Assembly: GCF_002514735.1 (NCBI RefSeq)
Contig: NZ_KZ300477.1
Span: 458,368 to 522,367 of the forward strand
Direction of reading: 5' to 3'
Origin: Sediminicola luteus
Lineage (GTDB): Bacteria; Bacteroidota; Bacteroidia; Flavobacteriales; Flavobacteriaceae
DNA length: 64,000 nucleotides
Under the pieces are notes generated by a model. That model searched no databases and was not told where the DNA came from. It saw only the letters and a list, made by a program, of their open reading frames with translations. Below, in pieces: positions 1 through 64,000 of this stretch (position 1 is its first letter; every line of letters starts with the position of its first letter). Made by a program: the position numbers and the translations under genes.

Positions 1-253
1 TACCCGCATCGGAAATCAAGGCCAGTACTTCCCCGTTTTGTATACGTCTCACCAAGGTGTCCACGGTTTTATGCTCGTTGTGCATATGGTGCGATTGCAT
101 GGGTGTATCAATGCCATAATGCCCCAAAAGTTTACCACTGGTACGGGTATCTTCGGCCAGGATCAAATCGGCCTCCTTTAAGACGGTAACCGCCCTGTAT
201 CCCATATCGGCCAAATTACCGATCGGGGTGGGCACTACGAACAGTTTTCCCAT
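1..253 (-). CDS. rsmI: 16S rRNA 2'-O-ribose C1402 methyltransferase RsmI (5' part only)
   Basis: The minus strand from the ATG at 253 reads MGKLFVVPTPIGNLADM, the hallmark N-terminus of the RsmI/YraL tetrapyrrole-methylase-fold family, followed by AEDTRTSGKLL and an ALISDAG segment of the SAM-binding site. RsmI methylates the ribose of C1402 in the decoding centre of 16S rRNA, using SAM in the cytoplasm. Only about 84 residues are present because the gene runs off the left edge; family members are usually near 220-290 residues. Identification rests on the N-terminal motifs, which are distinctive. Confidence 0.93.
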   Translation of the reverse strand, partial: MGKLFVVPTPIGNLADMGYRAVTVLKEADLILAEDTRTSGKLLGHYGIDTPMQSHHMHNEHKTVDTLVRRIQNGEVLALISDAG

Positions 254-349
254 GAATTACAAATTGAAAGCGCAAAAATAAACATTAGGAAATGGAAAGG
301 CCCCAATGCTTCAAGCCTTTCGAAAATCTAGGAACCCCAACGAATAAAC

Positions 350-706
350 TTATGGCCGCACCTTTTTCCCTAGGAAATAGGAAACCAGCAGTAGAATAGT
401 TGCGACAATAGCCCCGCCACCTTCACCGTCACCGATCATATAATGGGCAAAAAAGGCCAAGACAAAATCGAAGAATAGACCGGCATAGGCCCATTCCTTT
501 ACAAGTTTCCATTGGTTGTATAAGATAACGCCAACAGCCAACAATTTGGCCACGGCCAACGGATAAATAACATAGGTAGGATATCCCGTAGCTTCAAAGA
601 CCTGGGCCACTTCTTCGTAATTAAAGAAATACATGCCCACGGACAATAACATCATGGCACAGAGCAAGCCTGTCGCCACCCAATAAGCGATTTTCTGAAA
701 ATTCAT
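350..706 (-). CDS. DoxX-like small membrane protein
   Basis: From the ATG at 706 the product is 118 residues, beginning MNFQKIAYW. It has four hydrophobic segments (about residues 8-24, 42-58, 68-84 and 92-110) and a glycine-rich turn GDGEGGG before the last one. Length, topology and the pattern of small loops fit the DoxX/DoxD-like integral membrane family, whose members are often of unknown function in Bacteroidota. An upstream in-frame start at 757 would add 17 polar residues with no signal or membrane character, so the internal ATG is preferred. It is a single gene between rsmI and a hypothetical gene on the same strand. A specific function cannot be given. Confidence 0.7.
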   Translation of the reverse strand: MNFQKIAYWVATGLLCAMMLLSVGMYFFNYEEVAQVFEATGYPTYVIYPLAVAKLLAVGVILYNQWKLVKEWAYAGLFFDFVLAFFAHYMIGDGEGGGAIVATILLLVSYFLGKKVRP

Positions 707-824
707 GTGTTTACATTTAGGCACCCACGTATAACCGCCACGAAACACGATGGGCATTGGTTTATATTTGGGCCTAATTGGCCTTTAGGGTATTGGTTCT
801 AAACTGTGGGTCTCGTAAAAAGGG

Positions 825-1514
825 CTACGAGAACTTGCGATTGATCAATGACAACAGCCTACTCTCGTATTCTTCCTTGCCCTGCCATTGGTTATAGTCG
901 GGTTTTACCATATTGTCCAAAAAGGCAATGGAACGTTCTTCGCTATCAATCGTATTCAATTGCGATATTACCCGGTTAAAATCTTCGGTACTACCATTGA
1001 ACAGATGTTTTACAAAGGCCAAGCGGTCGTTAAGGTCCACTTTCAATTCTTTGGTCAAACGGTCGTTCAAGCTTTTCGGCCCTGGGTTCTCCAAAGTTTC
1101 CGGTGCGGGATTCTTAGGTAATTGGGGCTCAAAAAGCTCTTTATCGTTCTTCATAAAGTTGGGCTCTGCCGCGAACTCCGACAACATATCATCCACCTTT
1201 GGCATTTCAGACACAAAGCCCTTAATGGTATCCATACCCGGGGTAATAATATCCTCGTCATGCGGATTATTTTCCGGTACGGCAGTATTACCACTTAACA
1301 CGGCATTGGCCAAAAGTTCAAACTTAGAGGCCACCGCATTTTTGGAGACATCGATCTCTATGTCTCCCAGTTTTTCCTCAATAAACTTTAAAACGGCCAA
1401 TTTTTCGTAAAGATCTTTGGCACGGGTATATAAAAGGGGAATATCCGCTTCATCCCTAGAGGTAATGATATCCGTACACAATCGGATCATCTCATCCTGT
1501 AACTTTCCCTTCAT
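825..1514 (-). CDS. conserved hypothetical protein, cytoplasmic
   Basis: The product has 229 residues, with no signal peptide or membrane segment. Residues 1-85 look helical (MKGKLQDEMIRLCTDII), residues 86-150 are a proline- and acid-rich, probably disordered linker, and residues 150-229 form a second helical block with HLFNGSTEDFNRVISQLN and ending SRLLSLINRKFS. The layout of two helical ends with a flexible middle resembles short flavobacterial proteins commonly annotated as hypothetical. I do not recognise a catalytic motif. Codon use matches the neighbouring core genes, so it is probably a native gene. It lies 68 bases from the next gene leftwards when that gene's long start is used. Confidence 0.6.
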   Translation of the reverse strand: MKGKLQDEMIRLCTDIITSRDEADIPLLYTRAKDLYEKLAVLKFIEEKLGDIEIDVSKNAVASKFELLANAVLSGNTAVPENNPHDEDIITPGMDTIKGFVSEMPKVDDMLSEFAAEPNFMKNDKELFEPQLPKNPAPETLENPGPKSLNDRLTKELKVDLNDRLAFVKHLFNGSTEDFNRVISQLNTIDSEERSIAFLDNMVKPDYNQWQGKEEYESRLLSLINRKFS

Positions 1515-1780
1515 GATTAACTACTTCTACTTCTTGCCCCTACCAGCTGTCTTTATAACTTAATCGACTAGGCTGGCCAAGGGCCATCTTTTTTTAATAC
1601 ATTTACTCGATAATTGCGCGAAGATCGAAATGGGCCGTTCATTGGTTTCTACCCCAATATCGGGGCAGCTTGAACAACAATTTATTTCGAATCATGTTCC
1701 CCTAAGCTTGGCTGCTTTGGGAGCGCCTCGCCTGAACTAAGGCAAGGTTTCAAACGCGATCAACCGTCTAAAATTACAAA

Positions 1781-2419
1781 ATGTTTCTTGAAAATACCGT
1801 AAACCATAAAGAACAGTTCGGCTGGATCGAAGTAATCTGTGGCTCCATGTTTTCGGGTAAAACCGAAGAATTGATCCGAAGATTGAAACGGGCCAACTTT
1901 GCCAAACAAAAGGTAGAGATATTCAAACCCATGGTCGATACCCGTTACGACGATGCCAAGGTGGTGTCTCACGATGCCAATGAGATTCGGTCTACCCCAG
2001 TACCCAACGCCCTTAGAATTCTAGAGCTCGCAAAAGACTGTGAGGTAGTGGGCATAGACGAGGCCCAATTTTTTGACCAAGCCATTGTGGGGGTATGTAA
2101 CGATTTGGCCAATATGGGCATTCGGGTGGTCGTTGCTGGTCTCGATATGGATTTTAAAGGCAATCCGTTCGGTCCCATGCCCAATTTAATGGCCACGGCA
2201 GAATATGTGACCAAGGTACATGCCATTTGCACCCATACGGGAAATCTGGCGCAATTTAGTCACCGAAAATCCAACGACGACAGTTTGGTCTTGTTGGGTG
2301 AGACCGAAGAATACGAACCCTTGAGTAGGGCGGCCTATTACAAGGCCAACCTGATCCAAAAAGTTAACCAAATGGAGGTGGATTCGCCCGAACGACTTTC
2401 GGACCAAAAAGAAGGCTAG
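1781..2419 (+). CDS. tdk: thymidine kinase (type II)
   Basis: This is the salvage kinase that phosphorylates thymidine to dTMP with ATP. The 212-residue product shows the P-loop [11 protein letters not shown] near residues 21-31, the Walker B and catalytic Glu in [10 protein letters not shown] near residue 92, and the lasso-domain stretch [12 protein letters not shown]. Bacterial type II enzymes usually have four zinc-binding cysteines; here only the Cys of HAICTHTG is clear and the CRxC end is replaced by [10 protein letters not shown], so the zinc site may be reduced. The stop codon overlaps the GTG start of alr by one base (TAGTG), suggesting translational coupling. Confidence 0.93.
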
Positions 2420-3510
2420 TGGAAACCGTTCTTGAGATACATCTTAAACATCTAGACCATAATTTTAAATACCTAAAAAGTAAAATCGGGGAAAACACCC
2501 GTTTTTTAGGGGTGGTAAAGGCCTTTGCCTATGGTAGCGAAAGCGTGGCCATTGCCCAACGGTTAGCACAACTGGGTGCCGATTATTTGGCCGTGGCCTA
2601 TACAGCTGAAGGGGTGGCGCTTCGAAAGGCCGGGATACAATTACCCATTTTGGTATTGCACCCACTGCCGTCCCATTTTGGGGAATTGATAGACCATGGT
2701 TTGGAACCCGCCCTCTATTCGCCCCGTATTTTGGAGGCTTTTAAGAAGGAGGTCGGCCCAAGGGAAACACACTATCCGGTTCATATTAAATTCAATACCG
2801 GGCTAAACCGTTTGGGATTTTGGGAAAATGATGTGGCATGGATCGCCAAAAATTTAGGACTAGGTTCCCCTTTGGAGATAAAATCGATTTTTTCCCATTT
2901 AGCAGCTACGGAAGACCCTAATGAAGTTGAATTTACCAGACGACAAATCGCCCAATTCCAAAAAATATCTGAGGATTTTAACCAAACCTTGGGTATACGG
3001 CCCATGCGGCATTTGGTAAATACTTCCGGTATTTTGAACTATCCGGAAGCCCATTTCGATATGGTACGTTCGGGCATAGGTTTGTACGGTTTTGGTAACG
3101 ACCCCCAATTCGACCATCATTTGCGGCCCATTGCCCAACTAAAAAGCTGCATTTCACAAATACATCGCATAGAACCCGGCGAAAGTGTGGGTTACAACCG
3201 TGCCTACAAGGCCCCGCATTACCAAACTATAGCCACCCTCCCCTTAGGCCATGCCGATGGTATAGGAAGACAATACGGTAACGGCAAAGGCTATGTGACC
3301 ATTCAAGGTAAAAAGGCCCCGATCATTGGCAATGTCTGTATGGATATGATCATGGTAGATATAAGTGGATTAGAATGCCAAGAAGGGGACGAGGTTTTGG
3401 TTTTCGGTCCCGAATCTCGAGCGGACAGATTGGCCGAGACCACCCAAAGTATCTCGTATGAACTCATAACCGGAATTTCGCAACGGATAACCAGGAAAAT
3501 AATTCCCTAA
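2419..3510 (+). CDS. alr: alanine racemase
   Basis: PLP-dependent racemase that makes D-alanine for peptidoglycan. The 363-residue product starts with GTG overlapping the tdk stop. The PLP lysine lies in VVKAFAYGS near residue 33, a variant of the usual VKANAYGHG, and the second catalytic residue is the Tyr of VGYNRAYKA near residue 258. RHLVNTSG and MVRSGIGLYG, also typical of the family, are present, as are the C-terminal strands with IGNVCMDM. Length and motif order are normal. The overlap with tdk indicates a two-gene operon. Confidence 0.95.
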   Translation: METVLEIHLKHLDHNFKYLKSKIGENTRFLGVVKAFAYGSESVAIAQRLAQLGADYLAVAYTAEGVALRKAGIQLPILVLHPLPSHFGELIDHGLEPALYSPRILEAFKKEVGPRETHYPVHIKFNTGLNRLGFWENDVAWIAKNLGLGSPLEIKSIFSHLAATEDPNEVEFTRRQIAQFQKISEDFNQTLGIRPMRHLVNTSGILNYPEAHFDMVRSGIGLYGFGNDPQFDHHLRPIAQLKSCISQIHRIEPGESVGYNRAYKAPHYQTIATLPLGHADGIGRQYGNGKGYVTIQGKKAPIIGNVCMDMIMVDISGLECQEGDEVLVFGPESRADRLAETTQSISYELITGISQRITRKIIP

Positions 3511-3690
3511 CACCCTTAATAGCGAATCACCTTCAAGGCATTTATTGGACATTACTAATGAAGGTCATTCTTCAAATTTCGTATTTTGCAGTTACGAACT
3601 AACGCTGATAGACCCAATTACAAAAGATTTAGATTGGAGGCTATCTTATTTTAAATATGACTTATCCAGTAACCAATTAAACACTAGAAT

Positions 3691-4095
3691 ATGCTTAAGG
3701 AATTCAAGGAATTTGCCATGAAGGGGAACCTGGTCGATATCGCCGTAGGTTTCGTTATGGGTGCTGCTTTTAAGGAAGTCGTTACCTCGTTTACCGGCGG
3801 GATCGTTTCCCCATTGATCGGATTGATCTTCGATTCGGACTTTAAAAGCCTACGTATGAAGTTAAAGGATGGCGTGGCCAACGATGCCGGGGAAATGGTT
3901 GGCGAAGTGTATTTGGAGTACGGTACCTTCCTAACCCATGTGATCGACTTTATCATTGTGGCCTTTGTGATGTTCATGCTCGTTAAGGGCATTAATAAAA
4001 TGAAGCGTAAAGAAGAAGAGGTCCCTGCACCACCGGCCGGACCTACCCAAGAAGATCTATTGACCGAGATTCGCGATTTGCTGAAGAAGGATTAA
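3691..4095 (+). CDS. mscL: large-conductance mechanosensitive channel MscL
   Basis: Homopentameric inner-membrane channel that opens under extreme turgor. The 134-residue product begins MLKEFKEFAMKGNLVDIAVGFVMGAAF, containing the conserved N-terminal amphipathic helix and first membrane helix. A second membrane helix (HVIDFIIVAFVMFMLVKGINK, about residues 88-108) precedes a charged cytoplasmic helix ending in EEVPAPPAGPTQEDLLTEIRDLL. All family hallmarks are present and length is normal. It stands alone on the plus strand. Confidence 0.96.
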   Translation: MLKEFKEFAMKGNLVDIAVGFVMGAAFKEVVTSFTGGIVSPLIGLIFDSDFKSLRMKLKDGVANDAGEMVGEVYLEYGTFLTHVIDFIIVAFVMFMLVKGINKMKRKEEEVPAPPAGPTQEDLLTEIRDLLKKD

Positions 4096-4189
4096 TACTG
4101 TTAAACCAAACGCTCTGTAAACCCACAGGCAGGCAGTCGAGGTTAGGTCTATACGTACTTCGACTGTCTTGGTTTATTACCACTACCCC

Positions 4190-4729
4190 ATGCGAAATAC
4201 CCTTTATTTAATTTTTATTGTGCTTGTTTTAAACGGATGCGGTAACACCGATTCCCCAAAAACGGAACGCACCCAATTTTCCGAATTGGAAAAAGAGGCC
4301 ATGGCCACGGCCCTACAACATATCGATGCCGCCTATTACTGTACATTGGTCACTGTAGATGAGACCGGAATGCCCCGGGCCCGGGTGGTGGAACCCTTCG
4401 TACCCGAGGGCTTGTTCACGGTATGGATGGCCACCAACCCCAATAGTAGAAAAGTGGATCAGATCAAGGCCCATCCGCAAGTCACCTTGCATTATTTTGA
4501 CCGCAACAACCTAAGCTATGTTTCCCTAATGGGTACGGCCGAATTGGTAAACGACCCCAAAATCAAGGCCACCAAATGGAAAAAGGGTTGGGAACGTTTT
4601 TATCCAGATGAAGAAGACATGCTTTTGATCCGCTTTACCACCGAAACCTTAGAAATGATTAGTCCGACCAAAGGCTATGATGGTAATGCCAAAAACTGGG
4701 CGCCATTTCAACTAAAACTAAGGGAATAA
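4190..4729 (+). CDS. pyridoxamine 5'-phosphate oxidase-fold lipoprotein
   Basis: The ATG at 4190 gives 179 residues with a lipoprotein leader (LIFIVLVLNGCGN, lipid-attachment Cys near residue 17). The mature part has a split-barrel flavin-binding fold of the general-stress-protein-26 / PNPOx-like group: YYCTLVTVDETGMPRARVVEP, then VWMATNPNSRKVDQIKAHPQVTLHYFD, then a short C-terminal strand. Such proteins bind FMN, F420 or haem, and the cofactor cannot be told from sequence. A lipoprotein form would place it in the periplasm or on the outer membrane, which is less common for this fold. The longer TTG start at 4169 would break the signal peptide and is rejected. Confidence 0.8.
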   Translation: MRNTLYLIFIVLVLNGCGNTDSPKTERTQFSELEKEAMATALQHIDAAYYCTLVTVDETGMPRARVVEPFVPEGLFTVWMATNPNSRKVDQIKAHPQVTLHYFDRNNLSYVSLMGTAELVNDPKIKATKWKKGWERFYPDEEDMLLIRFTTETLEMISPTKGYDGNAKNWAPFQLKLRE

Positions 4730-4834
4730 ACACCCTGTCTACTTTCAAAAAGACAAAAGACACCCCTCTTAATTTCGAATTATTGTTTTATTTATAACTT
4801 TTTGTTACATATAGTTAATACTTTCATTTTTCGG

Positions 4835-4864
4835 TTGTCCGAAAGTATTCAATAGCTACCTTTG
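4835..4864 (+). promoter_or_regulatory. Bacteroidota-type promoter of asd
   Basis: TTG at 4835-4837 is followed after 19 bases by TACCTTTG at 4857-4864, an exact fit to the -33/-7 consensus TTG-N19-TAnnTTTG of Bacteroidota. It lies 38 bases before the asd start codon. Confidence 0.75.
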
Positions 4865-4902
4865 TCTAAGAATAGCCCTATGGGGGTTTAAATTGATATA
4901 AG

Positions 4903-5898
4903 ATGAAAGTAGCTGTGGTCGGTGCCACCGGAATGGTGGGCAATGTGATGCTAAAGGTTTTGGCCGAACGTAATTTTCCAATAAGCGAATTGTTATTGGT
5001 AGCCTCGGAACGCTCCGTAGGAAAGAAAATGACCTATAATGATGCCGAATATACCTTAATCGGTATGCAGACCGCCGTTGCCGCCAAACCAGATATCGCC
5101 ATTTTTTCGGCCGGAGGCGACACCTCTTTGGAATGGGCCCCAAAATTTGCCGAAGTCGGTACCGTTGTGGTCGATAATTCCAGTGCCTGGCGCATGGATC
5201 CAACCAAAAAATTGGTAGTACCCGAGATCAATGCCAATGTACTGACCCCAGAAGATAAGATCATTGCCAATCCCAATTGTTCTACGATTCAGTTGGTAAT
5301 GGCCCTAGCGCCTTTGCACAAAGCCTTTGGAATGAAAAGAGTAGTGGTTTCTACCTACCAGTCCGTATCCGGTACAGGGGTAAAAGCCGTACGCCAAATG
5401 GAAAACGAATTAGCCGGGGTCGAGGGCGAAATGGCCTATCCGTACCCTATTGGTAAAAATGCCTTGCCCCATTGCGATGTGTTTTTGGAAAATGGCTATA
5501 CCAAAGAAGAGATGAAACTGGCACGGGAGCCTCAAAAAATATTGGACGACCGTACTTTTTCAGTATCGGCTACCGCGGTTCGTATACCCACAGCTGGTGG
5601 ACATTCCGAGTCGGTGAACGTTGAGTTCGAAAAAGACTTCGAACTTTCGGAAGTGCGTAGGTTGTTATCAGAAACACCAGGTGTCGTGGTACAAGACGAC
5701 CCGGCCACCAACACCTACCCCATGCCCATACATGCCCATGATAAAGACGAGGTTTTCGTAGGACGCATCCGTAGGGATGAAACCCAACGCCATAGTTTGA
5801 ATATGTGGATCGTGGCCGATAATCTAAGAAAAGGTGCCGCCACCAATGCGGTTCAAATTGCCGAGTATTTGGTCGAAAACCAATTGGTAAACGCCTAA
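4903..5898 (+). CDS. asd: aspartate-semialdehyde dehydrogenase
   Basis: NADPH-dependent reduction of aspartyl phosphate to aspartate semialdehyde, the branch point to lysine/diaminopimelate, threonine and methionine. The 331-residue product has the nucleotide-binding start VAVVGATGMVGNVM, the active-site Cys in NPNCSTIQ near residue 127 and the catalytic His in RIPTAGGHSESVN near residue 230. SAGGDTSLEWAP and VVDNSSAWR are also conserved. Length is normal. It has its own promoter 38 bases upstream, and the ATG at 4903 is the only sensible start. Confidence 0.96.
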   Translation: MKVAVVGATGMVGNVMLKVLAERNFPISELLLVASERSVGKKMTYNDAEYTLIGMQTAVAAKPDIAIFSAGGDTSLEWAPKFAEVGTVVVDNSSAWRMDPTKKLVVPEINANVLTPEDKIIANPNCSTIQLVMALAPLHKAFGMKRVVVSTYQSVSGTGVKAVRQMENELAGVEGEMAYPYPIGKNALPHCDVFLENGYTKEEMKLAREPQKILDDRTFSVSATAVRIPTAGGHSESVNVEFEKDFELSEVRRLLSETPGVVVQDDPATNTYPMPIHAHDKDEVFVGRIRRDETQRHSLNMWIVADNLRKGAATNAVQIAEYLVENQLVNA

Positions 5899-5905
5899 AA
5901 TTATC

Positions 5906-5937
5906 GGTATTTTAGGGTTTAACCCTCGAAAAATACC
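5906..5937. repeat. inverted repeat after asd, possible weak terminator
   Basis: GGTATTTT at 5906-5913 pairs with AAAATACC at 5930-5937, enclosing a second short stem (GGGTT/AACCC). There is no clear T-run, so it may only be a transcript-end hairpin. Confidence 0.4.
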
Positions 5938-6034
5938 CTAAAGCACATACGTTAAAACTATTTAAACCTTGGTATGGTTTTTCAACTGTACCAAGGTTTT
6001 GCCGTATTTTAGGGGCATATCAAAATCCGGCATC

Positions 6035-8191
6035 ATGAAAAGATACCTCTTAACACTAAGCTTACTTAGTATACTTGCCTGCCAAGAAAACACGACCAAA
6101 AAAGAAATAACAGTGACCTATCCGAACACCACTAAAGTAGATACCGTAAACACCTACTTTGGCACCCAAGTACCTGACCCCTATCGTTGGTTGGAAGACG
6201 ACCGCAGTGACGAAACCGAAGCTTGGGTAAAACAACAAAACGAAGTGACCTTTGGTTATTTGGAGAACATTCCTTTTCGTGAGCAACTAAAACAACGTCT
6301 CGAAAGTCTTTGGAACTACGAAAAAGTGGGCCGTCCTTTTAAGGAAGGGGACTATACCTATTTTTATAAAAACGACGGTTTACAGAACCAATACGTACTC
6401 TATCGTAAAAAGGAAGGGGCTAGTGAAGCTGAAGTATTTTTAGACCCCAACGGTTTTTCGGAAGATGGCACCACCTCTTTGGGCGGGGTCAATTTTACCA
6501 AAGATGGGTCGCTAGTGGCCTACTCTATATCCGAAGGCGGATCTGATTGGCGTAAGGTTATCGTAAAAGACACCGAAACCCTAGAGCAAGTTGGCGACAC
6601 CATTATAGATGTAAAGTTTAGTGCGATGTCGTGGCGTGGTAACGAAGGTTTCTATTACTCAAGTTACGACAAACCCGATGGTAGTGAACTGTCGGCCAAG
6701 ACCGATCAACACAAACTCTATTTCCATAAACTGGGTACTCCCCAGAGTGAAGACGAATTGATCTATGGGGGTACGGAGGCCGAAAAACATCGATACATTA
6801 ATGGTGGCGTTACTGACGACAACCGCTATTTGTTTGTGTATCCGCGTACCTCAACCTCGGGTAATAAACTGTTGATGAAAGACCTAAACGACCCCAACAG
6901 CGATTTTGTCACTATACTAGACCATAGCGATACCGATACCTATGTACTCGAAAACGAAGGTAGTAAACTTTGGTTGGTAACCAATATGGATGCCCCCAAC
7001 CAAAAAATAGTAACCGTAGATGCCGCTAACCCAGCCCCAGAAAATTGGGTCGATTTTATACCGGAGACTGAACATGTGCTCTCGCCCAGTACCGGAGGTG
7101 GTTATTTCTTTACCGAATATATGGTAGACGCCATATCCAAAGTGTATCAATACGATTATGATGGCAATAAAGTGCGTGAAGTACAGTTGCCCGGTGTAGG
7201 ATCGGCTTCCGGCTTCGGAGGAAAAAAAGAAGATAAAGAATTCTATTTCTATTTTACCAATTACAATACGCCTTCTTCCTCCTATAAATACGATGTAGAA
7301 AGCGGAAACTATGAGGTCTATTGGCAACCCGATATCGACTTTAATCCGAACGATTATACTTCAGAACAAGTTTTCTACACCTCTAAAGATGGTACCAAGG
7401 TGCCTATGATCATCACCTATAAGAAAGGCGTGGAGCGCAATGGTAAAAACCCAACGATTTTGTACGGATATGGTGGGTTTAACGTAAGTCTGACCCCCTC
7501 TTTCAGTATCGGTAATGCCGTTTGGATGGAGCAAGGGGGCATTTACGCCGTACCTAACCTAAGGGGTGGTGGCGAATACGGAAAAAAATGGCACGATGCC
7601 GGAACCAAAATGCAAAAACAGAACGTGTTCGACGATTTTATAGCCGCCGCGGAATACCTTATCGAAAACAATTATACCTCTTCGGAACATTTGGCCATTC
7701 GTGGCGGGTCTAATGGCGGACTTTTGGTCGGCGCCACTATGACCCAACGCCCCGATCTTATGAAGGTGGCTCTACCCGCTGTTGGGGTTTTGGATATGCT
7801 ACGCTACCACACCTTTACGGCTGGGGCAGGCTGGGCCTATGATTATGGCACGGCCGAAGACAATGCCGAAATGTTCCAATACCTAAAAGGCTATTCCCCG
7901 GTACATAATGTAAAGCCCAATGTGGCCTATCCTGCGACTTTGGTTACCACGGGCGATCACGACGATCGAGTGGTGCCCGCCCATAGTTTTAAGTTTGCCG
8001 CCAGTTTGCAAGAACATCAAACCGGAAGCAACCCTACTTTAATCCGTATTGAAACCAATGCCGGGCACGGTGCAGGTACCCCGGTGAGCAAGACCATAGA
8101 ACAATATGCCGATATTTTTGGGTTTACCCTATTTAATATGGGCTATGGGGAGCTGCCCAACAAATCGGTTCTAAAATCGTTTAAAGAATAA
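6035..8191 (+). CDS. prolyl oligopeptidase family serine peptidase (lipoprotein)
   Basis: S9A-family peptidase that cleaves short peptides after proline. From the ATG at 6035 there are 718 residues with a lipoprotein leader [17 protein letters not shown], so it is exported. An N-terminal seven-blade propeller domain starts at [22 protein letters not shown], a diagnostic S9A stretch. The C-terminal alpha/beta-hydrolase domain carries the nucleophile in [12 protein letters not shown], the acid in [12 protein letters not shown] and the His in NAGHGAG. The full triad indicates an active enzyme. A longer start at 5969 would hide the signal peptide and is rejected. Confidence 0.93.
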
Positions 8192-8222
8192 GAAAGGTCA
8201 CCCCAAATCAACCTTGAGTAAA

Positions 8223-9212
8223 ATGCTTAGTATAGCGAAGCTATCCTTTTCCAGGCCCAATGCGGTTATCTTAGATTCGGTCTCGATAAATATTAAGGCC
8301 GGTTCCCATGTTTCCTTTATGGGACAAAGCGGCTGTGGAAAGAGTACCTTGTTACAGCTTATTTATGGGCTGCATGAGTTCGAAGGCCAGATCAGCTGGC
8401 AGGGAGTGCCCCTTTATGGCCCTTCGCGCAATCTTTTGCCCGGCCACGCCCAAATGAAATATTTGGCCCAAGATCTAGGCCTTATGCCCTATTTGACCGT
8501 AGTCGAAAATATTGCGTACTACCTCTCGGCCCATACCCCAGCGCTTTTGCAACGGCGTACCAACGAGCTTTTGGACATGATCGAGATGCAAGCTTTGGCC
8601 CAACGGAAGGTAAAAAGCCTAAGTGGTGGTCAACAACAATTAGTAGCCTTGGCCCGCGCCTTGGCCCAAGAGCCCGAAGTACTGTTATTGGACGAACCCT
8701 TCGGACAAATAGACACTTTTAAGAAAAACCGTTTACGCCGTAATATTTTTGGCCATGCCCGCAATCAGGGCATAACCGTTTTGGTGGCTACCCATGACCC
8801 CGAAGACGTGCTACCCTTTTCCGATACTTTGGTTTTGCTGAAAGACCAGGGAATTTTTGCCCAAGGCGACCCTGTAGACCTGTATCGTAACCCGAAAATT
8901 AAGGCCGTGGCCGAGCTCTTTGGCGATGTAAACGAAATACCCATAAAGCTGTTAAAGCCCTATGCCAAAATGGACATGGATCTTTTGGTGTATCCGCACG
9001 AATTCTATGTCTCCGAAACTTCGGGTTTGGCCGTACGCATTAAAGCACGTTATTATATGGGGTCGTATTTCTTATATGAGGCCCAAACCATGGAAGCTAT
9101 GCTCACCCTGTTTTTCAATGCCCCGCTTCCATTAGAGGAAGGTCAGGAGGTTTTCTTGAATATCCCTTTGGAAATACTCACCGAACGCATAGGCAATAGA
9201 CCGGCTCCTTAA
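8223..9212 (+). CDS. ABC transporter ATP-binding protein
   Basis: The 329-residue product has Walker A GQSGCGKST near residue 38, the Q-loop LAQDLGLMPYLTVVENI, the signature LSGGQQQLVALARAL, Walker B VLLLDEPF and the H-loop VATHD, so it is a complete ATPase. After about residue 225 comes a C-terminal domain (VYPHEFYVSE, then VRIKARYYMGSYFLYEAQ) resembling the TOBE-type regulatory domain of polyamine, iron or sulfate importers. No permease or binding protein is adjacent, so the substrate is unknown. A TTG start at 8214 adds three residues and is possible. It ends three bases before arfB, so the two are probably cotranscribed. Confidence 0.85.
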   Translation: MLSIAKLSFSRPNAVILDSVSINIKAGSHVSFMGQSGCGKSTLLQLIYGLHEFEGQISWQGVPLYGPSRNLLPGHAQMKYLAQDLGLMPYLTVVENIAYYLSAHTPALLQRRTNELLDMIEMQALAQRKVKSLSGGQQQLVALARALAQEPEVLLLDEPFGQIDTFKKNRLRRNIFGHARNQGITVLVATHDPEDVLPFSDTLVLLKDQGIFAQGDPVDLYRNPKIKAVAELFGDVNEIPIKLLKPYAKMDMDLLVYPHEFYVSETSGLAVRIKARYYMGSYFLYEAQTMEAMLTLFFNAPLPLEEGQEVFLNIPLEILTERIGNRPAP

Positions 9213-9215
9213 ACC

Positions 9216-9623
9216 ATGGATAAAAGTCGTATACATTCCGAACTACGGTTTAAGACCAGCAAAAGCAGTGGCCCCGGTGGCCAACATGTTAATAAGGTGT
9301 CTACCCGGGTAAGTCTAGAATTTGAACCAACCTCATCACAAGGGCTCTCCGATTTGGAAAAAGAACGACTGCTGCTTCGGTGGAAAAACCGTATCGATAA
9401 AAATGGGATATTCCATTTGCATTGCGATGAAACCCGCTCCCAACACAAGAATAAAGACCTGGTCATAACACGATTTTTCAAAGTATTGGAACAAGGTTTG
9501 AGCGTACCGAAAAAGCGGAAAAAGACCAAACCCAGTAGAGCTTCTAAAGAAAAAAGGAAACGCGACAAACAAAAAGCTTCCCAAAAGAAACTGTACCGAA
9601 AGAAACCCAATCTAGACGGTTAA
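9216..9623 (+). CDS. arfB: alternative ribosome-rescue peptidyl-tRNA hydrolase ArfB
   Basis: Rescues stalled ribosomes by hydrolysing peptidyl-tRNA. The 135-residue product has the catalytic GGQ in KSSGPGGQHVNKVSTRVSLEF near residues 18-38 and lacks the codon-recognition domains of RF1/RF2. The C-terminal tail is strongly basic (KKRKKTKPSRASKEKRKR), as in ArfB/YaeJ/ICT1, where it enters the empty mRNA channel. Length is normal. It starts three bases after the ABC ATPase gene. A separate PrfH-type GGQ protein occurs at 39605. Confidence 0.93.
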   Translation: MDKSRIHSELRFKTSKSSGPGGQHVNKVSTRVSLEFEPTSSQGLSDLEKERLLLRWKNRIDKNGIFHLHCDETRSQHKNKDLVITRFFKVLEQGLSVPKKRKKTKPSRASKEKRKRDKQKASQKKLYRKKPNLDG

Positions 9624-9651
9624 GTCCTTATATTTAGAAAAAAGTATTGAT

Positions 9652-10239
9652 ATGCTACGTTCATTTTTCGTTGGAATCACCTTATTATTTTCTGTACTGA
9701 TTATGGCTCAAAACCCAACTTCCGATTTACCTTATAGGGAATTGACCACCCCAACCGCAGCCTATTCCGGGCCCGAAGTGGCCGCCCGTATGATAGATGG
9801 TTTGGGCTTTCGGTATTATTGGGCTTCGGAAGGACTTACCGAAAAAGATTTGGCCTACCAGCCTAGCGATGGGGCCCGAACAAGCAGGCAGACTATAGAA
9901 CATATTTACGACCTCTGTACCGTAATACGCAATGCAATCGAAGAAAAACCCAACACCGGGCAAAAAGTACCCGAAATGACCTTTGACGAATTACGGGCGA
10001 ACACCCTGAACACCTTGGCCCATTGTGCCGAGTTAGTTCGTAAAAGTAACAACCTGGAACCTTATAAAATTGTTTTTAAACGCGGCGAAAAGTCGACGGA
10101 ATTCCCCTTTTGGAACCTAATTAACGGCCCCATATCCGACGCACTTTGGCATTGCGGGCAAGTCGTATCCATGCGACGGGCTTCCGGAAATCCTTTTACC
10201 AACAAGGTAAGCGTACTTACGGGGAAGCTTAGGGAATGA
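9652..10239 (+). CDS. secreted DinB-like protein
   Basis: The 195-residue product has a signal peptide (MLRSFFVGITLLFSVLIMAQ). The mature part looks like a four-helix DinB/YfiT metal-binding fold: a central RQTIEHIYDL (His), a second helix around TFDELRANTLNTLAHC, and the C-terminal DALWHCGQVVSMRRASGNP carrying another His. The family binds a divalent metal with three His, and some members act as thiol-dependent transferases. The exact activity cannot be inferred. It lies 28 bases behind arfB, and a convergent gene begins at its stop codon. Confidence 0.75.
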   Translation: MLRSFFVGITLLFSVLIMAQNPTSDLPYRELTTPTAAYSGPEVAARMIDGLGFRYYWASEGLTEKDLAYQPSDGARTSRQTIEHIYDLCTVIRNAIEEKPNTGQKVPEMTFDELRANTLNTLAHCAELVRKSNNLEPYKIVFKRGEKSTEFPFWNLINGPISDALWHCGQVVSMRRASGNPFTNKVSVLTGKLRE

Positions 10240-10968
10240 TTATTGCCCCGTTACGATAATACTTTTGGCGATCTGGATCTGTTCGGGCGGAATATAAAGT
10301 AAACGTACCTGTTCACCTTCATGGTCTAAAACCACATACTCGTCTTCCATATGCTCGGGTAATTCCCCTAAAAGGGTATGGGCAAAAACACAGGCCGTTA
10401 CAAAGGTACCCCAACGACTGGGATGGCTACCATCGGTATCGTACAGATCCCATTGTGGGTACTGCTGCTGTATTTTGGCCCAAGTTCGGCCCACAGGAAC
10501 TACATTGGCCCCTACTTCTTGTCCGATACTAGTATAGACCCCAGAAATTACAGTCTGTTGTTCAGGGGCCGATTTACGTGCCCAGGTTTCGTACAAATAA
10601 GTTTGGGCACCAGACTCCCTTATTAAATCTGAAAACAAACGCACATATTTTTTTAGGCTATCGGGCCTTCGTATGGCAGCCAGACTTTGTTCTTGCAATA
10701 CCACGACATCGTAATTGCCCTCGGCTATTTTGGTTCGGGTATCCAAACCATGTCGTCTATGCCAATGATCGCTTAAAAAAGCCCCACCAGCTACACTTTT
10801 TTTGGTGACCAGCTTGGTATGGCTACTGTCGGAAATAATGGAAACGATTTGGGGCAGGTTTTCATAATAGGTATAGCTGTTACCCACAAAAAGCACCTTG
10901 ATCCGGGTCTTGTTTTGGGAACAAGCCCCTGCCATGAATGCCAGAAAAATGATCGTCAATACCCGCAT
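10240..10968 (-). CDS. SGNH/GDSL-like hydrolase lipoprotein
   Basis: The 242-residue product has a lipoprotein leader ending FLAFMAGACSQN. Block I is VLFVGNSYTYYENLP near residues 26-40, with the nucleophile Ser in GNSYT. YDVVVLQEQS is a later conserved block, and DGSHPSRWGTFV near residue 190 carries the Asp and His of the catalytic dyad. Members cleave esters, often acetyl groups on polysaccharides, and the substrate is unknown here. It ends at the stop of the DinB-like gene on the other strand and starts three bases from the GreA-like gene upstream. Confidence 0.8.
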   Translation of the reverse strand: MRVLTIIFLAFMAGACSQNKTRIKVLFVGNSYTYYENLPQIVSIISDSSHTKLVTKKSVAGGAFLSDHWHRRHGLDTRTKIAEGNYDVVVLQEQSLAAIRRPDSLKKYVRLFSDLIRESGAQTYLYETWARKSAPEQQTVISGVYTSIGQEVGANVVPVGRTWAKIQQQYPQWDLYDTDGSHPSRWGTFVTACVFAHTLLGELPEHMEDEYVVLDHEGEQVRLLYIPPEQIQIAKSIIVTGQ

Positions 10969-10971
10969 AGA

Positions 10972-11421
10972 TCAGCTTATTTCAAAGATTTCGATAGTCT
11001 TCCCATTAAAAACAAAACTGTCACCAACAGCTTTACCCAATAACCCCCGACCTATGGGTGTGGCCGGCGAAACACAATATACGGTAACCATATCTTGGGT
11101 ATATGCCCCTGCCGAGATGCTCAAAAAGTACCTTTGGGCATTAGTCTTGACCAAACTGCCCAAGCTCACAGTAGAACTGGAGCTGTTCTTAGGCACCTTG
11201 GCCATTAATTGCTGCATTTTTTCGGCCTCGGCCAACTGCATGCCCAATTTTTCGCGTTCCAATTGCACCATGGCCCTACCGGTCTCATGTTTGTCCCCGG
11301 CAGAACTTTTGGTCTCACTGCCCAAAGAAGCTTCCACGGCCGTAATCCTAGTCCGGATTCGATCTAACCGTTCCTGTACAAAACCCTCACAAAACGCGAA
11401 CAAGGCATCTTTTACCGACAT
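10972..11421 (-). CDS. GreA/GreB-family elongation factor-like protein
   Basis: The 149-residue product has an N-terminal coiled coil (about residues 15-75: ERLDRIRTRITAVEASL and REKLGMQLAEAEKMQQLM) and a C-terminal FKBP-like domain (VSLGSLVKTNAQRYFLSISAG, VSPATPIGRGLLGKAVGD, ending FNGKTIEIFEI). This matches the Gre fold, in which the coiled coil enters the secondary channel of RNA polymerase. The loop with KSSAGDKHETGRAMVQ is longer and less acidic at the tip than in GreA, so transcript-cleavage activity is uncertain. It is a flavobacterial paralogue type and not the main GreA. Confidence 0.82.
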   Translation of the reverse strand: MSVKDALFAFCEGFVQERLDRIRTRITAVEASLGSETKSSAGDKHETGRAMVQLEREKLGMQLAEAEKMQQLMAKVPKNSSSSTVSLGSLVKTNAQRYFLSISAGAYTQDMVTVYCVSPATPIGRGLLGKAVGDSFVFNGKTIEIFEIS

Positions 11422-11481
11422 AACATCAATTTGACCACAAGATAGTTATTGCTAGACGGTAAAGGCAAAATAATACCAAGC

Positions 11482-12123
11482 TTACTCGAAATGATAGAGA
11501 TCGGCCAGTTTATATACCAAAAAATCAACGATTTTATCCGAAGGCTGGTTTTGCAGTTTCATGGCATAGACCTCCTGTAGGTTTTCGGCCTTAAAATAAC
11601 GCAGATCGCCAGAGCGACGTTCCGAGAAAATATCCCAAGCCTTTAAACCCTCAAGCATTTTACGATGCGCCTGATACCGCTGCATAATGGTTTTCCGTTT
11701 CTCATCAAAGGCCTCATCTTTTGGATAATGTGGATCTTTAGCCTGTATCTCGGTATTACGATATTCCAATTCCAAACGTTCATCGGCTTCTTCGGCCTGG
11801 GCCAAAATGCTGAAATAAGCCTGGGATACCATAGTATCGTAATCTTTAAAGAATAAGGTATACGGGCTCGGGTTTTGGGATACCGGGTCAACCGCATCCT
11901 TGGCATCTTCGTGGGCATCAAAGGCCATTTTTATAGCTTCCGCTTCATTTTCAGGTAGTTTTTCTGCCTGGGACGATACGGTATTCATGGCCAAGGAATT
12001 GGCCCAAGCTTCCGATTTTATCATTTCGCGCCATATACGTCTATACTCCCTTTCGTATTGGGTTTGGGTACTGGCACATCCCGCAAGGACAATCAGTATG
12101 ACAACTATGGTTTTTATTCTCAT
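11482..12123 (-). CDS. hypothetical lipoprotein
   Basis: From the ATG at 12123 the product has 213 residues with the leader MRIKTIVVILIVLAGCAS, a clear lipoprotein signal with Cys near residue 16. The mature part is almost wholly helical and charged (REYRRIWREMIKSEAWANSL, then KLPENEAEAIKMAFDAHEDAK) and ends with a short strand region DKIVDFLVYKLADLYHF. I recognise no catalytic motif. The longer start at 12207 would add residues that do not form a signal peptide. Confidence 0.6.
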   Translation of the reverse strand: MRIKTIVVILIVLAGCASTQTQYEREYRRIWREMIKSEAWANSLAMNTVSSQAEKLPENEAEAIKMAFDAHEDAKDAVDPVSQNPSPYTLFFKDYDTMVSQAYFSILAQAEEADERLELEYRNTEIQAKDPHYPKDEAFDEKRKTIMQRYQAHRKMLEGLKAWDIFSERRSGDLRYFKAENLQEVYAMKLQNQPSDKIVDFLVYKLADLYHFE

Positions 12124-12333
12124 TTTATTGGGACTTTCGGCAAAACACGCCAAAATGCCCACTTTAAGGCAATTGGCCAAAAAGCACGGATAAACGACCA
12201 AAAACACCTTTGAAAGAACGCCTTGATTAGGGGTTTGGTTGTGGAGTTGTTTAAGGTTTTAATCGGATACTAAGCCATACTCATGGCATTAGAGCGAATA
12301 CCAGTTCGCAACAGTCTTATCGATTTTAGCCAC

Positions 12334-12924
12334 TTACCCCCTAGCTTCCATCATTTTGGCCACATACTTGCCTATAACATCGAACTCTAGGTTCACCACA
12401 GTTCCCGAAGCATAGGTGTGAAAACGGGTATGTTCGTAAGTATAAGGAATAATGGCTACTTGAAAGGTATTCAAACCAGAGTTAACCACCGTCAAAGAGG
12501 TGCCATCTATAGTAATGGAACCTTTTTCTATGGTTAGGTTGTTCAATTGGGAATCGTATTCAAAACTAAAGAACCAGCTGCCGTCCTTTTCTTCGACGGC
12601 GGTACATTGTCCGGTTTGGTCTACATGCCCCTGAACGATATGTCCGTCTAAGCGGGCACCCATTTTCATAGCCCTTTCCAAGTTTACCACATCGCCAACG
12701 ACCAAATCGTTCAAACTGGTTTTTTCAAGGGTCTCTTCAATAGCGGTAACGGTATAAGAGGTATCGGTAAGCGAAACCACGGTCAAGCAGACCCCGTTAT
12801 GCGCCACACTTTGATCTATTTTAAGTTCAGGCGCCAAACTACTAGTAATGGTAATATGCAGATTGCTGCCTTCTTTTTCGAGTTGTTGCACCTTGCCCAA
12901 CGATTCAATGATCCCGGTAAACAT
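12334..12924 (-). CDS. ribE: riboflavin synthase alpha subunit
   Basis: Dismutates two 6,7-dimethyl-8-ribityllumazine molecules into riboflavin. The 196-residue product begins MFTGIIESLGKVQQLE, the diagnostic N-terminus, and holds two tandem lumazine-binding barrels: SVAHNGVCLTVV in the first and ITIDGTSLTVV in the second. GHIVQGHVDQTG joins the two. The trimeric enzyme is cytoplasmic. Length is slightly short but complete. It is divergent from pdxA with about 50 bases between start codons, so the two may share a regulatory region. No FMN riboswitch is visible. Confidence 0.95.
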   Translation of the reverse strand: MFTGIIESLGKVQQLEKEGSNLHITITSSLAPELKIDQSVAHNGVCLTVVSLTDTSYTVTAIEETLEKTSLNDLVVGDVVNLERAMKMGARLDGHIVQGHVDQTGQCTAVEEKDGSWFFSFEYDSQLNNLTIEKGSITIDGTSLTVVNSGLNTFQVAIIPYTYEHTRFHTYASGTVVNLEFDVIGKYVAKMMEARG

Positions 12925-12973
12925 ATCGTTTTAATTAAGTAATTTTGTAGCTGTAAAAGTAGCCAATAAAAGC

Positions 12974-14020
12974 ATGCAGGAAACCGCAAAAGTGAAAGTA
13001 GGGATAAGTATTGGGGATTTAAACGGAATTGGTTGTGAGGTCGTACTCAAAACCTTTGCCGATAACCGCATGCTCGATTTTTGTACCCCCGTAATTTTCG
13101 CCTCAAGTAAAACCGTAGCCTTTCAAAAAAAGGCCTTAGGCATAGAGATCAAATACCAAGGTGTGAATGAAGCCAGCCAAGCCATTGATGGCAAGATCAA
13201 TGTGGTAAATGTGTGGAAGGAATCGCCCCGCACCCAGTTTGGTGAAGCTACGGAAGAAGCTGGTGAGTATTCCATCCGCTCTTTGGAGGCTGCTGTTAAA
13301 GCATTGAAGGAAGATGCCATAGATGTATTGGTGACCGCACCGATCAATAAGAACAACATACAATCGGAACGCTTCAGTTTTCCGGGCCATACCGATTATT
13401 TGGCCCAAGAGCTTGAAGGAAACAGCCTCATGTTCATGATTTCCGATGGCTTACGTGTAGGATTGCTTACTGATCATATTGCGGTTAGCGAGGTGGCCCA
13501 GGCCATTACCCCTGAGGTAATCAAGGAAAAAGTGGCCGCTATGGAGCGTTCACTCCGCATGGATTTCGCCATCAGAAAACCCAAGATCGCCTTGTTGGGC
13601 ATTAATCCGCATAGTGGCGATAATGGGGTTATTGGCAAAGAGGATGAAGAGGTATTAAAACCTACCATAAAGGAGTTATCCGAAAAAGGGAGTATGGTTT
13701 TCGGGCCCTACTCGGCCGATAGCTTTTTTGGCTCGGACGGATACAAAGCCTTCGATGGTATTTTGGCCGCCTATCACGATCAAGGACTGATTCCGTTTAA
13801 GACCTTGGCCTTTGGAAAAGGGGTGAATTTTACCGCCGGATTGGAAAAGGTGCGTACCTCGCCCGATCATGGTACCGCCTACGAAATTGCCGGTAAAGGT
13901 AAGGCCGACCCGGGCTCCTTTGAAGAAGCCCTATTTAGTGCCCTGCGTATCTTCAAAAACCGTGAAGAATTCAAACAGCTTTCGGCCAATCCGCTGAAAA
14001 AACAGAAAAGAGGGAAATAA
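12974..14020 (+). CDS. pdxA: 4-hydroxythreonine-4-phosphate dehydrogenase
   Basis: NAD-dependent step of DXP-dependent pyridoxal 5'-phosphate synthesis. The 348-residue product begins with VGISIGDLNGIGCEVVLK and has the metal-binding His residues in FPGHTDYLAQ and in AYHDQGLIPFKTLAFGKGVN, plus SPDHGTAYEIAGKG near the C-terminus. These are the expected motifs in the expected order. In many Bacteroidota pdxA is followed by yceD-rpmF-fabH; here a lipoprotein gene stands between. Confidence 0.95.
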   Translation: MQETAKVKVGISIGDLNGIGCEVVLKTFADNRMLDFCTPVIFASSKTVAFQKKALGIEIKYQGVNEASQAIDGKINVVNVWKESPRTQFGEATEEAGEYSIRSLEAAVKALKEDAIDVLVTAPINKNNIQSERFSFPGHTDYLAQELEGNSLMFMISDGLRVGLLTDHIAVSEVAQAITPEVIKEKVAAMERSLRMDFAIRKPKIALLGINPHSGDNGVIGKEDEEVLKPTIKELSEKGSMVFGPYSADSFFGSDGYKAFDGILAAYHDQGLIPFKTLAFGKGVNFTAGLEKVRTSPDHGTAYEIAGKGKADPGSFEEALFSALRIFKNREEFKQLSANPLKKQKRGK

Positions 14021-14064
14021 GCCGTGGGGTTTCGGCGTTTAGGTAACACCTATATCACCTTGAA

Positions 14065-15204
14065 ATGAAAAACCCTGCTTACCCTAGCTGGATCCGTACC
14101 ACTTTTTGGATCCTTACGCTACTTGTCGTTAGTGCCTGTTCCCAAGATGAGTTGGAAGGCCTATTGGAAAACGGTTCGGAAACCGAGGAACCCTTAGAAA
14201 ATCCGAATCCGGAAAACCCGGATGATGATGCTACAGAAAATGATAACGGAAACGAGCTACCTGCGGGTAGTGTTACCTTGGCCGATAATCTAATTTTAGA
14301 TAAAGACCACCGTTTTGTCAACTACATCCTTCCGCAATCAGAATATCAAAAATTTTTAGAAGACCAGGCCGATTTTAAAGCCGTCACCAAAACGATCTAT
14401 ACCCATTTGGACGATGTTTACGATTTTGTCTTCATATTGGCCGTGGCCGAAGACCAACCCGAAAATCTCGGCTATTATGGCATTAACCATACGGTGCAGA
14501 ACCCAACCCAAGGGTTGGGCGGAAATGTATATGACAATACCGCCGCCTACGGATCTAAAGGCCGTTTAAAGAGTGTACTGTTCATGCCTCGTACCGAATA
14601 TGTAAAAAGCGGTCCGTTCTTACATGAGATTGCACATTATTGGGCCAATCACGGTTTTATTGAAACTACGGTGTGGGGCCATTGGGGCTACGCTTCCACA
14701 GGCGGTCAACTCGGTGGTTTCGACGAATTCGTTACTCTGGAAAACGGTAGCTATCAAGGAAAAATGGAAGGTCAGAACGGCTTTGGCACCTTTGCCAACG
14801 GGGGCAACTCGGTACCCTACAGCAATGTGGAGCTTTATATGATGGGATTGATCGGCCCCGATGAGTTGGAATCCATACAGGTGGCCCAAAACCCTAAACC
14901 TGGGAATCAATTCGGGCAATTTACCGCCGACGGCTTTACTACGCTCACGGCCCAAGATCTTATTGCCGAACATGGTCCCCGAATACCCGACCACACCCAA
15001 GCACAAAAAGAATTTACGGCCTTGGCCATAATCGTCTCGCCAGAGGCCCTATCTACAGAAAAACTGGACCAAGTCAATACCGATCTAGAAAATTTCGCCA
15101 GGCCGGCACAGGTAGATGCAAGTTGGGGAAATACCTATAACTTTTGGATGGCCACGGCCCAAAAAGCCACCTTGAAAGTAGATATTCACCAATTAGTGGA
15201 CTAA
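14065..15204 (+). CDS. zinc-metalloprotease-like lipoprotein
   Basis: The 379-residue product has a lipoprotein leader (WILTLLVVSACSQ) and then an acidic Asn/Glu/Pro/Asp-rich linker (about residues 30-75) typical of surface-exposed Bacteroidota lipoproteins. The folded part contains FLHEIAHYWANHG near residue 190, an HExxH zinc site with a further His four residues on. A later GGFDEFVTLENG and SNVELYMMGLIGPDELE suggest a gluzincin-like or M6-like fold. The family is not assigned further. The gene interrupts the otherwise conserved pdxA to yceD neighbourhood, but its codon use matches its neighbours. Confidence 0.65.
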   Translation: MKNPAYPSWIRTTFWILTLLVVSACSQDELEGLLENGSETEEPLENPNPENPDDDATENDNGNELPAGSVTLADNLILDKDHRFVNYILPQSEYQKFLEDQADFKAVTKTIYTHLDDVYDFVFILAVAEDQPENLGYYGINHTVQNPTQGLGGNVYDNTAAYGSKGRLKSVLFMPRTEYVKSGPFLHEIAHYWANHGFIETTVWGHWGYASTGGQLGGFDEFVTLENGSYQGKMEGQNGFGTFANGGNSVPYSNVELYMMGLIGPDELESIQVAQNPKPGNQFGQFTADGFTTLTAQDLIAEHGPRIPDHTQAQKEFTALAIIVSPEALSTEKLDQVNTDLENFARPAQVDASWGNTYNFWMATAQKATLKVDIHQLVD

Positions 15205-15262
15205 GTTTGAAACCAAGTAGTACACCCCCTTTCCCTGATCCGATTAATTTTCAGGGAATTAG

Positions 15263-15292
15263 TTGGGTTTTCACAAAATAATAATATCTTTG
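15263..15292 (+). promoter_or_regulatory. promoter of the yceD-rpmF unit
   Basis: TTG at 15263-15265 and TATCTTTG at 15285-15292, 19 bases apart, match the Bacteroidota -33/-7 consensus. The yceD start lies about 25 bases downstream. Confidence 0.75.
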
Positions 15293-15317
15293 CACCCGCC
15301 TTTTGGCAAGGAGTTAA

Positions 15318-15860
15318 ATGATGTCACCCATGAAAAAGAAAGATTTTTCGATTGCTTTTTCGGGCTTAAAACTTGGAAAACACAAGTTTGACTATCAGGT
15401 AACCAACGCGTTCTTTGAAGAATTTGGGTATCATGAGTTTCACAGTGCTGATCTATTTGTAGCGGTGCAGTTGAACAAAATGAATACCATGCTGGAATTG
15501 GAATTAGAGGCCAAGGGAAGTGTAAACCTCTCTTGCGATGTCTCCGACGAACCTTTCGACCAACCCCTTAACGGCCAAATGAAATTGGTTGTAAAGTTTG
15601 GGGAGGAGTATAATGATGAGGACGACGAGATATTGATCATACCCCGAGGGGAATTCCAAATAAACATCGCGCAATATGTATACGAAATGTTGGTGTTGGC
15701 GGTTCCGGCGAAACGGGTGCACCCCAAGGTATTGGACGGCACCTTAGATTCTGAGATAATGGAGCGTTTGGAGGCCCTGGCCCCCAAAGAACAAAAAGAA
15801 GATAAAGACGAAAACGATCCCCGTTGGGACGCATTAAAGAAATTGTTAACGGATAAATAA
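15318..15860 (+). CDS. yceD: YceD/DUF177 family protein (23S rRNA accumulation protein)
   Basis: The 180-residue product has the family layout: an N-terminal strand region (FSGLKLGKHKFDYQVTNAFF), a CxxC-like remnant around VNLSCDVSDEPFDQPL, and the conserved acidic block EEYNDEDDEILIIPRGEFQINIAQYVYEMLVLAVPAKRVHP. Plant and E. coli members are needed for 23S rRNA accumulation. Start codons at 15318, 15321 and 15330 are all possible; AAGGAG sits a few bases before the first two. The gene is six bases upstream of rpmF, the classical arrangement. Confidence 0.9.
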   Translation: MMSPMKKKDFSIAFSGLKLGKHKFDYQVTNAFFEEFGYHEFHSADLFVAVQLNKMNTMLELELEAKGSVNLSCDVSDEPFDQPLNGQMKLVVKFGEEYNDEDDEILIIPRGEFQINIAQYVYEMLVLAVPAKRVHPKVLDGTLDSEIMERLEALAPKEQKEDKDENDPRWDALKKLLTDK

Positions 15861-15866
15861 GTTACC

Positions 15867-16064
15867 ATGGCACATCCTAAGAGGAAGATATCCAAAACTA
15901 GAAGAGATAAGAGAAGGACGCATTATAAAGCGGTTGCCCCTACTATTGCACAAGACCCAACTACTGGTGAGATGCACTTGTACCACAGGGCCCACTGGCA
16001 CGAAGGAAAACTATATTACCGTGGCCAGGTTTTGATCGACAAAGCAGAGGAAGAAGTAGCCTAA
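15867..16064 (+). CDS. rpmF: 50S ribosomal protein L32
   Basis: Small basic ribosomal protein of 65 residues starting [22 protein letters not shown]. The usual zinc CxxC pairs of L32 are absent (the middle reads [24 protein letters not shown]), so this is a cysteine-free form, as found in many Bacteroidota. It follows yceD by six bases and is followed by a strong terminator. Confidence 0.96.
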
Positions 16065-16086
16065 GCAGGCACTGACCTTACCATAT

Positions 16087-16121
16087 AACTCCCGTTTTAA
16101 GAAAAAAGCGGGAGTTTTTTT
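16087..16121 (+). terminator. intrinsic terminator after rpmF
   Basis: AACTCCCG at 16087-16094 pairs perfectly with CGGGAGTT at 16109-16116, followed by a T-run. Confidence 0.9.
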
Positions 16122-16241
16122 ATGGATTGTGTTAAAATTCAAAATGCCCACTCAATCCATCCCCAAGTCCGAAAAATTGATTAATTTTCGCCAATTTTCG
16201 GATGCTTTTTTAGAGTTTTTCATAAAAACCTACCTAGAACT

Positions 16242-17240
16242 ATGAGCAGAAAAACAGCAGCCATTACCGCTGTGGGAGGCTTTGTACCTCAATTCGTACT
16301 TAGTAACAAAGTACTAGAAACCATGGTAGATACCAATGATGAGTGGATTACCACCCGTACCGGTATCAAAGAGCGCAGGATCTTGAAGGAGGAAGAAGGT
16401 AAAGGCACCTCATATTTGGCCATCAAAGCGGCCGAAGATCTTATTGCGAAGAAAAACCTCGACCCCAAGGAAATAGATTGTATCATTTGTGCCACGGCCA
16501 CCCCAGATATATTAGTAGCCTCTACTGCTGCTTATGTAGGAAGTGTTATCGGTGCCGACAATGCCTTTGGCTACGATCTACAAGCCGCTTGTTCCAGTTT
16601 CCTATACGGACTCTCGACCGCTGCGGCCTATATAGAATCGGGGCGTTATAAAAAAGTATTGTTGATCGGTGCCGACAAAATGTCGTCAATAATCGACTAT
16701 ACCGACCGTACCACCTGTATCATTTTCGGTGATGGTGGTGGGGCCGTATTGTTAGAGCCTAATGACGAAGGTTTGGGTCTACAAGACGAATACCTACGGT
16801 CTGATGGCTATGGGCGCGAATCATTGAACATTGCTGCGGGTGGTTCCTTGCTTCCGGCCTCTGAAGAGACCGTAAAGAACAACCAGCACTATGTTTACCA
16901 AGACGGAAAAACCGTATTCAAGTTCGCTGTAAGCAATATGGCCGATGCCGCTGCCAATATTATGGAGCGCAATCAATTGTCTCATGAAGATGTGGCTTAT
17001 TTGGTACCCCACCAGGCCAACAAACGTATTATTGATGCTACGGCAAGGCGCATGGGAGTCTCTGAAGAGAAGGTGTTGATGAACATAGAACGCTATGGTA
17101 ATACCACCTCGGCTACACTACCCCTACTCCTTTGGGATTATGAGTCAAAACTCAAAAAAGGCGACAATTTGGTATTCGCTGCCTTTGGTGGTGGATTCAC
17201 TTGGGGCTCCATATTCTTAAAATGGGCCTATAATTCGTAA
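16242..17240 (+). CDS. fabH: beta-ketoacyl-ACP synthase III
   Basis: Condenses acetyl-CoA or a branched acyl-CoA with malonyl-ACP to start fatty-acid synthesis. The 332-residue product has the catalytic Cys in LQAACSSFLYGL near residue 115, His in VPHQANKRI near residue 258 and Asn in RYGNTTSATLP near residue 288. NDEWITTRTGIKERR at the start is also diagnostic. It heads the fabH-accB-accC cluster. Membership in a Bacteroidota genome suggests use of branched primers, but that is inference. Confidence 0.96.
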   Translation: MSRKTAAITAVGGFVPQFVLSNKVLETMVDTNDEWITTRTGIKERRILKEEEGKGTSYLAIKAAEDLIAKKNLDPKEIDCIICATATPDILVASTAAYVGSVIGADNAFGYDLQAACSSFLYGLSTAAAYIESGRYKKVLLIGADKMSSIIDYTDRTTCIIFGDGGGAVLLEPNDEGLGLQDEYLRSDGYGRESLNIAAGGSLLPASEETVKNNQHYVYQDGKTVFKFAVSNMADAAANIMERNQLSHEDVAYLVPHQANKRIIDATARRMGVSEEKVLMNIERYGNTTSATLPLLLWDYESKLKKGDNLVFAAFGGGFTWGSIFLKWAYNS

Positions 17241-17288
17241 CTTATCGCCCTTTACATAAAAAACGTTCAACTAACAAAACCTAATAAA

Positions 17289-17780
17289 ATGGATATTAAA
17301 GAAATTCAAAGCCTCATCAAATTCGTGTCCAAATCCGGTGCGAGTGAGGTGAAACTGGAGATGGAAGACTTTAAGATCACCATTCGTACGGGAGCTGCCG
17401 GTGGTAGTGCCCCAGAAACTACCGTTATCCAGCAAATTCCTATGGCCCAGGCCCCCGCTATACCCGTTGCCCCTGCTCCAGAGGCCGCTCCGGCAATACC
17501 AGCGACCCCAGCCGCCCCGGCAGCCGAGGAAAATGACAAATACATTACGGTTAAATCTCCGATCATTGGTACCTTCTACCGCAAGCCTTCTCCAGACAAA
17601 GATCCTTTTGTAGAGGTAGGTTCCAACATTAGTAAAGGCGATGTACTTTGTGTAATCGAGGCCATGAAACTCTTTAACGACATTGAGTCTGAAGTATCTG
17701 GTAAGATCGTAAAGATTTTGGTAGACGATTCGTCTCCGGTAGAATTTGATCAACCTTTGTTCTTGGTCGATCCTTCCTAA
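17289..17780 (+). CDS. accB: biotin carboxyl carrier protein of acetyl-CoA carboxylase
   Basis: The 163-residue product has the N-terminal helix [24 protein letters not shown], a Pro/Ala-rich hinge (about residues 50-80) and the biotinyl domain with the biotin-accepting Lys in [13 protein letters not shown] near residue 128. It carries carboxybiotin between AccC and the carboxyltransferase. Downstream accC starts 69 bases later, so they are probably one operon with fabH. Confidence 0.96.
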
Positions 17781-17849
17781 GGTAATTTTTAATGTTCACC
17801 GACCTTCTTTTCCTAAGTAAGACGGAAGGGAACCTAAAAAACCGAACCT

Positions 17850-19199
17850 ATGTTCAAAAAAATACTTATAGCCAATAGGGGGGAGATTGCATTACGTATC
17901 ATCCGTACCTGTAAAGAAATGGGAATTAAGACCGTTGCGGTCTATTCCAAGGCTGATGAAGAAAGTTTGCACGTACGCTTTGCAGACGAGGCCGTTTGTA
18001 TTGGTCCGGCACCCAGTAACGAATCATATCTAAAGATTCCGAACATTATCGCCGCGGCCGAGATTACCAATGCCGATGCCATTCACCCAGGCTACGGATT
18101 CCTTTCAGAGAATTCTAAGTTTTCCAAGATTTGTGCCGAGCACGATATCAAATTCATTGGTGCCAGTGGCGACCAGATCGATCGCATGGGAGACAAGGCC
18201 TCGGCCAAATCTACCATGATCGAGGCTGGGGTACCTACGGTTCCTGGATCCGAAGGTTTGTTAAAAGATCTTGACCACGCCTTGGAAACCGCCGAGGAAA
18301 TCGGATATCCGGTTATGATCAAGGCCACTGCCGGTGGTGGTGGTAAAGGTATGCGTGCCGTATGGTCTGCAGACGAGATGCAAAAACATTTCGAATCGGC
18401 CGTACAAGAGGCATCCGCCGCCTTTGGTAACGGAGGTATGTATATGGAAAAGCTTATCGAAGAGCCCCGCCATATCGAGATTCAGGTCATCGGTGATCAA
18501 TTTGGAAAAGCTTGTCACTTATCGGAACGCGACTGTTCGGTACAGCGTAGGCACCAAAAACTGACGGAAGAGACCCCATCTCCCTTTATGACCGATAAAC
18601 TGCGTCAGGAAATGGGTGATGCCGCCGTAAAAGCTGCCGAATATATCAAATACGAAGGTGCGGGTACCGTAGAATTCTTGGTAGACAAACACCGGAATTT
18701 CTACTTTATGGAAATGAATACCCGGATCCAGGTAGAGCACCCGATCACCGAACAGGTAATCGATTACGATTTAATTCGGGAGCAGATCTTGGTAGCCGGA
18801 GGTGTTCCGATTTCCGGAAAGAACTACGAGCCCAAACTACACTCTATAGAATGTAGGATCAATGCCGAAGATCCGTATAACGATTTTAGACCTTCGCCCG
18901 GTAAGATCACTACCCTACACACCCCAGGTGGACACGGTATCCGATTGGACACCCATGTGTACAGTGGTTATGTGATTCCGCCCAACTACGACTCTATGAT
19001 CGCCAAATTGATCACCACGGCCCAAACCCGTGAAGAGGCCATCAATAAAATGAAACGTGCCTTGGACGAGTTCGTAATCGAAGGTATCAAAACCACCATT
19101 CCGTTCCACAGGCAACTGATGGACCATCCCGATTATTTGGCCGGTAACTATACCACCAAGTTTATGGAGGATTTTGAGATGAAACCCATGGAGGATTGA
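17850..19199 (+). CDS. accC: biotin carboxylase of acetyl-CoA carboxylase
   Basis: ATP-grasp enzyme that carboxylates biotin on AccB with bicarbonate. The 449-residue product begins [20 protein letters not shown] and has the glycine-rich ATP loop [12 protein letters not shown], the catalytic block [16 protein letters not shown] and [16 protein letters not shown], all standard. Length is normal. A terminator follows 14 bases after the stop codon, closing the lipid cluster. Confidence 0.97.
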
Positions 19200-19212
19200 T
19201 TATAACATCTAG

Positions 19213-19240
19213 AAAAACCCGGCCAAGAGCCGGGTTTTTT
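19213..19240 (+). terminator. intrinsic terminator after accC
   Basis: AAAAACCCGGC at 19213-19223 pairs with GCCGGGTTTTT at 19229-19239 and runs into further T residues. It lies between convergent genes and can serve both strands. Confidence 0.9.
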
Positions 19241-19259
19241 ATTTAAACTTAAAATCTTC

Positions 19260-22200
19260 TTATTCCTCAATAACCACCCTAAACCCTACATTATAGACCT
19301 TTTGCCAGGGCAAATAGGCTTCGGCCCCGTCGAAACTAACTACCGATGCCCGGTCGCGCCAACTATATCCCTTAGCGGTCTTATAGTTTTGGTCATAGGT
19401 GAAAGGCGCCCAAAGCGGTTTGTTATACTCAGTCTGGGTCCATTCGGCTACATTACCGATCATATCGTATAACCCAAAGGCATTGGGTTGGTATTGGCCT
19501 ACTTCGGCCACGATCATTTGCCCGTCGTTTACTGTTTGGGAACGCGGCACAAAATCGTAATACGGGCGTAATCTATTGTTTTCGGCCATGGGTTTGGGAT
19601 CTACCCCCGTCACAGCCATATCGCGCAACGATACATCGGCTAGGTTGGCATAGGCGCTAAAATCGGCTGTGGCATCAAAGGGCATATCGGTCACATTACC
19701 CGCACGGGCGGCCCATTCCCATTCCGATGCATGGGGTAAACGTACCTTTTTGCCCAATTGGGTGCCAAGCTGCTCGCAAAAATCCATCGCTACTTCATAG
19801 CTCACCCGAATAACGGGCTGGCCAGGTTTATTGGCCGGATAACCTTCATTGACGTGGTCTTTCCAAAACTGATTGATAAAGCGGCTATCGTGTTTCGGAA
19901 AAAGGGTTTGGAATTGGGCATTGGTGACTTCGGTGGTCCCCATCCAAAAAGCTTTATCGATTTTGGTTTTGATTGCCTTACCGGACACGGGATCCGTTTT
20001 AAAGTAGGTCCCGGCCGGAATGCGTACCAAGGATATGCTTTGCCCGTTTTTCAAAGAAACCTCTTTACGATAGCTGCCATTTTTGGCCTGCATGGTTTGG
20101 GCCTCCGCGGCATCAAAGCCCCATTGGGTAGCCTTTTTATGCGGCCCGGCCAATGGTGGTAAGGATTTGGGAATCACAGGGTCTATACGGCCCTCTTGTT
20201 TGAGCTGTTTTATACGTATCCCTAATTCCTGTCGCCAATCTACTTTGATATTACTGTACTTCTGGGCCAGTTCCATACGCCGTTCTTCTTGGTCGCAGCC
20301 CTGATAGGTAGCCGTAGCCTGGAAAGTACCATTATAAGGCGTATTAAAATCGATCCATTTATACAAAGTTTGCCATTCGGCCTCATCTAGCTGTACATTA
20401 TGGTGTCCGTTTCGTAGGTTTCGGATTAATTCGGAGGTACTTACATGGTACTCCATGGGTTGCATGGTATGAAGATCCGCCTCCGGGCCCTGACGGCGTA
20501 CAAAGGGGTGCAGGTTTAAGTAGCTTTGCGACATCTGTACCACCGGATCCAAGGAAGTATCCTTAAAGTTAGGCCGTGAGGGTTCGGCACCATTGTGGCA
20601 ACCCACACAGCGCTTATCCAATATAGGTTGTATCTCGGCTTCGAAGGTAAAAGGCCGAATACCCCCCTTGGGCGGAATCAATTCGCGTGGAGTTTGGGAA
20701 GAGGCCATGGCATATTTGGGCCGGGCTATGGTATTTTGATCTTCGTGACAGCCCACACAACTCACTACCTCTCCGGGCATGGCGGTTATCCAAGAACGCA
20801 TCCACTGCACGGCGGCCCCATCTTTATCTACTGGTTGCATCGAAAAAGGTAGGTTGGCCGGAACTTTAAAAATAACCGAACCGTCTTCGTTTACAGGTAC
20901 GGTACCCAACTCCCGTTTAATATCCCACCCGGCTTCAATACCTTGGGCCATATGGTTTCCGGGCGAATTGATATAGTGGTATTCATAGCCGAACACCCGC
21001 AATTCCTTTATGGTCCCTTTGGGCACTCCCCGCGTACCGGCACCTTGATAAATATCTTGGATATAGATCGTCGCAGTGGTGTCTTGGGGTTTTATACGCT
21101 CCGGGATAATGGGCGGCACCTCCTTTTTACGGATCGGAATCGGATGTAGATAGCCTTCCCCTTCCGTTTCAACAATCAGGGTCATATTGTCGAAGACATC
21201 GACCAGATAAATGCCCCACAGACTGTCCGGATTCAATTTGGCTGCTACCAAATAGTATTTCTCGTTAATGGGCATGGGGGTCAAGAACTGTGGCCAAACC
21301 CCATCGACCAGCTTGTCTTTGATCTCGGGTTCTACTTTTTTGTTCCTATATGGAATTTCCTGTACTACCCCACTGGCCTCGTGACGGCCCAATTGGGGGT
21401 CGAAAATAACCATACGGCCCGAGCGTGAAACCCCATGATGGCCAGACACTATGGCTACAAAAGCATTGTTGCCCTTACCCGGAAGCGGCTCGGGGTCGAA
21501 CATACTATTGGGCCAATAGGAACCCGAACCATAAAGTTCCTTTTTATTGGTACCATCGGGGTTCATATGCATCATGATCCTACTGAAATAATGGGTATTG
21601 TCGGTATACTCCCAACGTAGGTATTGGATACGGCCGTTGTTCATTACCACCGGATGCCAATCATTATCCTGCCCAAAATTAAGGCGACGTAAATGTTTGT
21701 CTTCGGGATTGTATAGTACCATACTACCCACCACATCGCTACCGGCCACACAGGGCACGCCATTGTATCCGATATTGGAAGAGGCCACGATTTTACCATT
21801 GGGCAAATAGGCCCCATCGAAAAATTCGAGATCGGGTTCGTTTACTTGGGTAATGGGTCCGGGTGCAATACTCCCATCGAGACCCAACTCATAGATCTGC
21901 CAGCGGTTTTTGGCATCGGCCGTCGTAAACATAACCCTATTGGCATCCCAGTGTAGGCTTACCGAATTGATTCCCGCCCGGTTTTCGGAGGCATATACGG
22001 TTTTGGCTTTGGGCGTACCCCCAAGATCCGATAGCAATTGGATCTCGGCATCGAAACCGCGTCGGGGCGAACTGAGCATACTTTTCCAATTCGCACCCTC
22101 GGTCCCTAGTTTTGGTGCCATATCTTTTCGGGCCTGCCTTAGTTTTTGGTTTACCACCAACAACTCGTCAAAATCCAATACCGACCTATGCAACAACAAC

Positions 22201-23324
22201 TCCCGTTTAATACGCACCACGTCCTTAACCAAAGGGGCTAGACCAACTTCACCTGATACCAATGTCGCTTGCGCTGTGATGAATTTGGTTTTAAGTGTAT
22301 CTAGCTTGCTTGTGGCTAAGGCACCATCGAAATCGGGTTGTTTTTTTAAATCAGCTACGGCCAAGGCAATACTTTCGGGTTTAATCCAACGTAGCTGTTC
22401 CTGAAGGTCCACCCTTTGGGCCAAGGTATCTATCAAAGGATAGTAAGCCTCGGGTGTGTTCACCGCTTGGGCCTGTTTTTGGTAAGCTTCCTGATGGTCG
22501 AGTTTGGCAATGATCTTGTCTATCATTTTCTTCTCTACCGACTGATCTAATTGGGTAATAACATCCTCAGGTTTACCCGGATAATACGCATATAACTGCT
22601 GAACAAAGTCCGGATAGGCCTTTTGCAGTTCCTTTAAATATACAGCGGCCGAAAGCGTTTTTATGGCAAATTGGATACTGGACCAGTCAAAATGCCCCCC
22701 ACTTTCAACCCCACAAAGGGCCGTAAACTGGCGGTATTTTTTATCGAGCTTTACGATAACCACCCCATTGGCATGGCAGGTAAATCCGTTCGCATAGGTT
22801 TCCCCATCGATGGCAATGGGTTTTTCGGCAAAATTGCTATTCTTTACCGGAAATTTCCAATCGCTATGGGTATGTATCCATTCCAACTCCGTAGCCCAGG
22901 TTTTACGCCCTTTGGCATCGGTGAATTGGGCATTGGCCCAGGCCCCATGATCGTAACTGTTCCCATCGGGAGTAGCACGGGTTTCCAAGACCAGGTATTC
23001 GAGTCCGCTTACATCGTATTGTACCGCAACAGGGGCATCGGCCTTGCGTAGGGTTTGGGTGGTAAAGGCCGGTTTGGTCTTGGTCTTGGCCTCTTGATAG
23101 GCCTTGCGCAATCGCGATAGCATGGGGGCCAGATCTTCTTTTTTCTTCTTCCGGATTTCCGCTACGGCTTCCGTAATGGGTAGGTGTTCCTTTTCCATAG
23201 GTTCCCATTCCGAAAGGGCGATATAGTCCGATTCGGAAACGTAGGAATGCCGTTGGATCTGCAGATAAATACCCGTAGAACAACTCAACAACAACAATAG
23301 TATGAGATACTGTTTGGGTTTCAT
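19260..23324 (-). CDS. multidomain protein: NPCBM-like, propeller, two c-haem motifs, formylglycine-enzyme-like C-terminus
   Basis: A 1354-residue protein with an N-terminal membrane or signal segment (YLILLLLLSCSTGIYLQI). About residues 95-215 resemble an NPCBM carbohydrate-binding domain (SYDHGAWANAQFTD, GETYANGFTCHANGVVIVKL). Residues around 430-780 form a TolB/hydrazine-synthase-alpha-like propeller. Two CxxCH motifs follow, CVGCHED near 855 and CVGCHNG near 905. The end, from about residue 1085, is a SUMF1/EgtB/PvdO-type domain (IPAGTYF, FWMGTTEVTNAQF, RLPHASEWEWAARAG, YDMIGNVAEWTQTEYN). The set suggests an envelope redox protein, possibly acting on a carbohydrate. The true reaction is unknown. 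It lies at the end of the minus-strand Dha block. Confidence 0.75.
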   Translation of the reverse strand: MKPKQYLILLLLLSCSTGIYLQIQRHSYVSESDYIALSEWEPMEKEHLPITEAVAEIRKKKKEDLAPMLSRLRKAYQEAKTKTKPAFTTQTLRKADAPVAVQYDVSGLEYLVLETRATPDGNSYDHGAWANAQFTDAKGRKTWATELEWIHTHSDWKFPVKNSNFAEKPIAIDGETYANGFTCHANGVVIVKLDKKYRQFTALCGVESGGHFDWSSIQFAIKTLSAAVYLKELQKAYPDFVQQLYAYYPGKPEDVITQLDQSVEKKMIDKIIAKLDHQEAYQKQAQAVNTPEAYYPLIDTLAQRVDLQEQLRWIKPESIALAVADLKKQPDFDGALATSKLDTLKTKFITAQATLVSGEVGLAPLVKDVVRIKRELLLHRSVLDFDELLVVNQKLRQARKDMAPKLGTEGANWKSMLSSPRRGFDAEIQLLSDLGGTPKAKTVYASENRAGINSVSLHWDANRVMFTTADAKNRWQIYELGLDGSIAPGPITQVNEPDLEFFDGAYLPNGKIVASSNIGYNGVPCVAGSDVVGSMVLYNPEDKHLRRLNFGQDNDWHPVVMNNGRIQYLRWEYTDNTHYFSRIMMHMNPDGTNKKELYGSGSYWPNSMFDPEPLPGKGNNAFVAIVSGHHGVSRSGRMVIFDPQLGRHEASGVVQEIPYRNKKVEPEIKDKLVDGVWPQFLTPMPINEKYYLVAAKLNPDSLWGIYLVDVFDNMTLIVETEGEGYLHPIPIRKKEVPPIIPERIKPQDTTATIYIQDIYQGAGTRGVPKGTIKELRVFGYEYHYINSPGNHMAQGIEAGWDIKRELGTVPVNEDGSVIFKVPANLPFSMQPVDKDGAAVQWMRSWITAMPGEVVSCVGCHEDQNTIARPKYAMASSQTPRELIPPKGGIRPFTFEAEIQPILDKRCVGCHNGAEPSRPNFKDTSLDPVVQMSQSYLNLHPFVRRQGPEADLHTMQPMEYHVSTSELIRNLRNGHHNVQLDEAEWQTLYKWIDFNTPYNGTFQATATYQGCDQEERRMELAQKYSNIKVDWRQELGIRIKQLKQEGRIDPVIPKSLPPLAGPHKKATQWGFDAAEAQTMQAKNGSYRKEVSLKNGQSISLVRIPAGTYFKTDPVSGKAIKTKIDKAFWMGTTEVTNAQFQTLFPKHDSRFINQFWKDHVNEGYPANKPGQPVIRVSYEVAMDFCEQLGTQLGKKVRLPHASEWEWAARAGNVTDMPFDATADFSAYANLADVSLRDMAVTGVDPKPMAENNRLRPYYDFVPRSQTVNDGQMIVAEVGQYQPNAFGLYDMIGNVAEWTQTEYNKPLWAPFTYDQNYKTAKGYSWRDRASVVSFDGAEAYLPWQKVYNVGFRVVIEE

Positions 23325-23403
23325 AGGACATCTTTTTGGCCAAGGTCCTACCAGGGGTAGGCCAGGCGGGATTAGCGGGAAGACTCATCTCCCCATACTT
23401 GCA

Positions 23404-24291
23404 TTATTCGGCTTTTACAGCGGCCTTTATTTCTTCATACAGGGCATAGGCCTGTTTCGGGCTCATAGCATCGTGTACCAAGGCATGTACGGCCTGTATC
23501 ATGGCGATGGGAGCATCGGATTGGAACACATTACGGCCCATATCTAACCCAGCGGCACCATCGTTAATGGCTTTGTAACATAGTTCCAGCGCCTCCATTT
23601 CCGGAAGTTTTTTACCTCCGGCGATTACCACCGGTACAGGGCAGGAGGCCACCACTTTTTCAAAACCATCGCAATAATAGGTTTTTACGATATTGGCCCC
23701 ATTTTCGGCACATACCCTAGAGGCCAGCGAAAAGTAGCGGGTATCGCGTACCATATCCTTACCCACCGCGGTAACGCCCATTACGGGAATACCATACTTT
23801 TGTCCGGCATTCACCGCTTCCATGAGATTGGCCACGGTTTTGGCCTCCATTTTGGGGTCGCCGATGGCCAGCATTACGGCCATGGCACTAGCATTCATTT
23901 TTACCGCATCCTGAACATCCATAAACACATTGTCGTTCATATCGGTAAGGATGGTGGTACCGGCATCGGCCCTGAGGCAAATGGGTTTGTTGGAAGTCGG
24001 GGGCACGGTAGACCGCAAAATGCCGCGTGTGGCCATGATACAGTCGGCATAAGGCACTAGGGGCAGTATATTCAAATCGATACGCTCCAAGCCCGAAGTG
24101 GGCCCCATTAAAAATCCGTGATCAAAGGCCAACATAACCGTACGGCCCGATTTTTTATTAAAGATCCGCGACAGGCGGTCTTTCATACCCCAATCGAGGT
24201 TATCGCAACCTTTAAGGTAAAACTGTTGTCCTGCAATCGCTTGGTCTAGCCCAAAATCGCGGCCTTCCCTTATATCATCTAAATCTGCCAT
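23404..24291 (-). CDS. LsrF-like class I aldolase/thiolase
   Basis: The 295-residue product follows the DeoC/LacD/LsrF (beta/alpha)8 pattern: VMLAFDHGFLMGPTSGLERID, an ICLRADAGTTIL strand, and the Schiff-base Lys candidate in NIVKTYYCDGFEKVV near residue 205, then VPVVIAGGKKLPEMEAL and GAAGLDMGRNVFQSDAP for phosphate binding. LsrF transfers an acetyl group from the autoinducer-2 breakdown product 3-hydroxy-2,4-pentadione 5-phosphate to CoA. No lsrK, lsrG or Lsr transporter is nearby, so an AI-2 role is not supported; a DhaK-linked sugar role seems likelier. It lies 15 bases after dhaL. Confidence 0.8.
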   Translation of the reverse strand: MADLDDIREGRDFGLDQAIAGQQFYLKGCDNLDWGMKDRLSRIFNKKSGRTVMLAFDHGFLMGPTSGLERIDLNILPLVPYADCIMATRGILRSTVPPTSNKPICLRADAGTTILTDMNDNVFMDVQDAVKMNASAMAVMLAIGDPKMEAKTVANLMEAVNAGQKYGIPVMGVTAVGKDMVRDTRYFSLASRVCAENGANIVKTYYCDGFEKVVASCPVPVVIAGGKKLPEMEALELCYKAINDGAAGLDMGRNVFQSDAPIAMIQAVHALVHDAMSPKQAYALYEEIKAAVKAE

Positions 24292-24305
24292 ATTCTAGTT
24301 ATTCG

Positions 24306-24920
24306 TTAATTAATTGCGTTGTAAAACGCCCCGAACATACAGGCCCAGGAACTCGCCCCGGGATCGGCATGCCCTATACTTCGTTCGCCCAGGTTACGGG
24401 CCCTACCAAAGGCAGCTTGCATTTCAACCGTGGCGGCGGCCCCATTGGCAGCGGCTTCAGCACCCGCCTTGAACAGGGCTTTTATATCTCCCTCGGCAGC
24501 CTCCATGGCCGTTACGGCGGGCACTAGGGCATCCATTAGGGTTTTATCGCCCGGTTTCGCCTGGGTATTTTGCTGCATACTGGCCAAGCCGGCCCGGAAC
24601 ATGGCTTTTACCTGGGGTACATTCAATTGGACCCCTTTGGCGGCGGTTCCCATGCCCAGAAAGAACCCACCGATCAACGTACTGGTTGACCCACAAGAGC
24701 GTGTCATGGCGTTCATGGCCATTTGGGTGAGCATTTGGTTAAATTCGGTACCCTCACGGGCCGAATCGTTTACAGCGGCCAAGGCCTCGGTAATGGCCGT
24801 ACCATGATCCCCATCTCCAGCTATGGCATCCAAAGCGGAAAAATGGGTTTCTTGGGCCTGTACCTCGGTATAGGCCCGATTGATCATTTGCTTAAAAACT
24901 TCTAAGGTCAATACATCCAT
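24306..24920 (-). CDS. dhaL: dihydroxyacetone kinase subunit DhaL
   Basis: ADP/ATP-binding subunit of a two-part Dha kinase. The 204-residue product has the Mg-binding signature ALDAIAGDGDHGTAITEAL near residues 26-45, the helical core SCGSTSTLIGGFFLGMG, DKTLMDALVPAV and the C-terminal RSIGHADPGASS. All nucleotide-binding features are intact. It is read three bases after dhaK. No DhaM phosphotransferase subunit is visible, so the kinase may use ATP directly. Confidence 0.93.
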   Translation of the reverse strand: MDVLTLEVFKQMINRAYTEVQAQETHFSALDAIAGDGDHGTAITEALAAVNDSAREGTEFNQMLTQMAMNAMTRSCGSTSTLIGGFFLGMGTAAKGVQLNVPQVKAMFRAGLASMQQNTQAKPGDKTLMDALVPAVTAMEAAEGDIKALFKAGAEAAANGAAATVEMQAAFGRARNLGERSIGHADPGASSWACMFGAFYNAIN

Positions 24921-24923
24921 AGC

Positions 24924-25937
24924 CTAGGGGTTTACAGTCCAATAGGGTGCATCGGAGCCATGGTTTTTTAAATAATCGACATGGTCATCGTCCAATTTGC
25001 CCAAGATCATTTGGAATCCGGATTGTTCTTGTACGGTCAACAGTTCGGTAATCTTCCCGTCGACCAGTTCGGCCCCGGATTCTTGCAGTACTTGTCCGGC
25101 CTTGCGGAAGATTATACTCATCTCCATATGGGTAGTGGCCCCCACCCCATTGATATAGAGCAACACCTTATCGCCTTTTTGGATCTGCAATTTCTGCATA
25201 AGGGGTCCTATCATTTTGGAGGCCGTCTCATCGGCGGATAGCAAGGGGGAACGTCCGCCGCCGCCCTCACCATGTTGTCCCATACCGATTTCCATCTCAC
25301 CCAAGGGCAACTCGGCAATGGTAACACCCGATTGCGGATGGGTACAGGCTTTCATGGCCACGGCCAAGGTGGCCATTTGACTGTTAAAGCGTTCACCTAT
25401 TTCGTAAACCTCCTCCAAAGACTTACCGGCATCGGCCGCGGCACCAACGATTTTATACAAGGGTACACAGCCCGCCAAACCCCTTCGGTCTTGATCAGGG
25501 GTATCCAATCCGGCCGAAATATCTTCGTGGGTCAACATTATCTTGACCTTAATGTTCATGGCATCGGCCATTTGTTTGGCCATATTGGCACTCATTACGT
25601 CACCCGCATGGTTAAGCACAACCAATAAGATTCCGGCAGGCCTGTTGAATTTTTTCAAGGCTTCCAGCAATCGCGGGGCCCCTGGGGCCGCAAAAATATC
25701 GCCCACTACCGAACAATCGAGCATACCCTTACCCACAAATCCCGACAAGGCCGGTTCGTGTCCGGCACCGCCTAAGGTGACCACGGCCACCTGATCTTCG
25801 GGTTTAGGTTGGGCCCTTACAATGGTGTGGGTGCCGAACAGCTGTACCTTATCGGCATAGGCCATTACATAGCCCTCTAATAATTCTTCGGTGATATGTT
25901 TGGGATCATTGATCCATTTATAAATCTGGTTTTCCAT
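24924..25937 (-). CDS. dhaK: dihydroxyacetone kinase subunit DhaK
   Basis: Substrate-binding subunit that holds dihydroxyacetone or a related ketose through a His hemiaminal. The 337-residue product shows VTLGGAGHEPALSGFVGKGMLDCSVVGD, VVLNHAGDVMSANMA and GMGQHGEGG near residue 220, the last carrying the covalent His. It is homologous to E. coli DhaK and to the erythrulose kinases, which share this fold, so the substrate could be a C3 or C4 ketose. It heads dhaL and the LsrF-like gene. Confidence 0.93.
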   Translation of the reverse strand: MENQIYKWINDPKHITEELLEGYVMAYADKVQLFGTHTIVRAQPKPEDQVAVVTLGGAGHEPALSGFVGKGMLDCSVVGDIFAAPGAPRLLEALKKFNRPAGILLVVLNHAGDVMSANMAKQMADAMNIKVKIMLTHEDISAGLDTPDQDRRGLAGCVPLYKIVGAAADAGKSLEEVYEIGERFNSQMATLAVAMKACTHPQSGVTIAELPLGEMEIGMGQHGEGGGGRSPLLSADETASKMIGPLMQKLQIQKGDKVLLYINGVGATTHMEMSIIFRKAGQVLQESGAELVDGKITELLTVQEQSGFQMILGKLDDDHVDYLKNHGSDAPYWTVNP

Positions 25938-25940
25938 GGT

Positions 25941-26261
25941 TTATTGGTTTTGGAATTGCATAAGTTCGATAGGTGCACCTTCTTCTATGATGAAGGCTAC
26001 GGTAAGACCGGGCGCCGGGTCAAAAGGTTCCATTAAGATCTCGTTACCTTCCAAAGCGGCTTCAAGATCGGGCACTTCATAGGCAATATGGGCCGTGGTC
26101 TTTAACAGTTCTGGTAAGGGCGAATCGGCCTCAAAGCGAAGCCACTCGATCTTATTCGGGCTTTCATTGAAGTCGGTGACGTAGAGTCCGGACGCTTCCA
26201 TATGTATTTCTTGCTCTTGTTGAATGGTGGTGGGGATACCCACATGGTTAAATGTTCTCAT
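25941..26261 (-). CDS. small VOC/glyoxalase-like protein
   Basis: The 106-residue product starts MRTFNHVGIPTT, as in vicinal-oxygen-chelate proteins, with a His near residue 6 and a later THIAYEVPDLEAALEGNEILMEPFDPAPG segment ending FIIEEGAPIELMQ, in which His and Glu occupy the expected metal positions. It is about one VOC module long. It sits between the cupin gene and dhaK with spacings of 10 and 3 bases, so it belongs to the same operon. It probably acts on a sugar-derived carbonyl compound, which is inference. Confidence 0.65.
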   Translation of the reverse strand: MRTFNHVGIPTTIQQEQEIHMEASGLYVTDFNESPNKIEWLRFEADSPLPELLKTTAHIAYEVPDLEAALEGNEILMEPFDPAPGLTVAFIIEEGAPIELMQFQNQ

Positions 26262-26271
26262 GGCGCAACTT

Positions 26272-26943
26272 TTAATTGTTTCCTAAAATATCTGCAAAGA
26301 CGACCTTGGGGTGGGTAAATCGGAGTCCGTTACCGTCGTGGTAATTGGCATATTCGGTTACGATACAGCCTTGGGGCCCGGCCATCATAAAATGGGGCGA
26401 TTCTTCTTCGGCCAAACTCGAAATATGTCCTCTTTCGGTAATTACGAACTTATCGGATTTTATATGTCCCTTTTGGCTTTCGGGCAAGTCGGGCATGCCT
26501 TGGGTTTCCCCGGCCACCCCAAAATTATAGGTCATACCGTGGCGTACATGCCAACTCTCCATTTTGGCGGGAAACTCCGTTTTCATGTGGCTATGCTCTA
26601 CGATCATTTGCCCGGGTAGCAAGAAAATTTCGTGGCCCAGGTATTGGCCATCGACACTGTTTACCCAGAAAACCCCGGCCATACCGGCATTGACAAAATC
26701 GCCCAGACCGAAATCGGTAATGAACATATGGTCGAGCAACCAGTCATCGACTGGATAATCGTAGAAGGCCATCAGTTCTTTATAAGCGTTCAAGGTTTTT
26801 TCGGGACTCAGTTTCCCGTTTTCATAAAAATCGGCATTGGTGTATTTTTTCATGGTTTTTTCTTTTGTGGTGTCTTGGGCCTCAACGGTCAGCGGACCGA
26901 AGATCAAGGCCAGCACCAGTAAGGGATACAGGATTTTTTTCAT
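26272..26943 (-). CDS. exported cupin protein, D-lyxose-isomerase-like
   Basis: The 223-residue product has a signal peptide (YPLLVLALIFGPLTVEAQ) and then a cupin barrel. MIVEHSHMKTEFPAKMESWHVRHG near residues 110-133 supplies His, His and Glu for a metal, the pattern of D-lyxose ketol-isomerase-type cupins, and SPHFMMAGPQGCIVTEYANYHDGNG completes the barrel. With this start the gene overlaps the upstream gene by 62 bases; the alternative ATG at 26853 removes the overlap and the signal peptide. Function is likely sugar isomerisation or binding, not certain. Confidence 0.65.
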   Translation of the reverse strand: MKKILYPLLVLALIFGPLTVEAQDTTKEKTMKKYTNADFYENGKLSPEKTLNAYKELMAFYDYPVDDWLLDHMFITDFGLGDFVNAGMAGVFWVNSVDGQYLGHEIFLLPGQMIVEHSHMKTEFPAKMESWHVRHGMTYNFGVAGETQGMPDLPESQKGHIKSDKFVITERGHISSLAEEESPHFMMAGPQGCIVTEYANYHDGNGLRFTHPKVVFADILGNN

Positions 26944-28066
26944 GTTTCAAGTTTTTTATGAATGAATAGGTAGCTTCGATTTCTATTAACAGGGAAGGGC
27001 GGCATACATCGGCATGGAGTGGAATAATCCGGTCTCCAAAAAAGGCATGGCATAATGGTTTTACCACAGACCAATCCGATGGGTTTTTTAGGTACACCCG
27101 GGCCACTTCACCCCTCATTTTTGGAGGATGGCCATCCAAATCAATGGGTAAATCGGCATGTTCCAATACCGCTTTAATATTCTCTAGGGTAATTTGGGTC
27201 TGTTCGATCACATCGGCCTGGGCCAAACTGGCCTCACCCCGAATAGCGGCGGTACCGCTGATATACAACATACCGGAAGTGGCATCGCAAATACATTTGG
27301 CCCGTTCGAATTTTGGGGTTTGCTTTTGGCTATGGCCCACCAAAACCTGCTCACTATAGCCATGTGCCGCCTGCTGTAACGGATTGTCCAAGGCTATTTC
27401 TAGGGGCACGCCTTTAACGGCCAGGGTATCTATGACCAATCCGCCATAGGAAGTACCGATGCCCGTAGCCGCCGGATACCCATAGGGCCATGGGATTTGA
27501 TCAAAAAATGCGGCTCGACTATTGTTGAAATTTTGATAGTGTTGCCCATTGGTGGTACAATGGGTGATCCGTTCGATATAGTTCCATTGGCGTTTTATAT
27601 GTTGCCGACCAAAACCTAACCGATCTAGAGTCTGCCCCAAATCTTGCATGGCATTTTCCGAGGTTTCCTTGGAATCAAATCCGGCCGTTTCGGATGCATA
27701 GGAAGTATACAAATGGGTTTGACCCTCTTGTTTTATGGTTATTGCGTACAAAGGCGTTTCGGTATGGTAACGCACTTGGCATCCTTGGAGTTTTAGGGTA
27801 ATCACTTCCAGCATCAAATCGGCAGCTACAGGCGATTGCCCAATACAATTCAGTACCGGCCGTGCCTTTGGCCATCGTTTTTCACCCTCTTGAAGAACAG
27901 CCTGGCGGAAACGGAAAAAGTCAAAAGAATCTATGGCCCCAAAAAAGAGGTTGACCTTTACAACCGTTCCCCATGGTTTAATCAAATCCAAGGTTTCGGC
28001 CACCCAACTATGAAGGTCACTTTTCCTTGGGCTTGCTATATAGGTATGTATCTTTTCCTGTAACAT
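26882..28066 (-). CDS. RidA-fold / chorismatase-like protein
   Basis: A 394-residue soluble protein. The C-terminal third (MLYISGTAAIRGE, DVIEQTQITLENIKAVLEHADLP, VARVYLKNPSDW, LLIEIEATY) has the arrangement of the YjgF/RidA fold used in duplicate by the FkbO/Hyg5 chorismatases. The middle holds PYGYPAATGIGTSYGGLVIDTL, also reminiscent of chorismatases. I do not see enough to name the substrate. It is read two bases after the cytochrome gene, and its end overlaps the cupin gene, so it is part of the operon. Confidence 0.55.
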   Translation of the reverse strand: MLQEKIHTYIASPRKSDLHSWVAETLDLIKPWGTVVKVNLFFGAIDSFDFFRFRQAVLQEGEKRWPKARPVLNCIGQSPVAADLMLEVITLKLQGCQVRYHTETPLYAITIKQEGQTHLYTSYASETAGFDSKETSENAMQDLGQTLDRLGFGRQHIKRQWNYIERITHCTTNGQHYQNFNNSRAAFFDQIPWPYGYPAATGIGTSYGGLVIDTLAVKGVPLEIALDNPLQQAAHGYSEQVLVGHSQKQTPKFERAKCICDATSGMLYISGTAAIRGEASLAQADVIEQTQITLENIKAVLEHADLPIDLDGHPPKMRGEVARVYLKNPSDWSVVKPLCHAFFGDRIIPLHADVCRPSLLIEIEATYSFIKNLKHEKNPVSLTGAGLDLRSADR

Positions 28067-28067
28067 C

Positions 28068-29816
28068 TTAGAGACTTTTTATGTAGGTTACCAAGGCTTT
28101 CAAATCTTTTTTCTTAATGGGTTTGTTCCCTAGGCCATGACCATGGACTTGAAACAAATCGGTTAAGGTGGCCGCCCGGCCATCGTGCAAATACGGTGCG
28201 GTACGCCATACCTCCCTAAGGGTAGGTGTATCCCATCCGGCCTCGAATTCTATCTCCCCTATCTGATGTCTATTACCATCGGTAAAATAGGGGCCGTAAT
28301 GGCATTGGGTACAGCCCTTGGACTCGAATATCTTTTTACCCTGTTCAATGGTTTTTGCCATGCTTTCATCTTCAGCCACTGGGCTGGGAAGAGGTTGTAG
28401 CGACTTCAAGTAAGCGTCTACAGCTTGGGCATCGGCTTCCGGGATCTCGGCAAACTGGATATGGGTGAATCCGGCCCTTACGGCGGTCTCGGCATCGGGA
28501 CGTATGCCCGTGATCATGGCCGGTGCCGTGGCATGACTGAACAAAAGGCTCTTACAGTTCTTCGGGTTTCCGATACCATCGTTCAACAGATCCCAATTCA
28601 GACCATCGACCCGACCTTGACCCGGGTGGCAGCCATTACAAGATTGCCAGGTTTGGAAACAATTCGTGGCATCGTTAAAAATGCGTTCCCCTTTACGGGC
28701 CAGATCTTCTGAAAAATCAGGATTTAAGGCTATCGTAGACAACAGCCCATTACCTATATCATAACTATGAAGTTGATCCGAAAAATAGGAGACCACATAT
28801 ACCTTTCCGTCTTGGGTGGCCATACTTCTAGGGCCATTGCCAGGAATGGGAATTACCTTTCGGATGCCCTTTAAAAAATTTAGGTCGTAGGATAACGCTT
28901 CAGCAGCGCCATATCCCTTGAGGCGCGAAACTAACTGGGTATATTCGATACTACTCAACTCATGGGTACCCGAATGGGAAAGGAACAAACGGTCGGTAGT
29001 CACCAATACATCCCAAATTCCGGCCATGCCCCTTTCGGGTAAATCCGTTAAAAAACTGCCCAACAATTTTTGGTTTTCGGTATCGATTACCGACACAGCG
29101 CTGGTATTCATCCAGCCCTGTTGCAATTGGGTGGTGGGTACCTGAAAACGCCCCAAATTATGGGTGGCAAAAACGTACTTACCGTCGGGGGAAAGCTCCA
29201 ATCCACGAATCGCATTGCTCCCATTGGTCAGGGCGATATGCGACTTTACAGTAAAAGTCTCCAGATCGATAACACTGATTTTACTGCTCATTTCCTCCCC
29301 ATCGGCTGGGCCATCGGGTAAAAAATTACTGACGTAGAGGGTTTTTCCGTCTAAGGAAACTACCAAGTCCCGAGGTTCGCGAAGTACCTTTAAGCTACGT
29401 ATCTGTTTAGTGCTTAAATCAATGGCACTAATTGCATCTACCCATTGGTTACAGACGTAAAGTGTTTTTCCATCGGGGGCCAATTTGGGCGATCGGGCCC
29501 CCATGGGCAGTGGAATTTTACTTTCCAAGCTACGTTGTTCCAAATCGAAAATATGTAGGGATCCTTGGGTATGGCTCGTGGTTACATATAGCTTTTGACC
29601 CCTTAGGGTGATTCCGGTTGGGGGGTCTTCCAACGAAAACTGATGCAACAAGGCGCCCTCAGGAGTACGGATATCTACTGTTTTGGTTTGGGCATGGGCC
29701 AAAACCATTTCCCCTTGGTCACTAAGGCCAATAGCGGTGGTATTCAGAAAATGCGGTTCCTGGGCCATAAGCAAGAGGCCAAGAAAAAAAGCCAGTAGGG
29801 TTCCGTACGTTTTCAT
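28068..29816 (-). CDS. YVTN propeller fused to di-haem cytochrome c peroxidase-like domain
   Basis: The 582-residue product has a signal peptide (LLAFFLGLLLMAQ). Residues about 25-340 are a seven-bladed YVTN-type propeller (KLAPDGKTLYVCNQWVDAIS, VVSLDGKTLYVSNFLPDG, ELSPDGKYVFATHNLG). Then come two c-haem sites, SCNGCHPGQGRVDG near residue 395 and GCTQCHYGPYFTDG near 497, in a MauG/CcpA-like region ending with YLHDGRAATLTDLFQVHG. It is periplasmic, either peroxidase or dehydrogenase-like. It is the first gene of the minus-strand block; 289 bases without any clear gene separate it from the next gene. Confidence 0.82.
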   Translation of the reverse strand: MKTYGTLLAFFLGLLLMAQEPHFLNTTAIGLSDQGEMVLAHAQTKTVDIRTPEGALLHQFSLEDPPTGITLRGQKLYVTTSHTQGSLHIFDLEQRSLESKIPLPMGARSPKLAPDGKTLYVCNQWVDAISAIDLSTKQIRSLKVLREPRDLVVSLDGKTLYVSNFLPDGPADGEEMSSKISVIDLETFTVKSHIALTNGSNAIRGLELSPDGKYVFATHNLGRFQVPTTQLQQGWMNTSAVSVIDTENQKLLGSFLTDLPERGMAGIWDVLVTTDRLFLSHSGTHELSSIEYTQLVSRLKGYGAAEALSYDLNFLKGIRKVIPIPGNGPRSMATQDGKVYVVSYFSDQLHSYDIGNGLLSTIALNPDFSEDLARKGERIFNDATNCFQTWQSCNGCHPGQGRVDGLNWDLLNDGIGNPKNCKSLLFSHATAPAMITGIRPDAETAVRAGFTHIQFAEIPEADAQAVDAYLKSLQPLPSPVAEDESMAKTIEQGKKIFESKGCTQCHYGPYFTDGNRHQIGEIEFEAGWDTPTLREVWRTAPYLHDGRAATLTDLFQVHGHGLGNKPIKKKDLKALVTYIKSL

Positions 29817-30105
29817 CGCCGTAGATTTTTGGGTTATCCAGCGTCCGATGACCGTAGGCCCGGCCAGTAAAGAAGGTATCCATTGGTGTACGTTCCTAAG
29901 ACCAAAGCCTAGGACTTCGGTTCAAATCGGTTTTACACGCCCACCAAAACGTATAAAATATAGACTAAAGGTACATGCCGGTTACATCCGAAAACATAAC
30001 ATTTATCAGCTTTCGTAAAATTTTCGTGGATTGTTTTTGGTATATGAAAACAAGGCTTGATTTGAGATAAGGTTTATCTTTAATGCGTAAAACACACCCC
30101 TAGCT

Positions 30106-31224
30106 ATGGAATGGAGTTTTTGGGAAAGGGAAACCTGGTTGGCCCGTTTGGATTATGTGATCATTGGCAGTGGCATCGTGGGTTTGAATGCGGCCTTGGC
30201 GCTGCGAAAATCGGAACCTGAAGCCCGAATTTTAATCTTGGAAAAAGGCCAATTGCCCCAAGGTGCCAGTACCAAAAATGCCGGATTCGCCTGTTTTGGC
30301 AGTGTCTCGGAGCTCTTATCGGATCTAAACTCACATACCGAAAGTGAAGTGGCCGAATTGGTTGAGCAGCGTTATAAGGGGATATTAGCTTTACGAAAGC
30401 TACTGGGCGATGAAAATCTCAATTTTCAAAACCATGGGGGCCATGAGGTGTTTCTTAGCCACCAGCAAGATAGTTATCGGAACTGTTTGGAACGATTGCC
30501 CTACCTCAACAACCTACTGCGGCCTATTTTTAAGAGCGATCCCTTTAAAGTAAACCCCAACCGTTTCGGATTTGAAGGGATTTGCAATCAATATTTTACC
30601 CAGACCTTCGAGGGGCAGATCCACACCGGAAATATGATGGCTGCCTTGTTAAAACGCGCCCATGCCGCCGATATCAAAATCTTGAACCAAGTAAGGGTCA
30701 ACGGTTATGAAGAAGATGCGGATGGGGTACGGGTTTTTGCCGATGGATTCGAATGCCGCTGCAGTAAATTGCTATGGGCTACCAATGGCTTTAGCAAGGC
30801 TTTGATCGGGGAGCCAGTTGCTCCTGCCCGCGCCCAAGTGTTGGTCACCCATCCGATTCCAGACCTTAAAATTAAAGGAACCTTTCATTTGGAATCGGGC
30901 TACTACTATTTCCGTAATATTGGCAATCGTATTTTATTAGGTGGTGGCCGCAATCTCGATTTTAAAGCAGAAGAAACCACCGAATTCGGACTCACCCCAT
31001 TGGTACAAGATCGCTTGCAAACCTTGCTGCGCGAAGTAATTTTACCACACACCTCTTTTAGTATAGACCAACGCTGGAGTGGCATTATGGGGGTAGGCCC
31101 ACAAAAAGCCCCTTTGATCAAAAAACTATCGGAACATGTGAGCTGTGGTATACGATTGGGTGGCATGGGCGTCGCCATTGGAAGTTATACCGGACAGATG
31201 CTGGCCAAAATCGCCAAAAAATAA
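30106..31224 (+). CDS. FAD-dependent oxidoreductase of the DAO family
   Basis: The 372-residue product has the dinucleotide-binding motif YVIIGSGIVGLNAALAL near residues 17-33, ARILILEKG, GASTKNAGFACFGS, and a C-terminal SGIMGVGPQKAP plus RLGGMGVAIGSYTGQML. This matches D-amino-acid-oxidase/glycine-oxidase type flavoenzymes. The substrate is not clear; typical partners (thiO, dadA context) are absent. No signal peptide is present. It is followed after 10 bases by a metallophosphoesterase lipoprotein. Confidence 0.85.
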   Translation: MEWSFWERETWLARLDYVIIGSGIVGLNAALALRKSEPEARILILEKGQLPQGASTKNAGFACFGSVSELLSDLNSHTESEVAELVEQRYKGILALRKLLGDENLNFQNHGGHEVFLSHQQDSYRNCLERLPYLNNLLRPIFKSDPFKVNPNRFGFEGICNQYFTQTFEGQIHTGNMMAALLKRAHAADIKILNQVRVNGYEEDADGVRVFADGFECRCSKLLWATNGFSKALIGEPVAPARAQVLVTHPIPDLKIKGTFHLESGYYYFRNIGNRILLGGGRNLDFKAEETTEFGLTPLVQDRLQTLLREVILPHTSFSIDQRWSGIMGVGPQKAPLIKKLSEHVSCGIRLGGMGVAIGSYTGQMLAKIAKK

Positions 31225-31234
31225 TATACCAAAC

Positions 31235-32467
31235 ATGAAATACACCCCTATTGCACTAATTTTCCTTGTGCTGTTAAACTCAGCCTGTGCCCCCAAAAGA
31301 AACCAGGTAACGCTCAAAAGGGCCCCTTATCTACAATCGGTCATAGCCGATAGCGCTACCGTACTTTGGCGTACCGATAGGCCAATGCCAACGGGCTTAG
31401 AAATCCGGAAAAAAGGGGAAACGGACTGGTTTTATGTACATGGTTCGAACAAAAAAACCAACACAGGCCTCATTGAACACGAGGCGGTAATCCATAATCT
31501 GGCCTCAGGAGGTGTTTATGAATATCGATTAATGCAAGGCGATCGACCTGCTTGGGATAAAAAAACCTATAGTTTTCCGGCAGCCAAATACCAAGGCGAA
31601 GACCGCTTTACCTTCTTTGCGGCAGGAGACATTGGCGAACCCGTGGCCAATGGGGGCACCCCCGATCAGATGGGGAAAACCTTGGCCCAAAGAATTTCGG
31701 ATTTTGATTTTGGCCTTTTATTGGGCGATATCATTTATCCCGATGGTAAAAGCGAAGTATATGACAGCCAATTGTTCGATTATTTTACGGGTGTTTTTCC
31801 CTATGTTCCCATTTTTCCGGTTTTAGGCAACCACGATTGGCACGAGCCCGAAAAAAACTATATGCAAGAATGGAAATTGCCCCATAACGAACATTACTAC
31901 AGTTTCGATTATGGCAATACCCATTTTGTGGCCCTAGATACCGAAATGGGTGGTATGTACGATATCGAAAACCAATTGGCTTGGTTAAAAGAAGACCTAG
32001 AGAAGCATAAAAATGCCCCTTGGTTGATCGTGTACCTGCACCATAACGGTCATTCGTGTACCTATAAAAAAGACTATGAGGGGGTGGTAAAACTATATCC
32101 CATTTTTGCCGAATATGGGGTAGACCTGGTCTTGAACGGGCATGCCCATACCTACGAACGTTTAAACCCCATGGATGGCAAGGGGCAATTGATAGCGGGT
32201 TATAACGGCCCCACCGACAGCTACCAAAACCCCAAAGGTTTTGTAGCCATTACGGCCGGCAGTGGTGGTAAATTACGCGGTGTTGGCAGCGACCCCAAAC
32301 CCTATAGTCCCGACCCGGAAAACTGTCGCTACCCCGGCCTCACCGCCAAGGCCATACACGATTGGGTATACCTACAAATATCGATCAACGGCAACACCCT
32401 AGAAGGCAAGGCCTTTACTACCCATGGGAATACGGAAGTGGATTGGTTTACGGTAGTAAAAGATTAA
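31235..32467 (+). CDS. purple-acid-phosphatase-like metallophosphoesterase lipoprotein
   Basis: From the ATG at 31235 the product has 410 residues with a lipoprotein leader (LIFLVLLNSACAP). An N-terminal fibronectin-like domain (RAPYLQSVIADSATVLWRTD) is followed by the phosphoesterase core: AAGDIGEP, LLLGDIIYPDG, FPVLGNHDWH, VYLHHNGHS and VLNGHAHTYER, all metal ligands present. It is an exported phosphatase, the substrate unknown. The stretch upstream of the ATG overlaps the FAD gene in another frame and is not part of the product. Confidence 0.9.
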   Translation: MKYTPIALIFLVLLNSACAPKRNQVTLKRAPYLQSVIADSATVLWRTDRPMPTGLEIRKKGETDWFYVHGSNKKTNTGLIEHEAVIHNLASGGVYEYRLMQGDRPAWDKKTYSFPAAKYQGEDRFTFFAAGDIGEPVANGGTPDQMGKTLAQRISDFDFGLLLGDIIYPDGKSEVYDSQLFDYFTGVFPYVPIFPVLGNHDWHEPEKNYMQEWKLPHNEHYYSFDYGNTHFVALDTEMGGMYDIENQLAWLKEDLEKHKNAPWLIVYLHHNGHSCTYKKDYEGVVKLYPIFAEYGVDLVLNGHAHTYERLNPMDGKGQLIAGYNGPTDSYQNPKGFVAITAGSGGKLRGVGSDPKPYSPDPENCRYPGLTAKAIHDWVYLQISINGNTLEGKAFTTHGNTEVDWFTVVKD

Positions 32468-32506
32468 CAGATATGAATTACTTCTTTACTAATTTTAAAA
32501 GGACCT

Positions 32507-35500
32507 TTAATATTTAATACTACCAACTTCAAGTTCATCTTCCTCTTTATCCAATCTTAATATTTTAATTTTTTTCTTTTCATTAGATTTTCCATAATCT
32601 GTAAAAATGGAAACCTTTAAAATTGTAGGTCCAGATATCTTTTGGATATTATCGGAATAGTAATCTGCAAGAATTCTATACTCTCCCTTATTAGCATTTT
32701 TCAGCATAAACTCTTCTGGCCCATATCCTTCGGTCATATCCTCCGAAATTCGACCACCAATCTTTGTTAAGTTGTTTTTATAATATGCTTTTTCTTTTGT
32801 AGGGTCAATAACCCAAAGATCAATATCGGTATCGTTATGGTTCCAGTCAATTACAATTCTTATATCAACAGGAATTTCTTTAAACTTATTTTTTATCTCC
32901 TTTCTAAGCTTTAGCCTTTTAGAATATTTGTTAACTAATCTTGATAATTCAATATAGGCGATTTGCTCAATTCCATTAAACCGCTCATCTTCGTCTTTAA
33001 CCAATAATTGGCCTTCATATAAAAGATACAAAAGATCGAAACTCTCTTTAATTTTGCCCAGTTGTTCATAAACTAATGCCAAATCCCTATACGATTGTGG
33101 TTCCTCAGGTCGCAGTTCCAATACTTTTTCATAAACAATCGATGCCAATTCATACTCTTCAAAGTATTCTAGTTTATAAGCTAAGGCCTTCAAAAGTTCA
33201 TGGTTATTCAATTCAACTTCCATTAAATTGGTTAGAATAGTAATAGCATAGTCAGTACTGCCCCTTTGATCAAAGAAATCAGATACATCCAAATAAAAAG
33301 AAGGGCTATTGGAATAATCGTTTCTTATATCTAAGTATTTTTTATAGGCCAATTCAATACTTTCTTGCTGTTCCAGAATTTGGATGTACGGTGTTTCTGG
33401 ATTCCAAGATTTTAATTCAATCTTATCAGAAATCCTTCTGTTTAATTCTTCAATTTTTTCTTGTTTAACTTCCGAACCATTTTTTGTCGTAATGATTACA
33501 ACCCCATTTGATGCTCTATTACCATAAAGCACAATTGCGTGCATAGCTTTTAATACTTGTATACCATTAATGTCCTCTGGTTTTAACTCCTGAATAGGAT
33601 TACCCATAACTGGAACTCCATCAACTACATAAAGTGGACCATTTTCCCCTGTAATTGAACTATTCCCACTTTGTTTAACCGCATTCTTAGAACTAATATC
33701 CCCAGAATTCTGGGTTATCTGAATACCTGCCACATTTCCCTGCAATGATTCTGAAACAACTGTGCTAATAGAATACCCAACAGCTTTTCTTTCTCTTTGG
33801 ATACCCATTGAAGTGACCACTACCTCTTCTAAAGCTTGAGAACTTTCTTCCAATACGATGGAAATTCTATTTGTTTCACTGATAACAAAACTAGCTGGCT
33901 TAAACCCAATGTATGAAAAGGTTAATTCATCTTCACTTTCAGCATTTATCAAAAAATTACCGTCAAAATCGGTTGTTGTACCATTGTCACTACCTTTTAC
34001 AATTACATTTACTCCAGGGAGCGGCCTACTGTCGGCATCTAAAACAGTTCCCGAAACTATTCCCCGTGTAGAATCGACCGTAACAGTATTCCTAGTCGAA
34101 ATCGTATTATTGGTCAACGGTCTTGTTTCCCCAGAAAGGTTACTATCATTTGGATTGTTAACGGATCTTGGTAAAGTGCTATGTACCGAACTATCTTTTT
34201 TGGGAGATTTCGTTTTCTTTATCGGATAATTAGTGTTATACCAATCCTGAACAACCCTATATTCATCTAATAAACTCTCCTTTCTAAATTTTAAGGCTTC
34301 ACTTTTTTCAGCCTCCTCTTCCTCTAAATTTCCAATTAAATCTTTGTATTCCCCCTTTAACTCATTTGGCGGTTCAATACGATAACGGACATAATCTTCT
34401 ATCCTATCTAATATCAACATAGAGGTGTAATCCGTAATCAAATGATATTCTTTTCCATGAGAGATTATGTGTTCCTTGTTCTCCTTTTTATCTAGATTTA
34501 AATAATTCAATTTTTGTTTTGCCCATAATCTTCTAACCAATTGATTATTCTGACTTTTTTGAATAGGCACCTTTACGCGCTCCGTAATTTTCCCTTGATA
34601 ACCGAATAACAACTCCAACTCAGTGTTCTTTCTAAATCGTCCGCTTACAGAAAAATTTTCATGAACGTTAGTCCTTGTTTTGGGGTATAACTCAAAGACT
34701 GCCTTGTTAGAAACAACTCCTAAATACTGAAACGTTTCACTTTTAAGTGCTTTTACAGCTTCTTTATAAGGCATATTAACCATATTCACATAGCTACCAC
34801 CCGAAGCTGTTGCAATGCTTTCTAACAACTCGTGATTTGCAGAAATACTTGAATTTATTGTATAAACCGCCTTTTTGTATATTTTGGGAAAATTTCCAAG
34901 ATTACTTAGTCCATCGGAAAACAATAAAATCTCATCTGATTTAGAATGCCTACCCAATACGTTAAAGGAGGTTCCGCCATCGTACGTAATCTTTTCAATG
35001 GTATTTTTAAGTTGTTCCCAATCACCGTTTTTTATTCGAACAATGGTTCTTTCGAGTATCGAATTACTGAAAGAAATGAACTCAATCTCAACATCTCTTA
35101 GATATTCCAAATAGGCCCCCAATACTTCTAACTCTGATTTTAACTTTCTGGATTTCTGAGAGTAAGAAGCATCCCATAATAAAGTAATTCTTTTGGGTTT
35201 TGGTTTTAGTCTTGACTTGGTTTTAATCTTGTCTGTAATATGGAAGTAATCCCTATAGGTCATCAAACTGGAAGAATTGTTGAAACTGGGGATTTCAATA
35301 ACTACTGGATTTTTTGGTTTATGGTTTACCAACTGTGTATCTGCCAGGAAAAAACCGTTTTTCTCTTTGAAAAAAAAGTTTTTATAAATCGAGTTTATTA
35401 CCTTGGGCATGTCCTGACTTTTGTAAACCTCTATTTTAATTGAAAAAAAATCCAATGAATCCTTTAGTCCTAAAGGCAGTTCATAAATATGATTTTGGTC

Positions 35501-35953
35501 AAAAGTCGCTAACTCTTGCTCAAAGCTTAAAACTATGCGTTTATACTTTTTGGGTAGTATAGGATACACTCTTGCTTTGTAGTTGTTCCCTTCGGTCTTT
35601 TCCAAAAAGGCAGGATCAATATTTTGTCTCACAGTACTTTCAAAAGCTACACGTGCCAACTCTTTTTCTACCACCACCGCATTTCTTAGGGTTCCATTTA
35701 CTTCCATTGCAAAATGAGATACTGCTTGCCCTTCGCCAAGAGGAAATTCTAATTCCCCTTCAAGGGTACGATCCAGCCCATTGTAAAACTGCATATCATA
35801 AGTAGTTCGAGCAAAATTCCCTACAATACTGACATCGATTTCCAATTTGGCTAGTTTCAGGGAAATTGAATCCTTTGTTTTAAGTTGAATAGGCTCCTGT
35901 GCTAAAACTTTAACAACAATAAAAAAGAGGAAAATGAAACTTTTCTTAGGCAT
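32507..35953 (-). CDS. VIT-VWA protein with carboxypeptidase-like, TonB-plug, TPR and DUF2135-like domains
   Basis: A 1148-residue exported protein. A signal peptide (FIFLFFIVVKVLAQ) precedes a VIT domain (about 20-160; TTYDMQFYNGLDRTLEGELE). A VWA domain (about 250-430) has the MIDAS-like DASYS. A carboxypeptidase-regulatory-like domain (about 625-700; VSGTVLDADSRPLPGVNVIV) follows, then a SusC-style plug (LYVVDGVPVMGNPI, LYGNRASNGVVIITTKNG) with no barrel after it. TPR-like repeats come next, and a C-terminal DUF2135-like domain has DWNHNDTDIDLWVIDP. The gene is visibly AT-richer than its left neighbours, so it may be acquired. Likely an outer-membrane or surface scaffold; the partner is unknown. 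Confidence 0.75.
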   Translation of the reverse strand: MPKKSFIFLFFIVVKVLAQEPIQLKTKDSISLKLAKLEIDVSIVGNFARTTYDMQFYNGLDRTLEGELEFPLGEGQAVSHFAMEVNGTLRNAVVVEKELARVAFESTVRQNIDPAFLEKTEGNNYKARVYPILPKKYKRIVLSFEQELATFDQNHIYELPLGLKDSLDFFSIKIEVYKSQDMPKVINSIYKNFFFKEKNGFFLADTQLVNHKPKNPVVIEIPSFNNSSSLMTYRDYFHITDKIKTKSRLKPKPKRITLLWDASYSQKSRKLKSELEVLGAYLEYLRDVEIEFISFSNSILERTIVRIKNGDWEQLKNTIEKITYDGGTSFNVLGRHSKSDEILLFSDGLSNLGNFPKIYKKAVYTINSSISANHELLESIATASGGSYVNMVNMPYKEAVKALKSETFQYLGVVSNKAVFELYPKTRTNVHENFSVSGRFRKNTELELLFGYQGKITERVKVPIQKSQNNQLVRRLWAKQKLNYLNLDKKENKEHIISHGKEYHLITDYTSMLILDRIEDYVRYRIEPPNELKGEYKDLIGNLEEEEAEKSEALKFRKESLLDEYRVVQDWYNTNYPIKKTKSPKKDSSVHSTLPRSVNNPNDSNLSGETRPLTNNTISTRNTVTVDSTRGIVSGTVLDADSRPLPGVNVIVKGSDNGTTTDFDGNFLINAESEDELTFSYIGFKPASFVISETNRISIVLEESSQALEEVVVTSMGIQRERKAVGYSISTVVSESLQGNVAGIQITQNSGDISSKNAVKQSGNSSITGENGPLYVVDGVPVMGNPIQELKPEDINGIQVLKAMHAIVLYGNRASNGVVIITTKNGSEVKQEKIEELNRRISDKIELKSWNPETPYIQILEQQESIELAYKKYLDIRNDYSNSPSFYLDVSDFFDQRGSTDYAITILTNLMEVELNNHELLKALAYKLEYFEEYELASIVYEKVLELRPEEPQSYRDLALVYEQLGKIKESFDLLYLLYEGQLLVKDEDERFNGIEQIAYIELSRLVNKYSKRLKLRKEIKNKFKEIPVDIRIVIDWNHNDTDIDLWVIDPTKEKAYYKNNLTKIGGRISEDMTEGYGPEEFMLKNANKGEYRILADYYSDNIQKISGPTILKVSIFTDYGKSNEKKKIKILRLDKEEDELEVGSIKY

Positions 35954-36033
35954 AGAATGGTTGGTTTGGGTTGAGTAATATAAACTACAACTTGAAATTA
36001 CTGATTAATTCTCTTTTCCAATAAAAATAATCG

Positions 36034-36041
36034 CATCTTTG
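36034..36041 (+). promoter_or_regulatory. possible -7 box of short unit 1
   Basis: CATCTTTG at 36034-36041 differs from TAnnTTTG at the first base only; no good TTG lies 19-21 bases upstream. It is the weakest of four similar boxes in this locus. Confidence 0.35.
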
Positions 36042-36074
36042 CCCCTATCATAGAAAACCAAAAACGAAATACCC

Positions 36075-36140
36075 ATGTTATATAGTTCAATTCACATATC
36101 ACAGATTTTAGCCTTAGGCAGGTTTCATTTGGATGGGTAA
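36075..36140 (+). CDS. short leader-like ORF of unit 1 (21 residues)
   Basis: The ORF MLYSSIHISQILALGRFHLDG starts at 36075 and stops at 36140, between a promoter-like box and an intrinsic terminator 25 bases after the stop codon. No homologue is recognised. Position and size suggest a leader peptide or a small RNA with a chance ORF. Confidence 0.35.
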   Translation: MLYSSIHISQILALGRFHLDG

Positions 36141-36164
36141 TTACGATAAAGCGTAAAGCGAACT

Positions 36165-36195
36165 AAAGCGTCCAAGAAATTGGGCGCTTTTTTTT
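36165..36195 (+). terminator. intrinsic terminator of unit 1
   Basis: AAAGCGTCC at 36165-36173 pairs with GGGCGCTTT at 36182-36190 with one wobble and is followed by a T-run. Nearly the same hairpin recurs at 40543. Confidence 0.85.
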
Positions 36196-36368
36196 CGCCC
36201 AGTAAGCCATACCGCAAAACCCTACAAAAAATGCCTATTGAAGTCTAAGCAAATAAACCTCAGTCCATTAGCAATAATGGTGGTTCTCCGTAAGCTAACG
36301 GACAGGGACTCTATTGTCTTGTTTTTAGCGTAATGAATTGATTTACAGCGTTTTATTTTTGTTTTTCA

Positions 36369-36400
36369 TTTGCATACTTCCAAAAAGGGTCATAGGTTTG
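36369..36400 (+). promoter_or_regulatory. promoter of short unit 2
   Basis: TTTG at 36369-36372 and TAGGTTTG at 36393-36400 are separated by 20 bases, a full Bacteroidota promoter. The box is followed by CACC, as in unit 4. Confidence 0.7.
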
Positions 36401-36437
36401 CACCGCAATTAAGCACCACAAAAAAGTATTAAAGCGA

Positions 36438-36524
36438 ATGTTTGTATTACCATCACAATCAAAGAAGTATACCAGACTAGGTCTTGTTATACCTAAGCTT
36501 CGCGACTACTTCCATACTTTATAA
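36438..36524 (+). CDS. short leader-like ORF of unit 2 (28 residues)
   Basis: ATG at 36438, preceded by AAAGCGA, opens a 28-codon frame beginning MFVLPSQSKKYTRLGLVIPK and ending at 36524. A terminator starts 22 bases after the stop. It is unlike any known protein; it may be a translated leader that decides read-through into the PcfJ-like gene at 36768. Confidence 0.4.
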   Translation: MFVLPSQSKKYTRLGLVIPKLRDYFHTL

Positions 36525-36545
36525 TCCATTTCTTAAGTATAGGGG

Positions 36546-36577
36546 AGTCCGAAGCCAAAACGTTTCGGGCTTTTTTT
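36546..36577 (+). terminator. intrinsic terminator of unit 2
   Basis: AGTCCGAA at 36546-36553 pairs with TTCGGGCT at 36564-36571 with one wobble, followed by seven T. A close relative closes unit 4 at 41109. The next 190 bases up to the PcfJ-like gene show nothing recognisable. Confidence 0.85.
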
Positions 36578-36767
36578 ATCTAAAGTCCCACCGACAAGCA
36601 TCATACTATTAAAATGATGCTAGGCGGGAAGCCCAATTTCCAAGTTATCGAAACCCGAATTTCCGGTTCCTGATCCAAGGGGTCGGCCTAATCGAATATG
36701 CCAAAATCTATGCGGATACAATCCCATGGCTTTACATAAATCAGCAACCGTGTAAAGAGCCGAAATC

Positions 36768-38108
36768 ATGAAAACTTTAAGAACCCAAATAAAGACTAGG
36801 GAGAGTGCCTTTGTACAACTCGTTGAAGAACTCTATGCGGCAGACCATGCCGCGGTTAGGGCTTCGGGTACCATGACCGCTATGCTCCAAGAGTTCTTTT
36901 CAAAAACCAGCAAAACAAGTAACCCTTACCAAAGGGAGGTGTTTAGACAGCTTTTGCTGCATACCTACAACCAAAAATGTTATGCCCTTTTGCGTCAATA
37001 CCTATATGTAAACGTATTGTATAACATCAGTTGTTTGGGGAACCATTTGGTTCGCGAAGTGGTGGAATGGAAAAATACCGAGATCGATGCCGAACATCAG
37101 GTACGTGCCCTGATCCGACACTGTTTTGCCACCTATGAGGTGCCCTTGTTTATGGAACGCGCCTTTTTTTCGGAGAATAGGATCCATATGCTGTGGTACG
37201 TACAATTGGGTAGGGGAAATAGCGTAAAAGGTCTTTCCCAATTTCCGGTGGAATTTACCCATAAAATGGCCCACATTTTTCGAAACGCTCCCGAAGGTTT
37301 GGGGGTTGGTCGAGCCATTCGGTTTGCCCAAGCCATGGGGTATGGCGCCTCTAAAGACACGGCCTTAGCCCTTTGCAATACCTTTTTGGGACAGTTTTTG
37401 GATGAAAATGAAGCTTTTTGGAGCGAGGTAATCCTTTTTTTTGCCAAAGAAGACAAACTAATCGCCCGCGAAATGTGCCTTATGCTTGACTATTTGGCCG
37501 AACACCCAACAACACGGCTAAAAGGCACTACATACCGTAGGCTGCATAAGCAAAGTAGGGCCTGGAAAAAGCAACGCAATCTCTTGGCCCAAAGTGGTGC
37601 GGACTGGCAGGGATCCGGTATTAGACCGCTGCAACACGAAACGGAGCTTGATGGTAGTCCCGTAACCTACCAGACCCTAGAGCTACAGCATGTTGCGGCC
37701 CTTTATGAAGAAGGGGATATTATGCAGCACTGTGTTGCCGAATACGAAGCGGAATGCAAAAGCGGTGAAAGCGCCATTTTCTCTTTGCAAAGGAAAGGCC
37801 AAAATGGAGAAACCAAGCGATTGGCCACGGTTGAAGTAGCCTTGCCCCAAAAGGAGCTGGTTCAGATCCAGGGTAGGTTTAACACCGACCCTACGGCCGA
37901 GACCCTAGCAATGATCGATCAATGGATGGTTCAATCGCAGCTACAATGGCCCGAAGACAGGACGATGGATGCGGCCTTAACCCACCCTTTGGAAGAAGGG
38001 GGCATAGAGAGGCCAATGGACACAAACGGAACCGGAGAAGCCTTGATCGCTATAATCAAGGTAGTTTTTTGGATCCTTTACTTCCTTTTCAGGATGTCAC
38101 AAACATAA
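36768..38108 (+). CDS. PcfJ-like domain protein
   Basis: A 446-residue protein. The first 270 residues are helical (VQLVEELYAADHAAVRASG, QREVFRQLLLHTYNQKCYALL). The PcfJ-like domain lies around residues 290-385: LQHVAALYEEGDIMQHCVAEYEAECKSGESAIFSL, RLATVEVAL, LVQIQGRFNTDPTAETLAMIDQWM, with the conserved C..Y..C and Q.xGRFN features. A hydrophobic C-terminal segment (ALIAIIKVVFWILYFLF) may attach it to the membrane. PcfJ is named from conjugative plasmid pCF10; its biochemical role is not established. It is followed after 49 bases by rtcB, which points to a role in RNA repair or sensing. Confidence 0.75.
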   Translation: MKTLRTQIKTRESAFVQLVEELYAADHAAVRASGTMTAMLQEFFSKTSKTSNPYQREVFRQLLLHTYNQKCYALLRQYLYVNVLYNISCLGNHLVREVVEWKNTEIDAEHQVRALIRHCFATYEVPLFMERAFFSENRIHMLWYVQLGRGNSVKGLSQFPVEFTHKMAHIFRNAPEGLGVGRAIRFAQAMGYGASKDTALALCNTFLGQFLDENEAFWSEVILFFAKEDKLIAREMCLMLDYLAEHPTTRLKGTTYRRLHKQSRAWKKQRNLLAQSGADWQGSGIRPLQHETELDGSPVTYQTLELQHVAALYEEGDIMQHCVAEYEAECKSGESAIFSLQRKGQNGETKRLATVEVALPQKELVQIQGRFNTDPTAETLAMIDQWMVQSQLQWPEDRTMDAALTHPLEEGGIERPMDTNGTGEALIAIIKVVFWILYFLFRMSQT

Positions 38109-38157
38109 AAACGGAGATGGGTCATGAAAATGATCCATCTCCTAAAAATGAAATCAA

Positions 38158-39549
38158 ATGGGAAAAAAATTAAGTGGAAAAGACCTGATAAAATTGGGCT
38201 TTCCTAAAAACAATAGTATCAACATAACCTTAGGTCAGATCAACCGCTATCATAAAAGAAAAAAGAAAAATCAAATACTAGCGGAAGCCAAGGAAGTTTT
38301 ACTGAACCCAGCCCAATACAAAGAAGATGGTGTTTGGGGTAAAATTGCCGAAAGTTTACTTGATCCGGTGGTGGTAAAAAAGCAACAGCTAAACCCGGTT
38401 CGGGCACCTTTTCACATTTTTGGTGAAAACGAGATCGAGCCCCAAGCCATATACCAATTGTACGATGCACTGAAACTACCCGTTTCGGTTGCAGGGGCCT
38501 TAATGCCCGATGCACATAGTGGCTATGGCTTACCCATTGGAGGTGTTTTGGCCACCAAAAATGCCGTAATACCTTATGGGGTTGGGGTAGACATTGGGTG
38601 TCGGATGTGTTTAACGGTATATCCTATCCCAATCTCCTACCTGGAAGGTAAAAAACAGCAATGGTCCAACTTTTTGGCCGAACATACCAAATTCGGAATG
38701 CGGGAAACCCATGCCATAAAACATGACCACCCCATTTTCGAAAGGGAAGAATTCAAAACCATTCCTTTGGTAAAACGGCTAAAAGACAAAGCCTATAAAC
38801 AGTTGGGCACCTCGGGTGGTGGCAACCATTTCGTAGAATTCGGTAAGGTGAGTATTACCGACACCCAAAACGAATGGGGCCTAGACCCGGGAGACTATGT
38901 AGGTATATTATCGCATAGTGGATCTCGGGGCTTAGGGGCACAAATTGCCAAACACTATACCTATTTGGCAAGCAAGCAATGTCCGCTACCCCAAAAAGTA
39001 CAGCATTTGGCTTGGTTAGATCTAAACACCCACGATGGCCAAGAATATTGGTTAGCCATGAATTTAGCCGGCGATTATGCCAAAGCCTGTCATGACGATA
39101 TACATGCCCGTTTGTCAAAACTAATCGGTTCTAAGCCACTGGTTACCATAGAAAACCATCACAATTTTGCTTGGAAACAAGAAGTGAACGGGCAAGAATG
39201 TATCGTGCACCGAAAAGGGGCTACCCCTGCTGCCAAAGGAGAATTGGGTATAATTCCGGGTTCCATGACGGCCCCGGGTTATATCGTTCACGGATTGGGT
39301 AATGAACGCTCGCTAAACTCGGCCTCACACGGGGCCGGCCGACTATTGTCGCGTAGAAAGTGTAAGGAAACCTTAACCCATAGTGCCTTTAAAAAACAAC
39401 TCGAGGTGCATGGGGTAAGCTTAATCGGTGGCGGTATTGACGAGGCACCAATGGCCTATAAGGATATTACCAAAGTAATGGCCAACCAACAGAATCTAGT
39501 GGAGGTCATTGGCAGCTTTACACCCAAATTAGTCCGTATGGACCATTAA
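38158..39549 (+). CDS. rtcB: RNA ligase RtcB (RtcB2-type)
   Basis: Seals RNA 2',3'-cyclic phosphate or 3'-phosphate ends to 5'-OH ends with GTP and Mn. The 463-residue product contains MPDAHSGYGLPIGGV, VGVDIGCRM, GTSGGGNHFVEFG, SHSGSRGLG, ENHHNFAWKQE and VHRKGATPA, the usual metal and guanylate motifs, and ends SFTPKLVRMDH. The N-terminus (LTLGQINRYHKRKKK-like charged stretch near residue 25) is the form found beside prfH. The known RtcB2-PrfH pair repairs ribosomes cut in the 16S decoding centre. The spacing to prfH is 55 bases. Confidence 0.93.
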   Translation: MGKKLSGKDLIKLGFPKNNSINITLGQINRYHKRKKKNQILAEAKEVLLNPAQYKEDGVWGKIAESLLDPVVVKKQQLNPVRAPFHIFGENEIEPQAIYQLYDALKLPVSVAGALMPDAHSGYGLPIGGVLATKNAVIPYGVGVDIGCRMCLTVYPIPISYLEGKKQQWSNFLAEHTKFGMRETHAIKHDHPIFEREEFKTIPLVKRLKDKAYKQLGTSGGGNHFVEFGKVSITDTQNEWGLDPGDYVGILSHSGSRGLGAQIAKHYTYLASKQCPLPQKVQHLAWLDLNTHDGQEYWLAMNLAGDYAKACHDDIHARLSKLIGSKPLVTIENHHNFAWKQEVNGQECIVHRKGATPAAKGELGIIPGSMTAPGYIVHGLGNERSLNSASHGAGRLLSRRKCKETLTHSAFKKQLEVHGVSLIGGGIDEAPMAYKDITKVMANQQNLVEVIGSFTPKLVRMDH

Positions 39550-39604
39550 AACAGATGCCGGATGATGTTGATAGCAGCTTATCCGGCATCTTTATTTAAG
39601 AACA

Positions 39605-40309
39605 ATGAAAACAAAAATCATACAAATTACCGCAGGCCGAGGCCCTGAGGAATGTTGTTGGGTAGTGGCCCAAGTCGTAAAACATTTTAATCAAAATCTA
39701 AAGGATGCCGGTATCACTGCACATCTTTTACATAGGGTTTCCGGCAATGAAAATGGAGCCTTACGATCGGTTACCCTTCAATTACAGGGGAATGAATTAG
39801 ATACTTTTTTGAGTACATGGTTAGGTACCATACAATGGATAGGAAAATCGAACTATAGAAAATTCCACAAACGAAAGAATTGGTTTATTGGCATTTTCGA
39901 AATCGAAAGTAATCCGCCAATCCGATTAACCTTGGATCAAATAAGGTATCAAGCCATACGGAGTTCCGGTCCGGGTGGGCAACATGCCAACAAGGTAAGT
40001 TCGGCGGTGCGTGCCACCCACCTCAAAACCGGGCAAAGCGTTTTGGTATCGGACACCAGGTCACAACATCAAAACAAAAAAATAGCCCTGGAACGATTAC
40101 AAAACAAGCTCAACCTGTACCAAAACGAAATGTTGAAAAGCCAGGCTCAAAATCAATGGGAGAACCATCTCGATCTAGCGCGGGGGAATCCGATCCGGGT
40201 TTTTACCGGAACCGATTTTAAGGCCATTAAAAAGAAAAAAAGCTATAAAGCAAAACGACGGCAACTTAAACATGAATTGCGTAGATCAAATGATCGGTAT
40301 TCCGAATAA
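39605..40309 (+). CDS. prfH: peptide chain release factor-like PrfH
   Basis: The 234-residue protein has the GGQ motif in RSSGPGGQHANKVSSAVRATH near residue 120-140 and a basic C-terminus (KAIKKKKSYKAKRRQLKHELRRS). The N-terminus (ITAGRGPEECCWVVAQVVKHF) is specific to PrfH and unlike RF1, RF2 or ArfB. PrfH releases the nascent peptide from ribosomes with a damaged decoding centre so that RtcB2 can religate the 16S rRNA; this is known for the paired system in other bacteria. Here it directly follows rtcB. Confidence 0.92.
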   Translation: MKTKIIQITAGRGPEECCWVVAQVVKHFNQNLKDAGITAHLLHRVSGNENGALRSVTLQLQGNELDTFLSTWLGTIQWIGKSNYRKFHKRKNWFIGIFEIESNPPIRLTLDQIRYQAIRSSGPGGQHANKVSSAVRATHLKTGQSVLVSDTRSQHQNKKIALERLQNKLNLYQNEMLKSQAQNQWENHLDLARGNPIRVFTGTDFKAIKKKKSYKAKRRQLKHELRRSNDRYSE

Positions 40310-40350
40310 CACGCATTAAAGGGGCCACTAACATAATAAATGACCCACAA

Positions 40351-40383
40351 TTTGGAAAAACCCTGAAAATCAACCCATATTTG
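40351..40383 (+). promoter_or_regulatory. promoter of short unit 3
   Basis: TTTG at 40351-40354 and CATATTTG at 40376-40383, separated by 21 bases, fit the Bacteroidota promoter with one mismatch. GCACC follows, as in unit 4. Confidence 0.55.
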
Positions 40384-40391
40384 CACCTGAA

Positions 40392-40517
40392 ATGAAAAAT
40401 ACTAGAGTACATAACAAACCTGGAGCACTGTTTAGTCAGTGTGACTATTGCCATTTAAAGGAATTATTATGGCGGAAGGGACGTAATGTGTCTAGTGTAA
40501 ATGGGTTTATCTCTTGA
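40392..40517 (+). CDS. short ORF of unit 3 (41 residues, CxxC)
   Basis: ATG at 40392 opens MKNTRVHNKPGALFSQCDYC and continues with HLKELLWRKGRN to a stop at 40517. The CDYCH group could bind zinc. It starts only 8 bases after the -7 box, so translation would need a nearly leaderless mRNA; a non-coding RNA is equally possible. Confidence 0.35.
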   Translation: MKNTRVHNKPGALFSQCDYCHLKELLWRKGRNVSSVNGFIS

Positions 40518-40542
40518 CTTAAAACCATCTTGACACAACATA

Positions 40543-40574
40543 AAAGCGTCCAATGAGAATTGGGCGCTTTTTTT
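40543..40574 (+). terminator. intrinsic terminator of unit 3
   Basis: AAAGCGTCC at 40543-40551 and GGGCGCTTT at 40562-40570 with a T-run; both stem arms are identical to those of unit 1 at 36165. About 275 bases without a recognisable feature lead to the unit 4 promoter. Confidence 0.85.
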
Positions 40575-40850
40575 ATTGGCTCCGCCAAAAGGGTTTATTG
40601 CCTTAAGGCATACCTCGTGTCCTGATTTCGATAGCTAATGGAACTATCGGGATAGTACCGGGGTAGTTTACTGAAAATTCTAAATATATGAGTGAAATAT
40701 AAAAATACATACTAAGGATAGTTGATACCGGAAACCATTGTACATCAATCGATTGCAAACGGGTCGGGAATCTGCATAAAGCGGACCGCCCCACTATGGT
40801 CTAAATTCAACTTAAATATCTGATTTTCAGTATTTTATATTCGTTTTTTC

Positions 40851-40880
40851 TTGTATAATTAAAAATAGGTTTCATATTTG
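40851..40880 (+). promoter_or_regulatory. promoter of short unit 4
   Basis: TTG at 40851-40853 and CATATTTG at 40873-40880 are exactly 19 bases apart. The transcript would begin near the CACC after the box. Confidence 0.65.
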
Positions 40881-41009
40881 CACCGTCGAAAACGAACAGA
40901 AGTTATCCCTATGATAACTTCATTCAAGTAAAGACAAAAACGAAAACCAATCCCTATGCTGGCCTGCCTATCGGCCACTTAGGAATATTGAAAAATTAAA
41001 AACGAAGCG

Positions 41010-41087
41010 ATGCTATTATTCAGTAGTTATTTTAAAAGCCAATTGATCGAAAGCGGGTCAATAGCTATGCTTCGGTTCTTTCCATAA
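41010..41087 (+). CDS. short leader-like ORF of unit 4 (25 residues)
   Basis: ATG at 41010, preceded by GAAGCG as in unit 2, opens MLLFSSYFKSQLIESGSIAM and stops at 41087, 22 bases before a terminator. The ORF resembles that of unit 1 in its opening (ML, then SS). Its position before the TPR gene suggests a leader peptide. Confidence 0.4.
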   Translation: MLLFSSYFKSQLIESGSIAMLRFFP

Positions 41088-41108
41088 AGGGCTACACCTT
41101 TACTAAAG

Positions 41109-41145
41109 ATCCGAAGCACCAAAACCAAGTGTTTCGGATTTTTTT
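41109..41145 (+). terminator. intrinsic terminator of unit 4
   Basis: ATCCGAAGCAC at 41109-41119 pairs with GTGTTTCGGAT at 41129-41139, one mismatch, followed by a T-run. It resembles the terminator of unit 2 in the CCGAA/TTCGG core. Confidence 0.85.
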
Positions 41146-41229
41146 GTTTCCCCTAGGGGTTCTCCTTAAAAAATCCAACAAAACCACATGCTGGGCCATT
41201 TGCCTGTTGGCATGTACAAGAAGAATGTA

Positions 41230-41741
41230 ATGGAAAGAACAAATTATAATAGGTATGTATTCAAGGCTTTGGAAGCCTATCCGTATGAATTGGCAGAAAC
41301 CATGGAAGCCTTGAACTATGCCCTTTCTTACGATACCGACAACGTAAAGGCGCTATGTTTCATGGGCAAGGTTTATGCAGAGCAGTTAGGCGATTACGAA
41401 ATGGCCAAAAGCTATTTTGAACAAGCTTTGGAAAACGGACTTGAGATGCCCTATATCTATCCGGACTATATCGCTACCCTGATATTGAACGAAGATTTGA
41501 TAGAGGCCCAAAAAGTATTGGAATACGCCCGAAAGGTAAAAGGTAGCAATAAGGCGGTATTGTACAATTTGCAGAGTTGGCTATTCGAGCAATGGCGCCA
41601 ATACAAAATGGCGATAAAGGCCATGGAGCAGGTAAAAGTGCACGCTACAATGCCGATTACCAAGACTATGCCGAGCGGGAAATTGTCCGTATTAAGAAGA
41701 AGTTGCCCAAAAAGGGCAAGAAGGGGAAAAACCGCCCCTAA
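41230..41741 (+). pseudogene. TPR protein gene with apparent -1 frameshift
   Basis: From the ATG at 41230 the frame gives TPR-type helices (YDTDNVKALCFMGKVYAEQLGDYEMAKSYFEQAL, then YIATLILNEDLIEAQKVLEYARKV). Near 41630 the coding signal moves to the -1 frame, which reads GKSARYNADYQDYAEREIV and ends with a basic tail KKKLPKKGKKGK at the stop 41739-41741. A one-base deletion, a sequencing error or programmed frameshifting could explain this; no classical slippery heptamer is seen. The unshifted frame runs on into the tRNA-like genes and is not credible. It sits between the leader-like units and the tRNA-like cluster. Confidence 0.65.
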
Positions 41742-41751
41742 TTGGGGCGGT
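41731..41751 (+). repeat. perfect hairpin at the end of the TPR gene
   Basis: ACCGCCCC at 41731-41738 pairs perfectly with GGGGCGGT at 41744-41751; the loop holds the stop codon. There is no T-run, so it may be a processing or stability element between the mRNA and the tRNA-like RNA starting six bases later. Confidence 0.6.
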
Positions 41752-41756
41752 ATTAT

Positions 41757-41842
41757 GGGTGTGCACCGAAGTTGGAGGGTCGGGGCGGACTGTAAATCCG
41801 TTGTCTTAGACCGAGTAGGTTCGAATCTTACCACTCCCACCA
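41757..41842 (+). tRNA. tRNA-Tyr-like RNA, anticodon GTA
   Basis: The acceptor GGGTGTG (41757-41763) pairs with CACTCCC (41832-41838) with one mismatch at the fourth pair; A and an encoded CCA follow. A four-pair D stem (CCGA/TCGG), an anticodon loop CTGTAAA with GTA on a GCGGA/TCCGT stem, a long variable arm (GTC TTA GAC) and a T-arm with loop TTCGAAT complete a class II tRNA. It lacks the usual AGCNNAGUGG-like D arm, so charging by TyrRS is not assured. It belongs to the RNA-repair locus rather than a usual tRNA operon. Confidence 0.7.
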
Positions 41843-41856
41843 TAACATTTTACCCA

Positions 41857-41943
41857 GGAGGGTAGGCAAATAGTGGTTGGTTGCGCCCGCCTGCTAAGCG
41901 GGTCTATCGAAAGGTAGTGAAGGTTCGATTCCTTTACCCTCCG
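41857..41943 (+). tRNA. tRNA-Ser-like RNA, anticodon GCT
   Basis: The acceptor GGAGGGT (41857-41863) pairs perfectly with ACCCTCC (41936-41942), with discriminator G at 41943 and no full encoded CCA. The anticodon loop CTGCTAA on a CCCGC/GCGGG stem gives GCT, and the variable arm CTATC GAAA GGTAG is long, as in tRNA-Ser. The T loop is TTCGATT. Overall it looks more canonical than its neighbours. It lies 14 bases after the Tyr-like RNA, and both probably form one transcript. Confidence 0.75.
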
Positions 41944-42037
41944 CATATTAAAATATCAAGCTGGTCTTGTTGGGTGTTTCGGTATGGCACCATTGTATGG
42001 TTTCCTGCCCTAGGGTATCGGATTTCTATATACAACT
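41944..42037 (+). other. 94-base spacer between tRNA-Ser-like RNA and terminator
   Basis: No ORF or tRNA fold is seen. Short stems such as CCATTGTATGG are present. It is transcribed if the next terminator ends the tRNA-like transcript. Confidence 0.3.
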
Positions 42038-42061
42038 AGACTTGAAGGTTTAGGTCTTTTT
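42038..42061 (+). terminator. possible intrinsic terminator after the tRNA-like pair
   Basis: AGACTTGA at 42038-42045 pairs with TTAGGTCT at 42050-42057 through two wobbles; four T follow. Confidence 0.6.
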
Positions 42062-42136
42062 CCAAAAAAAGGTCGAGGATCTATGGGTCGTGGGTTTCCT
42101 GCCCGTCCGGCAGGCGGGGAATCCCACTCTTGCTTT

Positions 42137-42201
42137 GGCAAGGTAGCTTAGTGGTTAGAGCAATAGATGTAGTTGTTACGGGTTCGAGTCCCGTTCCCAG
42201 T
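42137..42201 (+). ncRNA. non-canonical tRNA-like RNA with a reduced anticodon arm
   Basis: A typical D arm (GCTTAGTGGTTAGAGC) and a perfect T arm (ACGGG, TTCGAGT, CCCGT at 42178-42194) are present, but the region between them is only about 15 bases and gives no good anticodon stem. The two ends do not form a normal acceptor stem. The 3' end TCCCAG instead can pair with CTGGGA at the start of the next tRNA-like RNA. It cannot be a standard translating tRNA. It may be a Y-RNA-like or decoy RNA. Confidence 0.5.
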
Positions 42202-42203
42202 TC

Positions 42204-42271
42204 TGGGATAGCTCAATAGGTAGAGCACTACCCTTTTACGGTAGGATATGGACTTAAAATCCATTTTCCCA
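42204..42271 (+). ncRNA. tRNA-like RNA with a Lys-type anticodon arm and a second anticodon-like arm in place of the T arm
   Basis: TGGGATA (42204-42210) can pair with TTTCCCA (42265-42271) with one mismatch. The D arm AGCTCAATAGGTAGAGC is canonical. The anticodon arm CTACC/GGTAG with loop CTTTTAC shows TTT (Lys). Where the T arm should be is a perfect ATGGA/TCCAT stem with loop CTTAAAA, which looks like the anticodon arm of tRNA-Leu(TAA), and TTCRANN is missing. It therefore could not be used as a normal tRNA. Confidence 0.5.
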
Positions 42272-42649
42272 AGCCGACCATCTTGTAAACCTGGTCACCA
42301 ACGCCCCCAGGGGCAAAACATGATAAGAAACCGTAGTTCCATTTCGGTGGTTTTCTTCCAATCGCAGAAAACGACAGTCTTGAAACTACCTTGAAATATT
42401 GAACTTTTGATGTAACGGAGCATTTCGTGGCCCGTCATCCCTCCTTTTGGAAAACTGATCCATATGTTATCAGCGACCCTTGAGGAAGCATGGCTCAACA
42501 CGGATGCCAACTAGACGCAAAAACCTGTATTTCCGTATCGGATAGATGATATGCAACCACGGTTTCTTTTGTATGGAAAGTAATTAGATTAATGAATAAA
42601 GTGTAACCCGTTCGTCCGTAAAACAAAGGACGGACACAAATTTTATGTG
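42272..42649 (+). other. gene-free stretch before slipin
   Basis: No credible ORF. A hairpin GTCCGT/ACGGAC stands close to the slipin start. No clear TAnnTTTG box is seen. The sequence could hold further unrecognised RNA. Confidence 0.4.
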
Positions 42650-43750
42650 ATGAAAAGAGTACGGATCAACGCCGGAAAAGTAGGATTGGTCTTTAAAAAT
42701 GGTGATTACCGAAAGGTACTTACCCAAGGGAACCATTGGGTAGGTCTTGGCGCCATAGTCCATACCTACGATATGACCATATCCTTTACCCCTCCAATCG
42801 CCTTGGATATACTATTGGAGGATGAACGATTGTTTAATATGTTGCACCTTATTGAGGTAAAAGATGGCGAAATCTGTTTGGTCTCCACCAACGGAAAACT
42901 ACGTCATTTACTTACCGCTTCTAGATATGCCTTCTGGAAAGGTCTATTGGATTTCGATTTCGTAAAGCTTAATCTAAATGAGCTCGAAGTACCAAAGTCC
43001 ATCGATAAGGCGCTATTGGCACACGTTTCTTTGCGCCCTTACATACGTACTTTTGAGGTTGCCGCCTTTGAAAAAGGGGTACTCTTGGTAGATGATGTTT
43101 ATGTAAAAACACTTGATAGTGGTACCTACCATTTTTGGAAAAACAATACCACCATTAAAGTGCTCAAGGTAGACATGCGTCAACTACAATTGGAGATCTC
43201 GGGTCAGGAATTGTTGACCAAAGACAAGGCCGCTATCCGTATCAACTTCTATACACAGTATAAAGTAATTGATATAGAACGGGCCCTTTTGGACAACAAA
43301 GACTATGAAAAACAGTTGTACATCGCCATGCAATTGGTTTTGAGGGCCTATATTGGCACCTATACCCTAGATGAGCTTTTAGAGCGAAAGGAAAGCATTG
43401 CGGAAGCCGTTTTTTCAGATATCGAAACCACAGCAACCCAATTGGGAGTTAGGGTATTGAACTGTGGTATCCGAGATGTGATCCTAACTGGGGAAATGAA
43501 AGATATCATGAACCAGGTGTTGGTGGCCCAAAAACGGGCCCAGGCCAACATTATTACCCGTAGGGAAGAAACCGCCTCTACCCGAAGTTTGTTGAACACC
43601 GCCAAACTGATGGAAGAGAACGCCATGCTCTATACCCTAAAGGAGATGGAATACGTAGAAAAGATCGCCGATAAGATCGGTGAGATCTCCGTCTCCGGCA
43701 ACGGGGGTTTGGTAAAACAGCTAAAAGAAATTTTCGCTGTATCCAAATAG
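42650..43750 (+). CDS. slipin (SPFH/band 7) protein
   Basis: The 366-residue product starts at ATG 42650, a GTG three bases earlier being also possible. Residues about 110-300 form the SPFH/band-7 domain: RPYIRTFEVAAFEKGVLLVDDVYVKTL, LTKDKAAIRINFYTQYKVIDIERAL, LYIAMQLVLRAYIGTYTLDELLERKESI, VRVLNCGIRDVILTGEMKDIMNQVLVAQKRAQANIITRREE. The N-terminal 100 residues replace the usual membrane hairpin. SPFH proteins oligomerise into membrane rings. Slipins occur with RtcB-type RNA repair genes in several bacteria, which fits this locus, but their role is unknown. Confidence 0.82.
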   Translation: MKRVRINAGKVGLVFKNGDYRKVLTQGNHWVGLGAIVHTYDMTISFTPPIALDILLEDERLFNMLHLIEVKDGEICLVSTNGKLRHLLTASRYAFWKGLLDFDFVKLNLNELEVPKSIDKALLAHVSLRPYIRTFEVAAFEKGVLLVDDVYVKTLDSGTYHFWKNNTTIKVLKVDMRQLQLEISGQELLTKDKAAIRINFYTQYKVIDIERALLDNKDYEKQLYIAMQLVLRAYIGTYTLDELLERKESIAEAVFSDIETTATQLGVRVLNCGIRDVILTGEMKDIMNQVLVAQKRAQANIITRREETASTRSLLNTAKLMEENAMLYTLKEMEYVEKIADKIGEISVSGNGGLVKQLKEIFAVSK

Positions 43751-43771
43751 GGTATAATCCTGCTAGATGGG

Positions 43772-43820
43772 GGTCGGGACACTTACTTCTTAAGAAGTGA
43801 GGGTCTCGGCCTTTTTTTTT
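43772..43820 (+). terminator. intrinsic terminator after slipin
   Basis: A long stem (GGTCGGGAC and GTCTCGGCC outside, CTTACTTC and GAAGTGAG inside, TTAA loop) is followed by nine T at 43812-43820. Confidence 0.9.
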
Positions 43821-43848
43821 GGCGTTACATCGATTTTGAAGCAAAGAA

Positions 43849-43875
43849 AAGCCCCGGCGTTTGCCGGGGCTTTTT
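43849..43875 (-). terminator. terminator of the original tRNA-Met gene
   Basis: AAGCCCCGGC at 43849-43858 pairs perfectly with GCCGGGGCTT at 43863-43872. On the minus strand it lies immediately after the tRNA 3' end at 43876, as expected for the tRNA gene before island insertion. Confidence 0.8.
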
Positions 43876-43899
43876 GTGGTCCCACTTGGGCTCGAACCA
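43876..43899 (-). repeat. left attachment site: 24-base copy of a tRNA-Met 3' end
   Basis: The 24 bases are identical to 56402-56425 and on the minus strand correspond to most of the T arm and the acceptor 3' strand of a tRNA. The tRNA body is missing here, so this is the island-generated duplicate. Confidence 0.8.
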
Positions 43900-44220
43900 T
43901 AAATATATTTGCCTGATTTAGTGCGTGTTACAGGCGATAGATTTTAACTACTCACCGAATAATACACCAAAAACAATACAGGGTTGAAAATGAACGTATT
44001 AGATATCAAATATCGTGAAAAAAAAATAAACCCAGCTTCTCGCCTCTCTTCCTAATAATTAAGGGTCAACCTTCTTATAGAATCTACTACAAATTGCGAC
44101 CTATTAATCAACTGAATGTAAGCGAGCGAAACATAGTTTCGTGCTGCAAGCGTCCCAAATCTTACCAAAGACTAATACTACTGCGCGAGGCAATACATAA
44201 TACACTATTGGAACCTTCGG

Positions 44221-44433
44221 CTAAGGTAACCCCCTACCTTTGAAAATTTCCTTCAAGACCTCACATGGGTCTACACCAATGGCCAAGGAAATCAAATACA
44301 GCTCCTCCGCCCTCAAATGCGTCCTTGGATTGGCACTCAGTTGACTGATCCTGGATTTACTGATCCTGGTCCTTCTGGCCACCTCGGCCTTGTTTATGGA
44401 TCTCTTGGCAAGATACAATCCTAGTTCGGTCAT
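44221..44433 (-). CDS. XRE-family helix-turn-helix regulator
   Basis: From the ATG at 44433 the product has 70 residues: MTELGLYLAKRSINKAEVARRTRISKSRISQLSANPRTHLRAEELYLISLAIG, a Cro/CI-type helix-turn-helix with recognition helix around SKSRISQLS. It is short, with almost nothing besides the DNA-binding domain. It is divergent from the HEPN-like gene, and the shared 120-base gap holds a perfect inverted repeat, so it likely represses one or both genes. The longer start at 44484 would add an odd Tyr-rich leader. Confidence 0.8.
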   Translation of the reverse strand: MTELGLYLAKRSINKAEVARRTRISKSRISQLSANPRTHLRAEELYLISLAIGVDPCEVLKEIFKGRGLP

Positions 44434-44534
44434 TTTGAAAGTATAATATTTGTATACATAAATATAGTTTTTAAACACGTTCATGTTAATTATCTACACC
44501 AATCAGCTGATTTTGAATATTTTTTCTATACTTT

Positions 44535-44553
44535 TGTGTAGAATATCTACACA
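44535..44553. promoter_or_regulatory. perfect inverted repeat, likely operator of the XRE regulator
   Basis: TGTGTAGA at 44535-44542, three bases ATA, then TCTACACA at 44546-44553, ending one base before the HEPN-gene ATG. A further half site TATCTACAC occurs about 50 bases upstream. Confidence 0.65.
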
Positions 44554-44554
44554 T

Positions 44555-45787
44555 ATGAATAGGATCAATCACCATATGGGCTTTCCACTACCGGGTTATT
44601 ATAGGGCCCATGGTAACGCCGTCCACTGGGCCACACCATCCGAAATACAACAACTCACGGGACTACGAAGACTCGATAGGATATTCACAAGGACAGTCAC
44701 AATGAAAACAGGTACCCGAACGACCGAATTGCTCCTTATCATGGATACGGACATCAGGGACATTGCCGAACGGGTAATACCACAAATACGGGATATCCTC
44801 AATGATAATGGTCAGGTATCCTTTAATGTCCTTTCCTCTTCCTATGTAAAGGAACAACTAAGGGAGGGCAATCTATACCTTTTACATAATTGCCTACCAG
44901 AACAACTATTCTATCGTAATGAAAGTAATGATCACCGTTGGGAATATCCCACTATAGGGAAAGCCATCCTTTCAAAGGAGGTCGTCAAAACGTTCGAGCA
45001 TGAAATGAACAAAATAACCGCTTACAAAAAAGGCGCGGTCTTTTTCCAGAGGAACCAGTTATTGGATCAAGCCGTCTTTATGGCCCATCAATCCTTCGAA
45101 CAGGGCTACCGCTTATTGGAACATCTGGTTTTTGGGAAGATCAAAGTCTGCCACAGCATCGAAAAACACCAAGCCTACGTCCAACGGAAGATGCCTAACC
45201 TAAAAGGGACCTTCGACATCAAGGACAAATGGGAATACGCCCTTTTAAGGACACTTGACAGCTCATACTCGGACTCCCGGTATTCCAAAGGCCTTAGGAC
45301 CAACCTAGGGGAACTGGATACGATACTCCAAAAACTAAGGGTGTTCATAGAAGAGATCAAAGGAAACTTCGACAGTGCCTTGACGGCATTTATGGGCAAT
45401 GAAAGGGGGCAGGGAAAAAGTAACACAAAAACCAACATGGATATGGAGACGAAAAACAAAAACGAGGACACAGATCGGTTATTGGAACAAATCCAAAAAA
45501 TGACCCAAGATGACTTTGTACTTTTAAAACCTATTGGAGGTAAGGTACGGGGGTCTTATCTGAACGAGGCCTATGTATATGGCTATAAGCAATTGTTCGA
45601 TATCCTTCGTTCCACTTTGAACGTCTGCATCCTGGCATTGGACGAACAGATAGATCTAACCTTGGCCATAAAGAGAAAGGAATTCGACGTTCAGAAAGTC
45701 CTTGAATTCGCCAAGAACCTGATCCCAATGGAAGAGGGGGACTATCTGGACAAGATGCGGGAACTCCTACCGGACACAAAAGAATAG
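44555..45787 (+). CDS. HEPN-like domain protein
   Basis: From the ATG at 44555 the product has 410 residues. FMAHQSFEQGYRLLEHLVFGKIKVCHSIEKH near residues 170-200 matches the helix pattern of HEPN proteins that occur fused to nucleotidyltransferase-like domains. The N-terminal region (TELLLIMDTDIRDIAERVIPQI, VKEQLREGNLYLLHNC) fits the nucleotidyltransferase-like half, but no GSxxxxD catalytic motif is visible and the HEPN RxxxxH motif is not exact. The C-terminal 130 residues follow a low-complexity Lys/Asn/Thr linker. HEPN proteins are often RNases in toxin or defence systems; activity here is unproven. A small gene follows after 44 bases. Confidence 0.55.
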   Translation: MNRINHHMGFPLPGYYRAHGNAVHWATPSEIQQLTGLRRLDRIFTRTVTMKTGTRTTELLLIMDTDIRDIAERVIPQIRDILNDNGQVSFNVLSSSYVKEQLREGNLYLLHNCLPEQLFYRNESNDHRWEYPTIGKAILSKEVVKTFEHEMNKITAYKKGAVFFQRNQLLDQAVFMAHQSFEQGYRLLEHLVFGKIKVCHSIEKHQAYVQRKMPNLKGTFDIKDKWEYALLRTLDSSYSDSRYSKGLRTNLGELDTILQKLRVFIEEIKGNFDSALTAFMGNERGQGKSNTKTNMDMETKNKNEDTDRLLEQIQKMTQDDFVLLKPIGGKVRGSYLNEAYVYGYKQLFDILRSTLNVCILALDEQIDLTLAIKRKEFDVQKVLEFAKNLIPMEEGDYLDKMRELLPDTKE

Positions 45788-45831
45788 CTTGTTAACAAAT
45801 CGGTACCGTATCGATTTAAACCAAACGACCT

Positions 45832-46179
45832 ATGGGACATCCCAAAACCAATATCGAAAAAGCCCTAAGTACCTTAGAGGATATTGGAAAACTGGTATCC
45901 ACACCAATTCCCCAGGCTACTGGACATGAAAACCACAACCTCCAGATCCCGATAACGGTCAGGGACAATTCCGAACTGTTGTATCTTATTTCGTCACTTT
46001 TAAAAACGGTGGTCGTGGCCAGTAGATCGACCGAAGGTCTTTACTCCCCTTCTTTGGAAAGCCACGGGACGGAAGCCCCTCTTACGACCGTTCTGGAATT
46101 GGCCATCCAATTACTCCCCGATCAACAAATGGAAAGCCTTGATCAAATCAAAAAACTACTTTTCGATCTTGAATTGTAA
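45832..46179 (+). CDS. small protein of the HEPN module
   Basis: The 115-residue product starts MGHPKTNIEKALSTLEDIGK and has helical stretches LLYLISSLLKTVVVASRS and a C-terminal LTTVLELAIQLLPDQQMESLDQIKKLLF. I know no named family. The partial gene at the right edge of the window (63801-64000) encodes a clearly related C-terminus (AILELINDILPDDQLTSYDAIEKLL), so it is a repeated accessory protein. It lies 44 bases after the HEPN gene and its stop codon is inside a repeated inverted-repeat element, so it is probably the HEPN partner. Confidence 0.6.
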   Translation: MGHPKTNIEKALSTLEDIGKLVSTPIPQATGHENHNLQIPITVRDNSELLYLISSLLKTVVVASRSTEGLYSPSLESHGTEAPLTTVLELAIQLLPDQQMESLDQIKKLLFDLEL

Positions 46180-46338
46180 CAATTCATAGTAGGCGGAATA
46201 GGGCGTAACGACCGTATTGTTACAATCCATAGGATTTTAAGGATACGCCCGACCCTTCCTAGACCTCCTGTTTTCAAGGGAAACTGGACAAAATCACACC
46301 AATATTGCCGCCTTGGCGCATTACCGTCTTGCTATTCC
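46174..46338 (+). repeat. structured intergenic element, copy 1
   Basis: Arms TTGTAACAAT (46174-46183) and ATTGTTACAA (46216-46225) form an inverted repeat, and TTACCGTCTTGCTATTCC closes the unit at 46321-46338. Copy 2 at 60706 has the same arms and closing motif at exactly the same offsets (38 and 144 bases), although the sequence between differs. The stop codon of the upstream gene lies in the first arm. The following 560 bases up to the tracrRNA hold nothing I recognise. Confidence 0.6.
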
Positions 46339-46903
46339 ATTTATCGCAACATTCTAAACAAAAAAGACACTATAAAAAGGTTCCTTGCATGAAAATTAAA
46401 CCCCTTTTGGTTCAAATGACGAAAAGAGAGAAATAAAGCATAGGAAATATCCTAGTTGGACTTTTTATTGTTTGAGTTTCATTGGTGTTTCTACAAAGAA
46501 TATTAAACTCATCTTGCGATTATCAAAAGGCTAATATCATAAACCAATAGTGGGGGCTAGATAATACTGATGATTAAAATATCCATCATTCCAATATTTG
46601 AACGGTTTATTGGGCCCATTCACCATATTGGCAGTATTGGGTTTCTTTAAAACGATTACAGCCCTAGGTTTGGTTTTTTTGAAATATAGTCGTCCCCATT
46701 TCATGCTTAACATCTAAATACGCCGTACCGAATGGAAAATAAAGTCCATACCAAACCCAAAATGGATCTTGGTAAATATCCCTTCCCCAACGGTAAAACC
46801 TGAAATGATGTTTGTAAGTATCTTTTTAGCAAAGATATTGAGGCAAATATGCTTACAACAGTTAGGTAATAAATAAAAAACATGAAGAAAAACGATTTGT
46901 TTA

Positions 46904-46984
46904 GAAAAAGAAAAGCGACCCAGAAGGGCCGCTTTAAATGTTCTCACAACGGAATAATCCTTATTGTGAATTGCTTTCAGTAAG
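46904..46984 (-). ncRNA. tracrRNA of the type II-C CRISPR system
   Basis: On the minus strand ACTGAAAGCAATTCACAA (46964-46981) is complementary over 18 bases to the start of the CRISPR repeat, so it is the anti-repeat. It is followed by AAGGATTATTCCGTT, a nexus-like hairpin region, and a terminator stem AAGCGGCCC/GGGTCGCTT (46913-46934) with a T-rich end. A TATCTTTA box at 46989-46996 on the same strand could be the promoter, giving an RNA of about 80 nucleotides. It is read divergently from cas9. Confidence 0.85.
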
Positions 46985-47178
46985 GGATAAAGATAAAAAA
47001 ATAATAGAAGACAATCTTACAGAATTCCGTAGTTTTTACACGTTTTAGTTACGTATTTTTATAGGTCATAAGCCTATGGGCCAAACCATTCAATTGGTGT
47101 AAAAAACATTTCATTGAACAAACCAATACCCATTTATATAACAAAGTATCATTACCGTAGGGAACCAAATACTAGATC

Positions 47179-50100
47179 ATGAAAAAAATATTGGGATTAG
47201 ACCTTGGCACCAACTCCATTGGGTGGGCATTGGTTAAAAACAACTTTGATAAAAAAGAAGGGAAAATTATTGATAGCGGTGTGCGGATTATCCCTATGGA
47301 CAAAGGCACAATGGACAGTTTTGGTTCTGGGCAATCCATTTCCCAAACGGCCGACAGAACCGGTTACCGAGGAACGAGGAGACTCTACCAAAGAAGTAAC
47401 CTGAGAAGAGAACGCCTGCACCGGATACTTAATATATTGGGCTTTTTACCCGAACATTATGCCGATAGTATAGATTTTGAAAAGTATTTAGGGCAGTTTA
47501 AGAAAGGGCAAGAAATAAAACTTAATTACAAACCTAATCCTGTCGGTAATGACGAATTTGTTTTTCAAGATTCCTTTTTAGAAATGGTAACCGAGTTTAA
47601 GAAAGAACAACCTACCCTATTTTACCAAAAAGAAAACGGAGAAGAAACCAAAATTCCTTGCGACTGGACTATTTATTATCTACGTAAAAAGGCGTTAACG
47701 CAAGAAATAGAAAAAAAAGAACTCGCTTGGTTATTACTTAATTTTAATCATAAACGAGGGTACTATCAACTGCGAGGCGAAGAGGAAGAAAACACAAGCA
47801 AATTAGAAGAATTTTACGCCTTAAAAATAGTTAATATTGAAGCGACCGAAGATAAAAATTCCAAAGGAACTTGGTACAATGTGAACTTAGAAAACGGATT
47901 TATTTATAGAAGACAAAGCAAAGAATCCCTTGAAAACTGGGTTGGAAAAACCAAAGAGTTTATTGTAACAACCCTATTAGAAAAAAATGGAGAAGTAAAA
48001 CTGGATAAAGAGGGAAACCCTAAAAGAAGTTTTAGAGCGGTTGATTCAGAGAAAGACTGGATTGCCATTAAAAAGAAAACGGAAAACGACATCTACAACT
48101 CCAACAAAACTGTTGGCAGCTTTATCTACGATACCTTATTACAAAACCCAACTCAAAAAATAAACGGTAAGTTAGTAAAAACCATTGAACGGAAGTTTTA
48201 TAAAGAGGAATTGCAACAAATTCTTGAAACACAAATAAAACACCACCCTGAGTTAAGAGACAAAAACCTCTACGAAAAGTGTGTTCAGGAGCTTTACCCA
48301 AGAAATGAGGCACACCAAAACAACATCTTGAACAAAGATGAAAATGAAATGTTTCGCTACTTGTTTATGGACGATATTATCTTTTACCAGCGTCCGTTAA
48401 AAAGCAAAAAATCAACTCTTTCTACGTGTCCCTTTGAAACGAGAACCTTTATAAAAGACAACGAAAAGGTAGAGCAAGGTTTAAAAGTCATATCCAAATC
48501 AAATCCGTATTACATCGAGTTCAGGCTTTGGCAGTTTATCCATAACCTAAAAATCTATAAAATTGAAGATGAAAAAGATATCGATGTTACCCAACAACTT
48601 TTGGAAAACGAAAATGACATTACCGATCTGTTCGACTTTTTGAACGATAAAAAAGAAGTAGAGCAAAAGCATGTTATCAGTTATTTTCCTGCTTTAAAAA
48701 AGTTGACCAAAAAAGAAAAAGAAGCTTACCGCTGGAATTATGTTGAGGACAAAAAATATCCTATAAACCTAACCCGAAATCAGCTTCTGAATAGGCTAAA
48801 CAAAGTTGAAAACCTTGACCTTTCTCAATTTTTGAACAAAGATATTGAACTACAACTTTGGCATATCATCTATTCTGTAAAGGATAAAAATGAGTTTGAA
48901 ACCGCATTGGGCACCTTTGCTAAAAAGCACCAATTAGACCAAACAAGTTTTAAAGAAGCATTTAAGAAGCATCCGCCCTATGCTTCGGATTATGGTGCAT
49001 ATTCCGAAAAAGCGATTAAGAAATTATTACCACTAATGCGGAGGGGTAAATATTGGTCGGAAAATGCCATTGCCGATACAACCAAACAATTTGTTGCCGA
49101 CATCTATGAGCGAATCGCACATATAAAAGCCGAAACTATTGATGATGGGAAGTTAAACCAAGCCATTGCCTTAGTTGCTGATGATGCTATTCCCAAGCAG
49201 TTCATCAAAAGTTTCTTAAAACATAAATTAGATAATCCTTTAACAGGGCTGAATACTTATCAAGTTTGTTATGCGGTGTATCAACGCCACTCAGAACCCT
49301 CGGTTATAACCCAATGGAAAACACCCAAAGATATTAATGCTTATTTGGACAGCTTTAAGCAGCATAGTCTCAGAAACCCAATAGTAGAACAGGTTGTGCT
49401 AGAAACCTTACGAACGGTAAGGGATATTTGGAATTATCATTTAAAGCAAGACCCTAGTTTTAAATTCGATGAGATTCATTTGGAACTAGGTCGGGATATG
49501 AAAAACTCAGCAGATAAACGTAAAAGAATATCCGACCAACAAAACCAAAATGAAAATACCAATAACCGTATCAAACTTTTGTTGGAAGAAATGCAAAACG
49601 AGGGTGCTCGTTCTTTTTCGCCCAGTCATCAGGAAATTTTAAAGATTTACGAAGAAGGTATAGCTCAAAACCCTGAAGTTTCTTACAAGGATGTAAAAGA
49701 AGATGAAGTAGAAAAAATTCGTAAAAATGCAAAGCCATCTACAAGTGATATTAAAAAGTATAAGCTGTGGCTAGAACAAGGTTATATTTCTCCCTACACT
49801 GGCAAACCTATTTCATTAAGCAGATTATTTACCCATGAATATGAGATAGAACACATTATACCACAATCTCGTTATTTTGATGATTCTTTGAGCAATAAGA
49901 TTGTTTGTGAAGCAGACATCAATAGAGATAAAAGCAATAAAACGGCCTATGAATACCTAAAAGCCAAAGGAGGGAGTATTGTTGAGGGGGCAAGGCTTTT
50001 AAGTCTTAGTGAATACGAAAGTCATTGCAATAAGTATTTTAAGAAAAACCGAACTAAACTGAGAAACCTGTTGAGCGAAGAAGTACCTGAAGGCTTTATC

Positions 50101-51801
50101 AACCGTCAATTAAACGATAGCCGATACATTAGTAAATTGGTAAAGGGGCTGCTGAGTAATATTGTGAGAGATATTGATGAAAAAGAATTGACTTCCAAAC
50201 ATTTAGTCCCAGTTTCCGGAGCCATTACCTCTAAACTAAAACAAGATTGGGGCTTACACGAACAATGGAACAAAATTATCCAGCCTCGATTTGAGCGATT
50301 AAATGAGTTAACCAACTCTAATGAATATGGCTATTTAGGCTATCAAAAAGATAAAGACGGAAAACCTGTTGGTAAACAGTTCTTCAGATTGGTCGCTCCA
50401 CAAGGTGTTAGTAAAAAACGTATAGACCACCGCCACCATACCTTAGATGCCATGGTTATTGCTTGTTGTACAAGAAAGCATATCCAATACCTAAACTCAT
50501 TAAGTAACGAAAAAGAAAAGTACAACCTCCAACCATCGTTAATGATAAAAAATGAACAAGGTGATTTTACCAAAATCTTTATTAAACCTTGGCAAAACTT
50601 TACCATAGATATACGAAGTGCTTTAGAAACTACTCCCATAAGTTTTAAGAAAAATACCCGGGTAATTACTAAAACCAACAATAAAACCTGGCAATGGGTA
50701 AAAGATGAAAATGGAAAATTAAAAAAGAAGCTAGTTGCCCAGACCAAAGGTGATAGCAGGGCAATTAGAAAACCTTTACACAAAGAGACCGTTTATGGCT
50801 TGGTTAAAATAAAGCAAAGGAAAAAGGGACTTGCCAGTTTGAAAAATTACCTCGAACAACCTGAATTGATTATCGAAAAATCGGTCAGAGAAAAAGTTAA
50901 AGCACTAAACAAGTTGTTTGATAAGGATAAAAAGAAAATCCTCAAGCACTTAAAAGATAACCCTATTCTACAGAAGGGTAGCATTGTAGATAAGATTAAA
51001 GTTTGGGAATGGACAAGCAATGCTACGGCCTCAAGAGTGAAATTGTCCGATAAGTTTACCCGTAAACAATTAGAATCGATTACTGATAGTGGCATTCAAA
51101 TAATTTTAGAGAACCACATAAAAAACTACCTTGACGAAAAAGATAAAGAGCGATTTGATCTGGCTTTTAATCCCGAAGGAGTTGAACAACTAAACAAAAA
51201 TATTGTTCAACTCAATAATGGCAAAAAACACCACCCCATTTATTCGGTTAGGGTTTATGAAGAGGGTAGCCGATTTGGGGTTTCAAAAGATGAAAGAAAT
51301 AAAAACAAAACCAAGAAATATGTAGAAGCAGCCAAAAGCACCAACCTATTCTTTGCCATTTATTGGAATGAAGAAAAACAAGAGCGTGTGTATGAAACCA
51401 TACCTTTAAATGATGTAATAGAATGGCAAAAAGCACGTGCCAAAAACAAAACCTTTGATGAGCCTATGATTCCAATAAACGCAGAAAAAGGCCGGTTTTT
51501 ATTCTCGCTATCCCCTAACGATTTGGTGTACGTACCCACCGAGGCGGAACAGGAAAATCCTAATTCGGTCGATTTTACCAACCCAAATAAAGAGCAGATG
51601 GGCAGGGTCTATAAGATGGTCAGTTCAAGCGGAAATCAGTGTTTCTTTATACAACATCAAGTTTCGGGAATGATAGAAAGTAAAAAAGAGTTTTCTGCGC
51701 TTAATAAAATGGAAAAATCAATAAAAAATATTATGATAAAATCCATTTGCTGGAAACTAAAAGTGGATCGGTTGGGGCATATTGAAAGCATGGTAAAATG
51801 A
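47179..51801 (+). CDS. cas9: CRISPR-associated endonuclease Cas9, type II-C
   Basis: RNA-guided double-strand DNA nuclease. The 1540-residue product has RuvC-I ILGLDLGTNSIGWAL (Asp8), an Arg-rich bridge helix (RGTRRLYQRSNLRRERLHR), RuvC-II IHLELGRDM (Glu near 769), HNH EIEHIIPQSRYFDDSLSNKIV (His near 892), and RuvC-III HHTLDAMVIA (Asp near 1090). All catalytic residues are intact. The protein is long for subtype II-C, and about 450 residues follow RuvC-III, so the WED/PAM-interacting part is large. The gene is far AT-richer than cas1-cas2. It overlaps cas1 by four bases (ATGA), and no csn2 or cas4 is present. Confidence 0.97.
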   Translation: MKKILGLDLGTNSIGWALVKNNFDKKEGKIIDSGVRIIPMDKGTMDSFGSGQSISQTADRTGYRGTRRLYQRSNLRRERLHRILNILGFLPEHYADSIDFEKYLGQFKKGQEIKLNYKPNPVGNDEFVFQDSFLEMVTEFKKEQPTLFYQKENGEETKIPCDWTIYYLRKKALTQEIEKKELAWLLLNFNHKRGYYQLRGEEEENTSKLEEFYALKIVNIEATEDKNSKGTWYNVNLENGFIYRRQSKESLENWVGKTKEFIVTTLLEKNGEVKLDKEGNPKRSFRAVDSEKDWIAIKKKTENDIYNSNKTVGSFIYDTLLQNPTQKINGKLVKTIERKFYKEELQQILETQIKHHPELRDKNLYEKCVQELYPRNEAHQNNILNKDENEMFRYLFMDDIIFYQRPLKSKKSTLSTCPFETRTFIKDNEKVEQGLKVISKSNPYYIEFRLWQFIHNLKIYKIEDEKDIDVTQQLLENENDITDLFDFLNDKKEVEQKHVISYFPALKKLTKKEKEAYRWNYVEDKKYPINLTRNQLLNRLNKVENLDLSQFLNKDIELQLWHIIYSVKDKNEFETALGTFAKKHQLDQTSFKEAFKKHPPYASDYGAYSEKAIKKLLPLMRRGKYWSENAIADTTKQFVADIYERIAHIKAETIDDGKLNQAIALVADDAIPKQFIKSFLKHKLDNPLTGLNTYQVCYAVYQRHSEPSVITQWKTPKDINAYLDSFKQHSLRNPIVEQVVLETLRTVRDIWNYHLKQDPSFKFDEIHLELGRDMKNSADKRKRISDQQNQNENTNNRIKLLLEEMQNEGARSFSPSHQEILKIYEEGIAQNPEVSYKDVKEDEVEKIRKNAKPSTSDIKKYKLWLEQGYISPYTGKPISLSRLFTHEYEIEHIIPQSRYFDDSLSNKIVCEADINRDKSNKTAYEYLKAKGGSIVEGARLLSLSEYESHCNKYFKKNRTKLRNLLSEEVPEGFINRQLNDSRYISKLVKGLLSNIVRDIDEKELTSKHLVPVSGAITSKLKQDWGLHEQWNKIIQPRFERLNELTNSNEYGYLGYQKDKDGKPVGKQFFRLVAPQGVSKKRIDHRHHTLDAMVIACCTRKHIQYLNSLSNEKEKYNLQPSLMIKNEQGDFTKIFIKPWQNFTIDIRSALETTPISFKKNTRVITKTNNKTWQWVKDENGKLKKKLVAQTKGDSRAIRKPLHKETVYGLVKIKQRKKGLASLKNYLEQPELIIEKSVREKVKALNKLFDKDKKKILKHLKDNPILQKGSIVDKIKVWEWTSNATASRVKLSDKFTRKQLESITDSGIQIILENHIKNYLDEKDKERFDLAFNPEGVEQLNKNIVQLNNGKKHHPIYSVRVYEEGSRFGVSKDERNKNKTKKYVEAAKSTNLFFAIYWNEEKQERVYETIPLNDVIEWQKARAKNKTFDEPMIPINAEKGRFLFSLSPNDLVYVPTEAEQENPNSVDFTNPNKEQMGRVYKMVSSSGNQCFFIQHQVSGMIESKKEFSALNKMEKSIKNIMIKSICWKLKVDRLGHIESMVK

Positions 51802-52697
51802 TTAAACGCACCCTGTTTTTCGGCAACCCCGCCTACTTGAGCACCCGTAACGAGCAATTGGTGGTACGCTACCCCAATGACGAGATGCCCGAAAAAACCA
51901 TACCTATAGAAGATTTGGGTTTTGTAGTACTCGAGAATCCCCAAATAACCCTTACCCATGGCTTGCTCATGAAGCTGGTACAGAATAAAACGGCCGTTAT
52001 TACCTGTGACCGGCAACATTTGCCCTGTGGTTATTTACAGCCTCTTGTGGGCCATAGCGAACAGACCGAACGTATGCGTTACCAACTCAATGCCAGTCAG
52101 CCCCTTAAAAAACAACTGTGGCAGCAAACCGTAATGGCCAAAATAGAAAACCAGGCCCAACATTTACTCCTAAGGCAAAAAAACGCCCTAAAACTAAAAC
52201 GTTGGGCCAAAGTGGTAAAGAGTGGCGATGCCGAAAACCACGAGGCCATCGCGGCTGCTTATTATTTTCAGCATTTGTTTAACGGTATCGAAGATTTTTC
52301 GCGAAACCAAAAAGGGGTGGCACCCAACCAACTGCTCAATTATGGTTATGCCATCTTACGGGCGGTCTGTGCCCGTGCCCTATGTGGTAGTGGACTTTTA
52401 CCTTCTGTAGGTATTTTCCATCGTAACAAATACAATGCCTTTTGTTTGGCCGACGATATTATGGAACCCTACCGTCCCTTTGTAGATTTTTTGGTATACG
52501 ATATCGCGGCCAGTGGTTGTACCCTAGAGCCCATGAATACCCGACTGAAATCGGAATTGTTGCGCTTACCGGCCCTAGATGTGTACATAGATGGCAAACA
52601 AAGCCCGCTTATGGTGGCTATGAGCCGTACCACCAATAGCGTATTCGATTGTTTTTTAGGAAGTTCCCGCAAAATATTATATCCCGAAATACGTTAA
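51798..52697 (+). CDS. cas1: CRISPR-associated integrase Cas1
   Basis: Spacer-integration subunit. The 299-residue product shows the type II Cas1 layout: N-terminal beta domain (TLFFGNPAYLSTRNEQLVVRY), then active-site residues in DAENHEAIAAAYYF (Glu near 149), GIFHRNKYNAF (His) and LADDIMEPYRPFVD (Asp/Glu). Start codon overlaps the cas9 stop. Base composition and codon use look like the chromosome left of 32 kb and unlike cas9, so the adaptation genes may have a different history. Confidence 0.96.
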   Translation: MIKRTLFFGNPAYLSTRNEQLVVRYPNDEMPEKTIPIEDLGFVVLENPQITLTHGLLMKLVQNKTAVITCDRQHLPCGYLQPLVGHSEQTERMRYQLNASQPLKKQLWQQTVMAKIENQAQHLLLRQKNALKLKRWAKVVKSGDAENHEAIAAAYYFQHLFNGIEDFSRNQKGVAPNQLLNYGYAILRAVCARALCGSGLLPSVGIFHRNKYNAFCLADDIMEPYRPFVDFLVYDIAASGCTLEPMNTRLKSELLRLPALDVYIDGKQSPLMVAMSRTTNSVFDCFLGSSRKILYPEIR

Positions 52698-52702
52698 ATT
52701 AA

Positions 52703-53056
<354 letters not shown>

Positions 53057-53130
53057 GATTGGAAAAACACTGGTGGCCATCAGAAAACCTTTTACGGACG
53101 CGCTTTATTTTTTAATCCTACGGAGACGCA

Positions 53131-53169
53131 TAAAAAACAGGATACCAGGTTTTTATGGCAGGTATCCTG
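53131..53169 (-). terminator. terminator of the CRISPR array transcript
   Basis: On the minus strand CAGGATACC (53169-53161) pairs perfectly with GGTATCCTG (53146-53138) and is followed by a T-run (53137-53132). The first four bases of the stem belong to the outermost repeat. It can end a leftward array transcript just before cas2. Confidence 0.75.
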
Positions 53170-54341
53170 TGAATCATCCATAAAATTATAGAACTGAAAG
53201 CAATTCACAACTCCTGCTTCCGTCGTAGTTCGTTGCGTGACCTGTGAATCATCCATAAAATTATAGAACTGAAAGCAATTCACAACTGTTTTTCGGTCTC
53301 GACCATAAATGGTACCCCTGTGAATCATCCATAAAATTATAGAACTGAAAGCAATTCACAACTAGCCAATTCAAAGTCTAAAGTGTACGAGTCCTGTGAA
53401 TCATCCATAAAATTATAGAACTGAAAGCAATTCACAACTAGATGGACTTCACTAAGAAACAACGACACCTGTGAATCATCCATAAAATTATAGAACTGAA
53501 AGCAATTCACAACTATCCTTGGCCCACATGGACAAACTAATGCCTGTGAATCATCCATAAAATTATAGAACTGAAAGCAATTCACAACGTAGTCTCTTTT
53601 TTGCTGAAATTACGCGCTCCTGTGAATCATCCATAAAATTATAGAACTGAAAGCAATTCACAACTTGCCGGGATGGCACTTGAAAAAATAATGCCCTGTG
53701 AATCATCCATAAAATTATAGAACTGAAAGCAATTCACAACAGTATGCGGTAGACACGGTTGGTTCACAACCTGTGAATCATCCATAAAATTATAGAACTG
53801 AAAGCAATTCACAACCAAGGGAGGTTGCCGAATGATACAATTGACCTGTGAATCATCCATAAAATTATAGAACTGAAAGCAATTCACAACGGTTCAGCCG
53901 CTTGGAATACATTTAACGACCTGTGAATCATCCATAAAATTATAGAACTGAAAGCAATTCACAACTACTGTTTAAAATTGCCTGCTGCAGAATGGCCTGT
54001 GAATCATCCATAAAATTATAGAACTGAAAGCAATTCACAACATCGAACCGAAACGGGCATAGGTCGGGTCACCTGTGAATCATCCATAAAATTATAGAAC
54101 TGAAAGCTATTCACAACGAAAGGTACTATGAAGAAAACCCACCACCTCCTGTGAATCATCCATAAAATTATAGAACTGAAAGCAATTCACAACTCAAATA
54201 CTCTTTGTCCGCCATCTGGTGGACCTGTGAATCATCCATAAAACTATAGAACTGAAAGCAATTCACAACGGTAAAACGCTCTTTTTTTAGCGGCACTTGC
54301 CTGTGAATCATCCATAAAATTATAGAACTGAAAGCAATTCA
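53166..54341 (-). CRISPR. CRISPR array, 16 repeats and 15 spacers
   Basis: Repeats of 46 bases begin at 53166, 53241, 53317, 53393, 53468, 53543, 53619, 53695, 53770, 53845, 53920, 53996, 54072, 54148, 54224 and 54300; spacers are 29-30 bases. On the minus strand the repeat begins GTTGTGAATTGCTTTCAG and ends ATTCACAGG; this strand is complementary to the tracrRNA anti-repeat, so the crRNA is read leftwards. Most repeats are identical; 54072 and 54224 have one change each and 54300 loses its last four bases. The variants cluster at the right, so the cas2 side is probably the younger end. Confidence 0.98.
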
Positions 54342-54955
54342 TCAATTATTTTCAATTAAGCGATTCGTCTCGCTATAAATTTTCATCGAAAAGAAAATCA
54401 ACTAATTGATTATCTGCAAGTACATCCTCGAAAGCCAAATAAATAGACCTTCCCTTCCAAAACATGTCATACATTCGTTAACACACCCGAAAAGAATGTA
54501 TAATAAAAACTGGTATCCTAAAATCTAGTAAAACATTGCCTTACATACTGGATAATGAAATACTTCTATAAGGCCAATTGAAGAAAGACTTCAAAATTAC
54601 CTTTCGATGGTCTAACTATGTTGGTAACCTTTCTAAAATAAATATCTGAATTTCATACTTTCCTATTTTTAGGAAGGGCATAGCTGCCTACGTGTATCTC
54701 ATAATGGTTGTATAACATATTAATGCAATGAACAGCGAAGATGAACAAAGTCCAAGCTATACTATTCTAGAAAACATAGAGTTTAAAATGACATGCATGA
54801 CAGTATTGGCATAGGCTCAACATTACCTTAATTCTTCATCAAACATTGGCGATAAAATATAGTCCAAAAAATAATCAATAAATGATTGAATACAATTACA
54901 GTTACATTTTCCATTTGACTCTTTTTTATGAATGAACCAACCCTTAATGCCATAT
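54342..54955. other. gap between CRISPR array and integrase gene
   Basis: AT-rich sequence without a long ORF. It contains one 28-codon ORF (54728-54814) with a short match to sequence at 57993. If the array had an external leader promoter, it would lie at 54342-54450, but no TAnnTTTG box is obvious there. Confidence 0.4.
54728..54814 (+). other. tiny ORF with KMTCMT peptide, possible remnant
   Basis: A 28-codon frame ends IEFKMTCMTVLA. The stretch TTTAAAATG(A/G)CATG(C/T)ATGAC is shared with 58023-58043 in the ORF at 57993, giving KMACMT there. Both flank recombinase genes. It may be a residue of a small mobile-element gene. Confidence 0.3.
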
Positions 54956-56179
54956 CTAAATTGACTCGTACCTAGAAATAACCTGTTCCATATCCTTAAA
55001 CAACTTTTTGTCGAGTACCTTAGCATATATTTGAGTAGTTCTAATAGATTGGTGTCCTAGCATCTTACTCACAGATTCTATGGGGACTCCGTTGGCTAAA
55101 GTCACTGTTGTAGCAAATGTGTGACGAGATAAATGGAAAGTAACCCGTTTGTTTATCTGACAGAGGGTTGAAATTTCCTTTAAATATTTATTTAGCTTTT
55201 GATTACTATATACAGGAAGTAAGCAGACGTTTTCATGTTTAGATGTGTATCCACTGTATTTTTCCAATATCCGTTCTGCTAGAGGTAAGAGCGGTATGGT
55301 ACTTTTGACTTTGGTTTTAGTTCTTAAAATCGTTATCCATTTTTTACCATTCAAACCAAATACAATATTACACAATGTCAATTTTTTTACATCTATATAG
55401 GAAAGACCTGTAAAACAGCAAAAAACAAAAATGTCCCTTGTCCGGTTTAAACGTTCTAGCTTAAACTCAGTTTTAATTAGTACTTGTAATTCTCTTTCGG
55501 TAAGCACTTCACGTTCCGTTTTAACCCATTTTGCTTTCCAATGAAAAAAAGGGTCAGTACTTATCCAATTGTTGGCAAAGGCAACCCGAACTATTTTTTT
55601 AAAATTGGTAACATACTTTGTAATGGTATTATGTCCTCCAGCGCCATTTTTTCTAAGAAAAATATCGAATCGGTTAATGAATGCTAAATCCACATCTTGT
55701 ACAAAATAATCGATTTTACCAAACTCTTTTTGAATGAATCTTGATAAATGGTTTCGAGTTCGAATATGACGCCTATATGTACCATAGGTAAAATCTTTTC
55801 CTAACAACTCCCGAACATTAGAATTGTGCTCATCATAAATATTCAATACCGTTTTTGAATCAGCACCTTTATTGACAAGACAGCTTTTTATAGTAGAAGC
55901 TGTGTAGGGTTGTCCTTTGATCACGAAATCACCCTGAAATTGACGTACTCTGACCTTTAGTTCGTCTATATAATCATTGATTTCTTTAGATACTAGTCCT
56001 TTTTCTTTTATTTTTCCAGAAATTGGACACCAAGTTTTTGGATTTACTTTTCTTTTCAGACTTAGTTCAGCTCTTTTTCCATCTACGGTAATTCTTAGAA
56101 AAAGAGTAGCTTTTCCATTTTTATCCAAATCGCTAATCCTTGGGTAGAACAGTAAAGAAAATGAATTGTTTGCTTTCAT
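54956..56179 (-). CDS. tyrosine recombinase (island integrase)
   Basis: The 407-residue product has the N-terminal arm/SAM-like domain of Bacteroidota integrases (LFYPRISDLDKNGKATLFLRITVDGKRAEL) and a catalytic domain with FHLSRHTFATTVTLANGVP (HxxR near residue 350), MLGHQSIRTTQIYAKV (second His and the Tyr nucleophile). The first catalytic Arg is replaced in CFTGLSYIDVKKL, as in IntDOT of CTnDOT, which is active. It starts 222 bases from the tRNA-Met remnant and is the obvious integrase of the island. Confidence 0.9.
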   Translation of the reverse strand: MKANNSFSLLFYPRISDLDKNGKATLFLRITVDGKRAELSLKRKVNPKTWCPISGKIKEKGLVSKEINDYIDELKVRVRQFQGDFVIKGQPYTASTIKSCLVNKGADSKTVLNIYDEHNSNVRELLGKDFTYGTYRRHIRTRNHLSRFIQKEFGKIDYFVQDVDLAFINRFDIFLRKNGAGGHNTITKYVTNFKKIVRVAFANNWISTDPFFHWKAKWVKTEREVLTERELQVLIKTEFKLERLNRTRDIFVFCCFTGLSYIDVKKLTLCNIVFGLNGKKWITILRTKTKVKSTIPLLPLAERILEKYSGYTSKHENVCLLPVYSNQKLNKYLKEISTLCQINKRVTFHLSRHTFATTVTLANGVPIESVSKMLGHQSIRTTQIYAKVLDKKLFKDMEQVISRYESI

Positions 56180-56346
56180 TATGGCTTTTTAAGGGTTATA
56201 ATTTATTTAAACGCCTCATTTTAACAGCTGTATTACAGCTATTTAACATTGCCAGGCAAACACTTTTGTGGACATGAAATCACTCACCGATTTACTCACC
56301 AAAGTGGTTGATTTTAAATGGTATTATATGAAATCACATAAAACAA

Positions 56347-56379
56347 AAAAGCCTGAAAACAATTCATTTTCAGGCTTTT
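56347..56379. terminator. bidirectional terminator near the tRNA-Met remnant
   Basis: AAAAGCCTGAAAA (56347-56359) pairs perfectly with TTTTCAGGCTTTT (56367-56379). On the minus strand it would end the tRNA transcript 23 bases after its 3' end. Confidence 0.8.
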
Positions 56380-56401
56380 AAAGGAATGTTGAAATTTCTC
56401 A

Positions 56402-56446
56402 GTGGTCCCACTTGGGCTCGAACCAAGGACCCCCTGATTATGAGCA
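56402..56446 (-). tRNA. 3' half of tRNA-Met (CAT), right attachment site
   Basis: On the minus strand CTCATAA (anticodon loop, CAT), TCAGG, a variable loop, T arm CTTGG-TTCGAGC-CCAAG and acceptor strand TGGGACC follow in order; the 5' half is absent, and other DNA precedes the anticodon loop. The last 24 bases equal the left site at 43876. A second insertion at the anticodon loop, probably with the recombinase at 56593, would explain the loss of the 5' half. Confidence 0.7.
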
Positions 56447-56592
56447 GATTCAATAATCAAAAAAACAAAACAAAACAAGACACAATAAATTGAATATCAA
56501 TTGTTTAGTGAATTTTGATTTTAAATGAATTGATATGAAATCAAAGAAATGTTTGCAAATTGTTTGCAAATTTTTTCTCTAACTTAGGGAAT

Positions 56593-57816
56593 ATGAACAC
56601 ACTGATAACCCTAATGTTAGACAAAAGAAGGATGAAAAAAGATGGGAAATATCCCATTATTTTTCGACTTACCCATAATAGAAAAACCACCTCTATGTCC
56701 ACCGGATTTTCTATTCTTGAAATATACTGGGAGGAGCGAAGAAGTGAAGTAAAATCCAGTTATAAAGAAGTAGAATCCGTAAGGTTACTTAATCATTTAC
56801 TGCTGAAAGAAAAAGCAAGGGTGAGTAATATCATAAACAAACTCTATGAAAAAGGGGAGCTGCAATACCTATCCCTTCAACAAGTCAAACAGTTTATTAC
56901 CCGAAGGAAAAATTACGACTCGTTTTTAGAATACGGTAAATATCTGGTGGGTGAGTTAAAAGCAGTAAATCGATTTGGCACAGCTCGTTCTTATGATGGT
57001 ACGGTAAAAATTCTTAAAACCTTTGTAAAAGGTAAAGACCTGAAATTTAATGAGGTTAACTATGATTTTCTACTAAAGTTTGAGAAGTTCCATTTAAGAA
57101 AAGAAGGAAATAACCTCAATGGTTTGGCTGCATACATGCGTACCATTAGAGCCATATTCAACAAGGGCATCAAAGAGGGATTTATTGAAAAAGAGGCCTA
57201 TCCATTTTATAACTACAAAATCAAAACCACCCCTACTAAAAAGAGAGCTTTAGATATTACTTTTCTTAAGCGGATTATGGAATTGGATATCACTGCAGAA
57301 CATAAGTTGTTCCATACTCGAAACTACTTTTTGATTTCTTATATGCTCTATGGTATTCCATTTATGGATATGGCATATTTAAAACTAGAAAACATAAAAA
57401 ATGGCCGCATTGTATATCAGAGAAAGAAAACCTCAAAAAGTTATGATATAAAAATCTCTGAACAGTTGTATCAAATCCTATTGTTCTATCTTAAAGGGAA
57501 GTCCAAACGAGATTACATCTTCCCTATCATTCTAAGGGAAACCCCAGTCCAAAAGTATGAGGATGTCATTAGGTTAAGGAAGAAATATAACTATGAGCTT
57601 AAAGATTTGGCTGTTTTATGCGGCATAGACCAATCTTTAACATCATATGTATCACGACATAGTTTTGCAACCAATGCCATGTTAAACGACATACCCATAC
57701 AAGCCATTTCTGCCATGCTAGGGCATTCAAAACTCAATACCACACAAATCTACTTAAAAACCCTACCAAATGAGATTTTGGATAAATACAATGAAAGGTT
57801 AAGCCTTTCCTTGTAA
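56593..57816 (+). CDS. second tyrosine recombinase
   Basis: From the ATG at 56593 the product has 407 residues. It begins with a short arm-binding region (LITLMLDKRRMKKDGKYPIIFRLTHNRK), has a SAM-like core (LEYGKYLVGELKAVNRFGTARSY) and a catalytic domain with SRHSFATNAMLNDIP, MLGHSKLNTTQIYLKTL. The usual first Arg is a Tyr in LYGIPFMDMAYL, where relatives have RG(M/I); it could still be active, as in IntDOT-like enzymes, or be inactive. It reads rightwards, away from the tRNA-Met remnant, so it may belong to a second element reaching beyond the window. Confidence 0.88.
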   Translation: MNTLITLMLDKRRMKKDGKYPIIFRLTHNRKTTSMSTGFSILEIYWEERRSEVKSSYKEVESVRLLNHLLLKEKARVSNIINKLYEKGELQYLSLQQVKQFITRRKNYDSFLEYGKYLVGELKAVNRFGTARSYDGTVKILKTFVKGKDLKFNEVNYDFLLKFEKFHLRKEGNNLNGLAAYMRTIRAIFNKGIKEGFIEKEAYPFYNYKIKTTPTKKRALDITFLKRIMELDITAEHKLFHTRNYFLISYMLYGIPFMDMAYLKLENIKNGRIVYQRKKTSKSYDIKISEQLYQILLFYLKGKSKRDYIFPIILRETPVQKYEDVIRLRKKYNYELKDLAVLCGIDQSLTSYVSRHSFATNAMLNDIPIQAISAMLGHSKLNTTQIYLKTLPNEILDKYNERLSLSL

Positions 57817-58161
57817 TACTTTAAACTTGGCAGACTCAACCACCTTTGTTATTTCTCACAGTTAATTATTTACCTGTCCTAATATTTAAAACAACGCACA
57901 CCCATTTGCACACTAAAACAATTAAAAAAATGAAGATATGAATTAAGCCCTCTTAATCTCATAAATTTCAGAGCAATGTTCTTTTACTAGATATGGAGAT
58001 GGAATTCGAAATTCTCTTTAAAATGGCATGTATGACCCCTCAAGAGCCAGTTTATTACCGTACCATCAATAAAACAACTAACTTCTTTGCGTAAAATTCC
58101 GAAAAGTCTGTTTCAATAACGTATCAGTGATTAAATTCGAATCAGGATAAAGAATAGGAAC
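57817..58161. other. gap with one small ORF
   Basis: A 33-codon ORF lies at 57993-58094 (MEMEFEILFKMACMT, then PQEPVYYRTINK). No other gene or clear promoter is seen before the AraC-type gene. Confidence 0.4.
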
Positions 58162-59292
58162 ATGGACTTCACAATTTTAGAGATAGCAGCGATATTTATA
58201 CTATTTATATCTCTTTTGTTGGCCACGTTTTTGCTTACTGTCAAAACTTCTAACAAAAAAGCGAATACACTTTTAGGTGTCTATTTTATAGTTTTTGCAA
58301 TTCACATTAGTGTTTTCTTTTATTCAAAATTTGTAACCTTACCCCCAGTCTTAGAAATGCTCCGTGACCATATAGCGTTCTTTACGAGCCCACTATTGTT
58401 TTTATATGTTGTTTCCTCGATATACTCAGATTTCAAACTAAAACCTATACATCTTCTACACTTTGCACCATTTCTAATACAAGTATTAATCTTTTCTCCA
58501 AGGTTTTATTTTTCAGATTCCAGTACTAAAAACTATTTGCTGAAAAATTTAAATGATACCCCCGAAGGACAATTATCAATAGTGTTTGGTTTGTCTATTT
58601 CTCTTTTTTATTTGGCAGGTACATTATTGGAATTACGAAAGTACCGAAAGGTATTGCTGGAAAATTTTTCAAACAAATCCAATTTTAACTATAAATGGCT
58701 TTTTCAACTATTTATCTTACTGAGCACTATATTTAGTTTTTCATTTTTTAAACAGGTTTACAAATTATTCGGAACGGATGTTGAAATTCTAAATGCTTCA
58801 AGATTAATACTTAGTCTGGTTTTAATCGGTTTTCTGACTTGGATAGTTTTGAAAGGAATGTATAATCCACAATTGTTTAGAAATATCAATTCAAATCATT
58901 TGATAATAAGCAATTCTTCTTCCAAAAAAATAGTGGATGTATACATACAAGAAAATCTGCAAAAATTACTGGCATTCATGCAAGATGAAGAACCTTTTCT
59001 GGACTCCTCATTAACACTACAGAAATTGGCTAAAAAATTAGAAATGCCTAAGCGTGATATTTCAGAATTGATTAACCTTAATATGAATCAACACTTTTTC
59101 GATTTTGTCAATCAATATAGAATTCACAAAGCACAGAAGATATTGGCCAATTCAAAAGAAGATAATTTGACGATTCAACAAATTATGTATGACGTAGGAT
59201 TCAATTCTAAATCTTCCTTCTACACAACCTTTAAAAAGAAAACGGGTATGACACCTTCTGAATACAGAAAAAGAAAACGTCAAAGTTTATAG
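58162..59292 (+). CDS. membrane-bound AraC-family regulator
   Basis: The 376-residue product has six or seven hydrophobic helices in the first 235 residues (IAAIFILFISLLLATFLLTV, TLLGVYFIVFAIHISVFFY, LLFLYVVSSIY and so on) and a C-terminal AraC domain (LDSSLTLQKLAKKLEMPKRDISELIN, then LTIQQIMYDVGFNSKSSFYTTFKKKTGMTPSEYRK). Such proteins are common in Bacteroidota as sensor-regulators. The neighbour 90 bases downstream is a beta-lactamase-like gene, the likely target. The gene is AT-rich. Confidence 0.88.
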   Translation: MDFTILEIAAIFILFISLLLATFLLTVKTSNKKANTLLGVYFIVFAIHISVFFYSKFVTLPPVLEMLRDHIAFFTSPLLFLYVVSSIYSDFKLKPIHLLHFAPFLIQVLIFSPRFYFSDSSTKNYLLKNLNDTPEGQLSIVFGLSISLFYLAGTLLELRKYRKVLLENFSNKSNFNYKWLFQLFILLSTIFSFSFFKQVYKLFGTDVEILNASRLILSLVLIGFLTWIVLKGMYNPQLFRNINSNHLIISNSSSKKIVDVYIQENLQKLLAFMQDEEPFLDSSLTLQKLAKKLEMPKRDISELINLNMNQHFFDFVNQYRIHKAQKILANSKEDNLTIQQIMYDVGFNSKSSFYTTFKKKTGMTPSEYRKRKRQSL

Positions 59293-59382
59293 ACAGTTCA
59301 AAAAAAGGTTCGACTTTGTGTATTCAAACCTTTCTTTTCAATTACATGTTTTCATTTGTCATGGAATTAAATCTATTTCAAT

Positions 59383-60558
59383 ATGAAAGCTTTATCAACA
59401 CTACTCTCCCTATTTTTAATCAGTTCAATTTGTTATTCTCAAAAGAAAAACGAAAATAAAGTAATAGTTAACAGTCGCAATTCTGTCGAAATTTATAGTA
59501 ATGTTTTAAGCGCAGAGATTAAACAAATCATAGATAAAAACGCCGAAAAAGCATTAAAAGATCCTTTAATTAATTCGTTATCCATTGGACTATATGTAAA
59601 TAATGTATCATATAATTTTAATTATGGGGAATTAACAAAAGGAAAAGGAGATACACCAACACCTAACACCATATATGAAATCGCCTCGATAACAAAAACC
59701 TTCGTAGGCACCTTAGCAGCAAAAGCCGTTTTAGAAGGAAAACTAAATTTAGAGGATGACATAAGAAAATACCTGCCTGGACTATATCCAAATTTAGAAC
59801 ACAACGGAAACCCGATAAGAATAAAGCACTTGTTAACGCACACTAGTGGGATGCCAAGTGGAATTTTGGGAGCGAATGAAACTTTAATAAATCTCGACGA
59901 GATTAAGTTTAACGAAGCATATACAAGTCTTGAAAACAAGCAAACCAAAACTAAGTTTCTATATGAATTGTCAAAACTTAAAATCACCGATAAGCCGGGT
60001 GCAAATTTTAATTATTCAAACTCGGGTACAAATTTGATGGGTTATATTTTGGAATTGGTTTATATGAAACCCTTTCAAGAATTAATACTAGATGAAATTG
60101 TTTCAAAAGCAAAAATGAATGAGACCTATTTTCATGTACCCATCGAAAAAGAAAATAACCTTGCAAATGGATACCTGCTAAACAAACCTATGCCAAAATC
60201 AAACCTTGCAATTACCCTTTGGGGTGCCGAGGGTGCTTTAAAAACCACAACAGCCGATATGCTGAAATATATCCATTATCAGTTCAAAAACAGTAAAATA
60301 ATCAAGGAATCGCACAAAAAAATATTTGAAATTGACACTGATTATTGGATAGGATACTACTGGTGGATAATAAGCAACCAAAATCATGATTTGCACTATA
60401 GACATGATGGTGGAATTTCCAGAGCAAAAAGCGTACTTGCGATCTTCCCTGAAAAGAAGATAGGAATTTCAATTATCACCAATCAATCTTCTAAAACAAT
60501 AAATGAAAAACTTAGCCAATTGACATATAATATTTATAATGAACTTAAAACCAATTAA
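59383..60558 (+). CDS. serine hydrolase, class C beta-lactamase/AmpH-like
   Basis: The 391-residue product has a signal peptide (LLSLFLISSICYS). The catalytic Ser-Lys pair is in EIASITKTFVGTLAAK near residue 104, the Tyr of YSNSGTNLMGYIL near residue 210, and the third motif HDGGISRAKSVLAIFP near residue 345. All three beta-lactamase-family motifs are present. It may act on cell-wall peptides or beta-lactams; substrate is not predictable. It follows an AraC-type regulator. Confidence 0.88.
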   Translation: MKALSTLLSLFLISSICYSQKKNENKVIVNSRNSVEIYSNVLSAEIKQIIDKNAEKALKDPLINSLSIGLYVNNVSYNFNYGELTKGKGDTPTPNTIYEIASITKTFVGTLAAKAVLEGKLNLEDDIRKYLPGLYPNLEHNGNPIRIKHLLTHTSGMPSGILGANETLINLDEIKFNEAYTSLENKQTKTKFLYELSKLKITDKPGANFNYSNSGTNLMGYILELVYMKPFQELILDEIVSKAKMNETYFHVPIEKENNLANGYLLNKPMPKSNLAITLWGAEGALKTTTADMLKYIHYQFKNSKIIKESHKKIFEIDTDYWIGYYWWIISNQNHDLHYRHDGGISRAKSVLAIFPEKKIGISIITNQSSKTINEKLSQLTYNIYNELKTN

Positions 60559-60705
60559 ATAGTTTTTAGACTTCATTTTTAGAATAGAAAACCTTGAAGA
60601 GGAATAGACTTTTGCATGTCCTTTTCGAAAACCAACTAAGCCTAGACAAGATTACTTATCCATACCGTATAAATTTGTCTTTCTTTTTTGGTTGATTTTT
60701 CCACA

Positions 60706-60870
60706 TTGTAACAATATTTTTGAGTGTTTAAGGGGTGTTTCAGGGGTATTGTTACAATTTCTGGTTTTGGGCCCAAAGCCTTCAACCTCTGGAATCCCCC
60801 ATATTCAGGGGCTTGGGTGAGAAAAATGGAAACGTAACGGTGCGCCAGCACGTTACCCTCTTGCTATTCC
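60706..60870 (+). repeat. structured intergenic element, copy 2
   Basis: The arms are TTGTAACAATA (60706-60716) and TATTGTTACAA (60747-60757); the closing motif TTACCCTCTTGCTATTCC is at 60853-60870. A stem GTAACGGTGC/GCACGTTAC sits just before the closing motif, where copy 1 has a different but also self-pairing GCC/GGC-rich hairpin. The rest of 60559-61180 holds nothing else I recognise. Confidence 0.6.
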
Positions 60871-61164
60871 TTTTTTTCCACACATGTTCAAAGTCCCATA
60901 CGACCCACTATTGTAAAACCACTTACAGACGATTCAACCAAAACGCATAAACAACTCTTGCGCCAAAAGTGATTATTCCAATATCAACTTTACTGTGGAA
61001 TTGCCCCCAAAACCCCTGGCAAAGTCATCCAAAAAAAATGTTGGAACGGTCATAAGATCTTAAGGTGCCGTCGTAGTGTTTCATTTACAAAAACTTAGCT
61101 CTATAATGACCATTTTTTATTACGGATTTTGGTTTTAGAGCATGGTAATTAAGGCCCGATGTCC

Positions 61165-61172
61165 TACCTTTA
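61165..61172 (+). promoter_or_regulatory. possible -7 box of the riboswitch transcript
   Basis: TACCTTTA at 61165-61172 fits TAnnTTTG except the last base. No TTG at the usual distance was found. Confidence 0.4.
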
Positions 61173-61179
61173 TAGTTAT

Positions 61180-61357
61180 AAATACATGCGGGAAAGGTAG
61201 TGCCTTAAAAGCACTTTAATAGGGAATCTGGTGTAAGTCCGGAACTGTCGCGCAACTGTAAGTAATGTCAAGGAATACGTCACTGTTTTCCACTGTTCGT
61301 TCCAATATCGAATGGGAAGGAAGACGTATCCCATATTACAAGTCAGGAGACCTGCCT
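61180..61357 (+). promoter_or_regulatory. cobalamin riboswitch
   Basis: The sequence holds the conserved core blocks: AGGGAATCTGGTG at 61230-61242, AAGTCCGGAACTGTCGCGC around 61245-61263, CAACTGTAA, and the B12 box AGTCAGGAGACCTGCC at 61341-61356. Order and spacing are those of the adenosylcobalamin class. A T-run follows the B12 box at once. The next genes (61570, 62906) encode lipoproteins and not BtuB, Cob or B12-independent enzymes. Confidence 0.92.
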
Positions 61358-61401
61358 TTTTTGTCTGACCGAGCTTTCGCGGAATAAAGCAATGGTTTAG
61401 T

Positions 61402-61551
61402 ATGCATATGGAAAAACCCATTTGGAAAACCAAGTGGTCGTTTTCATATGTATATGTTATCCCCTCGCTTTCGATTCCCCAATTGTTCTTCAAGATATCC
61501 CTCATGTTCATTGACCTTATTACGGTATATGGAGATGCATTTAATTCTTAA
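61402..61551 (+). CDS. small ORF behind the riboswitch (49 residues)
   Basis: The frame starts MHMEKPIWKTKWSFSYVYVI and contains two hydrophobic stretches. It is the first ORF after the riboswitch and ends 18 bases before the next gene. It has no recognised homologue and could be a truncated remnant or chance ORF. Confidence 0.25.
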   Translation: MHMEKPIWKTKWSFSYVYVIPSLSIPQLFFKISLMFIDLITVYGDAFNS

Positions 61552-61569
61552 CCAATAAACAATTGTCAA

Positions 61570-62901
61570 ATGAGAAGATTTAAAACGGGGGTGACGGCCC
61601 TTTTACTTGCCTTGAACTTTTTAAGTTGTGAAGATCCAATGGAATTGAAAGGTCCGGAATCCGTACCTGCCGAAAAAGATTTAGGTAATCAGATTAGTTT
61701 CGAAACGGTGGACAGGGAGGAAGCCATTGGGTCCATCGTTTCGTTCAAGAACCGAACCGATTCCAAAGATGCCCCGAGGTTTGATGTTGATACATCTACG
61801 ATTCGCTATAGGGAGCTTGACTTTTTGGATGTAGAATTAGTCGAAATGGACGGATATGATAATAAGACCGACAATGAGGTCATAGTACATCAGATCGTAA
61901 TCAACGGGGAACATAAACTTGTGGTAAACCAGATCGTTTCCAAAATCGGTTCGAAGGACCAAATGTCCCAAGAAAGGGTCTTAGTAACCGATTTAAAAGG
62001 AAACCCTTTAAGAACATGGGTCGATACGGATTCCGGTCAAACATCCAGGACAAACACCTTTTCAGATCCATGCCCCCCAAGCATATGCGGGATCAATCTT
62101 GAAGAAGTTGTGGTCACGGCACCTTCAGTACCAGGTCAATGTTATGTATGCATACAGCCAAATACATTCCAACCCTGGATGATCCACGCCCAAAACATCA
62201 GTCTGTTCTATCAATTAAGGGCCAGGTTGCAGTATGCACAAAAATTCGACGACGACATAAAGGACGGGGGCCTAAAACCGTGTATGAAAAACGTATTGGA
62301 TAAACTGAAAGATTTAAAGGCCGGCCCGGGCATCATTTTGTCAAGGTTCGACAAAGACGTAAACTCATTGTTCAAATGGAAGGTAAAGGATGGCGGCCTA
62401 CCGGCAAATGTAAATGGCCGGACCTCTTCTGTCCTATCGGGAGGGTATGCAACGACCACTTTCGATTCGAAAAAATTCGCCAACGCTACGGACCTGTCGG
62501 TGGCACGGACGATCTTACATGAATCTGTCCATGCTTTTTTGGTCATAGAGTTCCGAAATAGTCCACAGGCGTTTTCAAAAAGCTATCCAGAGCTAATTAA
62601 AGAATACAATAGGACCAAAAAGAATTTCAACGATCTACAACATGAGGAATTCACGCGTAAACACGTTGGCCTGATCGGCGGTGCTTTGGAAGCTTTTGGA
62701 AAATTGAAAGGCTACAACGTCCCCAGACAATATTACGATGATTTGGCGTGGGGCGGTCTTACAGGTACCAAAGCTTTTAAAAAGAAAAGCCCTTCCGAGA
62801 AGAACCGTATTTTGGATGTAATCCAATCGGAATTTGCCAGTAAGGATAGAAATGGCAATTATAAAAAACCAAAAGGAAAAAAATCAGGTTGTAAAAAATA
62901 A
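61570..62901 (+). CDS. lipoprotein with EEVVVTAP linker and HExxH metalloprotease-like C-terminus
   Basis: The 443-residue product has a lipoprotein leader (LLLALNFLSCED). The middle contains CPPSICGINLEEVVVTAP near residues 170-187; LEEVVVTAP or LDEVVVTAP is a recurrent linker before variable C-terminal domains in Bacteroidota surface and polymorphic-toxin proteins. The C-terminal domain has ARTILHESVHAFLVIEF near residue 318, an HExxH zinc site, and a later LIGGALEAFGKLKGY. The tail is very basic. I read it as a surface protein with a putative peptidase effector domain. A small lipoprotein follows four bases after its stop. Confidence 0.6.
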   Translation: MRRFKTGVTALLLALNFLSCEDPMELKGPESVPAEKDLGNQISFETVDREEAIGSIVSFKNRTDSKDAPRFDVDTSTIRYRELDFLDVELVEMDGYDNKTDNEVIVHQIVINGEHKLVVNQIVSKIGSKDQMSQERVLVTDLKGNPLRTWVDTDSGQTSRTNTFSDPCPPSICGINLEEVVVTAPSVPGQCYVCIQPNTFQPWMIHAQNISLFYQLRARLQYAQKFDDDIKDGGLKPCMKNVLDKLKDLKAGPGIILSRFDKDVNSLFKWKVKDGGLPANVNGRTSSVLSGGYATTTFDSKKFANATDLSVARTILHESVHAFLVIEFRNSPQAFSKSYPELIKEYNRTKKNFNDLQHEEFTRKHVGLIGGALEAFGKLKGYNVPRQYYDDLAWGGLTGTKAFKKKSPSEKNRILDVIQSEFASKDRNGNYKKPKGKKSGCKK

Positions 62902-62905
62902 ACAA

Positions 62906-63289
62906 ATGAAAAATACATTCTTAGTTATAATATGTTCGATACTGTTCATTGGTTGTCAAGGGAATGCCCAACAATCCAATTATAGGTTAACAAAAGATGG
63001 AACGTCTTCCGCATCCCTTGGGAAGCAAAAAATATCAGGGACTTTTTTCATGAAAGGATCGGAAAAAACCATTCCAATCGGCTATGTCACAATCAAAGGG
63101 GATGATGCGAGATATGTGGTTGATGAAAACGGAAACTTTGAACTTGATCTAATTCCTGGAAAATATGTGCTTTTCGCCCATTCTTTGGGTTCAAAGGATA
63201 TAAGAACAAGAAAAATCAGGGTCGGTTTGGATGAATCCCTGACGATCCATTTTTTCTTCGAAGAAAAGAAAGAGTATCTAGATAATTGA
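62906..63289 (+). CDS. small lipoprotein with carboxypeptidase-regulatory-like domain
   Basis: From the ATG at 62906 the product has 127 residues, leader FLVIICSILFIGCQG and then a beta-sandwich segment: IPIGYVTIKGDDARYVVDENGNFELDLIPGKYVLFAHSLG, typical of CarboxypepD_reg-like domains. It begins four bases after the stop of the previous gene, so both are one operon, and it may be its partner or immunity protein. A perfect-stem hairpin follows 27 bases after the stop. Confidence 0.65.
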   Translation: MKNTFLVIICSILFIGCQGNAQQSNYRLTKDGTSSASLGKQKISGTFFMKGSEKTIPIGYVTIKGDDARYVVDENGNFELDLIPGKYVLFAHSLGSKDIRTRKIRVGLDESLTIHFFFEEKKEYLDN

Positions 63290-63316
63290 TTTTTATACCC
63301 TAAGATCAATTATAAT

Positions 63317-63354
63317 ACAAACCACTATGGATCCCAACATCCCTAGTGGTTTGT
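63317..63354 (+). terminator. hairpin after the lipoprotein pair
   Basis: ACAAACCACTA at 63317-63327 pairs perfectly with TAGTGGTTTGT at 63344-63354. The T-run is weak. Confidence 0.6.
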
Positions 63355-63450
63355 TCATTAAGCCCCATTCCCAACATTAAACAACCGATACAGAGCACCG
63401 ATCGGACCATTCCAAAAACGATCCGATAATAACGGCCACACTTGGATTAA

Positions 63451-63690
63451 TTATGATTTGGGACTTAAGGGGGCTATCCCGTATTTCTTCCACATTGTCC
63501 CCACAATAAAAGAAGTGGGTTCGGTCAAGGCTTTTAGCGACCTATCGATTTCGGTTATGGGCAACCATTCACCGTTTCCATTTAGATCACCCTGATACTC
63601 CGACAATAAGATCGCTAAAACCCTGCATGGCCTTGACGGGTTCCACAGAGGGGTTAGAAATCCTTTCCTAAGGGGTGGGCGGAACGAGTG
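63451..63690 (-). pseudogene. gene fragment without start
   Basis: The minus strand has an open frame ending at 63451 that reads LLSEYQGDLNGNGEWLPITE and continues IDRSLKALTEPTSFIVGTMW, with a coding look but no start codon or complete domain. It may be the decayed C-terminal end of an accessory gene. The remainder between here and 63800 shows no frame. Confidence 0.35.
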
Positions 63691-63800
63691 TACAGGGAGT
63701 TGAGCGAATGCAGCCCCCCTCTTCGGATTAGGGTTTCTTATCCCTTGCCCCGTTTTTCGTTGTCCCGGAAAACGATCAGGGCTTCTTTTATTATGGCCCC

Positions 63801-64000
63801 TTAAGTCACCATTGTAATACCATCGTCCGAGAGCAACAGTTTTTCAATCGCATCGTAACTGGTCAATTGGTCATCGGGGAGTATGTCGTTTATAAGTTCA
63901 AGTATGGCCACCACGGCCGTTTCATTGGATAAATAGGGCAATCGAGGTGACATTGAATTGCCTTCCTGTTCCAATGCCGCAATGCTTACCCGCAGTAGAC
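63801..64000 (-). CDS. paralogue of the HEPN-module small protein (C-terminal part)
   Basis: Cut by the right edge. The 65 readable residues include VSIAALEQEGNSMSPRLPYL and AILELINDILPDDQLTSYDAIEKLL, aligning with the end of the 45832-46179 product (TTVLELAIQLLPDQQMESLDQIKKLL). A HEPN-type gene may lie beyond the edge. Confidence 0.6.
   Translation of the reverse strand, partial: LLRVSIAALEQEGNSMSPRLPYLSNETAVVAILELINDILPDDQLTSYDAIEKLLLSDDGITMVT

Follow-up and report, generated by a model that had tools for sequence, protein, structure and literature searches.

In the Salmonella rsr-yrlBA-rtcBA operon, RtcR senses tRNA halves through a CARF domain and the Ro60 homolog Rsr is present (PMC7790460). 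In E. coli, rtcB2-prfH protects from colicin E3 cleavage of 16S rRNA but did not protect from the tRNA-cutting colicins E5 and D (PMC9223846). The trn operon of Anabaena comprises 26 additional tRNA genes that stay silent until translational stress induces them; TrcR also represses rtcB in this cyanobacterium, and the genes raised in the trcR mutant include one for a slipin (PMC10272220). Finally, phage tRNA sets with altered anticodon loops have been proposed to escape anticodon nucleases (PMC10264068).

A locus of Sediminicola luteus resembles each of these systems in part. As in Salmonella, RtcB is found beside a YrlA-type, tRNA-mimicking RNA, in what may be a response to broken tRNAs, but Ro60 is missing, the predicted sensor is another one and the mimic is part of a longer RNA next to a tRNA array. 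As in E. coli, rtcB2 and prfH are adjacent, although the available part of the E. coli report mentions no attenuator, PcfJ, TPR protein, tRNA array, ncRNA or slipin, all of which are present in S. luteus, the attenuators as predictions. A tRNA array, reduced to a remnant in S. luteus, together with rtcB and slipin recalls Anabaena, where the genes are scattered and placed under an RHH repressor, whereas in S. luteus they share a single locus that also has leader ORFs and a YrlA-like RNA. Lastly, the arrays of relatives share with phages tRNA sets whose anticodon loops are altered, but these sets belong to bacterial genomes, where repair genes and leader ORFs adjoin them.

The DNA analyzed, here called the window, is a stretch of 64,000 nt of S. 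luteus (GTDB Bacteria; Bacteroidota; Bacteroidia; Flavobacteriales; Flavobacteriaceae), positions 458,368-522,367 of the forward strand of contig NZ_KZ300477.1 in assembly GCF_002514735.1. The locus occupies positions 36034..43820 in window numbering, which is used throughout. A sequence-only reading had described six genes or gene groups running in one direction over 7.8 kb, with two sets of short terminated units. Pfam and Rfam matches confirm the parts and their strand, all on the + strand at the positions that it gave, and the terminated units are A1 and B1 before PcfJ and A2 and B2 before TPR. For comparison, we assembled 81 slipin loci (80 from relatives plus the window) and samples of 149 genomes of the family and 396 of the class. 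The proposal that all six parts form one response is not supported, since only two of the 81 slipin loci, L130 and the window itself, have PcfJ. Instead, the locus consists of two modules, (PcfJ-like)-RtcB2-PrfH and TPR-tRNA array-ncRNA-slipin, and is not one six-part operon.

The first module begins with a PcfJ-like protein (36768-38108, +; Pfam PcfJ, 49.5 bits) with a helical N-terminal part, an alpha/beta domain and a C-terminal helix, possibly a membrane anchor. For its C-terminal domain, the GNAT fold of acetyltransferases was considered as a tentative candidate. PcfJ directly precedes RtcB2 in G068, G077, G096 and L130. The RNA ligase that follows (38158-39549, +; 277.6 bits) is of the RtcB2 type and is the sole RtcB match in the S. 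luteus genome. The release-factor homolog PrfH (39605-40309, +; RF-1 domain, 79.9 bits) keeps its GGQ motif, which reads SGPGGQHANK in translation. The gene order rtcB then prfH, with nothing between, is found in the window and in L068, L069, L071 and L074-L076; PrfH is at a larger distance from rtcB in L072 and L073, and no PrfH match was obtained in L070, L077, L079 or L080.

The second module runs from a TPR protein gene (about 41230-41741, +), whose frame is broken near 41650, since its Lys-rich tail is encoded in a different frame, to a slipin (SPFH/Band_7; 42650-43750, +), which is followed by a terminator (43772..43820, +). The sequence-only reading depended on a conserved neighborhood, and the components do co-occur across the 81 slipin loci, as two modules: TPR in 55, PrfH in 27, RtcB2 in 21 (counted within the fetched flank), RtcB of any type in 41, and one or more array tRNAs in 66. 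The order TPR-array-ncRNA-slipin is common to many genera. Many loci (e.g., L081-L085) have this half without RtcB2, as expected if the two halves were chance neighbors in S. luteus and only the TPR-array-ncRNA-slipin half were a system. We regard this explanation as improbable, given that RtcB2 does occur in the flank of those 21 slipin loci, that RtcB1 often adjoins slipin or TPR where RtcB2 is missing, and that the same rare terminator, type B, stands before both halves.

What had been called a tRNA-like cluster is the remnant of a tRNA array, eroded in S. luteus. Two of its members are tRNAs, tRNA-Tyr(GTA) (41757..41842, +) and tRNA-Ser(GCT) (41857..41944, +), but the weak matches starting at 42137 and 42204 belong to a larger RNA. 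The four tRNA matches of the window have the four lowest scores among 38 in the genome, which contains the two array tRNAs and 34 housekeeping tRNAs. Among relatives, arrays range from 0 to 18 tRNAs and are often eroded, with at least five tRNAs in 42 of the 81 loci; Zobellia uliginosa (L094) and Winogradskyella echinorum (L103) are examples with a full array, and G102 and G144 also have tRNAs outside the array. All seven acceptor pairs are present in 452 of 509 array tRNAs of relatives, the T-loop motif in 98% and the D-loop GG in 99%, although ARAGORN, the program that identified these tRNAs, is itself selective for sequences of tRNA shape.

The anticodon loops of the array tRNAs are altered. 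In nine isoacceptors, nucleotide 37 is unlike that of the housekeeping copies in 256 of 283 array tRNAs, as against 2 of 213 for the other isoacceptors, and positions 32 and 38 vary too. Switched array tRNAs include Asp U37, Glu U37, Gln A37 and Phe G37. The two intact tRNAs of the window are of types without the position-37 switch. A single inheritance from a tRNA lineage of foreign or phage origin, and not selection, may explain this change. In a fuller version of this idea, the array consists of phage tRNA genes that were inserted beside an unrelated repair operon and are now decaying, and position 37 reflects foreign ancestry. The variable and often eroded arrays would be consistent with such an origin, as would a mean identity of only 54-67% between array tRNAs and S. 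luteus housekeeping copies and the presence of anticodon-loop mutations in phage tRNAs as well (PMC10264068). We nonetheless consider an insertion of this kind unlikely, since the TPR-array-ncRNA-slipin order is the same in many genera, the rare B terminators are concentrated at these loci and the array tRNAs look intact.

Between the array and slipin lies a large ncRNA that covaries and bears circularly permuted, YrlA-like tRNA mimics. Its conserved 5′ domain (model R1; 41945..42052, +) has 28 pairs, 13 of them with changes on both sides. Then come a first YrlA-like module (42082..42169, +), which matches YrlA only weakly (22.4 bits, E 0.38), a second (42170..42272, +), with a YrlA match of 44 bits at 42170-42230, and a 3′ part (42273..42649, +) that runs up to the slipin start. 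In the second module, the T-arm and the acceptor 3′ strand precede the acceptor 5′ strand, the D-arm and the anticodon arm, which by eye is Lys(UUU)-like. The sequence-only reading's mention of tRNA- or Y-like RNAs near RtcB was apt, the Rfam YrlA match having an E value of 2.1e-7, yet this best match in the window does not reach the YrlA (RF02553) gathering cut-off of 69 bits, and 14 of the stretches from relatives contain no YrlA match at the cut-off. Two weaker Rfam tRNA matches (42137-42272) were rejected as tRNAs, being pieces of this RNA. A pairing rule finds at least one permuted tRNA-like module in 76 of 78 ncRNAs, although it misses the first module of the window. When strands were defined without reference to pairing, the permuted acceptor helix had 6.28 of 7 pairs, compared with 3.44 with shuffled partners (90 modules, 63 RNAs).

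Model R1 is present in 14 of the 149 family genomes, namely each of the 13 whose slipin ortholog reaches 64% identity or more, plus one in which it lies directly before RtcB1. In the class sample it is present in 5 of 396 genomes, every one of them from Flavobacteriaceae. No Ro60 (TROVE) match was found in the S. luteus genome, and 1 of the 149 sampled family genomes has one, G079 (81% complete), where, as in two Kordia loci, Ro60 is directly downstream of slipin.

Could the tRNAs and YrlA-like modules be decoys or sensors for anticodon nucleases, with no working reserve? The mimics are real, the tRNA matches of the window score poorly, and Hughes et al. raise the possibility that YrlA inhibits the nuclease competitively. 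However, the array tRNAs of relatives retain their acceptor pairs, T-loop motif and D-loop GG at the frequencies given above, and the isotypes kept in arrays follow the amino acids of the leaders described below. We therefore view decoys or sensors without a reserve as rather unlikely. A decoy function, as the sequence-only reading proposed for the tRNA-like RNAs, may apply to the YrlA-like modules and is disfavored as the sole role; because the tRNAs of relatives look intact, a reserve fits better than decoys alone.

Attenuators of amino-acid operons consist of a leader ORF, an antiterminator that overlaps the leader end and an intrinsic terminator. The terminated units of this locus, left unexplained by the sequence-only reading, look like stall-sensing attenuators and share these features, the antiterminator as a prediction for the B units: each has a promoter-like -7 motif and a leader ORF that ends shortly before an intrinsic terminator. 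Unit A1 (36034..36197, +) has its -7 motif at 36034, a 21-codon leader ORF at 36075-36140 and a terminator at 36166-36197; in B1 (36393..36580, +) these are at 36393, 36438-36524 (28 codons, C-terminal end KLRDYFHTL) and 36545-36580. Unit A2 (40376..40577, +) has its -7 motif at 40376, a 41-codon leader ORF at 40392-40517 and a terminator at 40544-40577, and B2 (40873..41148, +) has the same elements at 40873, 41010-41087 (25 codons, C-terminal end MLRFFP) and 41108-41148. In B1 and B2, and in class B units of relatives, the last leader codons can pair with the 5′ arm of the terminator. In folding calculations, the probability of the B1 terminator fell from 0.98 with a ribosome at the stop codon to 0.30 with the ribosome held early (0.94 to 0.37 with other stem limits), and that of B2 from 0.965 to 0.012. 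The same calculations predict almost no switch for A1 (0.93 to 0.91) and none for A2 (0.94 to 0.94). B1 is thus the predicted attenuator of PcfJ-RtcB-PrfH and B2 that of TPR-tRNA-ncRNA-slipin.

Leader units at these terminators exceed chance. Across the 81 loci, a promoter-like motif and leader ORF accompany 88 of 141 strong terminators at most 1 kb upstream of PcfJ, RtcB2, TPR or the array, whereas of the 314 remaining strong terminators, taken from either strand of these loci, 33 have both; 29 loci lack a leader unit by the rule used, some of them owing to a contig end. The B terminator pattern occurs at 20 places in the 149 genomes, 17 of which are before TPR, RtcB2 or PcfJ and have a leader ORF, and its only two copies in the S. 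luteus genome are B1 and B2. Over 111 units, from which B2 was left out because its leader is more than 110 nt from the -7 motif, the terminator probability was 0.95 at the stop, 0.76 held early and 0.93 held early with shuffled leader codons. It was below that of the unit's own codon shuffles in 70 units (Wilcoxon p 1.3e-8) and not below in the other 41, and the drop was at most 0.2 in 83 of the 111. The corresponding values were 0.95, 0.65 and 0.93 for class B (n=42) and 0.94, 0.91 and 0.94 for class C, in which overall no switch is predicted. Leader and terminator arm change in matching fashion in L124, L071 and L138; in the B units of L135, L072 and L163, the leader does not track the changed arm or only five bases pair.

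Since the units are built like amino-acid attenuators, and a sub-threshold Phe_leader match (26.6 bits, E 0.41) covers A1, the leaders might be ordinary amino-acid attenuators and the locus might answer amino-acid starvation, not RNA damage. We find this quite doubtful. No single amino acid is concentrated: these leaders, unlike those of amino-acid operons, are broad, with a mean of 15.85 different amino acids against 14.4 expected and all 20 in A2 (start Met counted), and the B terminators precede RNA repair, TPR and tRNA genes, not biosynthesis. Leader amino-acid enrichment correlates with isotype retention in 42 arrays (Spearman 0.675; with shuffled nucleotides as the reference, p 0.001), less closely when judged against proteome composition (0.45, p 0.045).

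How might the locus work? We think it probable, though well short of assured, that a stalled ribosome switches on 16S rRNA repair and replacement tRNAs via the leader attenuators of both gene sets. Leader ORFs and terminators lie ahead of both sets, and the B leader end is able to pair with the 5′ arm of the terminator. According to the folding models, a ribosome at the stop codon would mask this pairing so that the terminator forms, and one held early would keep the pairing available, so that the terminator is lost. Because the leaders use many different codons, a shortage of any of many tRNAs would stall the leader ribosome; such a shortage, or a damaged decoding center, could thereby turn the genes on. 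By analogy with published work on RtcB2-PrfH, PrfH would free, and RtcB2 reseal, cleaved 16S rRNA. The array, which is fuller in relatives, would supply tRNAs protected by their altered anticodon loops, at nucleotide 37, from the nuclease responsible for the loss of the housekeeping copies, and the YrlA-like RNA could be a tRNA-shaped bait or scaffold that slipin places at the membrane. With its array reduced by decay to two tRNAs, S. luteus would be left with the RtcB-PrfH and ncRNA-slipin parts.

Since the leaders are predicted to be stall-activated switches, the repair kit would likely be made only when the translation machinery is under attack. As RtcB2-PrfH of E. coli did not protect from colicins E5 and D, the two halves may answer different attacks. 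More tentatively, and with somewhat less than even confidence, we suggest a backup decoding kit in which leaders sampling most amino acids test every tRNA, and any stall brings on ribosome resealing, nuclease-proof tRNAs swapped at nucleotide 37 and a permuted-mimic RNA with a membrane slipin, mostly without Ro60.

If the proposed mechanism is correct, Flavobacteriaceae would possess a bacterial sensor for failing translation as such, whether through any missing tRNA or a broken decoding center, that is wired to repair and replacement. Phage tRNA arrays, for which an escape from anticodon nucleases has been proposed, would have a chromosomal counterpart, and tRNA mimicry without Ro60 could be studied in a further structured RNA. 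Moreover, the association of tRNA arrays with RtcB, slipins and Y-like RNAs in this family would be explained.

The sequence-only reading had placed a PcfJ-like gene, RtcB and PrfH ahead of a TPR gene, a tRNA-like cluster and slipin, all in one direction, and this content and order held on the + strand: PcfJ-like at 36768-38108, RtcB (RtcB2 type) at 38158-39549, PrfH at 39605-40309, TPR at 41230-41741, tRNA-Tyr and tRNA-Ser at 41757-41944, and slipin at 42650-43750. No second RtcB match was found elsewhere in the host genome (4.56 Mb, completeness 99.9% per its record). The four tRNA matches at the locus, at 29.6-45 bits, score lowest among 38 genome-wide; ARAGORN reads 34 tRNAs in the remaining stretches of the genome. 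The TPR frame is broken at 41640-41741, where a Lys-rich tail lies in a different frame, through decay or assembly error. Upstream, on the - strand, a 1148-aa protein (32510-35953) unites a VIT domain, a carboxypeptidase-regulatory-like domain and DUF2135. The interval between slipin and a Cas9-like 1540-aa ORF read by eye (47179-51801, + strand) contains, at 44224-45787, a divergently oriented HTH gene of Cro/C1 type and an ORF that matches HEPN weakly (E 0.05). A cobalamin riboswitch (101 bits) occupies 61178-61373.

Among 149 family genomes, host included, 15 contain RtcB relatives of at least 52% identity, one of them with stop codons, and 14 contain slipin orthologs of at least 48% identity. 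Twenty stretches from relatives were compared, 18 of them 20 kb long and the other two 14.9 and 8.5 kb. The order RtcB-PrfH-TPR-array-slipin, in which the array is the set of tRNA genes eroded to two in the window, is found in relatives' loci L068 and L069, and TPR-array-slipin without RtcB2 in L081-L085. A slipin alignment scan of genomes confirmed at least 550 relatives, of which the best 80 (from Maribacter, Zobellia, Aquimarina, Winogradskyella, Tenacibaculum, Kordia and others, with a few from outside Flavobacteriaceae) were compared together with the window. Since 11 of these 81 loci have less than 5 kb of upstream sequence, the gene counts are lower bounds: TPR at at least 55, PrfH at at least 27, RtcB2 at at least 21, any RtcB at at least 41 and PcfJ at at least 2, with one or more array tRNAs at at least 66, five or more at at least 42 and ten or more at at least 30. 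Near 24 of the 81 loci, the opposite strand carries a member of one gene family, the representative of which contains a WYL domain. Flavo-1 RNAs (RF01705) lie between or beside the locus genes at L077:9145-9229, L079:8466-8536, L071:10545-10628, L082:10535-10607 and L086:9330-9401.

Each half of the locus has two short units ahead of it, A then B (A1 and B1 before PcfJ, A2 and B2 before TPR). In each unit a Bacteroidetes-type -7 motif (consensus TAnnTTTG) is followed by a 21-41-codon ORF and then by an intrinsic terminator. A scan of the 81 loci and 16 stretches from relatives found 116 units, of which 111 were kept, in 62 loci (52 belonging to the 81); window B2, which fails the scan's distance rule, is outside the 111. 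Of 141 strong terminators lying no more than 1 kb ahead of PcfJ, RtcB2, TPR or array, 88 come with a promoter-like motif and leader ORF, compared with 33 of the 314 other strong terminators at the same loci (Fisher p 1e-29). The 149 genomes contain 20 copies of the B terminator pattern, compared with 0 of its reversed control; the host has two, both at this locus. Seventeen of the 20 have a leader ORF and precede TPR, RtcB2 or PcfJ, including TPR-RtcB1 units (G044, G006, G019) and a lone TPR gene (G018); three adjoin unrelated genes.

How might these leaders act? In B units, pairing is possible between the last leader codons, often LRDYF or LRFF, and the terminator 5′ arm (GCTTCGG with CCGAAGC). 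Leader and arm have changed jointly in L124 (GTTTCG with CGAAAC, F replacing L) and in L071 and L138 (ACTTCG with CGAAGT); in L135, L072 and L163 there is no joint change or pairing is limited to five bases. We folded leaders masked to just beyond the stop codon or with the ribosome held early. Terminator probability was 0.965 at stop and 0.012 held early for window B2, and 0.98 and 0.30 for B1 (0.94 and 0.37 in a second calculation). Over the 111 units it was 0.95 at stop, 0.76 held early and 0.93 with leader codons shuffled, the early-held value being lower than a unit's own shuffles in 70 (p 1.3e-8). By class, the corresponding values were 0.95, 0.65 and 0.93 for B (42 units), 0.94, 0.82 and 0.93 for A (59 units) and 0.94, 0.91 and 0.94 for C (10 units). 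Two results, however, count against an attenuator reading: window A1 and A2 gave no switch in the folding calculation, and the drop was at most 0.2 for 83 of 111 units. From the folding, the B leader units are predicted to be attenuators switched by ribosome position.

The leaders contain 15.85 kinds of amino acid on average, compared with 14.4 in random peptides of equal length and composition (mean z about 1; 111 leaders, effective number about 51), and A2 has all 20 within 41 residues, start Met included. Their amino-acid enrichment over nucleotide-shuffled leaders tracks isotype frequency in 42 arrays (Spearman 0.675, p 0.001; 0.45, p 0.045, against proteome composition); Ala is found in none of these arrays, Thr in 2 and Gly in 3. 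The leaders may thus sense failing elongation in general, with their composition adjusted to those tRNAs that are at risk.

ARAGORN found 509 array tRNAs, 452 with all seven acceptor pairs, 98% with the T-loop motif and 99% with the D-loop GG. Compared with the 85 distinct housekeeping tRNAs of the host, G102 and G144, nucleotide 37 differs in nine isoacceptors: Asp (41/42), Glu (34/36), Gln (37/37), His (23/25), Arg(ACG) (26/29), Leu(UAG) (31/35), Pro (17/17), Phe (32/37) and Leu(UAA) (15/25), or 256/283 pooled, as against 2/213 of the remaining array tRNAs with a housekeeping counterpart in this set. U33 is conserved (2/496 differ); positions 32 and 38 are also variable (240/496 and 197/496). 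The window's Tyr and Ser tRNAs are of kinds lacking the switch, so the position-37 evidence comes from relatives' arrays. As anticodon-loop mutations in phage tRNAs have been proposed to allow escape from anticodon nucleases (PMC10264068), the position-37 switch may by analogy do likewise. In the array adjoining RtcB in L068, tRNA bodies seen by eye (14847-15052 and 14260-14390) have long inserts replacing the anticodon arm; these could reflect decay or be split tRNAs joined by ligation.

From array end to slipin runs a conserved large ncRNA (78 sequences, 574-1182 nt) that is without earlier description in the literature searched. In its 5′ domain, compared over 64 sequences, 28 pairs are predicted, and 13 of these show pair-preserving changes on both sides. 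One to several modules follow, in which a T-arm and acceptor 3′ strand lie ahead of an acceptor 5′ strand and D-arm; by a pairing rule, 76 of 78 ncRNAs have at least one such permuted module and 29 have two or more. With strands set without a pairing criterion, the 90 modules found in 63 RNAs form 6.28 of 7 acceptor pairs, compared with 3.44 (SD 0.15) for shuffled partners and 3.07 in ordinary order (27 cases). A model of the 5′ domain matched in 14 of 149 genomes: G036 and every one of the 13 whose slipin ortholog reaches 64% identity. It had no match in G033, whose slipin is 48% identical. In G036 the domain (C4:164016-164124) immediately precedes RtcB1, and the genome has no close slipin ortholog. 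Rfam YrlA matches the second module of the window ncRNA at 44 bits (E 2.1e-7). We do not class the ncRNA as a Y RNA, since this score is under the cut-off of 69 and the Ro60 partner is missing: a search of the host genome found none. Ro60 occurs in one of the 149 genomes (G079), beside slipin, and downstream of slipin at 3 of the 81 loci (L143, L148 and L150; two Kordia loci and one MAG), the L150 protein being that of G079. The YrlA-resembling RNA thus seems to have mostly lost Ro60.

A search with the PcfJ-like protein gave 134 relatives, and among the 120 matches listed those with a source organism given are from Flavobacteriaceae or Bacteroidota. Its gene is immediately upstream of RtcB2 in G068, G077, G096 and L130. 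In the predicted structure (pLDDT 89.6, pTM 0.67), a helical part is joined by an alpha/beta domain with weak likeness to GNAT, and the final helix (422-445) resembles a membrane anchor. The protein may serve to link repair with the membrane, a role that slipin would share. We infer that slipin and the ncRNA both have roles in the system.

Among known systems, the Anabaena trn operon regulon comes closest: there, translational stress induces a tRNA array via a repressor that also controls rtcB, and a slipin gene is among those raised in the repressor mutant (PMC10272220). Both systems link a tRNA array, rtcB and a slipin gene; where Anabaena uses a repressor, the present locus has a predicted stall sensor and a large RNA. 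We regard the locus as a variant of a known theme whose sensor is predicted and whose RNA has no description in the literature searched. In the proposed mechanism, elongation failure would stall the ribosome, its position in the leader would decide terminator formation, and the array tRNAs would resist nucleases. RtcB2-PrfH would then serve the ribosome and the array the tRNAs, with one kind of stall switch for both, a division of labour that fits the protection by E. coli RtcB2-PrfH from colicin E3 but not from the tRNA-cutting colicins E5 and D (PMC9223846).
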